From contig NZ_PSZM01000046.1 of assembly GCF_002964975.1 (NCBI RefSeq), positions 248,001-312,000 on the forward strand: a DNA stretch of 64,000 nt, written 5' to 3'. The first letter of the stretch is position 1; every line of letters begins with the position of its first letter. The notes below the pieces were generated by a model, which had not been told where the DNA came from, did no database searches, and saw only the letters and a program-made list of their open reading frames with translations. A program made the translations under genes and the position numbers. Origin of the DNA: Apibacter adventoris (GTDB lineage: Bacteria; Bacteroidota; Bacteroidia; Flavobacteriales; Weeksellaceae). Shown piece by piece: positions 1 to 64,000 of this stretch.

Positions 1-778
1 TTAACTGATTTACATTATCCAAAGTGCTTTCTAATTTTTTTATGGATTGGTCTATATCAGTTTTATTTAATTTATCAGCTATTGTACCATATTTTTGTAC
101 TGTAGTATTAGTCGTTACCAACATTTTGTCGGCATGATCTAATACTGAGGTTAATTTAGAAGAATTTTTAGAAATAAGTCCGTTAGCATTTTTTCCTAAT
201 AGTTGGAATTCTTTAATTGCTTGATTTAAATTAGATAATGCAAGTTCTATATTTTGCCTGTTTTTATCATTTAATAACTTATTGGTAGCCGCAAGTGTAG
301 AATCTAATTTTATTAATACATCATTTGCATTATTACTTAAAGGTTTAATTTGAGAAGCAGCAGAATCAAATAAACTAGGTTCTATTTTTCCTTTTAAGGT
401 ATCACCGGATTTTGCAATGTCAGCATTATCTTCAGCCAAAATAAGGTTAATTTCAGCTCCATTCATAAAACTGGAAGATATTTGGGCTATAGTGTTTTTA
501 GAAAATGTATATGTTTTATCTACTTTTATTTCCACTATGAAAGATATATTTTTATTACCGGCAGGTATAGGGGTTATAGACTCAATCATACCTACTTTTA
601 ATCCGTTTATATTTACATTTTTTGATTTGGAAAGTCCTTCTACATTGTTATACTTCACATAATAAATATTTTGGTCTGAAAATAAATTCTTTCCTTTTAA
701 GAATTGAAATAACCACCAAAAAGCTAATAAACTTATAATTACTATGATACCCGCTTTTACTTCCTTTCTAATTTTCAC
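1..778 (-). CDS. MlaD/MCE-family lipid transport protein, 3' end cut by window edge
   Basis: Translated from a GTG at 776-778, this frame reads VKIRKEVKAGIIVIISLLAF and stays open to base 1, so about 259 residues are visible and the C-terminus lies outside the window. It has a short cytoplasmic start, one transmembrane helix (about residues 8-24) and then an MCE-type domain (about 38-115) with the typical VEGLSKSKNVNINGLKVGMI segment. A long helical part follows, rich in Asn, Leu and Lys. MlaD-family proteins are the periplasmic substrate-binding part of an ABC system moving phospholipids between outer and inner membrane. No ATG is available in frame near the N-terminus, and the conserved KIRKE start supports GTG. 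The permease and ATPase partners (MlaE, MlaF) are not in view. Confidence 0.85.
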   Translation of the reverse strand, partial: MKIRKEVKAGIIVIISLLAFWWLFQFLKGKNLFSDQNIYYVKYNNVEGLSKSKNVNINGLKVGMIESITPIPAGNKNISFIVEIKVDKTYTFSKNTIAQISSSFMNGAEINLILAEDNADIAKSGDTLKGKIEPSLFDSAASQIKPLSNNANDVLIKLDSTLAATNKLLNDKNRQNIELALSNLNQAIKEFQLLGKNANGLISKNSSKLTSVLDHADKMLVTTNTTVQKYGTIADKLNKTDIDQSIKKLESTLDNVNQL

Positions 779-962
779 TTTTTAATAAATTTAACTTTAT
801 CAGCAAATATAGAAATAAATAAAAAAATTCAGTGTATTTTTTTATATTTCCTAAATTGGATAAGTAAGGTTGGTTAGTACTATAAAATATTTTATCAAAA
901 TTTTGTATTTTAAGTAGATAAATATAACATAGTAAAAAAATATATGTCAAAAAGAAAAAAAA

Positions 963-994
963 TTTGCAGAAATAAAAAATCAATTCTATATTTG
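963..994 (+). promoter_or_regulatory. Promoter for the tRNA-Gly/tRNA-Leu operon
   Basis: TTTG at 963-966 and TATATTTG at 987-994 are separated by 20 bases. This matches the Bacteroidota sigma-A consensus (TTTG, about 19-21 bases, TAnnTTTG). It lies about 33 bases before the first tRNA base. Confidence 0.75.
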
Positions 995-1026
995 CAATCC
1001 AATTAAGGGAAAACGCTAATTGAAAC

Positions 1027-1099
<73 letters not shown>

Positions 1100-1134
1100 C
1101 ACAGTTGATATTTTAAATATTAAAAAATACTGAG

Positions 1135-1218
1135 GCCCCGGTGGTGGAATTGGTAGACACGCAGGACTTAAAATCCTGTGGCCATTAGGCTGTACGGGTT
1201 CAAGTCCCGTCTGGGGTA
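1135..1218 (+). tRNA. tRNA-Leu (UAA anticodon)
   Basis: A class II tRNA of 84 bases with a long variable arm (GTGGCCATTAGGCTGTAC region). GCCCCGG at 1135 pairs with CTGGGGT ending at 1217, and the discriminator is A. The anticodon loop CTTAAAA sits between CAGGA and TCCTG and gives UAA. It lies 35 bases after tRNA-Gly and is probably cotranscribed with it. CCA is not encoded. Confidence 0.95.
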
Positions 1219-1225
1219 CATTTTT

Positions 1226-1272
1226 AAAGGCTTAAACATTTGGTTATAAATAGTTTAAGCCTTTTCTTTTTT
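1226..1272 (+). terminator. Rho-independent terminator after the tRNA pair
   Basis: Inverted repeat AAAGGCTTAAAC (1226-1237) and GTTTAAGCCTTT (1253-1264), followed by a T-rich run to about 1272. It is correctly placed to end the tRNA transcript. Between it and mgtE (1273-1500) I see only AT-rich sequence. Confidence 0.8.
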
Positions 1273-1500
1273 ATAAAAAATTGATATTCTATACTGAAAT
1301 TGAATTAAAAAAAGTAATTTTCTTCAGTTTACCTAATTTAATTCATTACATTATTTTTATTATTGCATTTTTAATTAATTTTAAATATTGTTTAATAATA
1401 TCTTATAAAATTATATTAATACTTTAACCAAGTAAAAAGAAAATAAAGTTTAAAAATAATAGTTTATCGGTTTAAAAAAAACCTTTATTTATTAAATTAG

Positions 1501-2838
1501 TTAAAGTAAAACTCCTCTTAATATAAGGGAAGCAATGGTAAAATAAATGATCAATCCGGTAACATCTACCATGGTTGCTACAAACGGAGCAGAGGAAGTG
1601 GCAGGATCTAACTTAAATAATCTCAGAATAAAAGGAATCATAGAGCCTGAAAGCGTTCCCCATAATACAATGCCAATAAGAGAAGTCGCTACTGTAATAC
1701 CAATTAAACACCAATGAGGTCCATAATCGTATAAATTTAAGTTTTGCCAGATAACGATTCGTATGAAGCCTATAATTCCAAGAGTAATCCCTAATAAAAT
1801 ACCTGAAAAAATTTCTTTTTTCATTACATACCACCAGTCTTTTAGTTTAATTTCATGTAAGGCCATAGCCCGAATAATCAGTGTTGCAGCTTGTGATCCG
1901 GAATTTCCTCCACTGGAAATAATTAAAGGAACAAACAAAGCTAAAACAACCGCTTTTTCTATTTCCTCTTCAAAATGTACCATAGCGCTGGCAGTCAACA
2001 TTTCGCCCAAAAATAATATAATTAACCATCCGGCCCGTTTTCGGAATAAAGCCAAGAGCGGTGTATCACGATAGGGGATATCCAAAGCTTCCAATCCACC
2101 AAATTTCTGGATATCTTCAGTATCTCTCTCTTTTACAATATCTAAAATATCATCTACAGTTACAATTCCTACTAAAGTACCCATTTCAGAAATTACAGGT
2201 AAAACAGTCCGATCATAATCTTCAAAGACATGAATAGCTTCTTCTTGGTTCATTAAACTGTGAAGTGCAATAAAATTATCATCACAGAGTTCACTCAGTA
2301 AGGTATCATCATCAGCTAAAAGGAGCTTTCCTATTTTAATATCATCTAATAATTTGTCATTGTTATCAACTATATAAATAAAATTAAGGGTTTCAGCCTT
2401 ACGACCATATTTTTTTATATGTTGCAATGTATGTTTCACTGTCCAGTTTTTTTTAGCCTGGATATAGTTGGGGGTCATAAGTCTACCAATGCTATCTTCT
2501 GGGTATCCTAATAATTGTAGGGCTATTTTGCGTTCATTTTCATCCAGTAAATTAATAGTATTTTTAATTAAATCGTCAGGTAAGTCTACAAAAAAATCGG
2601 TTCTGTCATCAGGTGCCATCTCATTTAAAAGATCAGCAATATCTTTCTTGCCTAAACCATGTAATAACTCTTGTTGAGTTTTAGGATCAAGATATGTGAA
2701 TACTTCAGTTTTTTGTACTCTTGGGAGTAAAAAAAAATTTAATATTCTGTCTTTTTCATTTAATTCTGCAAGCTGTTCTGCAATGTCTTTTGGGTGAAGA
2801 TCTTCTACAGGGGTACTTTCAAAGATATTTTTTTCCAT
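1501..2838 (-). CDS. mgtE: Magnesium transporter MgtE
   Basis: This 445-residue protein matches the usual MgtE length and domain order. An N-terminal helical MgtE_N domain (about 10-125) is followed by two CBS domains (about 130-250) and five membrane helices (about 265-445). The transmembrane part carries the family signature SGGNSGSQAATLIIRA and ends in ATMVDVTGLIIYF, where Asp425 corresponds to the conserved pore Asp. The family forms a homodimeric inner-membrane Mg2+ channel gated by Mg2+ binding to the cytoplasmic N and CBS domains. A TATATTTG -7 element reads on the minus strand at 2880-2887, giving a leader of about 40 bases. The gene stands alone: the next gene upstream on this strand ends at 2956. 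Confidence 0.95.
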   Translation of the reverse strand: MEKNIFESTPVEDLHPKDIAEQLAELNEKDRILNFFLLPRVQKTEVFTYLDPKTQQELLHGLGKKDIADLLNEMAPDDRTDFFVDLPDDLIKNTINLLDENERKIALQLLGYPEDSIGRLMTPNYIQAKKNWTVKHTLQHIKKYGRKAETLNFIYIVDNNDKLLDDIKIGKLLLADDDTLLSELCDDNFIALHSLMNQEEAIHVFEDYDRTVLPVISEMGTLVGIVTVDDILDIVKERDTEDIQKFGGLEALDIPYRDTPLLALFRKRAGWLIILFLGEMLTASAMVHFEEEIEKAVVLALFVPLIISSGGNSGSQAATLIIRAMALHEIKLKDWWYVMKKEIFSGILLGITLGIIGFIRIVIWQNLNLYDYGPHWCLIGITVATSLIGIVLWGTLSGSMIPFILRLFKLDPATSSAPFVATMVDVTGLIIYFTIASLILRGVLL

Positions 2839-2955
2839 AGAGACTTACTTTAAATAGGTTAAACTTCCTAAGAGTTGTGCAAATATAAATCTTATTTATA
2901 GACTAAACGAAAAACTATGACTAAACAGAAAAAATCACATTATTATATGTGTATT

Positions 2956-4221
2956 TTAGTTTTCAAAGTCAATTTCGTTTATTTCATCTATTTCTAATGA
3001 TTTGATATCCTGAATTGCATTTCCGGCTATACCTTTAATAGAGCCATACATAGAGATAGTATTGTCAATTACTTTATGAATTTGTTTTTCTCTTTGCGCC
3101 CATATTTTCATCATGGCTCTTTTTTCCTTAGCCAAATCATCCTGCATTTGTGTAAAACCTTCCACAATTCCCTCTATGCGAAGTCTGAACTCATTTCCTG
3201 TTAAAAAATTATAAAGCATTTCCATTTTGTCTCCTTTATTTTCCTGAGATTTAAGGATACTATGAAACTGAATTACGGAGTATCTTAATACAGCGCTAAG
3301 TCCTTTAAATTCGTTAAAAGTACAGATCCATATCCCATCTTTCAGTCCCATACGTTCCATATCAGAAGGCATAACTTCAGTAACCAATACTCCGATGTCT
3401 GCTTTTTTTTCACGGATGTCATTTTTAAATTTTTCTATCCAAGCCTGTTGAAAATCTTTTGTTCTTTTACTTTCATAGTAGATACTACCACAGTTTTGTG
3501 TGGTATGAGTATTTACAATTTGTAAACAATCAGCCCCTCGTGCTCCTTTTTTTATTTCATTAATGGAATCTAAAGGGAAATTTTGAATAAGCCATTCTTC
3601 AATAGCCAATTCTTGAATTTCACCCTGTAATTGCATGGAACCTTGTTCCTGTTTACGTTTCATTTCCTCTGTTAGACGTTTTTGATCTTCAAGTTGCTTA
3701 TGAAGTTCCTTTATTTTTAATTCATTTTTTTCACTTTCTTGTTTACGTATTTTTTCTCTTTCTAATATAATTTCCTCATTCAGTTTTTGTTGTGTTTCTA
3801 CTTCAATAACAGTTCTCATTTCTTCTTTTTCTCTTTGCAGTTTCGATATTTCGACCTGCAATTTGTTGAGATCCTGTATTTTTTCTGATTTTTCTTTTAA
3901 TTCTTTTTCATATAAAGAAATTCGTTCTTTATTTTCTTCTTCGAATCTTTTTTTTAATGAAAGTTCTATTTCTTGAGATTTTTCTTTTGTTATTTTAGAT
4001 AACCTTTCTTGAAAAAGCTCGTTTTCTTTCTTTTTTTTGTTTTCAAATTCCTGTTTTTCTTTTTCCAATAAAACGCTTTTATTTTCAATTTCTTTTTGAA
4101 AAGATAAGAACTTGTTTTGATATTCTTTTTTTAAAGTTTCTTCTAATTGATGCTTTAGAATATCATTAACATCTATTTCAGTTCCGCAATTCGGGCATTT
4201 AATTTGAGTTTGTTTAGCCAT
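2956..4221 (-). CDS. DUF2130 protein with N-terminal zinc ribbon and coiled coil
   Basis: The 421-residue protein starts with a short zinc-ribbon-like CPNCGTEID (about residues 9-17). A very long charged coiled coil (about 45-205, rich in Glu, Lys and Gln) follows, and then the DUF2130 domain (about 205-400). That domain contains GADCLQIV followed by YYESKRTKDF, a D...ExK arrangement resembling PD-(D/E)XK nucleases, and later KKADIGVLVTEV. The layout recalls RmuC-like proteins. The molecular role of DUF2130 proteins is not established, and DNA binding or cleavage is inference from the motif. It is separated by 13 bases from the downstream lipoprotein gene, so cotranscription is likely. Confidence 0.85.
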   Translation of the reverse strand: MAKQTQIKCPNCGTEIDVNDILKHQLEETLKKEYQNKFLSFQKEIENKSVLLEKEKQEFENKKKKENELFQERLSKITKEKSQEIELSLKKRFEEENKERISLYEKELKEKSEKIQDLNKLQVEISKLQREKEEMRTVIEVETQQKLNEEIILEREKIRKQESEKNELKIKELHKQLEDQKRLTEEMKRKQEQGSMQLQGEIQELAIEEWLIQNFPLDSINEIKKGARGADCLQIVNTHTTQNCGSIYYESKRTKDFQQAWIEKFKNDIREKKADIGVLVTEVMPSDMERMGLKDGIWICTFNEFKGLSAVLRYSVIQFHSILKSQENKGDKMEMLYNFLTGNEFRLRIEGIVEGFTQMQDDLAKEKRAMMKIWAQREKQIHKVIDNTISMYGSIKGIAGNAIQDIKSLEIDEINEIDFEN

Positions 4222-4234
4222 TAAAAAGTATAGA

Positions 4235-4948
4235 TTAATTTTCTAATTCGATTTCTATGTTTAGTTTTTCGGGATACATAATATAATCTGTAGCATCATT
4301 TCTAATAAATAAAGATTTTCTGTCAGAAGAAATAATAGCGCTAGGGTTATTGGCTTTTTTTATTTTCTTGGGGAAGTTATATTTTACATCATAAAAACCA
4401 CCATTAAACATAGTTGATAAAATGATTTTGGTAGAATCATTTTTTTCAATGTGCTCTAATACCTTTTTCTTAAAAATTTTGCCATCCCAGTTGTATTGGA
4501 TATGGGTAAGCAAACTAAAATTTACTTCTGATAATACATTCAAATTATTTTGACTTATAGTACTAAAAGAACTAAGAGCTGAATTTAAAGAATTTACATC
4601 TTTAAAATCTCCGAATAATTGAATAGTAAACTCCTTTTTATTATCATCTTGATGAATTTTGATTGAAAAGGGTTTAAGTGTATACAGTTTCTTCTGCTCA
4701 TCTAAAGAAAGATTAGAAATACTATCTTTTTTTTCTTTTAAGAAATTAACAAAAGAAAATGTGGTATCTTTAATAATTTTGGGTTGTCCAATAGTATCGG
4801 GCAACATATGTGTACATTTACTGGCATCTAGAAGATAAGAATAATTAATATTTCCATTTGCATTTAAAGTAATTTCCTCACTAATTGAGCATCCTATTAT
4901 AAAAATGCTTGATATTATAAGGACTAATATTTTCGATATATTCTTCAT
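4235..4948 (-). CDS. Lipoprotein of unknown function
   Basis: The 237-residue product begins MKNISKILVLIISSIFIIGC, a type II signal peptide with the modified Cys at position 20. After it comes a soluble domain with alternating strand-like segments. EEITLNANGNINYSYLLD at the start of the mature part is typical of Bacteroidota outer-membrane-linked lipoproteins with a repeated beta-strand start. I do not recognise a named family. It lies between the rhodanese-like lipoprotein (38 bases upstream) and the DUF2130 gene (13 bases downstream), all on the minus strand, so the three may form one transcript. Confidence 0.75.
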   Translation of the reverse strand: MKNISKILVLIISSIFIIGCSISEEITLNANGNINYSYLLDASKCTHMLPDTIGQPKIIKDTTFSFVNFLKEKKDSISNLSLDEQKKLYTLKPFSIKIHQDDNKKEFTIQLFGDFKDVNSLNSALSSFSTISQNNLNVLSEVNFSLLTHIQYNWDGKIFKKKVLEHIEKNDSTKIILSTMFNGGFYDVKYNFPKKIKKANNPSAIISSDRKSLFIRNDATDYIMYPEKLNIEIELEN

Positions 4949-4986
4949 ATTCTATATAAATTTATTTTTTTATTTAATGAAAAAGA

Positions 4987-5778
4987 CTAAGGGAAAATTT
5001 CTTTTTTCTCTTTAATCCATTGTTCTAACCCATCCTTTAAATTATAAATGATTTTAAAACCATATTGTTTTAAAATATTGGAAGCTTTTATACTCCTTTT
5101 TCCATGTTGAGAGTATACTGCAACAGGACTGGTTTTATCTAAATTCTGAATTTGATTTACAAAACTGGATTTGTTCACATCCATATTTAAAGCATCATAA
5201 ATATGCCCGGTTTTATACTCCTTTAAAGTTCGAACATCTAAAATTTGGGTAATTTTAATACCTACTTCCCAGGAGAATTCAGATACATTTAAATTTTTAA
5301 TGAAAATATTTTCATCATCCGAAATTTCATTTACAGGCAAATCTTTTTCAGAACTGTTATCCGGTTTTGGATTTTGTATTGATAATGTATTATCTTGCTG
5401 ATCTGCAACATTATTATTTTCTGTTATAGTAGTGGAGCTCTCTGTTACTTTCTCTTTTTGTATGGTTTTTTCTTGTATATATTCTGGTTTTTCTTTTTGG
5501 GGAATAATTATTTCATGAGCATGAGAAACTTCTTCTGTACTTGTAGAAATATTTGAAAAATCTGGTTCTTTTTTATCAGAATTTACATTTAAAGATAAAT
5601 TTTCAGAAGGGTTTTCATTGCTTATAATATGCGTATAATTACTTTTTCGTGGCAAGTCTGTAGTTACCATTCCAATTTCTGGGGGAGTGCTATAATTAGT
5701 ATTGTCAGATACATAATCTTGTGTTTTACAAGAAAGTAAGCAAAGAAAAGCAACTGCAAAAAAAAGTACAAACTTCAT
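4987..5778 (-). CDS. Lipoprotein with a C-terminal rhodanese-like domain lacking the catalytic Cys
   Basis: The 263-residue product has a lipoprotein signal (MKFVLFFAVAFLCLLSC, Cys17) and a long, low-complexity polar linker (about 20-165). A rhodanese-fold domain (about 168-260) follows. Within it, ILDVRTLKEYKTGHIYDALN is a good CH2A-like motif and GFKIIYNLKDGLEQW is the conserved end. Active rhodaneses have Cys in the loop written VYCxxGxRS. Here the loop reads VYSQHGKRS, so the sulfur-accepting Cys is Ser. The domain is therefore probably a binding module rather than a sulfurtransferase. It is divergent from lnt, which starts 48 bases away on the other strand. Confidence 0.8.
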   Translation of the reverse strand: MKFVLFFAVAFLCLLSCKTQDYVSDNTNYSTPPEIGMVTTDLPRKSNYTHIISNENPSENLSLNVNSDKKEPDFSNISTSTEEVSHAHEIIIPQKEKPEYIQEKTIQKEKVTESSTTITENNNVADQQDNTLSIQNPKPDNSSEKDLPVNEISDDENIFIKNLNVSEFSWEVGIKITQILDVRTLKEYKTGHIYDALNMDVNKSSFVNQIQNLDKTSPVAVYSQHGKRSIKASNILKQYGFKIIYNLKDGLEQWIKEKKEIFP

Positions 5779-5811
5779 AAGATGATAAATATATTAAAAG
5801 TCAAAAATAAC

Positions 5812-5819
5812 TAATTTTG
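5812..5819 (+). promoter_or_regulatory. Promoter -7 element of lnt
   Basis: TAATTTTG at 5812-5819 fits the Bacteroidota TAnnTTTG element. It leaves only 7 bases to the ATG at 5827, so the lnt mRNA would be almost leaderless. No clear -33 TTTG is visible. Confidence 0.5.
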
Positions 5820-5826
5820 TAAGGAT

Positions 5827-7497
5827 ATGAAAAGATTTATTTATTCAATATTAAGTGGAATACTTCTAGCGCTATCATGGCCAACATATGGATTTCCTTT
5901 TTTATTATTTACAGCCTTTGTTCCATTGTTACTTTTAGAGCATGAAATAACCCAAAAAAAAGAAAAATATTCAGACTGGAAGGTCTTTGGCTTTACATAT
6001 ATATCTTTTTTAATATGGAATTATGGGGCTACCCAATGGTTACATTTTTCTCAAAACCCTGATGGGAGTCTTTCTTGGATAGCTTTTATTTTCCCACTTG
6101 TAGTGAACAGTTTTCTTATGTCATTCACCTTCACACTTTTTCATTTTATTAAACGAAAAGGAGGAACATGGTCCGGACTTATTTTCTTTCCTGTAATCTG
6201 GATATGTTTTGAGAAAATACATCTAAATTGGGAATTGTCATGGCCTTGGCTCAATTTAGGGAATGCATTTGCAAACTATCCACAATCAATTCAGTGGTAT
6301 GAAGCTACAGGGACTTTTGGGGGGACACTTTGGGTTCTTGTTGTGAATGAAATATTATTTTATTACATAAGAGCATATCAGGTAACAGGTAAACGAGCCT
6401 ATGTATGGAAACTTACATTTTATTGTATTTTATTAATCGGGATACCAATTGCAATTTCTTTGCTTATATATCAGTCTTATAAAGAAATATCAAAACAAAA
6501 ATTAGAAGTAGTTTTAGCTCAGCCGGCCTTAGACCCATATAACGATAAATATTCTCAAGATGGAGAACAAATTGTTGAAAATCTTCTTTCATCCATAGAA
6601 AATGATATAACCCCTAATACTAGTTTTGTAGTATCTCCGGAAACAGCTTTTCCGGGTAGAGGATTTATTTCAATTAATAATTTACCTAATGACCCTTATA
6701 TTGAACAGATTAAAAATTGGATGAGGATTAATAACCCCAATTTAAGTTTTGTTTCAGGGGCTTCTTTGTTCAAAGAATATACAACTCCAAAAACTTCTAC
6801 GGCCAGATATATAAAAGAAGGTAATTATTGGGTAGATTTATATAATTCCGCAATTCAGATAGATTTGCCAGATGAAGTTCAATATTATAATAAATCTAGA
6901 TTGGTAGTAGGAGTAGAACATTTTCCATATTCTAAAATATTAAAACCAATAGTAGGAAATTACATGCTCGATTTTGGAGGTACTATGGAAAGTTTAGGAA
7001 CACAGGAACATCCTACAGTATTTCATCATAAAAAAAATGAGGCTAAAATAGCGCCAATTATCTGCTATGAAAGTATTTATGGGGAATATGTGGGAAGGTT
7101 CGTAAGAAGAGGAGCAAACGTTTTATTTATTATGACCAATGATTCCTGGTGGAGTGATTCCCAAGGTCATAAGCAACTTTTATCCTATGCAAGGCTCAGA
7201 GCTATCGAAACCCGAAGAGATATAGCCCGTTCTGCCAACAGTGGGATTTCTGCATTTATAAACCAGAGAGGAGATATAGAAAAAAGATTAGGTTATGGAG
7301 TTAGAGGAGCTCTTAAAGGAGAGGTTAATTTAAATACAAAATTGACTTTTTATGTTAAATATGGGGATTGGATAGCAAGAGTTTCATTCATAATTTCAGG
7401 TATAATAATAGCATATGTAATAACAAAGAATATAATAGAGCATATGAAAATAAAGAAAAATGCTGAGAAATATAAAATACTGAAAAATAAAAATTGA
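5827..7497 (+). CDS. lnt: Apolipoprotein N-acyltransferase
   Basis: The 556-residue protein has five to six N-terminal membrane helices (about 5-220) and a nitrilase-like periplasmic domain (about 225-505). The triad is recognisable: Glu272 in VVSPETAFPG, Lys356 in YYNKSRLVVGVEHFP and Cys413 in APIICYES. The conserved TNDSWWSDSQGHKQ and RAIETRRDIARSANSG segments follow. The family transfers an acyl chain from phospholipid to the N-terminal Cys of lipoproteins in the inner membrane. The window also encodes lspA and many lipoproteins, including the array at its right end. A final hydrophobic helix (about 512-535) and a Lys-rich tail close the protein. Confidence 0.95.
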   Translation: MKRFIYSILSGILLALSWPTYGFPFLLFTAFVPLLLLEHEITQKKEKYSDWKVFGFTYISFLIWNYGATQWLHFSQNPDGSLSWIAFIFPLVVNSFLMSFTFTLFHFIKRKGGTWSGLIFFPVIWICFEKIHLNWELSWPWLNLGNAFANYPQSIQWYEATGTFGGTLWVLVVNEILFYYIRAYQVTGKRAYVWKLTFYCILLIGIPIAISLLIYQSYKEISKQKLEVVLAQPALDPYNDKYSQDGEQIVENLLSSIENDITPNTSFVVSPETAFPGRGFISINNLPNDPYIEQIKNWMRINNPNLSFVSGASLFKEYTTPKTSTARYIKEGNYWVDLYNSAIQIDLPDEVQYYNKSRLVVGVEHFPYSKILKPIVGNYMLDFGGTMESLGTQEHPTVFHHKKNEAKIAPIICYESIYGEYVGRFVRRGANVLFIMTNDSWWSDSQGHKQLLSYARLRAIETRRDIARSANSGISAFINQRGDIEKRLGYGVRGALKGEVNLNTKLTFYVKYGDWIARVSFIISGIIIAYVITKNIIEHMKIKKNAEKYKILKNKN

Positions 7498-7502
7498 AAA
7501 AG

Positions 7503-7533
7503 TTGTAAGAGTGGAAAAATATTTGTTACTTTG
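7503..7533 (+). promoter_or_regulatory. Promoter of the rpmB-rpmG operon
   Basis: TTG at 7503-7505 and TTACTTTG at 7526-7533 are spaced like the Bacteroidota -33/-7 pair. The -7 element deviates from TAnnTTTG at its second base. The leader to rpmB would be about 25 bases. Confidence 0.5.
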
Positions 7534-7565
7534 CAACCCGATTAAAGAAAAAGAAACTTATAGAA

Positions 7566-7805
7566 ATGGCTAGAGTTTGTCAAATAACAGGAAAGCGTGC
7601 AATGGTTGGTAATAATGTATCGCATGCAAATAACAAAACGAAAAGACGTTTTGAAATAAACTTGATGGAAAAAAAATTCTATTTACCATCAGAAGATGCG
7701 TGGATATTTTTAAAAGTATCTGCTCATGGTTTAAGAATTATTGATAAAATAGGCATTGAAGAGGCTGTGTCAAGAGCTAGAAAACAAGGTCTTATAAACT
7801 TTTAA
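7566..7805 (+). CDS. rpmB: 50S ribosomal protein L28
   Basis: The 79-residue protein opens [20 protein letters not shown], the diagnostic L28 start, followed by the basic [10 protein letters not shown] segment and the [20 protein letters not shown] end. The length is normal for Bacteroidota. It is a large-subunit protein near the E-site. It is first in a four-gene run (rpmB, rpmG, DUF4295, ftsY), an order I know as conserved in this phylum, with 11 bases to rpmG. Confidence 0.97.
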
Positions 7806-7816
7806 TATAAAGAAAA

Positions 7817-7999
7817 ATGGCAAAAAAAGGAAATAGAGTACAGGTTATTTTAGAATGTACTGAACATAAAGAAAGCGGAATGCCAGGAATGTCTCGTTAT
7901 ATGACATCTAAAAATAAAAAAAATACTCCGGAAAGAATAGAATTAAAAAAATTCAATCCGGTGCTTAAAAAATATACTATACACAAAGAAATAAAATAA
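7817..7999 (+). CDS. rpmG: 50S ribosomal protein L33
   Basis: The 60-residue protein starts [18 protein letters not shown] and contains the [19 protein letters not shown] stretch typical of L33. This version lacks the CxxC pairs of zinc-binding L33: only one Cys (in LECTEH) is present, so it is the zinc-independent type. It is 25 bases upstream of the DUF4295 gene and shares the rpmB promoter. Confidence 0.97.
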
Positions 8000-8024
8000 C
8001 AAACAATAAAAAAGCTATAAAGTC

Positions 8025-8177
8025 ATGGCAAAAAAGACCGTAGCAACATTACAAACAGCTTCAAAAAAGATGACTAAAGTCATTAAAATGGTTAAATCAC
8101 CAAAATCCGGAGCTTATATTTTCGAAGAAAAAGTAGTAGCCGCTGATAGCGTTGATGCATTTTTGAAACAGAAATAG
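8025..8177 (+). CDS. DUF4295 small basic protein
   Basis: A 50-residue ORF: ATG at 8025, TAG at 8175-8177. It reads MAKKTVATLQTASKKMTKV and ends FEEKVVAADSVDAFLKQK. This is the DUF4295 family, a short Lys-rich protein that in Bacteroidota almost always sits between rpmG and ftsY. Its size, charge and location suggest a ribosome-associated protein, but that is inference. It is followed by a strong terminator, so it ends the ribosomal operon. Confidence 0.92.
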   Translation: MAKKTVATLQTASKKMTKVIKMVKSPKSGAYIFEEKVVAADSVDAFLKQK

Positions 8178-8206
8178 TTTTCATAACATAGGTTTTTAAG
8201 GTTTTT

Positions 8207-8240
8207 AAAATCATTCACATAAAAATGTGAATGATTTTTT
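8207..8240 (+). terminator. Terminator of the rpmB-rpmG-DUF4295 operon
   Basis: Stem AATCATTCACAT (to 8220) pairs with ATGTGAATGATT (from 8225), followed by a T run to 8240. A TATTTTTG -7 element at 8242-8249 just after it can drive ftsY separately, with the ATG at 8262. Confidence 0.85.
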
Positions 8241-8261
8241 CTATTTTTGTATAATTAATAT

Positions 8262-9218
8262 ATGAGTTGGTTTAAAAAAATATTTGGAAAAGATACTAAG
8301 GAGAACTTAGATAAAGGGCTGGAAAAATCCAATCGCTCTTTTTTTGATAAAATAGGGAGAGCTGTAGCTGGAAAAAGTAAGGTAGATGATGAAGTATTAG
8401 ATGATTTGGAAGAGGTTTTAATATCATCGGATGTTGGTGTAGAAACAACAGTGAAAGTGATTAGAAGAATTGAAGAAAGGGTAGCTAGAGATAAATTTAT
8501 GAATACCTCGGAATTAGATCAAATTCTGCGAGAAGAAATTATGAATTTATTGGCAGAAAATAAAGACTCTGATTCAGATTTTAGCCTTTCGGAAAATAAA
8601 AAACCCTATGTAATTATGGTAGTAGGGGTAAATGGAGTAGGTAAAACCACAACCATTGGTAAACTAGCTCACCAATTTAAACAGCAAGGAAAGAAAGTGG
8701 TACTTGGGGCAGCAGATACTTTTAGAGCAGCAGCAGTTGATCAATTAGTTATCTGGTCTGAAAGAGTAGGAGTTCCTATTATTAAACAAGAAATGGGCTC
8801 AGACCCCGCATCGGTAGCTTTTGATACTGTTCAATCAGCAAAAGCACAAAATGCTGATGTGGTATTGATAGATACTGCTGGACGTCTACACAATAAAATA
8901 AACCTCATGAATGAACTATCCAAAATTAAAAGAGTTATGCAAAAAGTAATTCCTGATGCTCCTCATGAAGTTTTATTAGTATTAGACGGATCTACCGGAC
9001 AAAATGCATTTGAACAAGCTAAACAATTTACAGCAGCTACAGAAGTAACCTCATTGGCTATAACCAAGCTCGATGGAACAGCTAAAGGGGGAGTCGTCAT
9101 AGGTATTTCAGATCAATTTAAAATTCCCGTAAAATATATAGGTGTAGGAGAGGGAATTAATGATTTACAACCCTTTAATAAATACGAATTTGTAGACAGT
9201 TTTTTTAAGAAAGGATAA
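8262..9218 (+). CDS. ftsY: Signal recognition particle receptor FtsY
   Basis: The 318-residue SRP-type GTPase has a short N-terminal part without the long acidic A domain of E. coli. The four-helix N domain covers about 25-105 and the G domain about 115-318. G1 is GVNGVGKTTT, the following DTFRAAAVDQL is the SRP-GTPase insertion motif, DTAGRLHN is G3, TKLDGTAKGG is G4, and GVGEGINDLQPF is the closing motif. It docks the SRP-ribosome complex at the membrane for cotranslational insertion. It has its own likely promoter just after the upstream terminator. Confidence 0.97.
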   Translation: MSWFKKIFGKDTKENLDKGLEKSNRSFFDKIGRAVAGKSKVDDEVLDDLEEVLISSDVGVETTVKVIRRIEERVARDKFMNTSELDQILREEIMNLLAENKDSDSDFSLSENKKPYVIMVVGVNGVGKTTTIGKLAHQFKQQGKKVVLGAADTFRAAAVDQLVIWSERVGVPIIKQEMGSDPASVAFDTVQSAKAQNADVVLIDTAGRLHNKINLMNELSKIKRVMQKVIPDAPHEVLLVLDGSTGQNAFEQAKQFTAATEVTSLAITKLDGTAKGGVVIGISDQFKIPVKYIGVGEGINDLQPFNKYEFVDSFFKKG

Positions 9219-9303
9219 ATATTTACATAGAATAGATTTTTCAAAAGGAAGTTACTATCCGTATTTATTAAGAATTGAGTATAAGTTAATTTAACAGTTT
9301 AAT

Positions 9304-9768
9304 ATGCAGAAATCATTATATTTTATTTTTCTATTATTTTTGTCTTTTTCATGTTATTCTCAGCAAAATATAGGAAAAAGTGAACAGCAGCTTGTTAAGA
9401 TTATTTATTCAAATTATGGAGGAGGTTTAGGTTGGAGTGAAACTTTAGTAATTACACAGGATTCAGTTAACTATAATTCCAATTTATTCGCAACTAATAA
9501 AAAATCTAGGTTAGATACTACTATTTCTACAGATGACTGGAATAAATTAGTTTCATTTTTTGATTTAAAAACATTTAAATCTATTCATAGCGGTCCCAGT
9601 AGATTACCTATTGATGGAACAGATACAAAATACACCGTTGTTTTAAATTCAGGGGAAAAATATTCCTTTGTTAATGGTAAAGATTTAAGTATAAATAAAA
9701 AAATAATTTCATTTTTAGAATTAATTCATTCAATAAAGAAAACAATAATTAATAAAATAAAAGAATGA
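9304..9768 (+). CDS. Secreted protein of unknown function
   Basis: The 154-residue protein has a signal peptide (MQKSLYFIFLLFLSFSCYSQ) that could be read by signal peptidase I after YSQ. A small soluble domain of strand-like character follows, with YSNYGGGLGWSETLVITQDS and DTTISTDDWNKLVSFFDL. I do not recognise a family. The stop codon overlaps the ATG of the deformylase-like gene (ATGA at 9765-9768), so the two are translationally coupled and probably act together. Confidence 0.7.
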   Translation: MQKSLYFIFLLFLSFSCYSQQNIGKSEQQLVKIIYSNYGGGLGWSETLVITQDSVNYNSNLFATNKKSRLDTTISTDDWNKLVSFFDLKTFKSIHSGPSRLPIDGTDTKYTVVLNSGEKYSFVNGKDLSINKKIISFLELIHSIKKTIINKIKE

Positions 9769-10355
9769 AAAAAATAGCATATTTTTTATTTTTATTACTT
9801 TTTTTCACCTCTTGTAAGAGTGCTTTTTCAGTATCAGAAAAAAAGATATTATATTCCGAGGCAGATTCTCCTGCCAAAGTTTTAAAAATTACCAATAAAA
9901 AAGATTCACTTATTTTGAGAACTTCATCAAAAAATATAAAAAATATAAAAAATGAAGATTTATCTCAATTGGTAAAAAAATTGTACTTAACCATGGTAAC
10001 AGAAGACGGAGTAGGGATTGCTGCACCTCAAATTGGAATTAACAGAAATGTTTTTTTGTTTTATCGTTTAGATCAAGATGAAAAATCTGTGGAAGTAGCC
10101 ATTAATCCCAGAATAATTTCACATTCTAAAGAATTAATTTGTTTTCAAAATGATGGGTGTTTATCAGTTCCGGGTAAATATGGAAATTCAAAGCGATATT
10201 CATGGATAAAAGTAAAGTATATTGATCAAAACGGGAAAAAAGTTAAACAAAAATTTTATGGAGGTACCCGTTCAGGAGATTATACCGGAATTATTTTTCA
10301 GCATGAATTTGATCATATTAACGGGAAATTATATATAGATAAAATTTGTAATTAA
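9765..10355 (+). CDS. Peptide deformylase-like lipoprotein
   Basis: This 196-residue protein has a lipoprotein signal (MKKIAYFLFLLLFFTSC, Cys17) in front of a deformylase fold. The three metal-site motifs are present: GVGIAAPQ (82-89), DGCLSVPG (130-137, usual form EGCLS; metal ligand Cys132) and QHEFDHING with ligands His180 and His184 and catalytic Glu181. Deformylases normally act on nascent chains in the cytoplasm. A predicted periplasm- or outer-membrane-facing enzyme should have another substrate, or a role such as handling exported formyl-Met peptides. That role is inference. The gene overlaps the preceding secreted-protein gene by 4 bases. Confidence 0.8.
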   Translation: MKKIAYFLFLLLFFTSCKSAFSVSEKKILYSEADSPAKVLKITNKKDSLILRTSSKNIKNIKNEDLSQLVKKLYLTMVTEDGVGIAAPQIGINRNVFLFYRLDQDEKSVEVAINPRIISHSKELICFQNDGCLSVPGKYGNSKRYSWIKVKYIDQNGKKVKQKFYGGTRSGDYTGIIFQHEFDHINGKLYIDKICN

Positions 10356-10360
10356 ATGAT

Positions 10361-10756
10361 ATGATTCAATTAGAGAAGATAGATGATGAGTTTGCAAAAG
10401 ATACTGTCAGCTTGAAAGATAGAAATAACGGATTTGAAAAAAATTTCATAGGTAATTTTTTATCTAGAATATGGGCTTTATATGGACCACCCAATAGTAT
10501 TTTATATGAGGGATTTAATTATACATTTCAAGATAAATATTCCGGATTAATTTTTACCGCTTATTGTGGAGCTTGTGGTTTGGCATATGGAGGGAAATTA
10601 GAAGATGAAGAAGCATTAAAACCTATTATAGCTGAATTTGATAAATATTTGTCGCACGTTAAACCTGTTGATTGTGAAATATCCTTTGAAACTGATTTTG
10701 GAGTGACTAAGGTAGGGGCTAAAGATGGAATTCCATACGATATTTATGAAGAATAA
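10361..10756 (+). CDS. Hypothetical cytoplasmic protein
   Basis: The 131-residue protein has no signal peptide or membrane segment. It is acidic and includes SRIWALYGPPNSILYEG, FTAYCGACGLAYGG and ISFETDFGVTKVGAKDG. I do not recognise the family. Its size and Trp/Tyr/Gly-rich central part are reminiscent of bacterial immunity-type proteins, but nothing in the context supports that beyond resemblance. It lies 5 bases after the deformylase-like gene and 11 bases before mnmE, so all are probably on one transcript. Confidence 0.65.
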   Translation: MIQLEKIDDEFAKDTVSLKDRNNGFEKNFIGNFLSRIWALYGPPNSILYEGFNYTFQDKYSGLIFTAYCGACGLAYGGKLEDEEALKPIIAEFDKYLSHVKPVDCEISFETDFGVTKVGAKDGIPYDIYEE

Positions 10757-10767
10757 GAGAAAATAAC

Positions 10768-12138
10768 ATGTTTCAGGATACGATTTGTGCACTAGCTACA
10801 CCTCAGGGTTTAGGTGCTTTAGGCATTATACGGGTTTCGGGGAATAATTCAATAGATATAGTGAATTCGGTTTTTAAAGGGAAAGATCTTACAAAAGTAC
10901 AATCACATAGTGTACATTACGGATACATTGTAGAGGAAGAAGAAATCATTGATGAAGTAATGGTATCTGTATTTCATGCCCCTAAAACATTTACAGCAGA
11001 AAATTTGGTCGAAATTACCTGTCACGGATCTCAATATATAGAACAGCAGATAATATCATTATTGGTAAAAAAAGGATGTAGGTTGGCACTTGCCGGAGAA
11101 TTTACCCAACGGGCTTTTCTGAATGGAAGAATAGATCTGAGCCAGGCAGAAGCAGTGGCAGATTTAATAGCTGCTGAAAACAAAGCAAGTCACGATATGG
11201 CTATTTCCCAGATGCGTGGTGGTTTTTCTTCCCTTTTAAAAGAGTTGCGCATAGAACTGCTGGATTTAGCTTCTTTATTGGAATTAGAGTTAGATTTTTC
11301 CGAAGAAGATGTCGAATTTGCAGACCGTTCTCAGTTGCTCAACTTAATGGAGCGTATTCTCAATACAATACACCCTTTAATAGAATCTTTTTCTTACGGA
11401 AATGCAATAAAAAACGGAGTACCTGTAACTATTTTAGGAAAACCGAACGCAGGGAAATCTACTTTGTTAAATGCTTTATTACAGGAAGACCGAGCTATTG
11501 TGAGTGATATTGCCGGAACTACCAGAGATACGATCGAAGAATCCCTTATTATTCATGGTATTCAATTTAGGTTTATTGATACTGCCGGTCTGAGGGAGAC
11601 TCAAGATACCATAGAAGCTATTGGGGTAGCTAAAGCATTAGAAAAAGCAAAACAGGCCTCTATAATTTTATATCTGGTAGATATAGAACATTTAAATTGG
11701 ATTGAAGTTCAGGCTGATTTGAATAAATTTAGCAGAGATAATGTATATATTATAATTTGTTTGACTAAAAAAGATAAAAATATCGATTTCAAAAATTCAG
11801 ATATACCCGAAAATATAAATAAAAAATATACAATACTTACATTAGCTGTAAAAACTAATCCCGATCTTTCTATACTAAAAGAAAAAATGTTTTCATATAT
11901 AGAAAAACAAAAAACAGCTACACAGACTATAGTAAATAATGCAAGGCATTTAAACGCATTGGTTCGTGCCGAAGAATCTTTGGTATTGAGCAAAGAAGGA
12001 TTACAAAACGGATTAAGTAGTGAGCTGGTAGCTATTGACTTACGTCGGGCTTTGGAGGCGTTGGGTGAAATTGTAGGACAAGTATCAAACGATGAACTCC
12101 TCGGAAATATCTTTGGTAAATTTTGTATCGGGAAATAG
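10768..12138 (+). CDS. mnmE: tRNA modification GTPase MnmE (TrmE)
   Basis: The 456-residue protein is full length. The N-terminal tetrahydrofolate-binding domain starts MFQDTICALATPQGLGALGI. A helical domain follows, with a G domain inserted into it: GKPNAGKS (224-231), DTAG (271-274) and TKKD as the G4 motif. The C-terminus is FCIGK with the conserved Cys453. Together with MnmG it forms the 5-carboxymethylaminomethyl group on wobble U34. The accessory region and a broken recombinase gene begin just after its stop codon, so its 3' end is a candidate integration target, although I could not find a second att copy. Confidence 0.96.
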   Translation: MFQDTICALATPQGLGALGIIRVSGNNSIDIVNSVFKGKDLTKVQSHSVHYGYIVEEEEIIDEVMVSVFHAPKTFTAENLVEITCHGSQYIEQQIISLLVKKGCRLALAGEFTQRAFLNGRIDLSQAEAVADLIAAENKASHDMAISQMRGGFSSLLKELRIELLDLASLLELELDFSEEDVEFADRSQLLNLMERILNTIHPLIESFSYGNAIKNGVPVTILGKPNAGKSTLLNALLQEDRAIVSDIAGTTRDTIEESLIIHGIQFRFIDTAGLRETQDTIEAIGVAKALEKAKQASIILYLVDIEHLNWIEVQADLNKFSRDNVYIIICLTKKDKNIDFKNSDIPENINKKYTILTLAVKTNPDLSILKEKMFSYIEKQKTATQTIVNNARHLNALVRAEESLVLSKEGLQNGLSSELVAIDLRRALEALGEIVGQVSNDELLGNIFGKFCIGK

Positions 12139-12504
12139 GCTGGGGCATAAAAAAGAATCCAAGAGAAACAATCAGAAAATAAAACCCTTTCTACGTAAGG
12201 ATTACAGGAATATTTTACTTTTCGATTGTTTCCTATCCTATACTTATTCATCTAAAATTTTTATTGATTATTTATTAACTTTATATCCAAAATTCTCCAA
12301 ATCAATAAAACCTGTCAAAAAAAGGATAAAGACACTAGTCATAGAAAGAGTTTGCGACTATTATCGGATTAATAAAAATGGTGGAAATCTATTTCTTAAC
12401 CCTTTTTTCTTTCTCTTAGAGTCCTATTATATGGCTATTAATCAAAAATGATCATCCAATTAATTATAATTTTATTTTCTCAATCTAACTAAAGTTGGTG
12501 TATA
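12139..12504. other. Intergenic stretch between mnmE and the recombinase pseudogene
   Basis: 366 bases without a gene I can support. A plus-strand frame stays open from inside mnmE to 12451, but its product is a basic, low-complexity sequence with no recognisable motif. It probably holds decayed sequence from the insertion that brought the recombinase. Confidence 0.5.
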
Positions 12505-13548
12505 ATGAATATAAGATTAAGAAAACGGGAACTTAAAGAAAAAGGACGATATGCCTTATACTTGGATATTTATGCCTATCAGAAACAATGGCAGGAGAAT
12601 TTAAAATTCTATCTTGAAAGCGACAAAGGAATCCTACCCTTCGTCAGATGAATAAGCAGACTATATCTGTTGCAGAAAAAATAAAAGTAGAAAGACTATT
12701 CCAGATACAGAACGATGTTTTTGGCTTTAAACAACTCGAAAAAATTTACAGAACGTTTAATGAATTCTTCTATGAATTATGGCAGGAAAGAGAAAGGACA
12801 AAATAAACTTCGATAACTGAGATAGTGTCTCTAAACACCTTAATAACTTTAATGAAAATATTCTGTTCACATACTTAACAGAAAGATACTTGGAAGAATT
12901 CAAAGCCTATTTACTTACCAAAGTAAAAAACAATATCTCTTCCCAATATTTCAATATAATGAAGCATGCAGTACATGAAGCTTTTATAAGAAAATTATTG
13001 AGAGAAGACCTCGCCAAACGAGTAAAATCTATAAAAACAGTAGATACCAAAAGAGAATTTCTAACCAAAGGAGAAATAGAGAGCCTGATACAAACCGAAT
13101 GCTGGTACGATGTATTAAAACAAACATTTTTATTTTCGTGCTTTACAAGATCACGTTGGTCTGATGTAAATAAATTAGTCTGGGAAGAAATCCGAATCAT
13201 AAATGAAGTACATTATATCGCCTTCACCTAGAAGAAAACGAAGAACTCCGAGTTGCTCCCTATTTCTGAAATAGCAGTAAAAACTATTAGGAGAAAGAAG
13301 AGAAGATGTCACAGGACTTAGATACAGCGATTATATGAATATGGCAACTATTACAATGGTATTTGAGAGCAGGAATTACTAAACATATTACCTTTCATTG
13401 TGCCAGATATACAAACGCCATTTTGTTTTTGAATAACGGAGTAGATATATTTACCGTATCGAAGATGATAAGACATAAGGATTTAAAAACTACTTCTATT
13501 TATGCAAAAGTGATGAACGAAACCAAGATAGAAGTGGTTAAGAAATAG
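12505..13548 (+). pseudogene. Decayed Bacteroidota-type tyrosine recombinase
   Basis: The frame opens at ATG 12505 with MNIRLRKRELKEKGRYALYL (integrase N-terminal arm type) and stops at about 12650. It continues in other frames: a core-binding segment EFLTKGEIESL with CFTRSRWSDVNKLVWEE (catalytic Arg I region) at about 12890-13231, and the C-terminal piece ITFHCARYTNAI (HxxR) with MIRHKDLKTTSIYAKV (final Tyr) at 13363-13548. At least four disruptions separate the pieces. Intact relatives are about 350-410 residues, the size spanned here. It marks the left side of the accessory region next to mnmE and is presumably inactive. Confidence 0.85.
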
Positions 13549-13684
13549 CCTGAATTTGATATTTAAGTCAGTATAATTTTTTCGAATTTTTATATTGGTA
13601 TTGTATTAATAATTTCTTATTTATTATTTTGCTAAATTAGTATAATAGATGTAAATTGCAGAATATGCAAATCATTTAGTCCAA

Positions 13685-15028
13685 GTGAATAAGAAAATTA
13701 ATTATATAATTGAAGAAATAACTGACCAATATTTTATAGATGATAGTAATAGACCTTGGATAATCGGTTTTAGTGGTGGCAAGGATTCAACAGTATTGCT
13801 AACACTCACTTGGTTGGCTTTGTTGAAAATAAAGAACAAGAAGGGTAGTTCTTTTTTAACTAGGGAAGTTCATGTAGTTTGTAATGATACTTTAGTAGAA
13901 AATCCGATAATTATAAACTATGTAAATAAAGTTTTAGAGAAGATTAAAGAAGCGTCTTTAAAACACTCATTACCTGTGTTTGTTCAAAAAACAATACCAA
14001 GATTAGAAGATTCTTTTTTTGTGAATCTCATTGGTAAAGGTTATCCAGCACCAAATAATGCTTTTCGTTGGTGTACGGAAAGATTAAAAATAAAACCAAC
14101 TGCCAAATTTGTTACTGATATAGTCAAAAGCGAAAATAACGACTATCATGAAGCAATCATTCTTGTTGGAACACGAAAAAGCGAAAGTGCTACCAGAGCA
14201 AAGTCTATAAAAAAACATGAGATTAAGGGAAAACGATTAACAAAACATCCTCTGCAAAACAATGTATTTGTTTATTCTCCTATTAAAGAATTAGAATTAG
14301 AAGAAATTTGGTACATCATCAATACTTTTCAGTCACCTTGGGGTGCAAATAACAAAGAATTGTTTGATATTTATATGGATGCAAGTGCAGATGATTATGA
14401 GTGTCCTACTATGGTTTCAGACAAAGAACATAGATCTTGTGGGCAAAGCCGTTTTGGTTGTTGGACCTGTACTGTTGTAAAACAAGATAAATCTATATCA
14501 GCACAAATTGAGAAGGGACAAAAATGGTTAATACCATTACGCGATCTACGGGACTGGATTCAAGAAGAAAGAAATAAGCCAAAAAACCGTTCGCATTTAA
14601 GACGAAACGGAGTTGAAGCTTCAATTCCACATGGTGGAGTTGTTGAACTTAATCACAGAGTTGAAATTCTTGAAAAAGTATTTGAAGCACAAAAACAAAT
14701 TAATGATTTGGGTTATGAAGTTGAATTAATCAATAAACAAGAATTAATTGCAATTCAAGTGATTTGGTATCGTGATTTATTTTTTGAATACACGGTTTCG
14801 GATATCTACAATAAAGTATTTAATAAACATCTTGATATGAAACAGCACAATGAACTCGTAAAAAAAGAAGAAGAACTTTTATTGTCTGCTTGTGAAAAAG
14901 ATAAAAAACAATTCACTTTAATCCAGGACTTACTAAAATTAGAAAAGTCTAAAACAATTATGATGAAAAGAAGAGGATTAATTGAAGATATTGAAAAACG
15001 TTATAAACAGTATATTACAGCGCAATGA
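13685..15028 (+). CDS. dndC: DNA phosphorothioation sulfurtransferase DndC
   Basis: The 447-residue protein starts at GTG 13685. It has a PP-loop ATPase/PAPS-reductase-like domain with SGGKDST at residues 30-36. The DndC-type AFRWCTERLKIKP and a Cys cluster CGQSRFGCWTCTVV (iron-sulfur ligands) follow, then the basic KNRSHLRRNGVEAS stretch. DndC activates the DNA backbone and passes sulfur onto it in DNA phosphorothioation, using sulfur from a cysteine desulfurase (DndA or IscS). It is the first gene of a tight operon, and its stop overlaps the dndD start by 4 bases. No dndA or dndB is beside it, so a housekeeping IscS/SufS would have to supply sulfur. Confidence 0.93.
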   Translation: MNKKINYIIEEITDQYFIDDSNRPWIIGFSGGKDSTVLLTLTWLALLKIKNKKGSSFLTREVHVVCNDTLVENPIIINYVNKVLEKIKEASLKHSLPVFVQKTIPRLEDSFFVNLIGKGYPAPNNAFRWCTERLKIKPTAKFVTDIVKSENNDYHEAIILVGTRKSESATRAKSIKKHEIKGKRLTKHPLQNNVFVYSPIKELELEEIWYIINTFQSPWGANNKELFDIYMDASADDYECPTMVSDKEHRSCGQSRFGCWTCTVVKQDKSISAQIEKGQKWLIPLRDLRDWIQEERNKPKNRSHLRRNGVEASIPHGGVVELNHRVEILEKVFEAQKQINDLGYEVELINKQELIAIQVIWYRDLFFEYTVSDIYNKVFNKHLDMKQHNELVKKEEELLLSACEKDKKQFTLIQDLLKLEKSKTIMMKRRGLIEDIEKRYKQYITAQ

Positions 15029-17127
15029 CAATTAAAGAAATTGAACTTAATAACTTTAGAATATACAAAGGTTATAACAAAATAGACCTATCTGTTAAAA
15101 ATGATGAGATTATTGTTATTGTTAGTGGTAAAAATGGTTATGGAAAAACTACTTTTCTAATGTCACTTGTTTGGTGTATGTATGGACGACAAATGAGTGA
15201 TGTTGATGATATTTATAAAAGAGAGATTGAAAGTAACGGTAATTATAAAAAATATATCAAGAATAGCTTAAATAGACAGGCTGAATACGAGGGCAATACA
15301 ACATTTTCTGTTTCTGTAACATTTGCAAATGTTTCTACCATACCTGATATTACTTGTGATGAATTAAAAATAACACGAACTTATCATACAGAAGGCTCAA
15401 AAGAAGAAGAATTGGAAATTCTAATTGATGGAATGGAAAGCGAGTTAGCCGAAGAAGTAGGTAAGGAAATATTCATTCGTGATTTTATTATGCCAAAAGA
15501 AATTGCAAAATTCTTCTTTTTTGATGCTGAAAAAATCGTATCTCTTGCCGAAATTCATACTGCAGAACAAAGAAAAGAATTAAGTCAGGCATATATAGAA
15601 GTACTAGGGATTAAACATTATCAGGATTTAAAAGAAGATTTAGAAAGCTATTTAAACAAACTCAAGGCTGAAACAGCAAGTGCAAAAGAGAAGTCAACAT
15701 TAGAAAGTATCAAAGCGGAATCTGTAGCTAAAGAGGAGGAAAATATAGAAATACAGGATCAAATCGATAATCTAAAAGAAGATGCCTCTGCCTTAAAGTA
15801 TGACATTGATAAGTTGCAAGAAAAACTAATCAAAAACGGTAGTGTCATTACCGTTGATGAATTGAATGAACTTCGTGAAAGAAAAGAGAGTTTAGATAAA
15901 CACGTTAGTCAAATTCAAACAGAGTTAAAATCTTATTTTGAAATAATTCCATTTGCAATTACAGGAAAATTATTGACTCAAGTATTCGAACAAGTTATTG
16001 ATGAAAGAAACTTTATTAATAGAAATTTTGATAAAAATAAAGTAGATGAGATTTCAACGAAAATCATTAATGATTTAATTAATTTGCCACGCCCTAAAGA
16101 TATTCAGATTACTCATAAGGTACAAGAGTATTACATTCAAAATTTTAAAGAATTAGTGAAAAAGCATCTTGGAGAAGAAGATACACAAAATTTCGAAGAT
16201 GTTGAGATAATACACAATTATTCAGAGTCTGAAAAAGCAGAATTAGAGCAGTTTATAAATAATATTAGATTGTCGTTTAAAGAAAAATTCAGTAGAATCA
16301 ATACTGATTTCATACGTTCAAAAAATGAATTGAATGATATTAATAAGAAAATAAAACTGGCAGAAGAAAAATCGGAAGATGCTTTAGTTATTGCTGATAG
16401 AAAAAAGAAAAATGAACTAGAACAACAATATGAAAGTATCCAACAGAAAATTGGTGTTTTAGGCCAAAAAATTGAAGATAACACTAATTTAATAACACAG
16501 TATAAAAAAGAAATCAACAGAATTACAGAAAGACTTGATTTAGGTAAAGAAAATATAGAAATTGGGAAAGAAGTTGAAAATACAATCAAGACTTTAAAGC
16601 GATTTATTATAGATTTTAAGAATGAAAAATCTAAATCTCTTTCAAAAAGAATTAAAGATGGTCTAGATATATTACTTCATAAAAAATCTTTTATTAATGA
16701 TGTAAATGTTGAGATTATCGGAGAAGATATTGATATTCATTTGATTGATTCAAGGGGAAATATTATCAATAAAGATTCTCTTTCCAAAGGAGAGCAACAA
16801 ATGTACGCAACAGCTTTATTGAAAGGTTTAGTTGATGAATCAAACATCAGTTTTCCTGTATTTATTGATTCTCCAATGCAAAAATTTGATGTAGACCACT
16901 CCAACAGTATTGTAAAATATTTCTATCCAAAGGTTTCAGACCAAGTGATCATTTTCCCATTACTTAAAAAAGAAATGAATGAAGAAGAATTTAACATTTT
17001 GCTACCGAATGTCAGCAAAACATATTTAATTAAGAATGTTGATAATGAACAATCTTCATTTGAGGAAGTAGAAAATAAAGAAGATTTGTTTAGAATATTT
17101 GAAAAAGACTATCAAGATGCAGTTTAA
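15025..17127 (+). CDS. dndD: DNA phosphorothioation ATPase DndD
   Basis: The 700-residue SMC/Rad50-like ATPase starts MTIKEIELNNFRIYKGYNKI, with Walker A GKNGYGKTTF at about 35-44. Long coiled coils (about 210-285 and 395-530) flank a central hinge-like region, and the end carries the signature LSKGEQQMYATALLKGL and Walker B FPVFIDSPM. Length and layout match DndD, which works with DndC and DndE and is thought to supply ATP hydrolysis and DNA-structure changes needed for sulfur insertion. It overlaps dndC by 4 bases (ATGA) and dndE by 11-29 bases depending on the dndE start. Confidence 0.93.
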   Translation: MTIKEIELNNFRIYKGYNKIDLSVKNDEIIVIVSGKNGYGKTTFLMSLVWCMYGRQMSDVDDIYKREIESNGNYKKYIKNSLNRQAEYEGNTTFSVSVTFANVSTIPDITCDELKITRTYHTEGSKEEELEILIDGMESELAEEVGKEIFIRDFIMPKEIAKFFFFDAEKIVSLAEIHTAEQRKELSQAYIEVLGIKHYQDLKEDLESYLNKLKAETASAKEKSTLESIKAESVAKEEENIEIQDQIDNLKEDASALKYDIDKLQEKLIKNGSVITVDELNELRERKESLDKHVSQIQTELKSYFEIIPFAITGKLLTQVFEQVIDERNFINRNFDKNKVDEISTKIINDLINLPRPKDIQITHKVQEYYIQNFKELVKKHLGEEDTQNFEDVEIIHNYSESEKAELEQFINNIRLSFKEKFSRINTDFIRSKNELNDINKKIKLAEEKSEDALVIADRKKKNELEQQYESIQQKIGVLGQKIEDNTNLITQYKKEINRITERLDLGKENIEIGKEVENTIKTLKRFIIDFKNEKSKSLSKRIKDGLDILLHKKSFINDVNVEIIGEDIDIHLIDSRGNIINKDSLSKGEQQMYATALLKGLVDESNISFPVFIDSPMQKFDVDHSNSIVKYFYPKVSDQVIIFPLLKKEMNEEEFNILLPNVSKTYLIKNVDNEQSSFEEVENKEDLFRIFEKDYQDAV

Positions 17128-18661
17128 TATAAAAACATCATCAGAGCTTGTAAAAAAGCTGACCAACAAAATGGGACTGGGTGAAGAAAACCATATTGCT
17201 CGAATTTCAATAGCTTATTCTTTGGCTAAAGGCGCTACATATAACTCTGAAAAGCTTTATAATTCAACTGATAAACAAAAGGAATATAAAGACAATACTT
17301 TATTTGGAAGTTACAAAGATTATTACGTTTCATTAATTTGTCAAAAGTACCAAATTCATAAAGACGATGCTGATGTGAGAATATATCTAAAATGGCATAT
17401 TGATAAAGGTTTGGAAATGATAAACTTGTATTTTAATGAAAATAAGAATGTTTCAGGGATTGAATTTTTGCTAGACCATATTGAGTTAGGAATTGATGCA
17501 ATAAATGAAAATGAGACAAGTTTTGATTTTGTCAAGAACAAGAATAATTTCTTAAAAGAAAAAGAAAGCTATTTAGCACCTATTAAAATTTTAATCGGCG
17601 AGTATCATGGGAAAGATATTTATTTCACACCTAATAACACTTCTATTTATGGGAATTGCCATGTTGCTATCGCAGGGCAATCAGGAACAGGAAAATCATA
17701 TTTTGCAAGAAAGTTTTTGGAAAGAATTATAGCCGAATCAAAAGGGCAAGTCAACTTCCTTTATTTAGACTTTAAAGGAATGACCGAAAGCGACAAGACT
17801 AACAAAGATTATAAAGATTTTTTTTCATCAACTAATGCAAAACTAATCGATACACCAAAAGACTCATTCCCTGTTAATCCGTTATCTTTTATCAATAATG
17901 TAAATGAAAAGGATAAAATTGTTGGAATTGGTCGTTTCGTTGATATTATAGTTAAATATGCTAATTTGGGGAATGTTCAGAAACAACATTTAAAAGATGC
18001 TACAAGAAAAGCTTTTGAAGATAAGAAAGACGGTTCTTATCCAACATTATCAGAGATTTTAGAAAATGTTTATGAGATTGCTGGAGATAAGCCTACATCA
18101 CTAACACAAATATTGATTGGCCTAACTGAAATTGATTTGTTTGATAATAATAAACTTGGAGATTTTATTAATGAAAATTATTATCTAAGTCTTTCAGGTG
18201 ATTTAAGTAAAGAAGTACGTTTTACTGCAACTTTTTTAGTGATTTATTATCTATATAATATATTCATGAATATGGATAAAGTATCTATTGATGATAATTA
18301 TAGTGGACTTAGGTATGTGTTATTGATTGATGAAGCTCATAACGTATTCAAAGAAAAGAAATCACAAGAAATATTAGAAAAATTATTGCGTGAGGTTCGT
18401 TCACAGGGAGTAGCTGTAATGCTTGTTTCGCAAGGTGTTGAAGAATTTAATCAACCAACATTTGATTTCTCTGAAATGTGTCAATCAGCATTTTTAATGC
18501 AAATAAAAGATGGAAATAACTGGAAATCTACAAGTAAATTTTTAGGGGCTGGAGAAAAGCAGAGAAATAAAATAAACCGCTCAATGGAAGCAATTAATCC
18601 AAGACAAGCAATTTCGAATATTAAAGAATTTGAGTTTGGAGAGATTTTTAATATAAAGTAG
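17099..18661 (+). CDS. dndE: DndE fused to a HerA/FtsK-like ATPase
   Basis: The 520-residue product joins two parts. Residues 7 to about 130 match DndE: MQFNIKTSSELVKKL, then ARISIAYSLAKGA, LFGSYKDYYVSLICQKYQI and VRIYLKWHIDKGLEMI. DndE alone is only about 110-130 residues. The rest (about 160-520) is a P-loop ATPase with Walker A GQSGTGKS (193-200), YLDFKG, Walker B YVLLIDEAHN (406-415) and VMLVSQGVEEF, like HerA/FtsK/DptH-type DNA pumps. An alternative start at 17117 (MQFNIK) fits DndE better and shortens the overlap with dndD to 11 bases. The fusion places a putative DNA translocase in the modification complex. A weak hairpin with a T run lies at about 18721-18746. Confidence 0.88.
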   Translation: MKKTIKMQFNIKTSSELVKKLTNKMGLGEENHIARISIAYSLAKGATYNSEKLYNSTDKQKEYKDNTLFGSYKDYYVSLICQKYQIHKDDADVRIYLKWHIDKGLEMINLYFNENKNVSGIEFLLDHIELGIDAINENETSFDFVKNKNNFLKEKESYLAPIKILIGEYHGKDIYFTPNNTSIYGNCHVAIAGQSGTGKSYFARKFLERIIAESKGQVNFLYLDFKGMTESDKTNKDYKDFFSSTNAKLIDTPKDSFPVNPLSFINNVNEKDKIVGIGRFVDIIVKYANLGNVQKQHLKDATRKAFEDKKDGSYPTLSEILENVYEIAGDKPTSLTQILIGLTEIDLFDNNKLGDFINENYYLSLSGDLSKEVRFTATFLVIYYLYNIFMNMDKVSIDDNYSGLRYVLLIDEAHNVFKEKKSQEILEKLLREVRSQGVAVMLVSQGVEEFNQPTFDFSEMCQSAFLMQIKDGNNWKSTSKFLGAGEKQRNKINRSMEAINPRQAISNIKEFEFGEIFNIK

Positions 18662-19131
18662 TCTTTCATATTAAGAATGTTTTAATAGATGTAGTAAATA
18701 TCATATTTCTATTATAAGAAAAGAAGATTAAAAAATCTCCTTTTTTATAAAAATAATTTTCTAATTTAGAAAACTTCTCTACATTTTTAATGTATTCAAT
18801 TGAATATTACGCGTAATACAACAAAATAAATTTAGGTTAATCAATTAAAAACCTTGGTCTTGTCCAGAAAATTGACCTCTTTGGAAAAGAATCCAGAAAT
18901 CAACACAATTTTTACTTTAGATATGAATAATTAATTTGATGCCTAGAACAAATTAGGTTATTCAATTAACCTTTTAGTCTCGTCTAAATAATGCCCCCCT
19001 TTGGAAGGTATTTAAGCAATAAAAATTATAATAAGAAGGTTTTAGTTGACCTAAAGACTTGCCTAAATATAATACCTTATTGGGTAGGATAAATCAAACC
19101 ATAAAATACTAATTTAAAAAAAGAAGTTATT
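18662..19131. repeat. Three degenerate direct repeats and two palindromes upstream of the HTH gene
   Basis: 470 bases without a gene. Two adjacent perfect palindromes lie at 18794-18805 (ATTCAATTGAAT) and 18805-18818 (TATTACGCGTAATA). Three diverged copies of a unit follow, with the shared core GGTTA.TCAATTAA..CCTT..GTCT.GTC and then TTTGGAA: about 18832-18890, 18952-19012 and, more weakly, 19037-19090. The position just before a small excisionase-type HTH gene suggests protein-binding sites (operator, or excision/transfer control). That reading is inference. Confidence 0.6.
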
Positions 19132-19422
19132 ATGAAGAATAACGACATTATACTAATTATTGAGCAAATTCTCAATAATAAGACAAAAATTTTTGAAAAA
19201 GTTTTTTTGGATACTATAGATACTTGTCTGTTTTTAGGTGTATCAAAATCAACGCTTTATAAGAAATACTATAATAAGGAAATTCCTTATTTTAAGCCAG
19301 ATGATAGTAAAAAAATTACTATCATAGAGATGCTCTTATTGAATACACTACCCAAAACAAAATGCTCTCAAAGCAGGAGCTTGAAGAAAAAGCCAAAAAT
19401 TTTTTTAAAACCTAAGAAATGA
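19132..19422 (+). pseudogene. Excisionase-type helix-turn-helix protein, frameshifted at an A7 run
   Basis: The continuous frame gives 96 residues. Residues 20-63 (DTIDTCLFLGVSKSTLYKKY, then KEIPYFKPDDSK) are a MerR/excisionase-like HTH of the kind found in Bacteroidota mobile elements. After the run of seven A at about 19309-19315, this frame becomes unlike the family. The other frame reads NYYHRDALIEY and then LSKQELEEKAKNFFKT, with a stop at 19413-19415, and looks like the genuine family C-terminus. So either one base has been lost or gained, or slippage at A7 restores the frame. It follows the repeat cluster, which may be its binding region. Confidence 0.7.
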
Positions 19423-19534
19423 ATGTGTTAATAACCTGTGGTTGTTAGATTGTGCTTGTAATTATACTATTCTCATTCTTACTATTCGGATTGTTATTTA
19501 TAGGCTTTCTTACAAGCAACTAAAAATATAGGAT

Positions 19535-19710
19535 ATGTATAAAATTAGAGAGTAATTGAAAGATACATTTAAAAAAGGAAAATATACATTTACTTATGTA
19601 TCTAAAGATATAATGAGAGATAATGGAAAAAATATTGATCTATTAAAAAACAACCTAAAAAAGGTTCTAGTATGTTAGGTGGAATAATAGGAGCATTTAT
19701 TAAAAATTAA
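19535..19710 (+). pseudogene. Remnant of a small gene of unknown function
   Basis: A frame from ATG 19535 is broken by one early stop and by a shift near 19660. The readable pieces are LKDTFKKGKYTFTYVSKDIM, MRDNGKNIDLLKNNLKK and, in another frame, SSMLGGIIGAFIKN ending at 19710. The codon-like composition suggests a former small protein. No family is recognised. The rest of 19423-19774 shows no gene I can support. Confidence 0.35.
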
Positions 19711-19774
19711 GAAAAATAAAATTCAAATAAAATAAAATAAAAATTATCTTAAATTAGCTTTGTTATTTAAAATT

Positions 19775-20848
19775 ATGGAATACAAAATACATACTGTGAA
19801 TGGGGAGGAAAAACTATCATCCATTGCAGAAAAATATAATACAACCTCAGAAGCTATAAAAGCCTTGAATCCTAATATGAGAATTGTGGGAAGTTTTCTT
19901 ATAGGAGGAACTTTTATAGCACATGGGCAACAGATTAAAATTCCAATTCGAATTCTTGAACAAGTAAAAGTAGAGCGAAAACAAGGAGACACTATTCCTG
20001 AAGGGGAATTTATCAAACAAGTTCGTTACCGATGCAATCAAGATAATTTGATAATTATAGACGGAACTCCTAATTTTTCTTGTGAACTTAAAACACAGTA
20101 TTTACTTTCTACTTTAAATAACGAAGAACAAAAATACTTAAATGTTAAATTAGAAGATTATATTACTTCTATTCAACCTCAGGGAATGCAAGAAGCCTTT
20201 GAGTTGATTAAGCAAATAGAGTTAATTAGGAATCAGATTATTTTTACACAAGATAATTTAGGTAAAATATCTAAAATTCATAATTTAGGAACACTTGAGA
20301 ATAATTGGAAAAGGTTTCTGAATAAAGAAGTTAAAAATATTCCGTTCTTTCAAGAACTGGAAAAAAGAAGTCCTGATACCATTCAGGATTTTATCAAAAA
20401 TGGGAATAAAGAATTTTCTAGTAATGGAGAATTAGCAGAAGTATTAGATAAAAATTTATTTTATCATATTCTACTTAAAGCAAATTTACAAGATAACTTA
20501 AAAGAATACATCTTAAATCAGCAATCACAAATATTCCCTAATATAAAATTGCAAATAAAGGTAGTTAAAAGTATTGCCTCAGAAGATGATTTATCTACAA
20601 CTTATAGGTTGGTAGGAACTCTAAATAAAGAGAAATTAAATGAAAAGGAGTTGCAGAAATTGTACATAGAAATGTATCAGCCTCTTATCAAATTCTCTTA
20701 TACAGAATTTGATTATATCTACCGAATTACTTATGTAATAGAAAACAAAACGGGGTTATTAATTAATGCTAGTGCTTCTTTGAGCGAGCAAGTCAAAAAT
20801 AATTACGAAACTATTACTAAATTTGAGCTAAAAAAGATAGAGTTGTAA
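19775..20848 (+). CDS. LysM-domain protein, possible contractile-system component or effector
   Basis: From ATG 19775 the protein is 357 residues; an upstream in-frame start at 19760 would only add MLFKI. Residues 1-55 form a LysM domain (YKIHTVNGEEKLSSIAEKY, EAIKALNP, GQQIKIPI). The remaining 300 residues are mostly helical and polar, with no motif I recognise and no signal peptide. LysM proteins without signal peptides occur as tail or baseplate parts of contractile injection systems and as adaptors for PAAR-like effectors. The PAAR-like gene 1 kb downstream supports such a link, but the role is inference. Confidence 0.65.
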   Translation: MEYKIHTVNGEEKLSSIAEKYNTTSEAIKALNPNMRIVGSFLIGGTFIAHGQQIKIPIRILEQVKVERKQGDTIPEGEFIKQVRYRCNQDNLIIIDGTPNFSCELKTQYLLSTLNNEEQKYLNVKLEDYITSIQPQGMQEAFELIKQIELIRNQIIFTQDNLGKISKIHNLGTLENNWKRFLNKEVKNIPFFQELEKRSPDTIQDFIKNGNKEFSSNGELAEVLDKNLFYHILLKANLQDNLKEYILNQQSQIFPNIKLQIKVVKSIASEDDLSTTYRLVGTLNKEKLNEKELQKLYIEMYQPLIKFSYTEFDYIYRITYVIENKTGLLINASASLSEQVKNNYETITKFELKKIEL

Positions 20849-20908
20849 TATTAATATGAAAGATGCTAAACCCCTCCTCTCATAGTCTTTATTATATTTT
20901 TGGTAATA

Positions 20909-21283
20909 ATGATAATTATCGAAGTTCTTAGTAATATAGAATCTCCATGCGAAGAAAAGCCTTGTTTTAGATATGCTAAATTAGGTATGAGTGAAAAAGA
21001 GGTTATTAAAGAGTTTGGCTATCCAGAATTAATAACTTATAATAAAGAAGAAATAGTAGAAGACCTTAAAGATTTGAAAAACACATATAATAAATTCATA
21101 CAAGAGTATAAAAAAAGCGAGAAAAAATTTGTAGAAGATAGATTAGATAATATAAATAAAATTCTAAATAATATAAATAATTCTAATTTGAAAAAATGCA
21201 GGTATATCATAAAAGTTCCAAAAGAAAATTATGAATATTATAAAACTATTTATTACTTAAACAGTGAACTTATTGTTTTTTAA
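20909..21283 (+). CDS. Small hypothetical protein with an SmpA/BamE-like motif
   Basis: The preferred start is ATG 20909, giving 124 residues; a TTG at 20900 is also in frame. A TATTTTTG -7 element at 20895-20902 leaves almost no leader. The N-terminal third contains LGMSEKEVIKEFGYPE, which resembles the Gly-x-Ser-x-x-x-Val ... Gly-x-Pro motif of SmpA/OmlA (BamE)-type domains. The middle is a charged coiled coil. No clear signal peptide is present. It lies between the LysM gene and a two-helix-pair membrane protein, perhaps as part of an effector/immunity group. Confidence 0.55.
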   Translation: MIIIEVLSNIESPCEEKPCFRYAKLGMSEKEVIKEFGYPELITYNKEEIVEDLKDLKNTYNKFIQEYKKSEKKFVEDRLDNINKILNNINNSNLKKCRYIIKVPKENYEYYKTIYYLNSELIVF

Positions 21284-21301
21284 TCTTTAAATTATTTGAA
21301 A

Positions 21302-21808
21302 ATGACTGAGATAAAAGCTAAAGCATATTACTATTCTACCATGATGAAAACAGCCTATTTATGGTTACCTGTTTTTACCGTAGTATTATTTATATGTTCT
21401 TATTTTGAAAAACTACGTTTTTTTTTGTTTCTGACAGTAGGAGCTGCAACATATGGATTAATTTTAAATCAGATGAAGAAAAAATCTATTCAGATTATTT
21501 TTTCAGAAAATAGTATAACTATTGATAAAGATACAATTCTATTGTCAGATATTGTAAACTATCACATCTGTTTGCCTCTAAATGAGTTATTCATGTTAAG
21601 GGTGAAAACAAAGAATAAAAATCTAATAACCTATATTGGAAAAGAATTTAAAGAAGAAGTTGAAATATTTTTAAAGAATAGTTCAATTTCAGAAAATAAA
21701 ACTGTTTATGATATCTCTCTAAAATATAGTCATTTAATACTCCCTTTTATTGGATTATTAATATGTGGAATTATTATTAAAATACAATATATAATTAAAT
21801 ACAACTAA
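21302..21808 (+). CDS. Hypothetical membrane protein
   Basis: The preferred start is ATG 21302 (168 residues); the TTG at 21296 is less likely. Two N-terminal membrane helices (about 17-55, WLPVFTVVLFICSYF and FFLFLTVGAATYGLIL) are followed by a soluble part of about 90 residues and one helix near the C-terminus (ILPFIGLLICGIIIKI). The layout is like small PH-domain-type membrane proteins of Bacteroidota, though I cannot assign a family. Its stop codon ends one base before the ATG of the PAAR-like gene, implying translational coupling and possibly an immunity or accessory role. Confidence 0.6.
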   Translation: MTEIKAKAYYYSTMMKTAYLWLPVFTVVLFICSYFEKLRFFLFLTVGAATYGLILNQMKKKSIQIIFSENSITIDKDTILLSDIVNYHICLPLNELFMLRVKTKNKNLITYIGKEFKEEVEIFLKNSSISENKTVYDISLKYSHLILPFIGLLICGIIIKIQYIIKYN

Positions 21809-21809
21809 A

Positions 21810-23066
21810 ATGAGTAAAGCCTATATACCTAAAGATACTTGAGTGGTTTGTACTTATCAGCAAAATACCGACCCTAAAAAATTAGATGTAACTAGAGCCA
21901 AAGTTTCTGTGTTTTATAAGAAAGATAAGGCTCTTTTAACTGTAGAAGATAGGAATACAGATGAAAAATTTATTTGTAAAAGCCCTATGAATCTACTAAT
22001 GGGATTAGCAGGGCTTGCTGTAGGTTTAATATTAGCCTCAAACCCTATTGGATGGGTTGTAGCCGGTATTTGTGTGGGAATTCTTGTTGCTGCTGCAACT
22101 ATAGCAATAGTTACTCATAAATGTACAGGTCCTTTACAAAAAGGGAAATGGATAAATTTTAAAAAAACGGTTTATTTTAATGGGCATAGAGCAATTACCC
22201 AATTATCAATGCTTATGTGTGATAGTGGAGGAATGCTACAGCCTATTATTAGTTATGATGTAGCTTGTAAAGCTGCTAAAGCAATTGCCTGGGAGAATAT
22301 TAAGGAAACAACAGTAGTAACTGTAGGAGCTATTGCATCAGGTTTTCTAATGGGTAAAGGAGGTGGATTTTTGAATGCAATGAAAGGTATATTTACTAAA
22401 TCAGGAGCTTTGTTTACTCTTGGAGGTATCGGAACAACTTATGCTATGACTTCTTATCAACAACATGTAATGAGAGGTAATGAAGCTTATGCAGATAATG
22501 AGGTTTATCAAAGAATGAATGAGGCGGATAAGAAAGATTATGGTGATATTAAGACTATAGGAGAAGAATTTGGGAATTCTATAAAAGATGCTGCTTTATC
22601 AGGGGCACCGCCAAATATTAGTGATTTAGCAGGAGTAGTACAATTATATAGAACAGGACAATTAATTATACAAGATGCAACTTTACGGGCTCAATTTGAG
22701 AAATTAGCTACTATGAATAGGCAGCAATTAAATTCAAGTCAATTAGCTCAAAATATATGGAGAGAGGTACAAACTAACCCTAAGTATGAAAGTGTTTATA
22801 ATGCGGTCAAAAGAAATAGTAATTATAATCAAAATAGGGTTACCCCTACAATGAGAAATAATGCTATATCTCATTTGGATGACAGTATCAATAATAATAA
22901 ATGGTCGTTGAATAACCCTAATTCTTTACTATCAAAAGGAGCTTCTATTGCTCTTTTCTTTGTTCCATTGGTAAGTGGATATTTTTCTGAAAATGCAAGA
23001 AGGAAATTAGCAGATATAGCTGTGCAGGATGCAACAGACAGTATAAGTGTAAGAACAAGTAAATAA
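21810..23066 (+). pseudogene. PAAR-like (DUF4280-type) protein with a Trp-to-stop change at codon 11
   Basis: The natural start is ATG 21810, one base after the preceding stop. It reads MSKAYIPKDT and then meets TGA at 21840-21842, after which the same frame continues VVCTYQQNTDPKKL to 23066. TGA in place of TGG (Trp) is the simplest explanation. A GTG immediately after the stop (21843) could restart translation and give 407 residues. Features are hydrophobic glycine-rich helices (about 45-85), HKCTGPLQKGKW followed by AITQLSMLMCDSGGMLQPII (the PAAR-like part), a second hydrophobic stretch (about 160-190) and a polar C-terminal region. Relatives cap contractile-system spikes and carry toxins. 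Loss of the first 10 residues may inactivate it. Confidence 0.65.
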
Positions 23067-23432
23067 TTTATTCAAGTTTTATTTTAAATTTTTATTAGTA
23101 ATAGAGTTAATCAAAGAAGTAATCATTGATTGGGATAAGATATCTAAAAAAGTTAAATTTTCTAAACACTATAATTTCGGCTAGTTAGTTCACTTTATTT
23201 TTAGATATTAAAATCTTTTGGGGATTTTAAAGAAAAAATTTACTTTCTGCATTGAATAGTAACCAATTAAAATAAAGACAAATAAAAAATGAATTAAATA
23301 TGTTTATATCAAACAATTACATGCATTAATTTAGATTTTTCTAAAACTTTATTTTTTAATTTACTTTAAATATTTACCGTGTGTGTAAAAGAAAATATAA
23401 TTTTGCTTCATTAATTCAACTGAAAAATTGAT
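23067..23432. other. Gene-free stretch with a likely promoter
   Basis: 366 AT-rich bases. A short frame piece (IKEVIIDWDKISKKVKFSKH, about 23110-23180) looks like a gene remnant but is too short to assign. A TAATTTTG -7 element at 23398-23405 is placed to drive the membrane-protein gene at 23433. Confidence 0.45.
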
Positions 23433-23750
23433 ATGAATACTCTTTTATTATCCATAATCATAGGCTTAATCATAGGCTCTATTGATATAGTGCCAATGAT
23501 TAAACAAAAGCTTCCTCAGTATTCGATTGTTGCTTCATTTTTGTTTTTCTTATTCATTTCTATAATTATATTTCACTCAAATATTCCTTATCTTGTGTGG
23601 TGGTTGCAAGGTGCAATAATTTCAATCGCAATGATGTCGCCCGTATTAATTCATGTAGGAGCTACAGATAGAAAGCCGATTCTTATTATTGCTCTTAATA
23701 CAATAATTCTGGGTACATTGATTAGTATTGCCAAATATTTTTTATTATAA
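23433..23750 (+). CDS. Small integral membrane protein
   Basis: The 105-residue protein is almost entirely hydrophobic and has four predicted helices (about 3-20, 30-48, 52-72 and 82-104). A short polar connection with GATDRKPILI lies before the last helix. The Pro/Asp in GSIDIVPMIKQKLPQ and the general layout resemble a family of small membrane proteins of Bacteroidota without known function. It stands alone, with its own -7 element 28 bases upstream. Confidence 0.65.
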   Translation: MNTLLLSIIIGLIIGSIDIVPMIKQKLPQYSIVASFLFFLFISIIIFHSNIPYLVWWLQGAIISIAMMSPVLIHVGATDRKPILIIALNTIILGTLISIAKYFLL

Positions 23751-24132
23751 TAATATTAAAATGATTTTTCTAATTCAATCTTAAATATTGTCTATGTATT
23801 TTTACTAAAAAAATGGCTCATAAAAGTGTTTTTTTGGATATTCTTTTCGAATGCCACTCAATAAAGCCAAATTCCTTTATAATAAATCTTTCTTTTATAA
23901 AAATCTGTTAGCATATGATGAAAGAAAAAATTTATTACATAAAAAAACTGTTTATTATTGTGCATTTCATAATATTCAAGAGTCTAAAATGTTATAAGTA
24001 TTATATAAAACTTATTGAAAATTATTTAAATTGTTTTTTTTTTTAAAGATTTGGAAGTAGACTTGAGCAGAGGACGCTAAGAGCAGGGCTAAAAAAACCG
24101 ATATACATAGTAAAAAGTGTAATATACAGACA
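23751..24132. other. Gene-poor stretch with degraded sequence
   Basis: 382 bases. A 48-codon ORF at 23851-23997 (starting MPLNKAKFLYNKSFF) has no independent support. The patch at about 24050-24100 is visibly less AT-rich than its surroundings. I see no RNA gene or repeat here. Confidence 0.4.
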
Positions 24133-24749
24133 ATGAAAAAATAGCATTATTTTTTAAGATATTATTAATTACTCAGGGTTTTGGTCAAAATCAGTATGAA
24201 GAATTATCAGGAAATTATCTGTCAAATAGTAAAACGTGTAAGGCAAATTTATTTATAGAAAAAAAGCACCTATCAATTAAATATAAATGATAAATACAAA
24301 GATTCTGGACTAGTGCATATTTCCAAAAAAGAAAAAAATTATACATAAATTTTGGAGATATAAGTTCCTTATATACAAAAGATACAATTATTCTTTAGAA
24401 TTCAGGGAATTCAATGAGTCCTTATATTCGTTTTGATAATTGTGATGAAAAATTTATTCAACTTATAAAAGTTAAAAATAAAAAAAGTAAATATTCAGAA
24501 CTTATAAAAGATATAGATAACGATAAAATTAAAGATACTATTTTTATAAGTGAAGAAGAAACAAGAATAATATGTAAACTTTCTTCTTGCAACTTTAAAG
24601 AGATTAAAAGTAAGAAACTTGACTTCTTAAATGAAAATTCTGGAATAATTGATACAAAAAATGGATTTGAATTTTATAATAATTGGATGAGAGCAGGTTA
24701 TAAAAACCAATTTAGATATAATCCTAAATTAAAAAAATACAACTTATAG
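24133..24749 (+). pseudogene. Frameshifted gene for a secreted protein of unknown function
   Basis: The reading starts at ATG 24133 but needs one extra A in the A-run to give MKKIALFFKILLITQGFGQ, a signal peptide. It then reads NQYEELSGNYLSNSKTCKAN, shifts in the A-rich stretch near 24260-24270, continues INDKYKDSGLVHISKKEKN, shifts again near 24345, and meets a TAG at about 24396 before NSGNSMSPYIRFDNC. The last 111 codons (from 24414) remain open. The pieces line up as one protein of about 200 residues. No family is recognised. Several single-base changes in homopolymer runs show the gene is dead. Confidence 0.6.
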
Positions 24750-24751
24750 GA

Positions 24752-25018
24752 ATGAGTAGGTTTGAATTTGGTCCGGCTAATAATGATGGGAGCGGAGAAT
24801 CAAGTGTAAATCTGTTAACGAATCAGTATATAGGAAAATGGAGTTATTATGATGTAAATAAAGATTACTTAGTAAAGATGCCGGAAATCAGGGCAAAGAT
24901 GATTTTCCCTAAAATATATTTAGAAAACTTTAGTAGTGACATATATTTTGATTATTCTGAAAAATGTTCAGAATTATACTATAAAAAGAAGCAGGATTTA
25001 TTAAATAAAAAAGAGTAA
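24752..25018 (+). CDS. Small hypothetical protein
   Basis: The 88-residue product starts 2 bases after the upstream pseudogene and has the sequence features FEFGPANNDGSGESSVNLL and YIGKWSYYDVNKDYLVKMPE. It may be complete or may be the end of a larger protein, because the N-terminus lacks a signal and begins abruptly with a Gly/Asn-rich stretch. No family is recognised. Its neighbours are decayed, so it too may be a remnant. Confidence 0.4.
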   Translation: MSRFEFGPANNDGSGESSVNLLTNQYIGKWSYYDVNKDYLVKMPEIRAKMIFPKIYLENFSSDIYFDYSEKCSELYYKKKQDLLNKKE

Positions 25019-25512
25019 GAAAGAATTAGAATTATAAAATTAATTTTTAAATAACAAAAACCCTAATAGTTGGTCCACTTTAACTTTAAAGAGTAAAATC
25101 ATATAGGCAGATTTTAATGAAATGTTTGGTTTTAATAGAAAATATAATGTATATAGATCAAATAATAATTGATATTACTTGCTTAATTTTTTAATATTAC
25201 AAATAAATTGAAGATAAACAAATTTTAATTTATAATATTTACCCTCTCATATTTGTTTACAAATATAAAAAGTTATAAAAAAAGTAAGCTAGATAATAAT
25301 CCCCCTTGGTTTAAGTATATGAAAATTAGGGGATATCTTTCTTTTATAACTTATAATAAGTGTATTGTTGGTAATAAAAAAAATAAAAAAAATAAAAAAA
25401 TGGATTTTGACATTACCTTTAAATTATAAAATATAAGGTTGATAACAGGTTATTTATACAGCTAAGGAATCATATGGAAATTTATAAATAATGAGTGAAA
25501 AAAAAGTTGATT
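25019..25512. other. AT-rich gene-free stretch
   Basis: About 490 bases. I see no gene, RNA or clear repeat, only poly-A/T tracts (for example three successive AAATAAAAAA-like units at about 25375-25400). It probably contains the promoter of the HEAT-like gene, but no convincing TAnnTTTG element with the right spacing stands out. Confidence 0.4.
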
Positions 25513-26046
25513 ATGGACATCAAAAAAAAACTATCTGAACGAATAAAAATGGAAGATATCGATGGAATACTTGAGATAACTCATACTAGTGATAGTAAAA
25601 AGCAGGAGCTGTATAATATACTCATAGGCAAAGATGAAAAAATGGGTTGTCAAGCAGCGTGGATATTTACTCATTTTTCAGCACAAGATAATAAATGGCT
25701 ATATAAAAAACAAAATGAGTTGATTGATACACTTTTGAATTGCAAACACGGAGGAAAACGAAGACTTATTCTTAGTTTACTCTATAAACAACCCTTTATG
25801 GAACCAATAAGAGTCGATTTTCTTGATTTTTGTTTAGAACGAATAATTACAGTAAAAGAATTAGCCGGAGTACAATCTCTTTGTATAAAAATTGCTTATG
25901 AATTATGTCGTCCTTTTCCAGAACTGATACAAGAACTTAAATCAATACTAGAAATGATGGAAGGAGACTTATCTCCGGCAATTCTGAATGTTCGAAAAAG
26001 CATACTGAAAGCTATTCAAAATGGAAAAAGCTTGCAAAAAATTTAA
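25513..26046 (+). CDS. HEAT-repeat-like helical protein of unknown function
   Basis: The preferred ATG is 25513 (MDIKKKLSERIKMEDIDGIL), giving 177 residues; a GTG at 25495 would add six. It is an all-helical protein of about four paired helices with the character of HEAT/adaptin repeats: GCQAAWIFTHFSAQDNKWLY, GGKRRLILSLLYKQPFMEP and ELAGVQSLCIKIAYELCRPF. Similar proteins occur in many Bacteroidota genomes as single genes without assigned function. No signal peptide is present. It is the last clear gene of the accessory region before the core resumes. Confidence 0.7.
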   Translation: MDIKKKLSERIKMEDIDGILEITHTSDSKKQELYNILIGKDEKMGCQAAWIFTHFSAQDNKWLYKKQNELIDTLLNCKHGGKRRLILSLLYKQPFMEPIRVDFLDFCLERIITVKELAGVQSLCIKIAYELCRPFPELIQELKSILEMMEGDLSPAILNVRKSILKAIQNGKSLQKI

Positions 26047-26782
26047 CCTTTTTTAGAAATGTAAACTATGGTAATGAATCTATAAATTTTTGCAGATTTT
26101 TATAAATTAACAATTATTGTAATGTTGCAAAATTTATCATTGTTAAATATCCAGTTCCTAACCCTTAATAAATAAAAAATGGTACAAAGAAAATATAATA
26201 ATAGATTAAAATGAGGATACTGTAAATAAAACCTTATTTAGCGGACAATCAAAATCTATTTTTAATATTTTCCGTATAAGTTATTATCAAATTAATTAAG
26301 ATAAACTTTAATTTAATAGATCATCATTTCGTTCTTCTTATTATATTCTATACTCTTTTCACCATAAGCCCATATATTAAATCGTTCATTATTAATAATA
26401 AATTCAAAACTGATAAATTAAATATTTTTTATAGATTATAAGTTAGCTTCATAAAAATTTTACAATTATCTATAGAAAAATATAAAAATTTAAAAAATAA
26501 AGTAATTCAATAAAAAAAAAGAATATATAACAGACTTTATAACTAAAAAAAATTCTAGATACTAAAAATTACAAATTTTCATTATTAATCATATATTTAA
26601 TAAAAGTATAGGTGTATGTATAATATTTTATATTATATAATTATAAAAAACAGTGAATATTAAGTAGAAGGCATGATTTTTGTATCTTTAATAGCCTTAT
26701 ATTTATTTTCCTCTCAAGATATTACAGAATAATCACAGTTACCCCAAAAATATCCACTGAAACATTTTAATTTTTTAATATA
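26047..26782. other. Long AT-rich intergenic stretch
   Basis: About 735 bases, extremely AT-rich, with frequent stops in all frames. I see no gene, tRNA or clear repeat. It may be the scar between the accessory region and the core. Confidence 0.45.
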
Positions 26783-27643
26783 ATGAAGAAAAATTGGTTA
26801 GTTTTCCTTTTTGCATTAAATGCATTTGTCCTTTTTGGTCAAATAGGAATAGGTACGCAAAATCCTGATAAATCATCACTTTTAGAAATAAGTGCTACTG
26901 ATAAAGGCTTTTTGCCGCCAAGAGTAAATCTTACTTCTGTAAAAGATGTAACGACCATACAAAACCCCGCAATTGGTTTACTTATTTATGAACCTGATGG
27001 TTTTACAGAGACAATTGGAGCGGTAGTATATAATAGAGAAGCAGGAGTTTATATGTATAACGGAAATGAATGGCAAAGACTTTTAACTGGTGATAGTTCT
27101 TCTCCTATAGAAGGAAGGAACCTTGTTGGGGTAAAAATTGCCATTAATCAATCAGGGGATGTTACTTTAAGTGGATCTCAATCCTATGGATTGTTGCTTC
27201 AAAATTCATTTGTAACTATAAATCCTAAGTTTGTTAAAGGAATTTGGCCTTCAGAATCTAGCAGTCCAACAGATATTCTTTCTGAAAAAAATGGAGATTC
27301 AGGAACTTTACTTTTTGAAAATAAATTAAATAACCAGGCAAATTTTTTTAGGATCAATTTTGAATACACTATTAAACAAAAAAAACCAGTTTCTACCGGT
27401 TTTTTTAATATTTCCATTACCTCTATAGCCTCAGGAGAGGTTATTTATTCTGATGAAATATTAGTTCCCGGAGGAACAGATGTGGGTAGAAATATACCAT
27501 TTCAGCTATTTTTTCCAACGATTTCAGATGCAAATTCAATAAAATCAGGATATAAAATTACTTTTAATGTAGATACTGCAGGATCTTCAGAATTATCTAA
27601 CAATATTGGAATTATTATGAAAGATATATTAAGAATAAACTAG
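26783..27643 (+). CDS. Secreted protein with flavobacterial GIGTxNP start
   Basis: The 286-residue product has a signal peptide (MKKNWLVFLFALNAFVLFGQ). It is followed directly by IGIGTQNPDKSSLLEIS and GFLPPRVNLTSV, a mature N-terminus widely found in secreted and cell-surface proteins of Flavobacteriia. The central part has YMYNGNEWQRLL, as in those proteins. The C-terminal 170 residues form a beta-rich domain with no Cys and no sorting domain that I can see. Function is unknown; an extracellular structural or adhesive role is a guess. It is monocistronic. Confidence 0.75.
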   Translation: MKKNWLVFLFALNAFVLFGQIGIGTQNPDKSSLLEISATDKGFLPPRVNLTSVKDVTTIQNPAIGLLIYEPDGFTETIGAVVYNREAGVYMYNGNEWQRLLTGDSSSPIEGRNLVGVKIAINQSGDVTLSGSQSYGLLLQNSFVTINPKFVKGIWPSESSSPTDILSEKNGDSGTLLFENKLNNQANFFRINFEYTIKQKKPVSTGFFNISITSIASGEVIYSDEILVPGGTDVGRNIPFQLFFPTISDANSIKSGYKITFNVDTAGSSELSNNIGIIMKDILRIN

Positions 27644-27799
27644 TCGATTTATAAGGTTAAGAAAAATGCGATTATTTCCATAATAATAAACTACAGTATA
27701 AGAGGGAAAACTAATTAGTAATTAAATTATCAATAGTTTATCTTTAATTAAGAAAAACGAGAGATAGGCAACTATACTATAATAGTGTACCTTTGCTAT

Positions 27800-29140
27800 A
27801 TGAAAGAAGAAAATCAAAGCAAAAATATACTATCTCGTTTAGCAATTGAAAGTCTGAACGCTATGCAGTTAGCGACTAAGGACGCGATAATGAAAGAGTC
27901 TGAAGTTGAAGTGTTATCACCCACAGGTTCTGGAAAAACACTGGCTTTTTTAACCCCTATTTTACAATTGCTCAATGAAAGCCTGTCCGATGTACAAGCT
28001 TTGGTGGTTGTACCTTCACGAGATTTGGCTTTACAGATAGAGCAGGTTTGGAAAAAAATGGGGACTTCATTTAAGGTGAATGTTTGTTATGGAGGGCATT
28101 CTATGAATACAGAATTGAAAAATTTAAATAATCCTCCGGCTCTGCTTATCGGAACCCCTGGAAGGCTCTATGATCATATAGAAAAGAAAACTTTTGATAC
28201 ATCTTCCGTTAAAATGTTGATACTAGACGAATTTGATAAATCTCTTCAATTAGGTTTTCATGAGGAAATGAGGAAAATTATCGAAAAACTTCCTAATCTA
28301 AAAAAGAAAATTCTTCTTTCAGCAACTTCCGATGTTGAGATTCCTGATTTTGTTGGAATGAAATCACCTTTAATACTTTCATATTTAAAAGAAGATAAAA
28401 AAGAATTACTTACAATTAAATTGGTTTTATCTCCAGAAAAAGATAAAATAAAAACATTGATTTCTCTTATTTGCTCGTTTAATTCAGAGCCTGCTTTAAT
28501 TTTCTGTAATCACAGAGAAGCGACAGAAAGAGTTAGTGAATTTTTAAATAAAAATGGAATATTTTCCGGGTATTATCATGGAGGAATGGATCAAGAAGAA
28601 CGAGAACGTATTTTAATTCAGTTTCGTAACGGAAGTTTAAATTATTTGGTTACTACAGATCTTGCAGCACGCGGATTGGATATTCCAGAAATGAATCATG
28701 TAATTCATTACCATATTCCGGGAAAAGAAAGCGAATTTATCCATCGTAACGGACGTACAGCTCGTATGCAGGCGAAAGGAAACGCCTATATTATACAATA
28801 TAAAGAAGAACCATTACCCGATTATATTACCAATCATTTAGATATTTTATCTGTAAGTAACAAGAATCCATTGCCGAAACTTCCTGAATATAAAACGATT
28901 TATATTAGTGGAGGAAAAAAAAATAAATTGAATAAAGGAGATATTGTAGGGTTCTTTTTACAAAAAGGGAAGCTTGAAAAAAATGATGTAGGAATAATTG
29001 AAGTAAAAGATTTTATTTCTTTTGCAGCTGTGCGAAAATCTTCCGTTAAAACATTGTTGGAAAATGTAAGAGGAGAAAAAATGAAAGGTAAAAAATATAA
29101 AATTGAAATAGCTAGAAATGTAATTAAAAAAGAAGATTAA
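27800..29140 (+). CDS. DbpA-like DEAD-box RNA helicase
   Basis: From ATG 27800 (a GTG at 27785 is also in frame) the protein has 446 residues. The helicase core has the usual motifs in order: Walker A SPTGSGKT, PSRDLA, TPGRLYD, DEFD in place of DEAD, SAT, TTDLAARGLDIPE and HRNGRTAR. The C-terminal domain (about 370-446, DIVGFFLQKGKLEKNDVG and FISFAAVRKSSVKTLLENV) is the DbpA RNA-binding domain. In E. coli, that domain directs the helicase to hairpin 92 of 23S rRNA during 50S assembly. A role in ribosome assembly is therefore likely. The substitution DEFD is tolerated in this subfamily. Confidence 0.88.
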   Translation: MKEENQSKNILSRLAIESLNAMQLATKDAIMKESEVEVLSPTGSGKTLAFLTPILQLLNESLSDVQALVVVPSRDLALQIEQVWKKMGTSFKVNVCYGGHSMNTELKNLNNPPALLIGTPGRLYDHIEKKTFDTSSVKMLILDEFDKSLQLGFHEEMRKIIEKLPNLKKKILLSATSDVEIPDFVGMKSPLILSYLKEDKKELLTIKLVLSPEKDKIKTLISLICSFNSEPALIFCNHREATERVSEFLNKNGIFSGYYHGGMDQEERERILIQFRNGSLNYLVTTDLAARGLDIPEMNHVIHYHIPGKESEFIHRNGRTARMQAKGNAYIIQYKEEPLPDYITNHLDILSVSNKNPLPKLPEYKTIYISGGKKNKLNKGDIVGFFLQKGKLEKNDVGIIEVKDFISFAAVRKSSVKTLLENVRGEKMKGKKYKIEIARNVIKKED

Positions 29141-29190
29141 AATATATAATTATTTTTTTTAATTATTATTTAATATAAATTTTCAATAAA

Positions 29191-29220
29191 AAAAAGCATC
29201 TATTATTAGATGCTTTTTTA
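29191..29220. terminator. Bidirectional terminator between dbpA-like gene and tRNA-Gly
   Basis: GCATCTA (29196-29202), a TTAT loop and TAGATGC (29207-29213), flanked by A5 on the left and T6 on the right. It therefore works for both converging transcripts. Confidence 0.85.
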
Positions 29221-29223
29221 TTG

Positions 29224-29296
29224 AGCGGAAGACGAGGGTCGAACTCGCGACATTCAGCTTGGAAGGCTGACGCTCTACCAACTGAGCTACTTCCGC
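29224..29296 (-). tRNA. tRNA-Gly (UCC anticodon)
   Basis: A 73-base cloverleaf on the minus strand. The acceptor GCGGAAG (29296-29290) pairs with CTTCCGC (29231-29225), with discriminator T. The anticodon loop CTTCCAA gives UCC, and the T loop is GTTCGACCC. CCA is not encoded. It is a second glycine isoacceptor besides the GCC one at 1027. Confidence 0.95.
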
Positions 29297-29470
29297 TTAT
29301 TTTCATTGCAATTTTACAACTTTTTTTCTATACATCAGTAATTTTATTCATTTTTTTTATGAGTGGAATAAAAAAAATAAATTTAAATTATTGGCTTGTA
29401 GTGTTTTATTGAGAAAATAAAAATTTTAAAATAAAGGATATATGCCTTTTAATAATTTTTAAATTTAAAA

Positions 29471-30415
29471 TTATAAAACTATTTTTTCTCCCTGCACCGG
29501 AAATATTAATTTAATTCCATATACATTATTCTCTTGAAGTTCTTTTTTAATAGTATCGATATTATTTCCCGAAGGTTTTAAATGTGTTATAATAACAGGC
29601 AGGTTTTTTAAGTGATCTTTACCGGCATATGTGGCTAATTTACCAAGCTCTTCCTGTAAAAGAGCAGGGGTTAAATGTCCAAATAAAGAAGTTTCAGGCT
29701 GAGAATTGGGGAAGGATACTTCTATTAAAATAGCCAGTAATCGATGTTGGATAAGTAAAGGAGAAATACTTTTCCAAAGTATATCCAGTTGATTACTTTT
29801 TTCAATACGGTCGGCCCCGGTATCTCCTAAATATAAAATAGATTTTTGATCAGAGTTGATTAAAACGGCAGAACCTATATAGGGATTTCCATGGCTTAAT
29901 TGGAAGATTTGTCCTTGAAGATGCGTGTTTTCTATTTTAAATTTTTCTAGAGGATTTAAAGAGATATATTTATATTTATTCAATATCGGAGGGTTTCCTT
30001 CATTGGCAAAATTGATCCAAGGGCCGTTAGTGAAATAAAAATTTTTTAATATATCGATTACCGGAGAAAGTCCATAAATGTTTTTTGGATTATCTTCCGG
30101 AGAGTTAATAATTAATCCAGCCAAATGATCTAAATGACCATGAGAAATAAAATATCCCTTAATATACTTTTTCAACACAGTATCTGAACTGACTTTAAAA
30201 GTTCCTTTCATAATAGCTTTATCTATTCCGGCATGTAAGGTACCTGCATCCAGAGATATAAATTCATTTTTATCTTTTTCACCTAATAAATAAGCAGATA
30301 AATTACTTTCATCTCTTCCTCCATATATCCCTAAGGGAATAAGATCGAAATTTTGAGCTTGAATAAATGAAAAAGATAATATAAATATAAAGAATACAGA
30401 AGAGTATGATTTCAT
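29471..30415 (-). CDS. Secreted class II 3',5'-cyclic-nucleotide phosphodiesterase
   Basis: The 314-residue protein has a signal peptide (MKSYSSVFFIFILSFSFIQAQ) and a metallo-beta-lactamase fold. GGRDESNLSAYLL near the N-terminus, the metal motif SHGHLDH (His92-x-His94-x-Asp96-His97), ILYLGDTGAD and the closing ITHLKPSG agree with the class II phosphodiesterase (PDE1/CpdP) family, which hydrolyses cAMP or cGMP. Export to the periplasm would mean that it acts on extracellular cyclic nucleotides or is a nutrient-scavenging enzyme. That location is deduced only from the signal peptide. It converges with the tRNA-Gly direction and stands alone. Confidence 0.85.
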   Translation of the reverse strand: MKSYSSVFFIFILSFSFIQAQNFDLIPLGIYGGRDESNLSAYLLGEKDKNEFISLDAGTLHAGIDKAIMKGTFKVSSDTVLKKYIKGYFISHGHLDHLAGLIINSPEDNPKNIYGLSPVIDILKNFYFTNGPWINFANEGNPPILNKYKYISLNPLEKFKIENTHLQGQIFQLSHGNPYIGSAVLINSDQKSILYLGDTGADRIEKSNQLDILWKSISPLLIQHRLLAILIEVSFPNSQPETSLFGHLTPALLQEELGKLATYAGKDHLKNLPVIITHLKPSGNNIDTIKKELQENNVYGIKLIFPVQGEKIVL

Positions 30416-30775
30416 TTTGAAAAGTTAAATATGTACAGCGAAAATAATACAAAGAGTTTTTCTATAAAAATAAAAAATCATAAATTAAAATTGTCACTCA
30501 TATTATGAAATGTCAAAAAAATAAGAAAAAAATTTTTTATAAATAATTCATAAAAATATGTAATACAAGTGTATAGCTACATATGGGGCTATATATAGCA
30601 AGAAAAAAAGATCTTTTAAGAAAGGATAAAATAAAGGGAATCCCTATTTAGAAAAAATATTGTATTTTTGTAACCTAGAAACAAGTTTTTGTAGGTTTAA
30701 CTTCTCCGTCAGTTTTCCAGCCATTATTTGTAATTTATAACAAAAAAATAACTATTTAGGTAGTTAAAATACATT
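30416..30775. promoter_or_regulatory. Promoter and long leader of the RhlE-like helicase gene
   Basis: A TATTTTTG -7 element at 30663-30670 suggests transcription starting near 30677 and an untranslated leader of about 100 bases before ATG 30776. Most leaders in this window are short. A long leader before a DEAD-box gene recalls cold-shock or autoregulated leaders, but I cannot show a defined structure. The left half (30416-30660) shows no gene. Confidence 0.5.
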
Positions 30776-31912
30776 ATGACATTTAAAGATTTAAAAATTA
30801 TTGAGCCTATTTTACGAGCTCTTAAAGAACAAAGATATTTAACCCCGACACCAATACAACAAAAAGCTATCCCCATATTATTACAAAAAAAAGATATATT
30901 AGGTTGTGCCCAAACTGGTACAGGTAAAACTGCTGCCTTTTCAATTCCGATAATTCAATTGTTAAGTCTAGAAAGAAATAAAAATAACAAGGATAGAGAA
31001 ATTAAAGCACTAATTTTAACCCCCACACGGGAGTTAGCAATTCAAATTAATGATAGTTTTACAAAATATAATAAATATTTAGATATAAAACATACAGTAA
31101 TTTTTGGAGGGGTAAAACAAAAAATTCAAGTTGATAACCTTCAAAAAGGGATTGAGGTTTTAATAGCAACTCCTGGTCGTTTATTAGACTTAATTCAACA
31201 AGGATTTATACAACTGAATAAAATTAAGTATTTTGTTTTAGATGAAGCTGATCGAATGTTGGACATGGGATTTATACACGATATTAAACGAATATTGCCT
31301 AAACTTCCTAAAGAGAAACAAACTTTGTTTTTTTCAGCGACTATGCCTCCGGTAATTTCAGGTTTGGCAAATTCTATATTACATAATCCTGTAAAAATAA
31401 AAGTAACTCCGGTTTCATCCACAGCAGATACTATTAAACAATCTATTTACTTTGTTGAAAAAGTTGAAAAAAAAGATTTATTAATCAGGCTAATAAAAGA
31501 AACCGATCAAAAATCCATATTGGTTTTTACAAGAACTAAATATGGGGCAGATAAAATTGCTCGAGTATTATGTAAAGCAAAAATAAATTCTGAAGCCATT
31601 CATGGAGATAAATCTCAGAATTCAAGACAAAGAGCACTAATAAATTTTAAAACAGGCAAAACACAAGTTCTGGTAGCTACAGATATTGCGGCCCGAGGAA
31701 TAGATATTCATGAATTGGAATGGGTAATTAATTATGATTTACCTAATGTTCCGGAAACTTATGTTCATAGGATTGGAAGGACAGGCAGAGCCGGTAATAA
31801 TGGAACGGCAATATCTTTTTGTGCTCAAGATGAGAGACCTTACTTGAAAGAGATTCAAAAGTTAATTGGAAAAAAGATAAAGGTAATTTCTTCAGAATTA
31901 GAGATTGTTTAG
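30776..31912 (+). CDS. rhlE: DEAD-box RNA helicase, RhlE group
   Basis: The 378-residue protein is essentially a helicase core without an extended tail. It has the Q motif YLTPTPIQQKAIP, Walker A AQTGTGKT, PTRELAIQI, TPGRLLDLI, DEADRMLDMGF, SATMP, LVFTRTKYGAD, TDIAARGIDIHELEWVINYD and HRIGRTGRAG. Sequence and brevity match the RhlE group, which remodels RNA in ribosome maturation and RNA decay and often matters at low temperature. The exact member name is less certain than the family. It is monocistronic, with a long leader upstream and a strong terminator downstream. Confidence 0.88.
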   Translation: MTFKDLKIIEPILRALKEQRYLTPTPIQQKAIPILLQKKDILGCAQTGTGKTAAFSIPIIQLLSLERNKNNKDREIKALILTPTRELAIQINDSFTKYNKYLDIKHTVIFGGVKQKIQVDNLQKGIEVLIATPGRLLDLIQQGFIQLNKIKYFVLDEADRMLDMGFIHDIKRILPKLPKEKQTLFFSATMPPVISGLANSILHNPVKIKVTPVSSTADTIKQSIYFVEKVEKKDLLIRLIKETDQKSILVFTRTKYGADKIARVLCKAKINSEAIHGDKSQNSRQRALINFKTGKTQVLVATDIAARGIDIHELEWVINYDLPNVPETYVHRIGRTGRAGNNGTAISFCAQDERPYLKEIQKLIGKKIKVISSELEIV

Positions 31913-31927
31913 TATATAGGTCTGATT

Positions 31928-31968
31928 TTGAAAAACCTGCTTTATGAAACCATGAAGCAGGTTTTTTA
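31928..31968 (+). terminator. Terminator of the RhlE-like gene
   Basis: AAAAACCTGCTT and AAGCAGGTTTTTT form a long stem with a T run ending about 31968, 16 bases after the stop codon. The A-rich left arm may allow use in both directions. Confidence 0.85.
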
Positions 31969-32141
31969 TTTTAGATAAAAGAGTTAGTATGATTTACAGA
32001 TAGTACTATAAATTTTCATGTTTTTTTATGATAAAAAAGTATAATTATACAATATTAAATGTGGTTAATTCATTATATAATAAGTATTTATAAAAATATT
32101 TTTTGAATATTAAAATATTTTTATATTTAAGCAAAAAATAA

Positions 32142-33716
32142 ATGATTATATATGCTTTACCATTAACACAAATAATAACAGAAACATTTACAAGTTTTGA
32201 ATTATTATTAGCAGCTACACCCGTGTTGTTGTTAATTCTGCTTTTAGGTATATTAAAAATGGATGGGGAAAAAAGTGCGATCTTTACTTTAATTGTTACC
32301 ATATTTATAGCTGTATGGGGATATCATTATTCTTTATCAGAAATCGGATTAACATTAGTTTATGGCATATTAAAAGCTATTTTTCCAATACTCATTATTA
32401 TATTAATGGCAATTTTCAGCTATAATGTGCAAGTATATACCCAAAAAATGGAAGTTATTAAAGATCAGTTTTCATCAATTTCAACGAATAAAAGTATTCA
32501 GGTGCTATTATTAACTTGGGGGTTTGGAGGTCTTTTAGAAGGAATGGCAGGTTTTGGAACAGCTGTTGCCATTCCAGCTGCTATTTTAATCAGTTTAGGA
32601 TTTAAGCCTATTTTTTCAGCTGTTGCCAGTTTAATTGCTAACAGTGTAGCTACGGGTTTTGGAGCAGTAGGAACGCCTATAATAGTATTAGCCAGAGAAA
32701 TAGGAATGTCAGAACATTTGCAATCGATAAGTTCTGATGTAGTAATACAATTATCTGTATTAATGTTTTTAATTCCTTTTATATTAGTAACTCTTACAGA
32801 CCGAAGATTAAATTCTATCCCTAGAAATATTTTTTTAAGTCTATTGGTAGGAGGAATTTCTTTAATAGTGCAGTATTTTTCAGCTTTGCTTATAGGAGCA
32901 GAAACCCCTGCTATCTTAGGGAGCTTAGCTTCAATTATTGTAATTATAGCTATTGGTAAAATAACGGAGACAAAAAAAAGTGAAAATAAAGTAATAAAAA
33001 AACATTCTTACAAAGAAATAATTCAAGCTTGGAGTATATATGGTTTAATATTAATTTTTATATTATTGACAGGACCTTTATTATCGATTAAAAAATCGTT
33101 AGACCCTATAGTTTCCTATACATTTAATCTAAATATTTATGATGCTATTTCGCAAACAGATAAAATCAGACATATTAAAATTTCTTTAATAGATACTGGG
33201 GTATTGTTATTTTTAGGTTCTATTTTAGGAGGATTGATACAAGGAGCTCGTTTAAAAGATTTATTATCTTTATTAGTGAGAACCCTATTACAACTTAAAA
33301 AAACCGTAATTACTGTAAGTGGTTTGATTACTTTATCTACTATAATGGATTTTTCTGGAATGATTGGAGTTTTAGGGATTTCCTTAGCTACTACAACTGG
33401 TTTTTTATATCCTTTATTTGCACCTTTGATCGGTTGTTTGGGAACTTTCCTTACGGGTAGTGACACTTCATCTAATATACTGTTTGGAAAATTACAAACT
33501 ACTGTAGCAGATAGAATAGGTGCAGATAAAGGATGGCTGGCAGCTGCTAATGCTTCCGGGGCAACAGGAGGTAAAATTATATCCCCACAAAGTATTGCGG
33601 TTGCAACTTCTTCTTGTGGACAACAAGGAAAAGAAGGGGAGATAATGAAAAAAGCATTTCCTTATGCGTTACTTTATATTATTGTAGCCGGATTGATTGT
33701 TTATTTTGGTGGGTAA
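32142..33716 (+). CDS. lctP: L-lactate permease family transporter
   Basis: The 524-residue polytopic membrane protein has 12 or more helices. It carries LctP signatures: EGMAGFGTAVAIPAAILI, VASLIANSVATGFGAVGTP, FLTGSDTSSNILFG and GATGGKIISPQSIAVA. The family imports lactate (and glycolate) with protons. It has no lactate dehydrogenase beside it in this window. A lactate uptake system suits a host-associated or fermentation-rich habitat. Start at 32142 (MIIYALPLTQ) places the first helix about 25 residues in, as in relatives. Flanking stretches 31969-32141 and 33717-33993 show no genes. Confidence 0.92.
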   Translation: MIIYALPLTQIITETFTSFELLLAATPVLLLILLLGILKMDGEKSAIFTLIVTIFIAVWGYHYSLSEIGLTLVYGILKAIFPILIIILMAIFSYNVQVYTQKMEVIKDQFSSISTNKSIQVLLLTWGFGGLLEGMAGFGTAVAIPAAILISLGFKPIFSAVASLIANSVATGFGAVGTPIIVLAREIGMSEHLQSISSDVVIQLSVLMFLIPFILVTLTDRRLNSIPRNIFLSLLVGGISLIVQYFSALLIGAETPAILGSLASIIVIIAIGKITETKKSENKVIKKHSYKEIIQAWSIYGLILIFILLTGPLLSIKKSLDPIVSYTFNLNIYDAISQTDKIRHIKISLIDTGVLLFLGSILGGLIQGARLKDLLSLLVRTLLQLKKTVITVSGLITLSTIMDFSGMIGVLGISLATTTGFLYPLFAPLIGCLGTFLTGSDTSSNILFGKLQTTVADRIGADKGWLAAANASGATGGKIISPQSIAVATSSCGQQGKEGEIMKKAFPYALLYIIVAGLIVYFGG

Positions 33717-33993
33717 ACATAAAAAAATATGATAAAATTTATATTAAATAATTTTTTAAAAACTATATATACGCTTTTAAATTAAGAGAATTATTTTTTA
33801 CCATATCTTCATTAAATTATATGATATGTATTTAATTTAATTTTATAATTAATCTGTATTTTTACATAAAATATGTATATTTATTTATTAATTAAGTGTA
33901 ATTTGATTTGTTTTATAACAAATAATTTTTAAGTATAATTATACCGAAATTTTAAGATAGATTTTAAATTTATAAATTATAAATAAAAAAAAT

Positions 33994-34668
33994 ATGAAAA
34001 AAATATCTTTGGCATTAGCTTTTTTTATAGGATGTTCTTATATGTTTTGTCAGTTGGCTATTGAAAAAAATGTAGGAGATTTTACTACCCTCAGAGTTTT
34101 CGATAAAATACCGGTTGAGTTAATTTCTTCATCTGAATGTAAAGTAGAAATAAGGGGAACTAAAAATGGAGATGTGCAAGTAATAAATAAAAATGGTGAA
34201 TTAAAGATAAGAATGACCACACTAAAACTTTTAGCAGGAGATAATGTAAAAGTAAAAGTTTATTATAAACAGTTAAAAGATATTCAAGCAAGTGAAGGTG
34301 CTGTGATAAAAAGTAATGACAGGATCGAAGAAGGATCATTATCCTTAAATGTGAAAGAAGGAGCCAAAATAGAATTAGAAATAGAAGTTCAAAGATTAAA
34401 GGCTAATATAAACACAGGGGGAGAAATATATCTTACAGGAGAGTCAAAAGAGCAAGATATTGTTATTACTTCAGGTGGAAATTATTATTCAAAAGACTTA
34501 GATACCCAAAAAACGATGATTGCAATTAATGCAGGAGGAAATGCAGAGGTAAATGTTTCAGAAACTCTAGAAGCTAAAACTCGTGCTGGAGGTGTAATTG
34601 ATGTTTATGGACGACCTAAACATGTAAACAAAAAAACACTTGCCGGGGGAAAAATAAATATAAATTAA
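33994..34668 (+). CDS. Secreted GIN-domain (DUF2807) protein
   Basis: The 224-residue product has a signal peptide (MKKISLALAFFIGCSYMFCQ). The mature part is a right-handed beta-helix-like repeat domain: FTTLRVFDKIPVELI, IKSNDRIEEGSLSLNVKEGA and NINTGGEIYLTGESKEQDIV. This is the head GIN domain (DUF2807), common and often multicopy in Bacteroidota and thought to be a cell-envelope or adhesin-like module. No function is proven. It is convergent with trpS, from which a bidirectional terminator separates it. Confidence 0.85.
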   Translation: MKKISLALAFFIGCSYMFCQLAIEKNVGDFTTLRVFDKIPVELISSSECKVEIRGTKNGDVQVINKNGELKIRMTTLKLLAGDNVKVKVYYKQLKDIQASEGAVIKSNDRIEEGSLSLNVKEGAKIELEIEVQRLKANINTGGEIYLTGESKEQDIVITSGGNYYSKDLDTQKTMIAINAGGNAEVNVSETLEAKTRAGGVIDVYGRPKHVNKKTLAGGKININ

Positions 34669-34776
34669 ATATATGAAAAAGTATTAAATATTGTTGTATT
34701 ATATTAGTATAGGTTGTAAATTTACCTCCCTTTTCAAAAAAGGAATTAGAATATTAGTTTAATTAGTTTAGTTTAG

Positions 34777-34816
34777 ATTGTAGCTAAAGAAATTAATTCT
34801 TTTGCTACAATTTTTT
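34777..34816. terminator. Bidirectional terminator between the GIN gene and trpS
   Basis: ATTGTAGCTAAAGAA (from 34777) pairs with TTCTTTTGCTACAAT (to about 34811) with an AATTAA-like loop, followed by T6. It ends right at the trpS stop codon (34815-34817). Confidence 0.8.
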
Positions 34817-35783
34817 ATTTAAAAGAAAGAGATTTTCTCACTCTTTGTAAAGTTTTATCTGCAATTTTTTTCGTTTTTTCTGCACCATCACATAATATTT
34901 CTTCCAATAAAGGCAAATGGCTCATATAATAATTATATTTTTCCCGAGCCTCTCCAAATTCTCTTAAAAGAACTTCAAATAGAGCTTTTTTAGCATGCCC
35001 ATATCCATATCCTCCAGCTAAATAATTTTCTCTCATAATTTCAGTTTCTTCAGGTGTGGCTACCAGCTTATATATTGAAAAAGCATTACAAGTATCCGGG
35101 TTTTTAGGCTTTTCTAAAGGAGTAGAGTCAGTTACAATTGACATAATTTGCTTTTTCAATTCCTTTTCCGGGGCAAAAATTTGTAGGGTATTTCCACGAG
35201 ATTTGCTCATTTTATTTCCGTCAATACCCGGAACATACATAGTATTTTGTTGTAATTTAGATTCAGGAAGTACTAAAACATCCCCGTGAGTATTATTAAA
35301 TTTTTGAGCAACATCTCGTGTCATCTCTAAGTGTTGCAACTGATCTTTTCCAACAGGTACAACTTGAGCATCATATAATAAAATGTCTGCAGCCATCAAC
35401 ATAGGATAAGTAAATAAACCTGAATTAACATCTTCTAATCGATCTGCCTTATCTTTAAAACCATGAGCCAACGCTAATCTGCTATATGGAAAATAACATA
35501 ATAAATACCACATTAATTCGGTTACCTGAGGTATATCTGATTGACGATAAAAAAAGGTTTTAGATGTATCTAAACCACAAGCCAGCCATGTAGCAGCAAT
35601 TTCATATGTATTTTTTTTAAGTACTTCAGCATCTTTAATCTGAGTCATTGAATGTAAATTAGCAATGAAAAAGAATGATTCATTTTCTGAATTTTTACTT
35701 AATTGAATTGCTGGAACTATAGCGCCTAACAAATTACCTAAATGAGGAGTCCCGGTGCTTTGTATACCTGTTAATATTCTCAT
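34815..35783 (-). CDS. trpS: Tryptophanyl-tRNA synthetase
   Basis: The 322-residue class I synthetase has the HIGH-type motif TGTPHLGNLLG near the N-terminus, the KMSKS motif GNKMSKSRGN at about 191-200, and the Trp-specific VPVGKDQLQHLEMTRDVAQKF. The length is normal for bacterial TrpS. It charges tRNA-Trp with tryptophan. It stands alone on the minus strand, 102 bases from the lspA end. It begins MRILTGIQSTGTPHLG, where the catalytic motif directly follows the start, as in relatives. Confidence 0.96.
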   Translation of the reverse strand: MRILTGIQSTGTPHLGNLLGAIVPAIQLSKNSENESFFFIANLHSMTQIKDAEVLKKNTYEIAATWLACGLDTSKTFFYRQSDIPQVTELMWYLLCYFPYSRLALAHGFKDKADRLEDVNSGLFTYPMLMAADILLYDAQVVPVGKDQLQHLEMTRDVAQKFNNTHGDVLVLPESKLQQNTMYVPGIDGNKMSKSRGNTLQIFAPEKELKKQIMSIVTDSTPLEKPKNPDTCNAFSIYKLVATPEETEIMRENYLAGGYGYGHAKKALFEVLLREFGEAREKYNYYMSHLPLLEEILCDGAEKTKKIADKTLQRVRKSLSFK

Positions 35784-35885
35784 AAATTACTACTTAAAAT
35801 ACAAAATTACACATTATAGGATTTAAAACTGTTGTGTTAAAAATAATTATTTTTATTATGCTAGATAGTATTAAGTTTATAATCT

Positions 35886-36527
35886 TTATTTAAACCATTC
35901 TTTAGGAAAAACTTTAGGTCTGAAAAAATATGTCCAAGCTAAAATAATGGCTCCGATAGTGATAGAAGAATCTGCTACATTAAATATATAATTAAAGAAT
36001 TGTATTTTTTTTCCGCCCCAAATAGGAAACCAATCAGGGAGAGAAGTATCTATTAAAGGAAAACGTAACATATCTACCACACAACCTCCAAAAAGCGGAG
36101 CATAACCTTTAAAATTCAATTTTGAAATCCCTAAATATTCTACCCATTTTCCTGAAACGGAATTATATGTAGTACCTGAATCAAATATGACTCCATAAAA
36201 AATACTGTCAATCAAATTTCCGATAGCACCTGCAAAAATTAATCCTGCGGGAATAATAAACAACCAAGAAGTTGCTTTTTTGGACCATTTATTTATATAA
36301 TAAGCCATAAAACCAATTAAGACAAATCGTAACAAGCTTAATCCTATTTTTCCTAAAAAACCTCCTAATTGTACTCCATAGGCCATTCCCGGATTTTCAA
36401 CATAAGTAAAGTAAAACCAATTAAATACTTTTACTTCATCATGTAGACTAAAGTGTGTTTTAATATAAATTTTAGAAGCTTGGTCAATTAAAAGGATAAT
36501 AAAGGTTATCCATAAAACTTTTTTCAT
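35886..36527 (-). CDS. lspA: Lipoprotein signal peptidase
   Basis: The 213-residue protein has four membrane helices. The two catalytic Asp sites are visible as GAIGNLIDSIFYGVIFD and FNVADSSITIGAIIL, and the YVENPGMAYG segment is conserved. It is longer than E. coli LspA because of a polar insertion between helices 3 and 4 (about 105-170), a known feature of Bacteroidota LspA. It cleaves prolipoproteins before the lipid-modified Cys, and its substrates should include the many lipoproteins encoded in this window. It is the last gene of the ileS-dksA-lspA operon, 1 base after the dksA-like gene. Confidence 0.95.
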   Translation of the reverse strand: MKKVLWITFIILLIDQASKIYIKTHFSLHDEVKVFNWFYFTYVENPGMAYGVQLGGFLGKIGLSLLRFVLIGFMAYYINKWSKKATSWLFIIPAGLIFAGAIGNLIDSIFYGVIFDSGTTYNSVSGKWVEYLGISKLNFKGYAPLFGGCVVDMLRFPLIDTSLPDWFPIWGGKKIQFFNYIFNVADSSITIGAIILAWTYFFRPKVFPKEWFK

Positions 36528-36528
36528 T

Positions 36529-36909
36529 CTATTGCTGCATATTTTTAGCTTCTATACTTAAGGTAGCATGAGGTACTGCTTTTAATCTTTCCTTACTAAT
36601 TAATTTACCGGTTATTCTACAAATTCCATAGGTTTTATTTTCAATTCTTATTAAGGCATTTCGCAAATCCCTTAAAAATTTTTCCTGACGGGCGGCTAAC
36701 TGTGCATTACTTTCTTTACTCATGGTTTCAGAGCCTTCTTCAAAAGCTTTAAAAGTTGGAGAAGTATCATCTGTCCCATTATTCAGGTCATTAACAAATG
36801 CTTCTTTAAGCATAGTTAAATCATTTTCGGCTTTTTCTATTTTGTCTAAAATGATAGTTTTAAATTCTTCCAGTTCTTCGTCAGAGTATCTTAATTTTTC
36901 TTCGGACAT
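36529..36909 (-). CDS. DksA/TraR-family protein with degenerate zinc finger
   Basis: The 126-residue protein has a coiled-coil N-terminal half (SDEELEEFKTIILDKIEKAE, then LRDLRNALIRIENKTYG) and the C-terminal zinc-finger part YGICRITGKLISKERLKAVPHATLSIE. In E. coli DksA, the finger has four Cys. Here only one Cys is left, as in other Bacteroidota members, so the finger probably folds without zinc. DksA-family proteins bind RNA polymerase in the secondary channel. The acidic tip residues needed for that are not obvious here. The gene lies 4 bases after ileS and 1 base before lspA. Confidence 0.85.
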   Translation of the reverse strand: MSEEKLRYSDEELEEFKTIILDKIEKAENDLTMLKEAFVNDLNNGTDDTSPTFKAFEEGSETMSKESNAQLAARQEKFLRDLRNALIRIENKTYGICRITGKLISKERLKAVPHATLSIEAKNMQQ

Positions 36910-36913
36910 AGGT

Positions 36914-39900
36914 TTAAGTTTTTTTGAGTAAAATAGTTATTTTTATGTCATTAATATCTAATTCAGTTCCATTTAAAATAGTATTAGAAAATACTATATC
37001 CTGAGTTAAGGTTTCTGAACAGATATATTCTTTATTTTGACTAACAGCGTTTTCAATTTCTTTATTGGACTGAATTTCTAGATAAATTCTATCTGTAACT
37101 TCCAGTCCCTGGTTTTTTCGTAGGTTTTGAATTTTATTTACTAATTCTCTGGCTATTCCTTCAGATATTAAATCTGGAGTGAGGGATATATCCAGAGCTA
37201 CAGTTAGTTTACCGTCAGAAATCATGGTCCATCCGGTAACATCCTGTGTTCGTATTTCTACATCATCTAAAGTTAATTTATAACCTTGTACCATGATACT
37301 TCCCTGAGCTTCAAAATCCTGAATTTGAGCATTAGTAAAGGTATTTAATTCTTCAGATACTTTTTTTAGATCTTTTCCTAATTTAGGTCCTAAAGTTTTG
37401 AAATTTGGTTTTAGTGCTTTACTAATAATATCTGAAGATTTTTTAGAATCTAATAATTGTATTTCTTTAACATTTACTTCTTGTTTAATGAGAGTAGATA
37501 CAGATTCTATAATTTTTTGGGTTTGTAGATCTAAAACTGGAATTATAATTTTTTGTAATGGCTGACGTACTTTTATATTTTCTTTTTTTCGTAAAGAGAA
37601 AACCATACTGGTTATCTGCTGAGCAATATGAGTTTCTTTAAGTAATGATTCATTTATTTCAGAAGTATTTTTCTTAGGAAAATCTGATAGATGAACAGAC
37701 TCGAAAGATTCTTTATGTGTTATATTATTAAGGTCTTGATATAGTCTGTCTGAAAAGAAAGGAGCTATAGGAGACATTAATTTAGATACTGTAATTAAGC
37801 ATTGGTAAAGGGTTTGATAAGCAGATATTTTATCAGTTGAGTATTCTCCCTTCCAAAAACGTCTTCTTGAAAGTCTTACATACCAGTTGCTTAAATTATC
37901 TATCACAAAGCTATTTATTGTTCGAGCAGCTTTAGTAGGTTCATAGTCAGAGAGATATTCATCTACTTCTCCTATTAAAATATTTAATTCAGAAAGTATC
38001 CATTGGTCCAGTTCATTTCTTTCATGGAAAGGGATATCATTTTCTTCATACGTAAATTTATCTACATTGGCATATAGGGCAAAGAAAGAGTAAGTATTAT
38101 AGAGTGTTCCAAATATTTTACGTCTTACTTCATCTATTCCTTCTAAATCGAAACGAAGATTATCCCAAGGTTGGGCATTAGATATCATATACCAACGGGT
38201 AGCATCGGGACCATACATGGCTAAAGTTTCAAATGGTTCCACTGCATTTCCCTTACTTTTGGACATTTTATTTCCGTTTTTGTCTAAGACTAGACCATTA
38301 GAAACAACATTTTTAAAGGTAATGCTATCAAATACTAAGGTTCCTATGGCATGTAAAGTATAGAACCATCCGCGAGTTTGATCTACTCCTTCACAGATAA
38401 AATCGGCTGGATAAAATTGATTATTATCAATAAGTTGTTTGTTTTCAAAAGGATAGTGCCATTGGGCATAAGGCATGGAACCTGAATCAAACCAAACGTC
38501 AATCAAATCATTTTCCCGTTTCATGGGTTTTCCGGATTTGGAAACAAGAATTATGGCATCTACAATATTTTTATGAAGATCTATTTTTTCATAATTTTCT
38601 TCTGAAAAATCGTTTATGATAAAGTCTTTGAAAGGATTATTCTGCATAAATCCTGCTTCGATAGATTCTTCTATTTTATGGATAAGTTCTTCTAGGGAAC
38701 CAATTATAATTTCTTCTTTTTTATCTTCAGTCCTCCATATTGGTAGCGGAATTCCCCAATACCTAGATCGAGAAAGATTCCAGTCGTTAGCATTTTCAAG
38801 CCAATTACCAAACCTTCCTTCACCTGTAGCTTTAGGCTTCCAATTGATGGATTGGTTAAGTTCTGTCATTCTTTTTCGAACTTCGGGAATTTTTATGAAC
38901 CAAGAGTCTAATGGATAATATAAAATAGGGGTGTCTGTTCGCCAACAATGTGGATAGTTGTGAACATATTTTTCCACTTTAAATGCTTTGTTTTCTATTT
39001 TTAATAAAATAGCTATTTCTACATCTATAGATTTTTCTGGAGCTTCACCGGGTTTATAATATTCATTTTTTACATATTTATTTCTAAATCCTTCCGGTAA
39101 AGATTCAATATATTTTCCTTGTAGATTTACCAGTGGCACCGGATTGTTGTTTTCATCCAAAACAAGTAAAGGAGGTACACCTTGTTCTTTAGACACACGT
39201 GCATCGTCTGCCCCAAACGTAGGGGCTGTATGAACTATTCCGGTTCCGTCTTCTGTCGTTACAAAATCTCCTTCTATTACAACAAAAGCATTTTCAGCAT
39301 CTTTATATGGTAAAGCCCATGGAAGTAATTGCTCATATTTAATACCTAAAAGTTCTTTTCCTTTGTATTCTTTAAGAATCTTGTACGGAATTTCTTTGGT
39401 TTCTGAAGAAAAGCTTTTGAATTTTTCTTCAGATTCGGTTAGTTTGAATTTTTTTCCAAACTGATAGTTTATAAGATTTTTAGCTAATATTACATTTATT
39501 GGTTCAAAAGTATATTGATTGAAAGTTTTAATTAATACATAATCAATATTAGATCCAACAGTGAGGGCAGTATTAGATGGTAGTGTCCAAGGAGTAGTCG
39601 TCCAGGCAAGAAAATAAACGGCTCCTTCAACAGAATCAAATAGGGACGTAGTATCTTTTTTTGCTTTGAATTGTGCTACAATAGTTGTATCGGTAACATC
39701 TCGGTAACACCCGGGCATATTTAACTCATGAGAAGATAAGCCGGTTCCTGCTTTAGGAGAATAAGGCTGTACGGTATATCCTTTGTATAGTAGTTTTTTA
39801 TTGTAAATTTCTTTTAATAGCCACCATACACTCTCCATGTATTTGGATTGATATGTTATATAAGGGTGTTTAAGATCTACCCAATAACCTATTTTTTCTG

Positions 39901-40309
39901 TTAAGGTGTTCCATACATCCGTATACCTCATAACAGCCTCTTTGCAGGCTTTGTTATATTCTTCTACTGATATTTTTTTTCCAATATCTTCTTTAGTGAT
40001 GCCTAATTCTTTTTCTACGCCTAATTCTACAGGCAGTCCATGTGTGTCCCAACCGGCTTTTCTAAATACTTGTTTGCCTTTTAGGGTTTGGTAACGACAA
40101 AAAATGTCTTTGATTGTGCGTGCCATGACATGGTGTATTCCAGGCATACCATTTGCAGATGGAGGTCCTTCAAAAAAAACATATTTAACTTTTCCCTCAC
40201 GACGTTCAACACTTTTCTGAAAAGTATGGTTTTGTTTCCAAAATTTTAAAACATCATCCGCAATTTTTATAAGGTCTAATCCGCTATATTCTTGAAATTT
40301 ACTGTTCAT
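36914..40309 (-). CDS. ileS: Isoleucyl-tRNA synthetase
   Basis: The 1131-residue class I synthetase has a GIHH variant of the HIGH motif in GMPGIHHVMARTIKDIF. The CP1 editing domain, DVWFDSGSMPYAQW and the KMSKSKGN motif follow, then the anticodon-binding domain and a C-terminal extension. The length and GIHH motif match the eukaryote-like IleS type found in Bacteroidota, a type that is often less sensitive to mupirocin. It is the first gene of a tight operon with the dksA-like gene and lspA. A TATATTCG element reads on the minus strand at 40342-40349, close to the expected promoter position. Confidence 0.96.
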   Translation of the reverse strand: MNSKFQEYSGLDLIKIADDVLKFWKQNHTFQKSVERREGKVKYVFFEGPPSANGMPGIHHVMARTIKDIFCRYQTLKGKQVFRKAGWDTHGLPVELGVEKELGITKEDIGKKISVEEYNKACKEAVMRYTDVWNTLTEKIGYWVDLKHPYITYQSKYMESVWWLLKEIYNKKLLYKGYTVQPYSPKAGTGLSSHELNMPGCYRDVTDTTIVAQFKAKKDTTSLFDSVEGAVYFLAWTTTPWTLPSNTALTVGSNIDYVLIKTFNQYTFEPINVILAKNLINYQFGKKFKLTESEEKFKSFSSETKEIPYKILKEYKGKELLGIKYEQLLPWALPYKDAENAFVVIEGDFVTTEDGTGIVHTAPTFGADDARVSKEQGVPPLLVLDENNNPVPLVNLQGKYIESLPEGFRNKYVKNEYYKPGEAPEKSIDVEIAILLKIENKAFKVEKYVHNYPHCWRTDTPILYYPLDSWFIKIPEVRKRMTELNQSINWKPKATGEGRFGNWLENANDWNLSRSRYWGIPLPIWRTEDKKEEIIIGSLEELIHKIEESIEAGFMQNNPFKDFIINDFSEENYEKIDLHKNIVDAIILVSKSGKPMKRENDLIDVWFDSGSMPYAQWHYPFENKQLIDNNQFYPADFICEGVDQTRGWFYTLHAIGTLVFDSITFKNVVSNGLVLDKNGNKMSKSKGNAVEPFETLAMYGPDATRWYMISNAQPWDNLRFDLEGIDEVRRKIFGTLYNTYSFFALYANVDKFTYEENDIPFHERNELDQWILSELNILIGEVDEYLSDYEPTKAARTINSFVIDNLSNWYVRLSRRRFWKGEYSTDKISAYQTLYQCLITVSKLMSPIAPFFSDRLYQDLNNITHKESFESVHLSDFPKKNTSEINESLLKETHIAQQITSMVFSLRKKENIKVRQPLQKIIIPVLDLQTQKIIESVSTLIKQEVNVKEIQLLDSKKSSDIISKALKPNFKTLGPKLGKDLKKVSEELNTFTNAQIQDFEAQGSIMVQGYKLTLDDVEIRTQDVTGWTMISDGKLTVALDISLTPDLISEGIARELVNKIQNLRKNQGLEVTDRIYLEIQSNKEIENAVSQNKEYICSETLTQDIVFSNTILNGTELDINDIKITILLKKT

Positions 40310-40689
40310 TTTTATTTTAGCCTAGGGTAAAAATTAATTTGCGAATATAAAAAAAAAATATAAGTTTTCTGCTGTTTTTTTATGTTGAATGTGAATTATT
40401 TTAGTGGATTTGAGTCTTAAATTATAGATTGGTTTTTTACTATTTTTTCCCAAAATAATATAATCTTTAATTTAAAGTTATAAGTAAATTAAATTATAAG
40501 AAAAGTAATAAAGATTTTTTGTTAAATAATTGAATGTTAAATTTTTTTTTAATGATAAAATCATAAAATAAAACAGTTTTTAAATATTAGAAATTACTTT
40601 CCGAATTGATAAGTTAAATGTTAATCATAAGTTTTTTAAATATGGAAAGCTCTATATAATAAATATATAAAGGATGTTTTATTTACCGA
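40310..40689. other. AT-rich intergenic stretch between cls and ileS
   Basis: 380 bases. Apart from the possible ileS promoter at its left end (TATATTCG on the minus strand, 40342-40349), I see only AT-rich sequence with no gene or clear repeat. Confidence 0.5.
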
Positions 40690-42180
40690 CTATAATAAAG
40701 GGGAAACTAATTTGGCTATAGAATTTCCGAATTTTATAAATTTATTTCTGTTTTTCCATTCTTTATAATCAAGTTCAATACTATTTTTTATATCTTCCAT
40801 AAATGCTTCAGAGAGTTGTTGATTGGTTGTTTTGCTATATAATAAAGCACTAATTTCGAAATTCAGATCAAAGCTTCTCATGTCTATATTAGCAGATCCT
40901 ACTACAGATAAGTTATTATCTGATACGATAGTTTTAGCATGTACAAAACCCTTGGTGTATCTGTATATTCTTACTCCGGCAGCTAATAATTCTTCATAAT
41001 AGGCACAAGATGCTGCATTTACGATTATGCTATCGGATTTATAAGGTACGAGTAAACGTACATCTACTCCGCTAAGTGCAGAATATTTTAAAGCATTTAC
41101 AATGGTTTCACTAGGAATTAGGTAGGGTGTGGTAAGATATAATCTTTCTTTACTTGACATGATGACTCCATTGTAGGCAAGCATTATGGTAGCTCTATCA
41201 CTATCAGGTCCACTGGAAGCAATTTGTAAAAGTTCATAATTATGAGATTCTTTTTCTGAGCTGACAGGATGAAAATATTGTGTATCGTAAATATCAACTT
41301 TGTTTTTGGAACAAAAATTCCAATCGTTTAAAAAAGTAAATTGTAAACCATTTACAGCCTCTCCTTTTATCATAAGATGCGTGTCACGCCAATAAAGGGT
41401 ATTGTCTGGAGTATTTATATATTTATCGTTAACATTTATTCCTCCTAAAAATCCTGTTTCTGAATCTATAATAATTATTTTTCGGTGATTTCTATAGTTC
41501 ATTCTGTTAGCTAAAGCATATAGTTTAATTTGGTAAAAAGCAGCTACTTGAACTCCACCATTAATTAATTCTTTATACATTCTTTTCCTTAGTTCATGGC
41601 TACCAAAATCATCAAATATGAAACGAACAACAACTCCTTCTTGTGCTTTTTTAATGAGAATATCTTTAATTTTATTTCCTATTTTGTCATCAGAAAAGAT
41701 ATAATATTGTATATGTATGTGATGTTTAGCTTTTTTTAATTCTGATAATACGACTTCAAATTTGTTTTCCCCGTTTATTAATAATTCTGTTTTTTCTGCA
41801 GTGTATAATGCTGATAATGAGTCTTTCAATAGCATACGGATAGGTAGTGTCTTTCCTTCTAAGAGCTTTGCATGATCTTTTATTCTTTGTTCTGTATTTT
41901 TAAGTATAATTTTTTTTGTGTTATTGTAATAAGTTTTATTTTTTGTATATTTTCTTTTATATAATTTTTCTAATCTATAATTTACTCCAATAGAAAAATA
42001 TAAAATACATCCTACAATAGGCAAAGCTAGAACTAATAGTAGATATCCTAAAGCTTTGGAAGGACTTTCCGTGTCTTTTATTATTTTTACAATTGTATAT
42101 AGAATTATTAAAATGTAAAGTATAATTCCTACAATAAACGCAAGTTGTGAGAAATCTAAAGATTTAATCCAATTAACCAT
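40690..42180 (-). CDS. cls: Cardiolipin synthase
   Basis: The 496-residue phospholipase-D-family enzyme has two N-terminal membrane helices (about 13-35 and 40-62). The two HxK motifs are NHRKIIIIDSETGFLGG and VHAKTIVSDNNLSVVG. Both His-Lys-Asp sets are intact, and the downstream GSANIDMRS is also conserved. The enzyme joins two phosphatidylglycerol molecules to form cardiolipin in the inner membrane. The gene is monocistronic. The 286 bases upstream (42181-42466) contain no visible gene. Confidence 0.95.
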   Translation of the reverse strand: MVNWIKSLDFSQLAFIVGIILYILIILYTIVKIIKDTESPSKALGYLLLVLALPIVGCILYFSIGVNYRLEKLYKRKYTKNKTYYNNTKKIILKNTEQRIKDHAKLLEGKTLPIRMLLKDSLSALYTAEKTELLINGENKFEVVLSELKKAKHHIHIQYYIFSDDKIGNKIKDILIKKAQEGVVVRFIFDDFGSHELRKRMYKELINGGVQVAAFYQIKLYALANRMNYRNHRKIIIIDSETGFLGGINVNDKYINTPDNTLYWRDTHLMIKGEAVNGLQFTFLNDWNFCSKNKVDIYDTQYFHPVSSEKESHNYELLQIASSGPDSDRATIMLAYNGVIMSSKERLYLTTPYLIPSETIVNALKYSALSGVDVRLLVPYKSDSIIVNAASCAYYEELLAAGVRIYRYTKGFVHAKTIVSDNNLSVVGSANIDMRSFDLNFEISALLYSKTTNQQLSEAFMEDIKNSIELDYKEWKNRNKFIKFGNSIAKLVSPLL

Positions 42181-42466
42181 TAATATTTTTTCTATTAAAT
42201 ATGTAACTATTAATGGTAAAGTTAATAAAATAATAAATAGAATTTTTTTAATCTAATAAGAAAAATAACACAAAACTATTATTATTAATTTTTATAATAT
42301 TTGAATTGTCAAAGTTTTCAATTTTATTTTAAGGCAATATCTAAAAAAAATTATATTGGGAACTTTATTTATACGTAGTGTTAAAAGTCTTTTTATAAGT
42401 TAAATATTTACAACTTATGTTATTATAAATTGTAAAAATATTAATTTAAAAGGATAAAAATAATTT

Positions 42467-42997
42467 TTAAGTTGAAGTGGTTGTATCTTCGGTATTTAGA
42501 TAATCCCAGTCACCTTTAGTTCTCATTACTTGTTCTATTACATCTCTTACACAACCCTTACCTCCTTTTAAGGGAGAAATATAGTCAGCAATAGATAAAA
42601 TTTCAGAACATGCATCTTTAGGCGCCGCTCCAACTCCTACCCGGGTCATGACATCATAGTCGGGTAGATCATCCCCCATATAAAGAATTTCCTGAGGTTT
42701 TAAATTATATTTATATAAAAAATCTTCTAAATCGTCCCATTTGTGTTTGGAGTCCAGATATATATCTGTGATACCTAGATAGTTAAGTCTGCTTACTACA
42801 GATTGATCTCTACCTCCTGTAATAACGGCAATTTTATATCCTTTTTTTATGGCAAACTGTAATACAAATCCGTCTTTAGTATTCATACTACGGATCATTT
42901 CATTATTTATTAATATAATACTACCGTCTGTCATCACTCCATCTACATCAAATACGAAAGCATTAATATGATTTAGTTTTTCTTTATAATTAATCAT
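42467..42997 (-). CDS. kdsC: KDO-8-phosphate phosphatase, KdsC-type HAD
   Basis: The 176-residue HAD phosphatase has motif I FVFDVDGVMTDG (nucleophile Asp), motif II in AVITGGRDQSVVSRL, and motif IV GDDLPDYDVM. Size and the DVDGVMTDGS signature match KdsC, a C0-type HAD tetramer that dephosphorylates 3-deoxy-D-manno-octulosonate-8-phosphate in LPS inner-core synthesis. Its presence supports a Gram-negative envelope. It overlaps the DUF2520 gene by 8 bases and ends the pheT-DUF2520-kdsC operon. Confidence 0.92.
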   Translation of the reverse strand: MINYKEKLNHINAFVFDVDGVMTDGSIILINNEMIRSMNTKDGFVLQFAIKKGYKIAVITGGRDQSVVSRLNYLGITDIYLDSKHKWDDLEDFLYKYNLKPQEILYMGDDLPDYDVMTRVGVGAAPKDACSEILSIADYISPLKGGKGCVRDVIEQVMRTKGDWDYLNTEDTTTST

Positions 42998-43769
42998 GAT
43001 AAGTTTTAATTATAGATTCTGTGATTAGCTTATATATTTGGTATCTTGTAGAATTAGGATCTGACTCTAAAATTTGTAAATGTTTATTAATAATTTCTTC
43101 ATCTTGTCTTTTAGCAGGTCCCGTTTGAGCTTCAAAAGGAGACATGTTATTTTGAATCTTATCTACAGTTTCTTTTATTAAAGGTACTAATATGTTAAAA
43201 GGAATTCCTTGTTTTTTGCATATTTCTCCGGCAATGTAATATAAGTGATTTGTGAAATTACTGGCCCATACGGCAGACATGTGTACGGGTAATCTTTTTT
43301 CGTACGGCATTACATAAACTTCTTCGGATATCCGTTTACCTAGGGAAATCAATTCATTTTGATCATTTATATTTTCAGCTTCCACTAAAAAAGGAATTTC
43401 GTCATATTTTATGTTTTTGTTTTTTGAAAATGTTTGTAACGGGTAAAATACCCCTTTTCTGTATTTACCTTTAAGTGCAGTAATGGGTGTTGCACCAGAA
43501 GTGTGTACAACTAAACAGTCTTCAAATGGAATGTAATAAGAAATTTCCGGTATTGCTTTGTCACTGGTACATATAATGTAAATATCGGCTTTTTCAATTT
43601 CTGAAATTTTATCGGTATATTTAATATTATAATTATTTGCCAGATCTTGAGCTTTTTCTAAGGTGCGATTAAAAATTTGAACTACATTTAGCGTATTTTC
43701 TAATAGAGCTCTTGTTAAATGGAAAGCTACATTACCAGCTCCTACTATTACAATTTTTCTACTACTCAT
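42990..43769 (-). CDS. Rossmann-fold DUF2520 protein
   Basis: The 259-residue protein starts with an NAD(P)-type Rossmann motif, IVIVGAGNVAFHLTRAL. DIYIICTSDKAIPEI and LVVHTSGATP follow, and then an all-helical C-terminal domain with LPVHMSAVWASNFTNHLY and SPFEAQTGPAKRQDEE. This is the DUF2520/F420-dependent-oxidoreductase-like arrangement. The C-terminal half resembles NADP-dependent oxidoreductases of the KARI/6PGDH superfamily, but the substrate is unknown. It sits between pheT and kdsC (7-base gap and 8-base overlap), an order conserved in relatives as far as I know. Confidence 0.88.
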   Translation of the reverse strand: MSSRKIVIVGAGNVAFHLTRALLENTLNVVQIFNRTLEKAQDLANNYNIKYTDKISEIEKADIYIICTSDKAIPEISYYIPFEDCLVVHTSGATPITALKGKYRKGVFYPLQTFSKNKNIKYDEIPFLVEAENINDQNELISLGKRISEEVYVMPYEKRLPVHMSAVWASNFTNHLYYIAGEICKKQGIPFNILVPLIKETVDKIQNNMSPFEAQTGPAKRQDEEIINKHLQILESDPNSTRYQIYKLITESIIKTYHD

Positions 43770-43776
43770 TTTTGGA

Positions 43777-46200
43777 TTAATTATTTCTTAATTCTGCATG
43801 AAACTGTGAGGAGAATTTCTCTATAAGTTTATTCATGACTTTGTCAATATCCTTTTCAGTAATAGTTTTATTTTCGTTTTGTAAATAAAAGTTTAATGCA
43901 TATGATTTTTTATTATCGGGAAGGTTTTTCCCTTCATATACATCAAATAAGTTTACAGATTTTAGTAATTTTCGTTCTGTTTCAAAAGCAGCGTTGTATA
44001 GATCAATATATTTTATATTTTTATCTAAAAGTAAGGCTAAATCTCTACTGGATCCGGGGAATTTTGGGATTTCAATTAATTTTTTAGCAGGTTTATTAGC
44101 TGAAATTAGGAAAAGTTTTTCCCATTCTAATTCGGCATAAAAAACTTCTTCTTTGATGTTATATTCTTTTAATATTTTAGAATTAATGCTACCCATTTTG
44201 ACTAATGAGCCTTTATTATTTTTTAATTCTATGCCTTCTTTAAAGAGAGAGGTTTCTATAGGTTTTTCCTGAATATTGTAAACAGAAAGTGTTTTAAATA
44301 ATTGTTGAATAATCCCTTTTAAATGATAAAAGGTACTATTATTATTTGGATAGATCCAATTATTTTCTTGAATATTTCCAGATATGGCTATAGCTAATTT
44401 TTTGTGTTCTAAATATTTTTCCTGAGATTTAAAATATACTTTTCCAAATTCAAATAGTTTGATTTCTTTTTGGTTTCGGTTTATGTTAAAAGCTATATTC
44501 CCTAATAGTCCATAAACCAAAGATTGACGCATAACAGCTAATTCATTGCTTAACGGATTTAATATTTCTACATAGGTATTATTATTTTCTTCTCTTTTTT
44601 CTGTTAAAGAATTATTTATTACTTCATTAAAACCATGAGATGTTAGCTGATTTGCTATTACATTTTCTATATGTTCATCATTTTTTTGTTCAGATTTTGT
44701 ATAGGCAAAAGAGAATTTTTCAGGAAATTCTATTTGATTATATCCATAAATACGAGCTACTTCTTCAATAACATCAATTTCGCGTGTTACATCCACTCTA
44801 TATGCAGGAATAATGAGGTCCAAAACTTCATTAGTTTCACTTATAATTGTTATATCTAAAGATTTTAGTATTTCTTTTATTTGATCTCTGTGGATTCTTT
44901 TTCCTAAAATCTGATCAATTTTATAATATCTTAATATAGTGTTTGAATTATTGATCGGTGATGGATAATGATCAATGATTTCACCTATAATTTTTCCTTG
45001 TGTTAATTCTTGAAATAACTGACCTGCTTTTTTTAATGCTAAAATAGTAATATTAGGATCTATCCCTCTTTCAAAACGGAAAGAAGAATCTGTATTGAGA
45101 CCTTCTTTTTTAGAGGTTTTTCTAATGGATACGGGTTGAAAATAGGCAGCTTCTAAAAATATGTTTTTAGTGGTTTCTGTTACACCGGAATCTTTTCCTC
45201 CATAAACTCCAGCAATGCACATTGGAATATTATTTCCGTCTTTAATTATTAATTCATCAGAATTCAAAACCCTTTTCACACCATCTAAAGTGGTAATTGT
45301 TGTTCCCTCCTCAACAGTACCTACAATTATTTTTTGTTTTCCAATTTTGTCAGCATCAAAAGCATGGAGAGGTTGCCCGTAAGAATGTAAAATGTAATTT
45401 GTAATATCTACTGCATTATTAATAGGAGATAACCCTATGGTTTTAAGCTGATCTTGTAGCCATTGGGGAGAAGATCCTAATTGAATATCTTTAATGTATA
45501 TGCCTGAATATCTGGGGCATAATTCAGTATTTTCAATTTCTATCTCTATAGGGTTTCCTTTTTCCTCATCCAGTTTAAAATTTTCAATTGTAAGCGGAGC
45601 TAAAGTAGATTTTATTTTTTTATTTTTTAAAGAGGCATATAAGTCTCTGGCTACTCCGTAATGACTCATTGCATCTGTTCGGTTAGGGGTAAGGCCAATT
45701 TCTATACAATAGTCTTTTGTTACCTGATATACTTCACTTAAAGGTGTCCCTGCTTTTAGTTCTGAATCGAGAATAATTATACCGTCATGGTTTTCCCCTA
45801 TTCCCAGTTCATCTTCAGCACAAATCATACCCAGAGATTCTTCCCCTCGTATTTTACTTTTTTTTATTTCAAATTTTTCTCCATTTTTTGGATATAAAAT
45901 TGTACCGACGGTAGCTACTGGTACTTTTTGCCCAAGAGCTACATTCGGTGCACCACATACAATTTGTACAATTTTATTATCTCCTAAATTGACCTGTGTT
46001 ACTTTTAATTTATCGGCATTAGAATGTTTTTCACATTGTATGACTTCTCCAACAATAACTCCTTCCAAGCTTCCTTTAATAGATTCTATTTCTTCTATTC
46101 CTTCTACTTCTAATCCTGTGTCCGTAAGTGTTGAGGCTATTCTTTCTATAGAAATGTCTGTATTAATATATTTTTTTAACCAGTTATATGATATTTTCAT
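43777..46200 (-). CDS. pheT: Phenylalanyl-tRNA synthetase beta subunit
   Basis: The 807-residue subunit has the expected modules in order. A tRNA-binding EMAP-like domain covers about 40-150 (VVGEVIQCEKHSNADKLKV). The B3/B4 editing domain is about 210-390, the B5 domain about 405-480 and the catalytic-like core about 490-690. A C-terminal FDX-ACB anticodon-binding domain covers about 715-807 (PKFPGSSRDLALLLDKNI). With PheS (not in this window) it charges tRNA-Phe, and this subunit edits mischarged Tyr. It is first in the pheT-DUF2520-kdsC operon. Confidence 0.96.
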   Translation of the reverse strand: MKISYNWLKKYINTDISIERIASTLTDTGLEVEGIEEIESIKGSLEGVIVGEVIQCEKHSNADKLKVTQVNLGDNKIVQIVCGAPNVALGQKVPVATVGTILYPKNGEKFEIKKSKIRGEESLGMICAEDELGIGENHDGIIILDSELKAGTPLSEVYQVTKDYCIEIGLTPNRTDAMSHYGVARDLYASLKNKKIKSTLAPLTIENFKLDEEKGNPIEIEIENTELCPRYSGIYIKDIQLGSSPQWLQDQLKTIGLSPINNAVDITNYILHSYGQPLHAFDADKIGKQKIIVGTVEEGTTITTLDGVKRVLNSDELIIKDGNNIPMCIAGVYGGKDSGVTETTKNIFLEAAYFQPVSIRKTSKKEGLNTDSSFRFERGIDPNITILALKKAGQLFQELTQGKIIGEIIDHYPSPINNSNTILRYYKIDQILGKRIHRDQIKEILKSLDITIISETNEVLDLIIPAYRVDVTREIDVIEEVARIYGYNQIEFPEKFSFAYTKSEQKNDEHIENVIANQLTSHGFNEVINNSLTEKREENNNTYVEILNPLSNELAVMRQSLVYGLLGNIAFNINRNQKEIKLFEFGKVYFKSQEKYLEHKKLAIAISGNIQENNWIYPNNNSTFYHLKGIIQQLFKTLSVYNIQEKPIETSLFKEGIELKNNKGSLVKMGSINSKILKEYNIKEEVFYAELEWEKLFLISANKPAKKLIEIPKFPGSSRDLALLLDKNIKYIDLYNAAFETERKLLKSVNLFDVYEGKNLPDNKKSYALNFYLQNENKTITEKDIDKVMNKLIEKFSSQFHAELRNN

Positions 46201-46298
46201 TTTTTATAAAAACTATGATATATGTAAACTTGCGCTTATATATTTATAAAATAAATTTTATATGATTATATGAATTTAATATTTTAAAGTTTTTGTTG

Positions 46299-47414
46299 CT
46301 AAGCATTTAACATTACGGGCATTACAAGCATTAAAACGTCTTCATTTTCATCAACCCCATCTACAGGCTTTATTATTCCTGCTCGGTTTGGAGTAGACAT
46401 TTCCAATGAAATATCTTCTGAAGAAAGATTTGTAAGCATTTCATTAAGAAATTTGGAGTTAAAGCCAATTTTTAATTCTTCCCCATTATAGTCACAAGGT
46501 AAACTCATTTCAGCCTTGTTTGCAAAATCTACATCTTCTGCACTTAGTTTTAAAGAGTTTCCATTTAGCGAAAGACGCACTTGCGATGTAGATTTGTTAG
46601 AGAATAAAGCAGCTCTTTTGAGAGAACTTAAAAATAGTTGACGATTTATGGTAAGGATATTTGGATTTTCTTTAGGAATTACAGCATCATAATTTGGATA
46701 TTTTCCGTCTATCAAACGACATACCCATTGGGTTTCATTATGGGTAAACCGCGCATTGGTTTCATTGAAGTCTACAGTAACTTCGTCATCATATGCCATA
46801 AGAGCATTTTTCAATAAAGTTAACGGTTTTTTAGGCATAATAAATTCTATTTCTTCAGGCGAAGAAATATCATTCCTTGTATATTTAACAAGCCTGTGAG
46901 CGTCTGTGGCTACAAAACGACATTCATTTTCTGTAAATTGAAATAATACTCCGGTCATTACCGGACGCATAGCATCATTTCCAGTAGAGAAAATAGTATT
47001 GGCTATAGCTTCTGCTAAGACAGAGGCTTTTATAGTAATTGATTTATTTGTATCTAATTCCGGTAGAGTAGGGTATTGGTCCACTTCATCCAGGGCTATA
47101 AAATAGTTGTCTTTTTCGTCTACTATTTCCAGCTGATTTCCTTCTTGTGAAAAGGATAAAGGTTGTTCGGAAAAAGTTTTAATTATATCGGTTAATAATT
47201 TTGAAGGTACAGCTATTTTCCCGGAATCGCTACTTTGTACTTCAATACTTGTTTTCATAGTTGTTTCTCCATCAGAGCCATATATGACCAATTTTTCTGA
47301 ATTTAGGTCAAATAAAAAGTTTTCTAAAACTGGCAAGGATGAATTACCTCCTGTAACTCCACTAATTAATTGTAAAGCCTTTAATAATTCTCCGCTAGAA
47401 ACTATAAATTTCAT
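46299..47414 (-). CDS. dnaN: DNA polymerase III sliding clamp, beta subunit
   Basis: The 371-residue protein has three repeated clamp domains. It begins MKFIVSSGELLKALQLISGV and ends DENEDVLMLVMPVMLNA, with the typical VRLSLNGNSLKLSAEDVDFA and the C-terminal clamp-binding MPVM region. The dimeric ring holds polymerase III on DNA. A TAATTTTG -7 element reads on the minus strand at 47440-47447, giving a leader of about 25 bases. dnaA is not adjacent here, as is common in Bacteroidota. There is no other gene in its transcript. Confidence 0.96.
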   Translation of the reverse strand: MKFIVSSGELLKALQLISGVTGGNSSLPVLENFLFDLNSEKLVIYGSDGETTMKTSIEVQSSDSGKIAVPSKLLTDIIKTFSEQPLSFSQEGNQLEIVDEKDNYFIALDEVDQYPTLPELDTNKSITIKASVLAEAIANTIFSTGNDAMRPVMTGVLFQFTENECRFVATDAHRLVKYTRNDISSPEEIEFIMPKKPLTLLKNALMAYDDEVTVDFNETNARFTHNETQWVCRLIDGKYPNYDAVIPKENPNILTINRQLFLSSLKRAALFSNKSTSQVRLSLNGNSLKLSAEDVDFANKAEMSLPCDYNGEELKIGFNSKFLNEMLTNLSSEDISLEMSTPNRAGIIKPVDGVDENEDVLMLVMPVMLNA

Positions 47415-47753
47415 ATAATGAGTTTTTTCTTAATATTTACAAAATTAGTTTTTTTCGTTCTAACTCAAAGTTTTTTTATACTTTATTTTTAATTTTATTT
47501 ACCATTCGCTAGTTTTTATTTAGTTTGTTTACGAACTTATTTTTTTACGAGTGAATAATTTTACTTTTTATTAGATATATATTTAATTTTATAAGAATAA
47601 ATTATGTGAGAATTGAAAGCTAAATGGAATTTTTGATAAAAAAAAGGCTAAGGATTTTTTTTAATCCTTATTTTCTTTTAGTATTTTAGGTTTTAGAATT
47701 CGAAATTTTAATAAATATTATAAAAAGAGTATATTTGTAAACATTTTATCTAT
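47415..47753. promoter_or_regulatory. dnaN promoter, hairpin and tmRNA promoter
   Basis: 339 bases between divergent genes. It holds the dnaN -7 element (47440-47447, minus strand) and an AAGGATT/AATCCTT hairpin with A and T tracts at about 47649-47673. It also holds TATATTTG at 47730-47737, the -7 element of ssrA, which starts 17 bases later. No gene is visible. Confidence 0.65.
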
Positions 47754-48151
47754 GGGGCTGACTGGTTTTGACAGCAAGATCAATGGATAAGTAAGCATGT
47801 CGAGCCATGTAATACAATCTCGTAAAACTTGTATTACAAAATTATAACTGGCAACGAAGAATACGCTTTAGCTGCTTAATATAACTGAATCATAGTAGGT
47901 TGAAGCATTTTTTCTACAAGGTAGAAAAGCTAAATGTCTCTCAAAAGCCTTTCTCTGCGGCGTTTGGTATAGAGGTACAGGAATGTAGAGATAGAATAAA
48001 GTAAGCATCGGACTTTATTCAAAATTTAAGATGATAAGCTGTAAATAGGATGCAGGTCTTCAGTTTACAGTCGAAAATTAAGGATCTGATAAGCATGTAG
48101 AAAGCTTATGTATTGCTTGTTTGGACGAGGGTTCGAATCCCTCCAGCTCCA
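47754..48151 (+). ncRNA. ssrA: tmRNA (one-piece), ssrA
   Basis: The start GGGGCTG (47754-47760) pairs with CAGCTCC (48144-48150), forming the tRNA-like acceptor with discriminator A at 48151. The T arm reads GGTTCGAATCC. The tag reading frame is at 47850-47879: GGC AAC GAA GAA TAC GCT TTA GCT GCT TAA, or GNEEYALAA, a typical proteolysis tag for this phylum. CCA is not encoded. The RNA rescues stalled ribosomes with SmpB. Its 3' end is a favourite island integration site, and a degenerate copy of that end lies at 50720-50737. Confidence 0.95.
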
Positions 48152-48157
48152 CAAAAT
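48140..48157 (+). other. Left attachment-like site (tmRNA 3' end)
   Basis: CCCTCCAGCTCCACAAAA at the end of ssrA matches TCCTCCAGTTCCATAAAA at 50720-50737 in 15 of 18 positions. Each is followed by further A-rich sequence. They bracket a segment of about 2.6 kb with defence-type genes. No integrase is left inside. Confidence 0.55.
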
Positions 48158-48185
48158 GGATTTTAGAGAATCCATTTAAAATTTA

Positions 48186-48231
48186 AAAGACCTATAAATC
48201 AATAATATATTTGATTTGTAGGTCTTTTTTT
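48186..48231 (+). terminator. Terminator of ssrA
   Basis: AAGACCTATAAATCAA (about 48187-48202) pairs with TTGATTTGTAGGTCTT (48211-48226), followed by a T run to 48231. It is one of the strongest hairpins in the window. A TATATTTG -7 element at 48442-48449 then serves the next gene. The rest of 48232-48480 shows nothing else. Confidence 0.85.
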
Positions 48232-48480
48232 AGTTTGCTTTATATTGTGTGATATTGTTAAAAAACAGAATAAACCCAACCGGACATTTCTTGTGAGCTT
48301 GTAATTGTGGATCGAAATAAGAGAATGTTACATTTGATTTTCAGGAAAGAGTAGTTATATTTACCATATACGACGCTTCGCTATGATAGGGTATGAGTAA
48401 AATTAAGAAAATATTTTATGGTATGTAAAAATAATAATTATTATATTTGATTTATATTATTATGTTCATAAAATACTACT

Positions 48481-48870
48481 ATGAATATCCAAGATTATCT
48501 AAAAAGCCTAAATAGTCATTTTAAAAGGGATATATCAACAGAGCTCACATTTAGAGGTGACCTGCAACGACTCTTAGAGTCATTAGTTCCACAAGTGAAA
48601 GTGACAAATGAACCCCGCCGTATTGGTTGTGGAGCTCCCGACTATGTTATAACCCATAGAGATATTCCCGTGGGTTATATTGAAGCTAAGGATATAGATA
48701 CCGACCTGAAAGCTAAACAATACAGAGAACAGTTCGACCGATACAGAAATGCTCTAGATAATCTTATTATCACCGACTATCTGACTTTTGTCCTGTATAA
48801 AGAAGGAGAGTTTGTTACCTCTGTACAAATAGGTAAAGTGCAGAACAAAAAAATAATAACCTCGTTTTGA
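48481..48870 (+). pseudogene. N-terminal fragment of a type ISP restriction-modification enzyme
   Basis: The 129-residue product matches only the first part of type ISP (LlaGI/LlaBIII-like) enzymes, which are normally about 1500 residues or more. NIQDYLKSLNSHF and FRGDLQRLLESLVP are followed by the nuclease motif GCGAPDYVI ... GYIEAKD, with Asp54, Glu68 and Lys70 all intact, and then ALDNLIITDYLTF. The helicase, methylase and target-recognition parts are missing. The last ten residues diverge before a stop 27 bases ahead of the DUF262 gene. It is probably a remnant, although a free PD-(D/E)XK domain could in principle still be made from the good promoter upstream. Confidence 0.8.
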
Positions 48871-48897
48871 TAATAACCAAATTAAAAATAAAATAAT

Positions 48898-50655
48898 ATG
48901 TTAAGTGCTAATAAAGAAAAACTACAATCCTATTTTATGGGAGCGAACCAGTTTATAATACCTTTCTTTCAACGTTCCTATGTTTGGGATTCTAAAAATT
49001 GGTTAGAACTATGGGAAAATATAATAAATGTAAAAAATAAAATTAGTGAAGGGAAAACAGAAAGTGAGCATTTCATTGGAACAATAATAATAAAACAGTC
49101 TACGAAAACAGAGAGGTTAGGTGCATTAGAATATGATTTGATTGATGGACAACAAAGATTAACAACTATTTGTATTTTACTTAGGGCTTTACATGATGTG
49201 TCAAATGAAGATTCTTTAAAGAAATGGATTTTTGATTTGCTAATTTCAAGAGATTCATATGGCAATGAAAATATTAGAATATTGCATAGTAAGGTTGATA
49301 AAAAATATTTTGAACAAGTGATTCTTGATAAAGAGTGTAATAATTTATTATATAATAAATTTAATGAAATAGAAGAAATTAAACAAAGTAAAGAAAATGG
49401 TATAAAACAAGCATATTGTTTTTTTCGGAAACAAATAATAAAAGAATTAGTTCAAGAAGATATTAGATCTTTTGCAGGAATTCTTTTAGAGAGATTACCT
49501 GTTATACATATGGCTCTATCTAAGGATGATGATGTCCAACAAATTTTTGACACAATAAATTCTTTAGGTGTAAGGCTTACTACTGCTGAACTATTGAAAA
49601 ATCATTTATATGCATATAAAAATGTTGCTTCAAAATATAAAGAATATTGGGAGGACGTTTTTGAAGCTGATGAAGATGCTATAAATTTTTGGAATGAAAA
49701 TAAAACTTCTGGACGTATAATGCGGACGACAATAGAGCTATTTCTTTATAGTTATCTAGTCATAATAAAGGAAGGTACTGTTAAGATGGAATCCTTGTTT
49801 AAGGAATTTAAAGATTTTCTCAAAGATAAAACAGCAGAAGAGAGGCTGGAATTTGCTAAAGATTTGAGTGAATATGGACAACTATATTCCAAGATACCAG
49901 ATGGAAAAAATCTTGGAGAAATAATGTTTAATGAACATGATAAACGTTTTTTTCATGTTATTCAAGGTTTGGAAAATACAACTATTTTGCCTTTAGTATT
50001 ATATATTTATAAAAGAGTTGATAATGAGTTAGAAAGAAATAAAATCCTAAGAATATTTGAATCTTATTTGATTAGAAGAGCTATCTGTAAATTAACTACT
50101 AAAAATTACAATAATTTGTTTATATCTATATTAAAAGACATGAAAAAAGAACCTGTTATTACAGCAGACATTGTCAAACAAAAATTAATGTCTTATGAAG
50201 ATGATAGTAACAGAGTCCCTAATGACGAAGATTTTAAAACGGGTTTTTATTCTTCTCATTTAGTGAATAAATACACAAGTGAAATATTGTATTGTATAGC
50301 TCTTTATCAAATATGTAATGAGTTTCAAGATTCAAAAAAATTGAGTCTTAGCAATTTAAGTTTGGAACATATGATGCCTAAAAAATGGAGGAATAATTGG
50401 CCACTAGAAGAAGGCGAAGATGAATTTCAAAGAGATTCTATTTTATTAACTTTAGGTAATCTCACTTTGGTAACGGGCAAATTAAATAGTTCTATGAGAG
50501 ATTCACCTTGGAAAAATAAAAAAGAGGCATTGAGGAAAAATTCATCATTGAGGATTACAACAGATTATATTCATACCGATATCTGGAATGAGAATGAAAT
50601 CTTGAATCGAGTTCAAAGTTTATTTGAATATGCTAAAACAATTTGGAATATGTAA
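48898..50655 (+). CDS. DUF262/DUF1524 protein, GmrSD-type nuclease
   Basis: The 585-residue protein has an N-terminal DUF262 (ParB-like) domain with FIIPFFQRSYVWDSKNW, EHFIGTIII and YDLIDGQQRLTT. The middle is helical. A C-terminal DUF1524 HNH-type nuclease domain has LSLEHMMPKKW and TLGNLTLVTGKLNSSMRDSP. This is the fused GmrSD form of type IV-like restriction enzymes, which cut modified (glucosylated or hydroxymethylated) phage DNA and need a nucleotide. It is complete and the only intact defence gene of the tmRNA island. It follows the ISP fragment by 27 bases and may be read from the same promoter. Confidence 0.9.
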   Translation: MLSANKEKLQSYFMGANQFIIPFFQRSYVWDSKNWLELWENIINVKNKISEGKTESEHFIGTIIIKQSTKTERLGALEYDLIDGQQRLTTICILLRALHDVSNEDSLKKWIFDLLISRDSYGNENIRILHSKVDKKYFEQVILDKECNNLLYNKFNEIEEIKQSKENGIKQAYCFFRKQIIKELVQEDIRSFAGILLERLPVIHMALSKDDDVQQIFDTINSLGVRLTTAELLKNHLYAYKNVASKYKEYWEDVFEADEDAINFWNENKTSGRIMRTTIELFLYSYLVIIKEGTVKMESLFKEFKDFLKDKTAEERLEFAKDLSEYGQLYSKIPDGKNLGEIMFNEHDKRFFHVIQGLENTTILPLVLYIYKRVDNELERNKILRIFESYLIRRAICKLTTKNYNNLFISILKDMKKEPVITADIVKQKLMSYEDDSNRVPNDEDFKTGFYSSHLVNKYTSEILYCIALYQICNEFQDSKKLSLSNLSLEHMMPKKWRNNWPLEEGEDEFQRDSILLTLGNLTLVTGKLNSSMRDSPWKNKKEALRKNSSLRITTDYIHTDIWNENEILNRVQSLFEYAKTIWNM

Positions 50656-50719
50656 TAAATGCACTACACCTTACGCTACACTCACATATAACTAATTGAT
50701 AAATAGATGTATTTTTAGT

Positions 50720-50737
50720 TCCTCCAGTTCCATAAAA
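50720..50737 (+). other. Right attachment-like site (degenerate copy of the tmRNA 3' end)
   Basis: TCCTCCAGTTCCATAAAA resembles the ssrA 3' end at 48140-48157 (15 of 18). It is the expected trace of an integrated element. Divergence at three positions suggests the insertion is old. Confidence 0.55.
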
Positions 50738-50766
50738 ATCGCTAGTTATCAGTGGTTTATGAAAAT

Positions 50767-50808
50767 AACACCCGATTTTACACCCTAAAATGTAAAGTTG
50801 GGTGTTTT
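50767..50808 (+). terminator. Hairpin terminator after the DUF262 island
   Basis: AACACCCGATTTTACA (50767-50782) and TGTAAAGTTGGGTGTT (50791-50806) form a long imperfect stem with loop CCCTAAAA, followed by TT. It could end transcription from the DUF262 gene. Confidence 0.6.
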
Positions 50809-50822
50809 CTATTATAAAAATT

Positions 50823-51280
50823 AATTTACAACAATAATTTCTACATCAAATTTATGTCTATTTTTATCTCGTGTACAGTTTAAGTCATTGAAATTGGATA
50901 TATCTTTTGTTTTTCTAAGTGGATCGTAAACAAAACAGAATAGTTTTTTTTATCATATACATTGATGATATGATTCTATATCAAGTCAATTCTAGTTCCT
51001 TTAGCTCCTTGTTTAGCAATTGGAACTTCATCTCTTAAATTTAGAAAAACAGATAACATATAACATGTCTTGAACATCATACTCGTTATTTATTTCAAAA
51101 AACCTTATGTTCCTCTCTTTTTTAACCAAACAAATATATATGATACAGCTTTTCTATTCTTTGATACTAAAAGTGGTGAGAATGCTTTTATCTAATATCT
51201 GATAGAATCGTATGATTTGATTTTCCATTCAAAGATACAATATCAACTTACAAAACCTTGTTATTCATTTGGTATAGTAG
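50823..51280 (-). pseudogene. Decayed PD-(D/E)XK-type restriction nuclease gene
   Basis: Readable minus-strand pieces line up as one protein end. In transcription order they are KERNIRFFEINNEYDVQDML, LSVFLNLRDEVPIAKQGAKG with GTRIDLI, and FVYDPLRKTKDISNFNDLN followed by FDVEIIVVN and a stop at about 50823. The middle resembles the EYDVQDLLHALL ... SSRVDF catalytic region of a restriction-endonuclease-like family. At least three shifts or stops break it. The N-terminus is not recoverable. It lies beyond the right att-like site and so may belong to an older insertion. Confidence 0.55.
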
Positions 51281-51334
51281 CTCTGGGCGCCCTGAATGAA
51301 AGCAAGAAGTTGAATATAAAAAATATCAGTTTCC

Positions 51335-52690
51335 CTATTCTTTACTAAATTCTAATTTGCGGTCGCCCTGCATTAGATATAAAATATTTTTACTTGGCTC
51401 AAATTCAATATTCACCCCTATACCTTCATTACGAAACTTGTTTTCTTCATAGCTATCCAAAACAGCACCCCCTGATATTATAAGCCGATCGTGATCTTTT
51501 TCAATAACCAGTTTTATAGGAAAATTTTCATTTACATAAGTTCCTTCGTATTTATCTAAAGCTTCCGGCTTGTGAACTACACAGGTAAATTTAGGGAATA
51601 CAATATTTTCGCCATATATTATATCCATTATATCTTTTGCAAAAGATTTGTGTCTGTATCGATTTGTAATAAGACTGAAAGCAATTGCAATATCACTGTC
51701 TTCATTATAAAAGACAAAAGAATGTGTACACGATGTATCTCCTCCATGTCCAAAAAAAATCAAATTTTTATAGGGCCATATTATCATTCCTCTACCAAAT
51801 ATTTCTTTATCATGCGGCTTCATTAACTCAATAGATGGATGTTTAAGTATTTTGTTATTGAATAAACCGATGATAAAAAGATTAAGATCCGTAGGTGTTG
51901 AAATAAGATCTCCTACTCCCACTACACGATCAAAGCACATATCTTTTGCTTCTGCCCATTTGCAGTTGGCAAAAGCATATGGCAGATAAACATTTGATAC
52001 ATCATTTTGCGACGATTCTAAAGTTTTTAGATTGAGAGGGCCAGCGATTTCTCTTTGTATAATATTTGAATACGTATCACCATATTTTTGCTCAATAATT
52101 TTAGCTAAAAGATAGTATGCCGTATTTGAGTAATGCACTTTCTCGCCTGGTTGGAAGAGGACCCCTTGTTCTTTGATTTCTTCAAATATCAAACTATCAT
52201 TTACACTATCATTAAGCCATAATTTGTTGTTCTTAACTGTATAATCTCCTAGACCACTTGTATGTTCAAGCAAATTTTTTATACTAATTTTATTGGCATT
52301 AGGTACTGATGGAAAGAAATCGGAGAGTTTGTCTTCAAGTCTAAATTTATTATCATCTATTAATTTAATCGTCAAAGTCGCAGTAAACATTTTAGTTACC
52401 GAACCTATATTATATCGGGTTGTTGGGTTAAAACATCCTGCCATGAATTGTTGGACAAAACTTCGGTTATAGACCTCAACACCCCCTTTGAACAAAGAAA
52501 GAGTACCCATCCCTCCATTGTGTTCTTCAAAGTACTGTATGTATTTGTCAATTTTTTGTTTATCAATAGTTTGAGCAGAGAGCATGCTATGAAACAAAAA
52601 AATGAATAAAATCCATTTAACATATGATCTTTCTCTATTAAAAAAAACTCTTTGATTGGTTGTTGGTAAATAGGCAATTGACTTTTTCAT
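51335..52690 (-). CDS. Secreted serine beta-lactamase-like hydrolase
   Basis: The preferred start is ATG 52690 (MKKSIAYLP), giving 451 residues. The upstream in-frame ATG at 52786 adds 32 residues without known features. A signal-peptide-like stretch VKWILFIFLFHSMLSAQ precedes the mature domain. The class C beta-lactamase/DD-peptidase motifs are present: SVTK (SxxK), YSN in VHYSNTAYYLL (YxN) and HGGDTSC (HxG). A C-terminal extension of about 90 residues (YEGTYVNENFPIKLVIEKD) is typical for esterase-type members. The true substrate (peptide, ester or beta-lactam) cannot be read from the sequence. Confidence 0.85.
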   Translation of the reverse strand: MKKSIAYLPTTNQRVFFNRERSYVKWILFIFLFHSMLSAQTIDKQKIDKYIQYFEEHNGGMGTLSLFKGGVEVYNRSFVQQFMAGCFNPTTRYNIGSVTKMFTATLTIKLIDDNKFRLEDKLSDFFPSVPNANKISIKNLLEHTSGLGDYTVKNNKLWLNDSVNDSLIFEEIKEQGVLFQPGEKVHYSNTAYYLLAKIIEQKYGDTYSNIIQREIAGPLNLKTLESSQNDVSNVYLPYAFANCKWAEAKDMCFDRVVGVGDLISTPTDLNLFIIGLFNNKILKHPSIELMKPHDKEIFGRGMIIWPYKNLIFFGHGGDTSCTHSFVFYNEDSDIAIAFSLITNRYRHKSFAKDIMDIIYGENIVFPKFTCVVHKPEALDKYEGTYVNENFPIKLVIEKDHDRLIISGGAVLDSYEENKFRNEGIGVNIEFEPSKNILYLMQGDRKLEFSKE

Positions 52691-52819
52691 TGTGTATATT
52701 TCTGACCTTAAATTTAGAATATTTAGATATTGAAAAAAAATTAAGATGTACTTTTTTTTATAAATTGAAATATTGTAAAATCTCAAATATGTCCAAGGTT
52801 TTATTTAGTATTGGTTTCA

Positions 52820-53107
52820 TCATTTTTGGATAGAGTAAAGAAATATGCTTTTTCCGGCATAAGTATTTAACTGAAATGCATCTTTGTATTTATTTAAAGC
52901 CTTTGCCAATTCTTCTAACAATTTATTATCTTTTACTCCATAATAAACTTGTTTTAAAATATCGAATGTAATATTTTCATTACATCTTGGGTATTTGTCA
53001 TTTTACTATTCCTCCGTTCTGTCAATACCGGAGAGGTAACCTGCAGTTCTTCAATAGTTTCGGTTTCGGAAACATAAAACGGATTATAAAAATGGAAAAA
53101 TCTGATT
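52820..53107 (-). pseudogene. Remnant of a peptidoglycan-hydrolase toxin module
   Basis: After the lipoprotein gene at 53108, the frame reads KIRFFHFYNPFYVSETETIE, then LQVTSPVLTERRNSK. This matches the sequence just before the toxin at 60443 (QQVISPVLVERGDSK). A frameshift follows. The second frame reads NITFDILKQVYYGVKDNKLL, then EELAKALNKYKDAFQLNTY and ends IFLYSIQK with a stop at 52820-52822. This looks like the linker and helical start of a lysozyme-like effector module. It is the last, dead member of the array. Confidence 0.6.
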
Positions 53108-54337
53108 TTATTGAGAAACTTCTAAAGATATATCTCCATACGATTCCGCTTGTTTTAATGCATGTTTAAGATTAGGTAAACCATAATAATTATTTTTTCT
53201 AAATTCTTTTATAAGTTGATTCCATTGTTCTGGTTTTCTTTCATGATATTCTTTGCCTAATATAGTCCATTTTGCATGTGTTTCCATTCCTACTTCTGAA
53301 TATTTTTCTGATAATGGATCAAACGTATTTGCCATATAAGCTAATATCATATAGTATTCTTCATCACTAAAGTTTTTCCAATCATTTCTATTGCTTAAAT
53401 TTAATAATTGCTTGGCATATTGATATTCTTTATCATTTGTATTTACTTCAATATATTTTAGAATATTTTCTCTTATTTCTAGTTTATTTTGACAATTTCT
53501 TACAAACACATAATTTTTTATAAAATCATCAGCTTGGTTATAATTCTTTTCCATTACCCAGTTTAATAATTTTTTATCTTCCGTATAGCCAAAGGTGGTT
53601 ACCAAAGATTCCATAAAGTATTCATCATTATTGATCAACCAGGCAAGCTGACTTGGATCGTCATTAAATAAATATTTATTGAGGGACAGTATTAACTGCT
53701 GATTAAAACTTCTTTGTTTTGATAAATTATAATCATCATTTCTTGAAGCTAAATCTTTCCATAATTCAATAGTATAACTTTCTTCATCTATAGTATAATG
53801 TGAAGAAATTTGATTTTCTATTTTAGAAATTTTAGGGTAATTCTTTTGATAATCTATGAGTTCCGGTATATAATAAAATTTAGAGATTATTTTTCTATTT
53901 TTATCTATATAAATCCCTTTATATTCTACACCATTATAAGGGAAATAATTAAAATCTCTGTCGCATTTATCAAAAAAATTAACATATAAATATCTTTTAT
54001 CTGAATTGTTGTCAATTATTCTTTTTAATTTTAATTTAATATTTTTATTAAAATCAGATTGTAAAGGCGTTTTATATCCATTTGATTTTAATAAACTATC
54101 TGCTAAAAACATAGAAACATTTAGTTCTTCCAATTTAAATGCTTTCTTAGGAATCTCAACGCCAGGCTCTTCTATATAATGATTAGCTCCTTGCTTTAGT
54201 TGTTTTTCTAATATAATCTTTATTGTTTTATCATGAGGTTTCTTATTCGATACTATATTACTTTTCTGTTTTTCTTGACAATTTATAATATTAAAAACAA
54301 GTATAAATAAGCATATATACAATTTATTGTTTAGCAT
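53108..54337 (-). CDS. Array lipoprotein 1 (putative immunity protein)
   Basis: The 409-residue product has a lipoprotein signal MLNNKLYICLFILVFNIINC (Cys20). It has the array's common plan: a variable N-terminal third, YYIPELIDYQKNYPKI, the core LFNDDPSQLAWLINNDEYF followed by SLVTTFGYTEDKKLLNWVME, and the end FRKNNYYGLPNLKHALKQAE. The segment NIKLKLKRIIDNNSDKRYLY is shared with array lipoprotein 6, and the C-terminal third resembles lipoproteins 2 and 5. No known family is recognised. It follows the truncated hydrolase at 54399 and is separated from it by 61 bases. Immunity function is inference from position, export and paralogy. Confidence 0.75.
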   Translation of the reverse strand: MLNNKLYICLFILVFNIINCQEKQKSNIVSNKKPHDKTIKIILEKQLKQGANHYIEEPGVEIPKKAFKLEELNVSMFLADSLLKSNGYKTPLQSDFNKNIKLKLKRIIDNNSDKRYLYVNFFDKCDRDFNYFPYNGVEYKGIYIDKNRKIISKFYYIPELIDYQKNYPKISKIENQISSHYTIDEESYTIELWKDLASRNDDYNLSKQRSFNQQLILSLNKYLFNDDPSQLAWLINNDEYFMESLVTTFGYTEDKKLLNWVMEKNYNQADDFIKNYVFVRNCQNKLEIRENILKYIEVNTNDKEYQYAKQLLNLSNRNDWKNFSDEEYYMILAYMANTFDPLSEKYSEVGMETHAKWTILGKEYHERKPEQWNQLIKEFRKNNYYGLPNLKHALKQAESYGDISLEVSQ

Positions 54338-54398
54338 ATCTATTTTTTATCTTTAACAAGTTTTGTGTTTACTTTATTATGTGAAATAAGAAACTTAT

Positions 54399-55196
54399 TT
54401 ATTTTTTCAAGTTTATTGTACTATCTATTTCCTTTGATTTATTGTTTGGGTATTCTATTGTTTCTTTTTTTTCCTGTCCTCGACAAAAAACTAAAGACAA
54501 AGTGAGTACATAAACTAATATAAATTTTTCTTTTAATGGGCTTTGCTTTTCTATAAGGCTTTTATATTTTTCATATTCTTTCCAATCTACTACTATCCAC
54601 GGTGCTCTATCTCCAGTAAATTCTAATTCCTCATTTCCTTTACAACGTTTATCAAACTCAAAAACCTCATTTTTTAGTATATCAAAAGCTTTTTTTCGGG
54701 TAGCCCATCCATAAGGATTGGTTTCTAATTTTTGTCCCTTAGGGTATCCATTGAGCATCTTAGCCTGAAGCCAGAAATATTTTTCATCTTCTTCCACCAA
54801 ATGAGATACCTCATTTAATTGTTTCCCTAAAGCCTTGGAAAAATACTCTGCCCGAAATTTAATATATTCAGTATTTGAAGCCGAAGACCAGTTAGGCACA
54901 GATTTTCCGTTGGTTTTATCAGTCCAGAACCAACCGGCACTGTCTATGGCATAATGAATTTGAGTGCAGAGTAAGTCCGGTTGAGAAATAATATTTTTAT
55001 TTCCTACAAAGTCTGCATATTTTTCATAAGGTCCCGCTTCGTTATAAAGGCCTGAACTGTCTTGTATTCCGGTTAGCTGGTGAAATCCTCTCCCTTTATA
55101 AATAGATTTACTGGAACTGTACTCACTCAGGTCTTCTCCTAATAATCTGAATCTTGTTTCGGCGTATCCTAATGCAATAAACACAATTTTTTGCAT
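54399..55196 (-). pseudogene. Truncated lysozyme-like toxin fused to a lipoprotein signal sequence
   Basis: The 265-residue frame starts at an internal Met equal to Met80 of the toxin at 58995-60443 and is almost identical to it up to TGDRAPW. The upstream toxin sequence is present but shifted: compared with the other copy, 13 bases are missing near 55241, creating stops. After RAPW it diverges to WKEYEKYKSLIEKQSPLKEK. It then runs into FILVYVLTLSLVFCRGQEKK, the signal peptide and lipobox of array lipoproteins, and ends 24 residues later. The CHAP domain is replaced. It is probably inactive and arose by recombination between array units. Confidence 0.8.
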
Positions 55197-55275
55197 ACAG
55201 GTATTAATATCATAACCGGTAAATATGCGGTTAAATTCATTAACCGTTCATCATCTAAATTTTATTTTTTTAATA

Positions 55276-56421
55276 TTAATTTGCTGGTAAGGGAGGTGCT
55301 TCTTCATCTAAATTATCTATTGCTTGTTTCAAATTAGGAAGTTTATAATAATTGTTCTTTTCAATTTCAGGTATAAGATTTTTATCACTTATACTTAAAT
55401 TATATAGCATAGTACCTGGATTCCATAATGCCTTTCCTTCTAACTTTGTGTACTTATAAAACAAAGGGCTTAAGATATTTGCTATATATGCAATAATTTT
55501 TGTTTTTTCATTTTTGTTAAAAAATTTATTGTCAGAAGTATGGTATCCAAAACTTTCAAGCGCTTTATAGTAAGTATTTTCATTTTCATTAGTATTATCT
55601 GCTATATATTTTAATATATCCTTACGTATTTCTAGATCTCCTTGACAATTCTTTACAAACACATAATTTTTTATAAATTCTTCAGCTTTATTATAATTAT
55701 TTTCCATTACCCAGTTTAATAATTTCTTATTTTCTGTGTAGCCAAAGGTAGTTACCAAGGATTCCATAAAATCTTTATCATTGTTAGTTAACCAAACAAA
55801 CTGACTTGGGTCATCATTAAATAAATATTTATTGCGAGCAATAAGTAATTGTTGGTTGAAACGTCTTTGTTTAGATAAATCTTTTACATCTCTCCATAAC
55901 TTAAGATTAACTTTATAGTCATCTTTAACAAAAGATTTATTTATTTTATCTTCTACTAATGCTGTTTTAGGGTAATCTTTTTGATAATCAATTAACTGGG
56001 GGAGTAATAATATAGGGAAAATAATCTGTTTATTAGGTATAACATATATTTGTGCAGATGGAAAATCAAAAATATCATGATTTAGTTTAGTATTGATATT
56101 ACATTTACCTTCAAGTGTATTGATATAAAAAGGATTTATTTGTTTTGTACCAAAAATCTTTGTTATTTTATCATTAAAATCATCCTGATTAGCTTTATAG
56201 CCATTATTGTCTAATATTTTTCTAATTACAGTAGATTCCACATTAACATCTTCTTCGGTAAATATATAGCCAGTAGGAATATCTGTAACCTCATTTTCTG
56301 CCGATGCACCATTTTCTAATTGATTATTCAATACTTTTTCTATATTGACATTCTCTTGTTCCTGACAAAAAAATAAGGACAAAGAAAGAGCATAAACCAA
56401 AATAAAAAATTGTATTTTCAT
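55276..56421 (-). CDS. Array lipoprotein 2 (putative immunity protein)
   Basis: The 381-residue lipoprotein has signal MKIQFFILVYALSLSLFFCQ (Cys19). The mature start QEQENVNIEKVLNNQLENGA is shared almost exactly with array lipoprotein 6. The core reads LFNDDPSQFVWLTNNDKDFM with FGYTENKKLLNWVMENN, and the C-terminal part GKALWNPGTMLYNL with KNNYYKLPNLKQAID resembles lipoproteins 1 and 5. It overlaps lipoprotein 3 by 4 bases (ATGA), so it is translationally coupled to it. The role as an immunity protein is inferred; no family is known to me. Confidence 0.75.
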   Translation of the reverse strand: MKIQFFILVYALSLSLFFCQEQENVNIEKVLNNQLENGASAENEVTDIPTGYIFTEEDVNVESTVIRKILDNNGYKANQDDFNDKITKIFGTKQINPFYINTLEGKCNINTKLNHDIFDFPSAQIYVIPNKQIIFPILLLPQLIDYQKDYPKTALVEDKINKSFVKDDYKVNLKLWRDVKDLSKQRRFNQQLLIARNKYLFNDDPSQFVWLTNNDKDFMESLVTTFGYTENKKLLNWVMENNYNKAEEFIKNYVFVKNCQGDLEIRKDILKYIADNTNENENTYYKALESFGYHTSDNKFFNKNEKTKIIAYIANILSPLFYKYTKLEGKALWNPGTMLYNLSISDKNLIPEIEKNNYYKLPNLKQAIDNLDEEAPPLPAN

Positions 56422-57665
56422 TTTGAGTAAGGTCCTTTCATATAAGTGGCTCTGTATAGGTAGTCCATAGGTTGAGGATCATCAGCCAACGTTTGATCAT
56501 TTTCAAACATATCTTTTTCCTGCTCTGCTTGTTGGTACCATTTTTTTAAATTAGGTAAATTATAGTAATTGTTTTTCTCAAATTCTTTTTTATATTTTTT
56601 ATCAGGATCCTGATAAAAAATAAATTTACCTAGAAACATTTGATTATAGCCATATTCTTTATTATACTTGTATTGCTCTCCAAATGCCAGTAAATAGGCT
56701 GCAATTTTAGCTTTTTGCTGGAGATTTAGTTCCGTTTCTTTTTCATTATTAACCAGATAATTAATATATTCCGCTAGATATAAAATATATTCTTCATTAC
56801 CATATTTGGAGGAAGGTTTAACTAATTCTTTTATAAGATTTAAAGTATTAGGATGTAGATTTATCTCTCCATTACATTGTTTCGTCCATAAAAAATTTCC
56901 ATAATTTTTTAAGATTTCATCAGGCGGATATTTTTGATATTTAAATCCTTGTTTTTCAAAAGCCCATTTCAGTAATTTCTTATCTTCGGTATATCCAAAG
57001 GTAGTAACCAAAGATTGCATAAAATCTTCATCATTATTAATCAACCATGCAAACTGGCTTTTGTCATCATTGAAGAGGTATTTGTTGCGAGTAATTATTT
57101 CCTGAGGAACTTTTATTTTAAATGTATTATCTGGATTAATTTGAATTATATTTTTTAAAGTTATGATGTATAAATAAATATGCCTATCTAAGGAAAAAAA
57201 CATATTATTTGTAACACTATACAAATCAAATTGGTTGTATTTTAATGTTTCTATATTTCCATCCATCATATTCCCATAATATACTATGAATTCATTACCT
57301 TTATTTATTCTATTACATTTATTATTAAAATCAATATTAAATATCAATTTTAATTTTTCATAAAATTTTTCATCAGATATATCTCTATAACCATTTTGTT
57401 TTAACCCATTATAAATTAATTGATTTTCTATTAAAAAATCCTTCTGGGTCATTTCATATGGGTTATTAAATTCTTTTTCATCAGATTCAATTCTTTCTTG
57501 TAATTTAATCTGTTGTTTAATTTCATTTATATCTATATCCATATGGTTACGACTTTCATTAGCTTTAATTTCTGAATGATTAAAAATTTGCTTTTCATCT
57601 TTTATTTGACAAAAAACTAAAGACAAAGTGAGTACATAAACCAAAATAAATAATTGTATTTTCAT
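56418..57665 (-). CDS. Array lipoprotein 3 (putative immunity protein)
   Basis: The 415-residue lipoprotein has signal MKIQLFILVYVLTLSLVFCQ (Cys19). Its N-terminal part (about 30-180) is unlike that of the neighbours. The core LFNDDKSQFAWLINNDEDFM with SLVTTFGYTEDKKLLKWAFE and the long C-terminal block (NLQQKAKIAAYLLAFGEQYK to YMKGPYSK) are near-identical to those of lipoprotein 4 and of the partial gene at the right edge. It overlaps both neighbours by 4 bases. The pattern of constant C-terminal part and variable N-terminal part suggests the N-terminal half determines partner specificity. Confidence 0.75.
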   Translation of the reverse strand: MKIQLFILVYVLTLSLVFCQIKDEKQIFNHSEIKANESRNHMDIDINEIKQQIKLQERIESDEKEFNNPYEMTQKDFLIENQLIYNGLKQNGYRDISDEKFYEKLKLIFNIDFNNKCNRINKGNEFIVYYGNMMDGNIETLKYNQFDLYSVTNNMFFSLDRHIYLYIITLKNIIQINPDNTFKIKVPQEIITRNKYLFNDDKSQFAWLINNDEDFMQSLVTTFGYTEDKKLLKWAFEKQGFKYQKYPPDEILKNYGNFLWTKQCNGEINLHPNTLNLIKELVKPSSKYGNEEYILYLAEYINYLVNNEKETELNLQQKAKIAAYLLAFGEQYKYNKEYGYNQMFLGKFIFYQDPDKKYKKEFEKNNYYNLPNLKKWYQQAEQEKDMFENDQTLADDPQPMDYLYRATYMKGPYSK

Positions 57666-59017
57666 TTTGAGTAAGGTCCTTTATAATAAGTGGCTCTGTA
57701 AACATAATCTTTGGGTTGAGGATCATCAGCCAACGTTTGGTCATTTTCAAACATATCTTTTTCCTGCTCTGCTTGTTGGTACCATTTTTTTAAATTAGGT
57801 AAATTATAGTAATTGTTTTTCTCAAATTCCTTTTTATATTTTTTATCAGGATCCTGATAAAAAATGAATTTACCTAAAAACATTTGATTATAGCCATATT
57901 CCTTATTATACTTATATTGCTCTCCAAAAGCCAGTAAATAGGCTGCAATTTTAGCTTTTTGCTGGAGATTTAGCTCCGTTTCTTTTTCATTATTAACTAA
58001 ATAATTAATATACTCTGCCAAATTTAAAAGATATTTATCTTTATTTATAGATGGTTCAGATAACTCTTTAATTAAATATAAAGTATTGGGGTGTAGATTT
58101 ATTTCACCATTACATTGCTTTGTCCATAAAAATTTCCCATAATTTTCCATTATATTATCAGGCGGATATTTTTGATAGTTGGAAAATCCTTGTTTTTCAA
58201 AAGCCCATTTCAGTAATTTCTTATCTTCGGTATATCCAAAGGTAGTAACCAAAGATTGCATAAAATCTTCGTCATTATTAATCAACCAGGCAAACTGGCT
58301 TTTATCATCATTGAAAAGGTATTTGTTGCGGGAGATCAATAATTGCTGATTGAAGCGCCTTTCTTTTGGTAAGTCTTTGTCGTCTTTCCAAAAGGCAATT
58401 TGTAAACTTGCTAGTTGATTAAAATTATAATTCTTATATTTTTTATCTTCTAATTGTGCTATTTTAGGGTATTCTTTTTGATAGTCTATTAATTCTGGTA
58501 AATAATAAAAATTTGAAATAATTTGTTTATCTTTCACTATATGATATCCCGTTTTTTCTGAACCTTCTGTGTATAAATAATAACTATCAGATTCAGTAAA
58601 TGAAGGAGGAAAAGTAGAACATTTAGCATTTTCAACTAAATTTAAGTCAAAGTGAATAATATTTTTAGTTTCAAATTTTTTAAATAAATAATCTCCAAAA
58701 ATTAATTTAATCCTATTATAAAATTTATCATTTTCAATTTTAATATATCCATTTTTTAATAAAATAGAATCAATTATAATGTATGATGCTTTAAAAAATT
58801 CTTCATCTGAATTTATAATAGGTTCGTCGCATTCCATCCCTCTATCACCAGTGCCACGACATAATTGTGCTTTTAAAACTTCCTCAACTAATTTCATATC
58901 AGTGTTTTTCATTTGTGTTTTAATAGATCTATTTTCATTTTCTTTTCTATTTTGTCCCTGACAAGAATAAATAAATGTTATAATTATAAAAAAATTAACG
59001 ATTACTTTCATTTTCAT
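57662..59017 (-). CDS. Array lipoprotein 4 (putative immunity protein)
   Basis: The 451-residue lipoprotein has signal MKMKVIVNFFIIITFIYSCQ (Cys19). The gene directly follows the intact hydrolase gene, overlapping it by 23 bases, and so is the best candidate for that toxin's cognate immunity protein. Its N-terminal part is specific (CRGTGDRGMECDEPI, CSTFPPSFTESDSYYLYTEG). The core and C-terminal block are shared with lipoprotein 3: LFNDDKSQFAWLINNDEDFM, FGYTEDKKLLKWAFEKQGF and a tail ending YYKGPYSK. Inhibiting a peptidoglycan hydrolase from the periplasmic face of a membrane would fit its lipoprotein nature. That is inference. Confidence 0.75.
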   Translation of the reverse strand: MKMKVIVNFFIIITFIYSCQGQNRKENENRSIKTQMKNTDMKLVEEVLKAQLCRGTGDRGMECDEPIINSDEEFFKASYIIIDSILLKNGYIKIENDKFYNRIKLIFGDYLFKKFETKNIIHFDLNLVENAKCSTFPPSFTESDSYYLYTEGSEKTGYHIVKDKQIISNFYYLPELIDYQKEYPKIAQLEDKKYKNYNFNQLASLQIAFWKDDKDLPKERRFNQQLLISRNKYLFNDDKSQFAWLINNDEDFMQSLVTTFGYTEDKKLLKWAFEKQGFSNYQKYPPDNIMENYGKFLWTKQCNGEINLHPNTLYLIKELSEPSINKDKYLLNLAEYINYLVNNEKETELNLQQKAKIAAYLLAFGEQYKYNKEYGYNQMFLGKFIFYQDPDKKYKKEFEKNNYYNLPNLKKWYQQAEQEKDMFENDQTLADDPQPKDYVYRATYYKGPYSK

Positions 59018-60443
59018 TCGTTTTAGTTTTAGCGTTTAATATTTTATTATTTAATGCATCTATAGATTGATCATAAATATCATCATCTGTTAAATAATCA
59101 CTTTCTTTTATTTCATAATCTTTTGGAATATAAAAACCTAAAAATTTTTGATTTACTTGTCCACATTCATTCATACAGTTAAAAGATCCAGTTATTCCAT
59201 TATGATTATATGAAGATAATTTTATTCTATCACCTTGATTTCCACCTAAACAAATTAATTTACCATCTTTTGTCTTACCGAAAAGAAATGTAACATGTCC
59301 ATGTCCACATCCCTTTCCGTTTGATTGTTTATAATTTTTAAATACTACAAGCGCTCCAAAGATTGGCTTATCAATTTTTTTGAATTGGCTTGATGTTGAT
59401 ATGGATAAAGAACCAGCTGAATTTACGAAAGAATATTGTTTTGTTTCTTTTATACACCAATTAGCAAAAGAAGCGCACCAAGCTATCTTGCTACTCCAAT
59501 TTTGTCCAGCTATTACTTTATGATAGTTTGATACTTTTGCTTTCAATGGTTCCTGTTTTTCATTACAATTTTTATATTTTATTCCTTCCTGTATGGCAAC
59601 ATTCATCCACGGTGCTCTATCTCCAGTAAATTCTAATTCCTCATTTCCTTTACAACGTTTATCAAACTCAAAAACCTCATTTTTTAGTATATCAAAAGCT
59701 TTTTTTCGGGTAGCCCATCCATTAGGATTGGTTTCTAATTTTTGTCCCTTAGGGTATCCATTGAGCATCTTAGCCTGAAGCCAGAAATATTTTTCATCTT
59801 CTTCCACCAAATGAGAAACCTCATTTAATTGTTTCCCTAAAGCCTTGGAGAAATACTCTGCCCGAAATTTAATATATTCAGTATTTGAAGCCGAAGACCA
59901 GTTAGGCACAGATTTTCCATTATCTTTATCTGTCCAAAACCAACCGGCACTGTCTATGGCATAATGAATTTGAGTGCAGAGTAAGTCCGGTTGAGAAATA
60001 ATATTTTTATTTCCTACAAAGTTTGCATAATTTTCATAAGGTCCTGCTTCGTTATAAAGGCCTGAACTGTCTTGTATTCCGGTTAGCTGGTGGAATCCCC
60101 TCCCTTTATAAATGGATTTACTGGAACTGTACTCACTCAGGTCTTCTCCTAATAATCTAAATCTTGTTTCGGCGTATCCTAATGCAATAAAAACAATTTT
60201 TTGCATACAGGTATTAATATCATAACCGGTAAATATGCGGTTAAATTCATTAACCGTTCTTTCGAGTTTTTTATCATCTAAATTTTTTTGTCTGTCCCAT
60301 AAGGTAACGTCTATCTTTTCTTTTGAAAAACCGCTTATTTCCGAAGACCATAGTTTGAAAAGCATATCTTTAAAAAACTCTACAGTAAGAGGTTTATGAC
60401 AATAACAGTCTTTTTTCTTTTTACTATCCCCTCGTTCCACCAA
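58995..60443 (-). CDS. Two-domain peptidoglycan hydrolase: lysozyme/GH19-like plus CHAP (TIGR02594-like)
   Basis: The frame gives 482 residues from GTG 60443. Domain 1 (about 60-275) is lysozyme/GH19-like: ALGYAETRFRLLGEDLSEY (candidate catalytic Glu92), GRGFHQLTG (114-122) and AGWFWTDKDNGKSVPNW. Domain 2 (about 300-425) is a CHAP/TIGR02594-type amidase: SSKIAWCASFANWC (Cys323), GHGHVTFLFGK (His383) and GGNQGD (Asn402). Together they would cut both glycan and peptide parts of the wall. No signal peptide is present. Upstream, the frame continues QQVISPVLVERGD and then hits a stop, so the N-terminal delivery part seems lost. Its module is thus probably an orphan effector tip, followed by lipoproteins 4, 3 and 2. 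Confidence 0.82.
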   Translation of the reverse strand: MVERGDSKKKKDCYCHKPLTVEFFKDMLFKLWSSEISGFSKEKIDVTLWDRQKNLDDKKLERTVNEFNRIFTGYDINTCMQKIVFIALGYAETRFRLLGEDLSEYSSSKSIYKGRGFHQLTGIQDSSGLYNEAGPYENYANFVGNKNIISQPDLLCTQIHYAIDSAGWFWTDKDNGKSVPNWSSASNTEYIKFRAEYFSKALGKQLNEVSHLVEEDEKYFWLQAKMLNGYPKGQKLETNPNGWATRKKAFDILKNEVFEFDKRCKGNEELEFTGDRAPWMNVAIQEGIKYKNCNEKQEPLKAKVSNYHKVIAGQNWSSKIAWCASFANWCIKETKQYSFVNSAGSLSISTSSQFKKIDKPIFGALVVFKNYKQSNGKGCGHGHVTFLFGKTKDGKLICLGGNQGDRIKLSSYNHNGITGSFNCMNECGQVNQKFLGFYIPKDYEIKESDYLTDDDIYDQSIDALNNKILNAKTKTNENESNR

Positions 60444-60490
60444 TACCGGAGAAATAACCTGCTGGTTTTAATAATTCTTATTAATTTCTA

Positions 60491-61663
60491 CTAGTCTGGG
60501 TCTACAGGTTCCCATGGGCATGGAGTCATAGCTAATTCAGCTTTTAAATTGGGTAATCCATAATATTTTTGGCTAATGATATAATCTTTCAGTTTGTTAT
60601 CTTCTGCGCATAAGTTTTCTAAAATACTACCTGGATCCCAATTAGCTTTCCCTTCATGTTTTACTATATATTTATGATATAAAGGCGCATAGGTATTAAG
60701 TATATAAGCTACTATTTTTCTTTTCTCTTCTAAAGTAAATTGATTTTTATATTCATACTCTTCCTTATAGTTTTTAGAATAGATACGATACCCAAACTGA
60801 TTTATTGCATATAACCAGTCATTATTATTTTCTGAAGTATTATTAGCTATTGTCTTTAAAACTCCTTCATGTATTTTCATTTCCCCTTTCTTGTTTTTTA
60901 CAAATACGACTTCTCCTAATTTATAATTTTCTCCAAGCGTTGAATACATATTGTATAATTCCTCTAAAACTAACTGGTTTATTTTTTCTTCTCTATCATA
61001 TCCAAAGCAAATTAATAACTCTTTTGTAAAATCTGTATCTCTGGATAATAAATAAGTAAGACTCGCTTTATCTTCATAAAAAAGATATTTATTTAAGGAT
61101 AGTACTTTTAAATTCTGTTTAATAGCATAATTGTCTGTTTTACTATCATTTATTCTTATTAAATCGGAAAGAAAAATCATGGGAGTAATAATTCTTCTTT
61201 TTTTGTCTATAAATAAATTAGACATGCAGAAATTATATGTATTACCATAAACATAATCATTTAAAACATTATAACTGTCATTATAATATAAAATTATTAT
61301 ATCTTCTTTTGTTTTATCTATATTAACCCCAAATCCTTCCTGAATTTTTTGTTTAAATAGGGAATAATCTGGAATTTTATATCCACTATTAAACAAAGAC
61401 TTTTCCAATAAAGGAAGCATTAAATCAAGATCTTCTTTTGTTGGTGTATATTCTTGTGCAGGATCAAAAACATCCCCACATGTAACATTCATTTGTAATT
61501 TGATATGTTTTTCTATTTTTTTTAGATCAATATTAATCATATTTAACTTATTTTGCAAAGTATCATTAATTCGACTATTTGTATTTTTTACAATTTTATT
61601 TTCTTGCCCTTGACAAGAAAATAAAATCATTAAAACCAAACATAGTAGGATATTTTTTTTCAT
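60491..61663 (-). CDS. Array lipoprotein 5 (divergent, putative immunity protein)
   Basis: The 390-residue lipoprotein has signal MKKNILLCLVLMILFSCQGQ (Cys17). It is the most divergent member. The core reads LNKYLFYEDKASLTYLLSRD with FGYDREEKINQLVLEELYN in place of LFNDD...FGYTEDKKLL. It keeps the C-terminal GKANWDPGSILENL and KYYGLPNLKAEL shared with lipoproteins 1 and 2. It lies 13 bases after the NlpC/P60-like module at 61677, making it that module's likely partner. The divergence fits a different toxin type. Function is inferred. Confidence 0.75.
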   Translation of the reverse strand: MKKNILLCLVLMILFSCQGQENKIVKNTNSRINDTLQNKLNMINIDLKKIEKHIKLQMNVTCGDVFDPAQEYTPTKEDLDLMLPLLEKSLFNSGYKIPDYSLFKQKIQEGFGVNIDKTKEDIIILYYNDSYNVLNDYVYGNTYNFCMSNLFIDKKRRIITPMIFLSDLIRINDSKTDNYAIKQNLKVLSLNKYLFYEDKASLTYLLSRDTDFTKELLICFGYDREEKINQLVLEELYNMYSTLGENYKLGEVVFVKNKKGEMKIHEGVLKTIANNTSENNNDWLYAINQFGYRIYSKNYKEEYEYKNQFTLEEKRKIVAYILNTYAPLYHKYIVKHEGKANWDPGSILENLCAEDNKLKDYIISQKYYGLPNLKAELAMTPCPWEPVDPD

Positions 61664-61676
61664 GCTGAATGTTTTA

Positions 61677-62510
61677 TTAATTTTTATTTTTTATTTCAAA
61701 ATTAGCAGAATTACCTTTCCATATTATTTTTTTATCTGCTTTTGTATAATGTATTAAAGGGGTGTAAAAACGGCAAGGAGTAACACTATGACCTTTTTTA
61801 TTTGTTAGTGAGTGATTGAGTAAGTGTTTTGATTTTCGAAGCCATTTTAATTTAATAACTCCATTCATGGAAATATTTTTATTTAAATCATATGGAGTTT
61901 CAGTAGAACTAATAGCTTCAATAGTTGTGACTACCTCATCAGTTCCACCTTTTTTATTTTGAATTTCTTCATATTTAATAATAACCCCTGTATGTCCCAT
62001 TCCACTTGAATTTTTCCAAATAAAAATATCTCCTTTCTGTGGTTTATAGGTTGTATTATCATGCTTTGTTAAATAGGTAGAGTGTTTTTCTCCAAAATCA
62101 TGAAGTATTCTGGTATTTCCTCCCATTACTTTTTCACTCCATTCAATTTTATGTAAATAACGGCATACTAATTCTGAACAATCCATGGTATTTTCTCCTG
62201 ATTCAGAGGTCCGATTTGAATCATTAGCATATTTCACTTTATAATTTTTGATTCTCACTTCTGACTGATCAATGCATTTAGTCAATAGCCAATCTATACC
62301 TTGTTGTATTTTTAAATCAAAATTATTAAAATTTAGTTTTTCTTCAATATTTCCACATTTTTCTACCTTAAATTCAATTCTGCTTCCTGTTTTATATTCT
62401 CCAGAATATGTTTTTTTACCATCTTTTGAACTATATATCCATTTTCCCCCTATATAAGATGCTTTTCTTTTAGGATAAGAAGTTGTATCAATAGTTATTA
62501 AATAACTAAA
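61677..62510 (-). CDS. Orphan NlpC/P60-like (CHAP-type) hydrolase domain lacking a normal start
   Basis: The open frame runs from just after two stop codons at 62511-62516 (stop of lipoprotein 6) to 61677. It has no ATG; only a TTG at 62285 gives a 202-residue protein. The sequence before it (KRKASYIGGKWIYSSKDGKK, then FDLKIQQGIDWLL) is clearly coding. The catalytic region has MDCSELVCRYL (Cys nucleophile), GDIFIWKNSSGMGHTGVIIKYE (His) and an acidic third position. NlpC/P60-type enzymes cut peptide bonds in peptidoglycan. The unit looks like the severed C-terminal toxin domain of a longer effector. It can be translated only from a non-standard start or after recombination with an upstream gene. 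Confidence 0.7.
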   Translation of the reverse strand, partial: FSYLITIDTTSYPKRKASYIGGKWIYSSKDGKKTYSGEYKTGSRIEFKVEKCGNIEEKLNFNNFDLKIQQGIDWLLTKCIDQSEVRIKNYKVKYANDSNRTSESGENTMDCSELVCRYLHKIEWSEKVMGGNTRILHDFGEKHSTYLTKHDNTTYKPQKGDIFIWKNSSGMGHTGVIIKYEEIQNKKGGTDEVVTTIEAISSTETPYDLNKNISMNGVIKLKWLRKSKHLLNHSLTNKKGHSVTPCRFYTPLIHYTKADKKIIWKGNSANFEIKNKN

Positions 62511-62513
62511 TTA

Positions 62514-63773
62514 TTATTCACCATCATTTAAAGGTGCTACTTCCTTACTCCAATACTCCTCGGCTTTCTTATACCTTTCTTTAAATTGGGATAAATTATA
62601 GAAATTATTTTTTTCAAATTCTTTTTTATACAAATGCTTATAATCCATTAGATAGGTCCATCCCATAAATTTATATGGATCTTCTTTTCCTAAATTTTCA
62701 CTGTATCTAAACTTTTCTCCAAAGTTGATTATATGGGCTATTATTTCACTTTTTTGTGATAAAGATATTTGATTAATTAAATCATTAGGATTATTATTTT
62801 CATAATCTAAAATATACTGAAGATATTTTAACAAATAAATTAAATATTTTTCTTTTCTATCTTGTGAAAACTCATTAATAATATCAAAGGAATTAGTATG
62901 TATAGAAATAGTATTATTGCAATTTTTAGTCCAAAATATTTTACCAAAATCATCTTTATTTTTCTCATCATAAGAAGTGTTTTCAACTACCCATTTTAAT
63001 AATTTTTTATCCTCAGCATAACCAAAGGTAGTTACTAAACTTTTCATAAAATATTCATCATTATTGATTAACCAAGAAAATTGGCTCTGATCATCATTAA
63101 ATAAATATTTATTGCGAGATATTAATAATTGTTGGTTGAAACGTCTTTGTTGGGATAAATCTTTAATGTCTTTCCATCGTGGAATCTCTATATCCAATTC
63201 CAAATCTGGCTCTTGTTTTATAATTTGATTTTCCTCTATTTTTTTTAGATCTGGATATTCTTTCTGATAATCTATTAGTTCAGGGATAGCATATAAGCTC
63301 GTGATGAAATTATTATTCTTGATTATAAAAAATCCGTTGTAAATAGTACTTCTGCTGTAAACAATATCTCTACTACATTTATCAAACAAATCTATGTATA
63401 AATATTTTTTATCTGAATTATTATCTATTATTCGGTTTAATTTTAGCTTAATTTTTTCTTTAAATTCTGACTGTGTAGGAATTTTGTATCCTTGTGATAC
63501 TAAAATATTTTCAATTATGGAAATAGTTGCCTCTAAATCTTTTTCAGAATAATCATGAGATTCATATTCATCTCCTAATGGAATACTATTTCCATCTTTT
63601 AATTGAGATTTTAATACTTCTTTTATCATAGTATCTATAACCTCATTTTCTGCCGATGCACCATTTTCTAATTGATTATTCAATACTTTTTCTATATTGA
63701 CATTCTCTTGTTCCTGACAAAAAACTAAAGACAAAGTGAGTACATAAACCAAAATAAATAATTGTATTTTCAT
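62514..63773 (-). CDS. Array lipoprotein 6 (mosaic, putative immunity protein)
   Basis: The 419-residue lipoprotein has signal MKIQLFILVYVLTLSLVFCQ (Cys19). The first 45 residues match lipoprotein 2 (EQENVNIEKVLNNQLENGAS). The next part has its own VIDTMIKEVLKSQLKDGNS, which reads like a second mature N-terminus. KIKLKLNRIIDNNSDKKYLY then matches lipoprotein 1, and the core LFNDDQSQFSWLINNDEYFM with FGYAEDKKLLKWVVE is the common one. So it is a recombinant of at least two parents. It overlaps the partial upstream gene by 4 bases. Function is inferred from the array. Confidence 0.75.
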   Translation of the reverse strand: MKIQLFILVYVLTLSLVFCQEQENVNIEKVLNNQLENGASAENEVIDTMIKEVLKSQLKDGNSIPLGDEYESHDYSEKDLEATISIIENILVSQGYKIPTQSEFKEKIKLKLNRIIDNNSDKKYLYIDLFDKCSRDIVYSRSTIYNGFFIIKNNNFITSLYAIPELIDYQKEYPDLKKIEENQIIKQEPDLELDIEIPRWKDIKDLSQQRRFNQQLLISRNKYLFNDDQSQFSWLINNDEYFMKSLVTTFGYAEDKKLLKWVVENTSYDEKNKDDFGKIFWTKNCNNTISIHTNSFDIINEFSQDRKEKYLIYLLKYLQYILDYENNNPNDLINQISLSQKSEIIAHIINFGEKFRYSENLGKEDPYKFMGWTYLMDYKHLYKKEFEKNNFYNLSQFKERYKKAEEYWSKEVAPLNDGE

Positions 63774-64000
63774 TTTGAGTAAGGTCCTTTCATATAAGTG
63801 GCTCTGTATAGGTAGTCCATAGGTTGAGGATCATCTGCCAACGTTTGATCATTTTCAAACATATCTTTTTCCTGCTCTGCTTGTTGGTACCATTTTTTTA
63901 AATTAGGTAAATTATAGTAATTGTTTTTCTCAAATTCTTTTTTATATTTTTTATCAGGATCCTGATAAAAAATAAATTTACCTAGAAACATTTGATTATA
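63770..64000 (-). CDS. Array lipoprotein 7, C-terminal part only
   Basis: The frame is open to the right edge. The visible part is the conserved C-terminal block (MFLGKFIFYQDPDKKYKKEF to YRATYMKGPYSK) and is almost identical to the end of lipoprotein 3. An internal Met inside this block should not be taken as the start. The real gene begins to the right of the window. It shows that the array continues upstream, where a complete effector gene is to be expected. Confidence 0.75.
   Translation of the reverse strand, partial: YNQMFLGKFIFYQDPDKKYKKEFEKNNYYNLPNLKKWYQQAEQEKDMFENDQTLADDPQPMDYLYRATYMKGPYSK

What the first reader, a model, noticed from the sequence alone, without database searches (positions are those of the whole stretch)
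13685..18661. Compact dndCDE operon with DndE fused to a HerA/FtsK-like ATPase and no dndB or restriction genes
dndC, dndD and a dndE-ATPase fusion overlap head to tail. Canonical DndE is only about 110-130 residues. The extra 360 residues have Walker A GQSGTGKS and Walker B LLIDEAHN, resembling DNA-pumping ATPases such as DptH of the restriction part of Dnd systems. Neither dndFGH-type genes nor pbeABCD are adjacent. The fusion might supply the defence function within the modification complex, or translocate DNA during modification.
Basis: partly seen in the sequence, partly recalled or inferred. Interest (0 to 1): 0.62.

Follow-up and report, generated by a model that had tools for sequence, protein, structure and literature searches.

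The report
DndEi-type DNA sulfur-marking operon
This is a three-gene operon that should put sulfur into the bacterial DNA backbone, with a DNA motor joined to one of its proteins; that joined protein has been described before and is common in this group of bacteria, but relatives show an unexpected socket right behind it where different defence-like gene sets are swapped in, and in this genome the socket is empty.

Summary
In detail: dndC (13685-15028), dndD (15025-17127) and a DndE-HerA fusion (likely ATG 17117, stop 18661) overlap. Family searches of the whole genome find no DndB and no DndF. The fused motor is specifically of the DndH/DptH kind (best structural match 7es4, Z 37.4). The fusion is not new. 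It matches DndEi in architecture (Zheng et al., J Biol Chem 2016; I saw the title and citing text only), whose helicase activity the title calls essential for phosphorothioation; Rakesh et al. (2024) also describe DndE-HerA/FtsK fusions. It is ordinary here: 10 of 17 DndE-bearing genomes in the class sample carry it. The most likely role is a DNA motor inside the modification complex, not a restriction enzyme. What I did not find described is an exchange point at the fusion's stop codon. Of 50 related core pairs with different downstream content, 47 lose DNA similarity within -9 to +33 nt of that stop; there GIY-YIG-like + DndB-like, membrane protein + DndB-like, ParB-like + unknown, and GHKL + methyltransferase-like + Mrr sets alternate. 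DndF co-occurs with 2 of 62 fused against 7 of 19 unfused DndE genomes. In the window the slot is empty, without detected remnants, although the core is under purifying selection.

The parts
13685..15028 (+). dndC: PP-loop sulfurtransferase; specificity loop GYPAPNNAFRW
   Evidence: loop
15025..17127 (+). dndD: SMC/Rad50-like ABC ATPase; only two cysteines and no CxC motif
   Evidence: PADLOC best model is labelled PbeC
17117..18661 (+). dndEi: DndE fused to a HerA/DptH-type motor, 514 aa (alternative TTG start 17099)
17132..17437 (+). DndE domain (PF08870)
17576..18658 (+). HerA/FtsK motor domain matching DndH C-domain 7es4 (model residues 154-514)
17675..17698 (+). Walker A GQSGTGKS
18320..18340 (+). 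Walker B LLIDEAH
13683..18661 (+). portable core: DNA shared with Chryseobacterium loci L015 and L017 starts 2 nt before the dndC start codon and ends at the dndEi stop codon
18662..19131 (.). empty accessory slot; relatives carry exchangeable gene sets here; no tblastn trace of 145 slot proteins in 18662-20900
12890..13231 (+). tyrosine integrase fragment (Phage_int_SAM_5, 21.5 bits, just under the cut-off of 22.3)
19132..19422 (+). 96-aa HTH_17-like protein (21.5 bits, under the cut-off of 27), possible excisionase remnant

Best explanation
The locus is a DndEi-type DNA phosphorothioation operon. DndC (fed by a housekeeping cysteine desulfurase) activates sulfur, DndD is the Rad50-like clamp that holds DndC and DndE, and DndEi brings its DndE domain plus a DptH-type HerA motor to the DNA. 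The motor uses ATP to move or open DNA at the target site so that sulfur can be inserted; it is a part of the modification machine. Shown here: anatomy, motor type, purifying selection on both halves, no DndB or DndF found in the genome, and an exchangeable downstream slot that is empty in the window. Inferred: PT is made, the motor serves modification, and in this genome the operon marks DNA without a linked restriction or effector module. In relatives, alternative modules plugged in behind dndEi would supply regulation and attack.
For: DndC and DndD pass curated cut-offs. DndE domain over the Pfam cut-off. Motor domain matches DndH C-domain 7es4 at Z 37.4, rmsd 2.5, 343 residues, well above VirB4 at 27.1 and HerA-type chains at 22.6; by sequence 1.1e-31 with a profile of 5 fusions. 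DndC cluster members lie in 74 of 81 loci and DndD in 79 of 81 (some contigs are cut). NG86 dN/dS against Chryseobacterium L015 and L017: dndC 0.034 and 0.035, dndD 0.055 and 0.052, DndE part 0.047 and 0.043, motor part 0.043 and 0.040. Literature: title of Zheng et al. 2016 in a reference list; PMC7464106 section 3.3 reports 'dndEi' with an additional helicase domain in Prevotella and Bacteroides; PMC10853773 passage on HerA/FtsK domains fused to DndE; DndD holding DndC and DndE in E. coli B7A (PMC12193691, passages).
Against: No PT measurement. The JBC paper could not be read, and its protein sequence was not compared with this one. The canonical DndE equivalog model is not reached. The DndC loop reads N-N-A, none of the three patterns tied to known motifs in PMC12193691. 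The near-exclusion of DndF can also be read as the fused motor replacing a restriction function. In L057 the fusion persists as an open frame with no dndD match in its 21.5-kb locus, which a motor serving only DndCDE modification would not predict.
Confidence: 0.72

Rival explanations
1. The fused motor is a restriction unit: DndEi recognises target or unmodified sites, and the DptH-like motor drives attack on invading DNA, replacing DndFGH.
For: Motor is of the DndH C-domain kind. DndF found in 2 of 62 fused (one of the two with an internal stop) against 7 of 19 unfused DndE genomes, Fisher p = 4e-4, relatedness not controlled (counts). Genomes drawn by the genome search only: 0 of 15 against 7 of 19, p = 0.011.
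Against: No nuclease domain found in the fusion; no gene at all in the window's slot. Published title says helicase activity is essential for modification. The two groups of genomes differ in lineage and in how they were drawn.
Confidence: 0.17
2. The window copy is a decaying remnant of an island, with its accessory module and mobility genes lost, and no longer functions.
For: Integrase fragment upstream and short HTH protein downstream, both weak Pfam matches; empty slot.
Against: All three genes are open; dN/dS 0.03-0.06 on every part. 13 of the 84 loci with a readable slot are empty by the same rule, among them the complete C. indologenes AA5 chromosome, L017.
Confidence: 0.08
3. The swapping at the dndEi stop codon is a by-product: noncoding DNA simply diverges faster than coding DNA, or draft assemblies are joined wrongly.
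For: 10 of 20 pairs with the same module type also end at -7 to 0, so part of the pattern is plain divergence or relatedness of modules only at family level. L079 and L092 are bins labelled with other phyla, so some contigs are probably misbinned.
Against: Cores 99.3-99.6% identical (L079 with L080, L081, L083) end at -1 to +23 when modules differ, while L080, L081 and L083 with the same module stay similar for another 3.6 kb. L025/L026 and L033/L034 regain similarity beyond different modules (93.5% over 3.1 kb; 80.8% over 1.2 kb).
Confidence: 0.1

Closest known systems
DndEi (Zheng et al. 2016, J Biol Chem 291:1492; title seen only; source organism Riemerella anatipestifer is recalled, not read)
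   Same: DndE with an additional helicase/ATPase domain, described in a PT modification setting; reported in Prevotella and Bacteroides (PMC7464106), genera that are also among my fused loci
   Different: Its sequence was not compared here (paper not held). I found no slot analysis in the texts searched.
Clade-3 HerA/FtsK domains fused to DndE (Rakesh, Aravind, Krishnan 2024, PMC10853773; abstract, passages and sections 12, 14, 16, 17, 22 read)
   Same: The same architecture: HerA/FtsK fused to DndE, next to a DndD-related ABC ATPase, related to DndH motors
   Different: The sections read do not describe exchange at the fusion's stop codon or the membrane protein + DndB-like pair; figures and supplements were not readable here
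DndFGH / DptFGH restriction system
   Same: The motor domain is of the DndH C-domain kind (7es4; PADLOC DndH positions 1314-1670 of 1715)
   Different: No DndF match in the genome; the fusion is 514-520 aa and lacks the N-terminal part of DndH
PbeABCD (CxC-type ABC ATPase system)
   Same: PADLOC's best model for the DndD is labelled PbeC (596 bits against 308 for DndD)
   Different: No CxC motif in the protein; dndC present; no PbeA-like match among the neighbours scanned

Membership tests
Dnd phosphorothioation system, DndEi subtype | DndC sulfurtransferase over curated cut-off | tested here: met
   TIGR03183 397.1 bits, cut-off 290.4
Dnd phosphorothioation system, DndEi subtype | DndD ABC ATPase over curated cut-off | tested here: met
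   TIGR03185 266.5 bits, cut-off 245.85
Dnd phosphorothioation system, DndEi subtype | DndE domain | tested here: met
   PF08870 67.9 bits, cut-off 25; the canonical equivalog TIGR03184 is below its cut-off, 42.2 of 71.85
Dnd phosphorothioation system, DndEi subtype | C-terminal helicase/ATPase domain on DndE with intact Walker motifs | tested here: met
Dnd phosphorothioation system, DndEi subtype | a cysteine desulfurase to supply sulfur | tested here: inconclusive
   9 Aminotran_5 matches over the cut-off in the genome (10 in all), best 503 bits; the family is wider than cysteine desulfurases, and which one serves, if any, is unknown
Dnd phosphorothioation system, DndEi subtype | phosphorothioate in genomic DNA | not testable with these tools
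   needs LC-MS/MS or iodine cleavage
Dnd phosphorothioation system, DndEi subtype | sequence homology to the published DndEi itself | not tested
   paper not held; equated by architecture and by genera named in PMC7464106
DndFGH restriction system | DndF present in the genome | tested here: not met
   TIGR03238: 0 matches in G000
DndFGH restriction system | DndH with N-terminal nuclease and DNA-recognition domains | tested here: not met
   fusion is 520 aa at most; PADLOC DndH is matched only at positions 1314-1670 of 1715
PbeABCD / CxC system | CxC zinc-hook motif in the ABC ATPase coiled coil | tested here: not met
   DndD has cysteines only at 51 and 111, no CxC
PbeABCD / CxC system | PbeA (HKD nuclease + SF2 helicase) linked | tested here: inconclusive
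   five neighbouring proteins scanned without such a match; not every neighbour and not the whole genome was searched

The most novel reading that the evidence does not exclude
DndC-DndD-DndEi is a portable core with a socket at the dndEi stop codon. With its DptH-type motor already built into the modification complex, it mostly does without DndFGH and instead accepts interchangeable attack modules (GIY-YIG-like + DndB-like, multi-pass membrane protein + DndB-like, ParB-like + putative nuclease, GHKL + methyltransferase-like + HARE-Mrr nuclease), which are swapped between nearly identical cores across genera. DndB-like proteins would then be adaptors that couple PT status to different effectors, not only transcriptional regulators, and cores with an empty socket, as here, would be pure markers waiting for a module.
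Probability: 0.4. Interest if true: 0.66.

Novelty: new member of a known kind. Interest (0 to 1): 0.4.

Why it matters
The fusion itself is settled ground, but the comparison turns it into a testable system. Near-identical cores carry different downstream modules (99.6% core identity, L079 and L080), so the contribution of each module to phage defence could be compared on a constant PT background. It could also show how fused-type systems manage with DndF so rarely present, and what the DndB-like proteins do.

Tried and rejected
Island ends: direct repeats in 11800-30000 gave no convincing attachment-site pair (20 of 28 families shown, mostly AT-rich imperfect pairs). Tandem repeats in 18600-19800: six short rows. 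Selection on the fusion after dndD loss (L016, L019): not informative, because the inserted HNH gene is young (dS 0.13) while the cores differ by dS about 0.7-1.3. DndE tree: 123 columns, 40 of 100 inner branches open; 3 label changes between fused and unfused, 2 forced by well-supported branches, so no firm claim on a single origin; one short-frame DndE (L140) sits among fused ones. Model of the unknown 328-aa slot protein (pLDDT 72): Foldseek's top rows are restriction endonucleases EcoT38I and MspJI, but E 0.035 or worse with low TM-scores, so 'nuclease' stays a guess. A CxC/Pbe assignment from PADLOC labels was rejected for lack of CxC. The fold search of the fusion barely tested the DndE half (note); that half has a sequence match to 7x4e DndE at 2.4e-9.

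G445 (314-aa frame) and G606 (below the DndE cut-off) are kept among the 19 unfused; dropping them gives p = 2e-4 with the uncorrected 64. L056 was not held and not searched. Only 50 of the 80 named loci were offered. The third match (G744) is below the cut-off and not counted; one of the two counted (L094's genome) has an internal stop.

Slot counts: dropped before the census were L035 (fusion broken into two frames), L125 (no fusion found), and L117 and L119 (same contigs as L052 and L042). 'Empty' means no same-strand gene within 200 nt; L028 and L076 have such a gene slightly further off, L087 has a second module just beyond that limit, and L122, L123 and L126 belong to a distant branch without dndC. 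In the pair count, lumped 3 pairs with both slots empty into its 53 'different' pairs; one search separates them (50 different, 3 both empty, ends at -1, 12, 13). L089 and L092 are 99.99% identical; without L092 the different-named-module pairs fall from 35 to 28.

Full report
1. What is there. The three genes lie as described. DndC and DndD pass their curated models. The third protein, probably starting at ATG 17117, joins a DndE domain (PF08870) to a P-loop motor. An AlphaFold2 model (46 sequences, mean pLDDT 86.3, pTM 0.71) places residues 154-514 on the crystal structure of the DndH C-domain (7es4) with Z 37.4 and rmsd 2.5 over 343 residues; VirB4 (27.1) and HerA-type chains (22.6 and less) follow at a distance (Foldseek's top 1000 chains only). 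Sequence profiles agree: DndH C-domain 1.1e-31, DndE 7x4e 2.4e-9.

2. The genome. The window lies in a 2.75-Mb genome in 47 contigs. The same-family genome G871 is 100% identical over its 3.3-kb locus to the Chryseobacterium candidae locus L016, so the family is probably Weeksellaceae (inference). One DndE, no DndF match, no DndB match, and nine Aminotran_5 matches over the cut-off, the family that holds cysteine desulfurases.

3. It is known and common. The closest published thing is DndEi, whose paper title states that its helicase activity is essential for PT modification and that its ATPase is stimulated by GAAC/GTTC DNA (title read in the reference list of PMC7464106; paper itself not held). 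PMC7464106 reports dndEi in Prevotella and Bacteroides (section 3.3). Rakesh et al. 2024 (PMC10853773; passages, sections) report HerA/FtsK domains fused to DndE beside a DndD-related ATPase, related to motors of some DndH proteins. In my survey 10 of the 17 class genomes over the DndE cut-off (of 395 searched) and 5 of 16 in the order (of 395) carry the long form, judged by open frame length. A scan of genome contigs found 264 relatives, of which the best 80 were kept.

4. A portable core. In blastn at E 1e-5, the whole window against the Chryseobacterium loci L015 and L017 gives one stretch each, from 13683 to 18661 and 18660, that is from 2 nt before the dndC start codon to the fusion's stop codon, at 86% identity; nothing else in those loci matches. 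Synonymous change is large (dS about 0.85-1.24) while dN/dS is 0.03-0.06 in all parts, DndE half and motor half alike.

5. A swappable slot. Gene clustering and a census of 88 loci show what follows the fusion: membrane protein + DndB-like 25, GIY-YIG-like + DndB-like 15, both 1, ParB-like + 328-aa protein 10, ParB-like alone 1, GHKL + Methyltransf_35 with HARE-Mrr 5 and without 1, AlbA_2 2, HARE-Mrr 1, DndB-like alone 1, other 9, contig end 4, empty 13 (window included). Names rest on representatives: DndB PF14072 over the cut-off, Mrr_cat, HATPase_c_3, Methyltransf_35; GIY-YIG only weakly (0.0011 and 0.0093, both under the cut-off; two further representatives without a hit). The membrane proteins have 2-5 hydrophobic segments (27 of 27), against none in 18 of 19 GIY-YIG-like proteins. 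The ParB-like gene resembles PADLOC PD-Lambda-5_A (2.6e-27); its partner has no family.

6. The exchange point. Among core pairs with at least 80% DNA identity and readable slots: 35 pairs have different named modules, 13 have one empty slot, 2 have one unnamed content; of these 50, 47 end between -9 and +33 nt of the stop codon, and the 3 exceptions share their first slot gene. Three both-empty pairs end at -1, 12 and 13. Of 20 pairs with the same module type, 10 continue 1.7-10 kb beyond and 10 end at -7 to 0. The clearest case is L079 against L080: 99.6% identity over 5.8 kb ending at -1, GHKL/Mrr against membrane + DndB-like. L025/L026 and L033/L034 become similar again beyond their different modules. 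Many pairs share loci (33 loci in the set), so they are not independent events.

7. Relation to DndFGH. DndF over the cut-off: 2 of 62 fused against 7 of 19 unfused genomes (duplicates removed; p = 4e-4, relatedness not controlled). This fits a system that does not need DndFGH, but does not show that the fusion restricts DNA.

8. The window's own state. Its slot holds no gene of 80 aa or more for 470 nt, and no tblastn trace of 145 slot proteins in 18662-20900. With an integrase fragment upstream and a small HTH protein downstream, it looks like a core that arrived or survived alone. I read it as a PT-marking unit without a linked effector.

9. Verdict. Observation confirmed; the fusion is a known form (DndEi) and ordinary in the class; the modification role is preferred over the defence role. 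The slot is the part I did not find in print. Paper searches made: 'DndE phosphorothioate ATPase fusion', 'DndE HerA', 'dndCDE phosphorothioat', 'DptH translocase phosphorothioat', 'DGQHR phosphorothioat', 'phosphorothioat Bacteroidetes dndE fused', 'DndEi', 'Riemerella phosphorothioat', 'phosphorothioat GIY-YIG DndB'. Only open-licence PMC papers are held. Rakesh et al. do note URI (GIY-YIG-like) and REase genes linked to Dnd loci. Their figures and supplements were not readable here, so prior notice of the slot cannot be excluded.

Noticed in passing
L016:8443-9405, L019:8443-9405, L069:7965-8927, L057:8997-9962, L020:4076-5047: A sulfur-binding-domain HNH nuclease (tested on the L069 protein: PDB 8h0l_A SBD 3.4e-7; NCBIfam PT-DNA_restrict, below its cut-off; the others are 58-75% identical to it) sits right behind dndC in L016, L019, L069 and L057 and takes the place of the N-terminal part of dndD: about aa 1-534 gone in L016 and L019, about 1-374 in L069, no dndD match in the L057 locus. 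A PT-dependent nuclease that removes the PT-making ATPase would be a neat conflict. L020 has two further genes between dndC and the HNH gene.
   Followed up: partly
L016 and L019 around 9406-9508, L069 after 8927: A conserved stretch of about 90 bp follows the HNH gene in these three loci (read by eye in the output), as if the HNH gene and this sequence move as a unit.
   Followed up: no
window dndC, loop GYPAPNNAFRW; same loop in relatives: In 78 fused-type loci whose DndC fits the searched pattern, the three specificity-loop residues are mostly N-x-x (NNA 29, NKF 12, NTA 11, NNS 9), none equal to the TRS, TQN/NQT or R-x-K/R patterns linked to known PT motifs in PMC12193691 (a few loci are duplicates). 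The target motifs may differ or the rule may not extend.
   Followed up: partly
L122:2484-4700, L123:2450-4654, L126:2688-4688: A distant branch has DndD-like + DndE-HerA with no dndC beside it; instead a 666-738-aa protein with sigma region 4-like and, in two of three, RNA polymerase alpha-CTD-like stretches lies upstream.
   Followed up: no
L127 (fusion on - strand): The GIY-YIG-like + DndB-like pair lies between dndD and the fusion instead of behind it.
   Followed up: no
L067:11731-12729: The core is followed by a gene of glycosyl transferase family 3 (anthranilate phosphoribosyltransferase type by recall; Pfam), so it may sit inside a trp operon.
   Followed up: no
window 10768-13231: The end of a gene that looks like mnmE (by sequence, from memory) is followed by an integrase fragment; the mnmE 3' end is a known island site elsewhere (recalled), but no convincing flanking repeat was found.
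   Followed up: partly
window 19760-23066: LysM and DUF4280 genes follow the operon; from memory such genes often belong to contractile-injection or secretion clusters.
   Followed up: no
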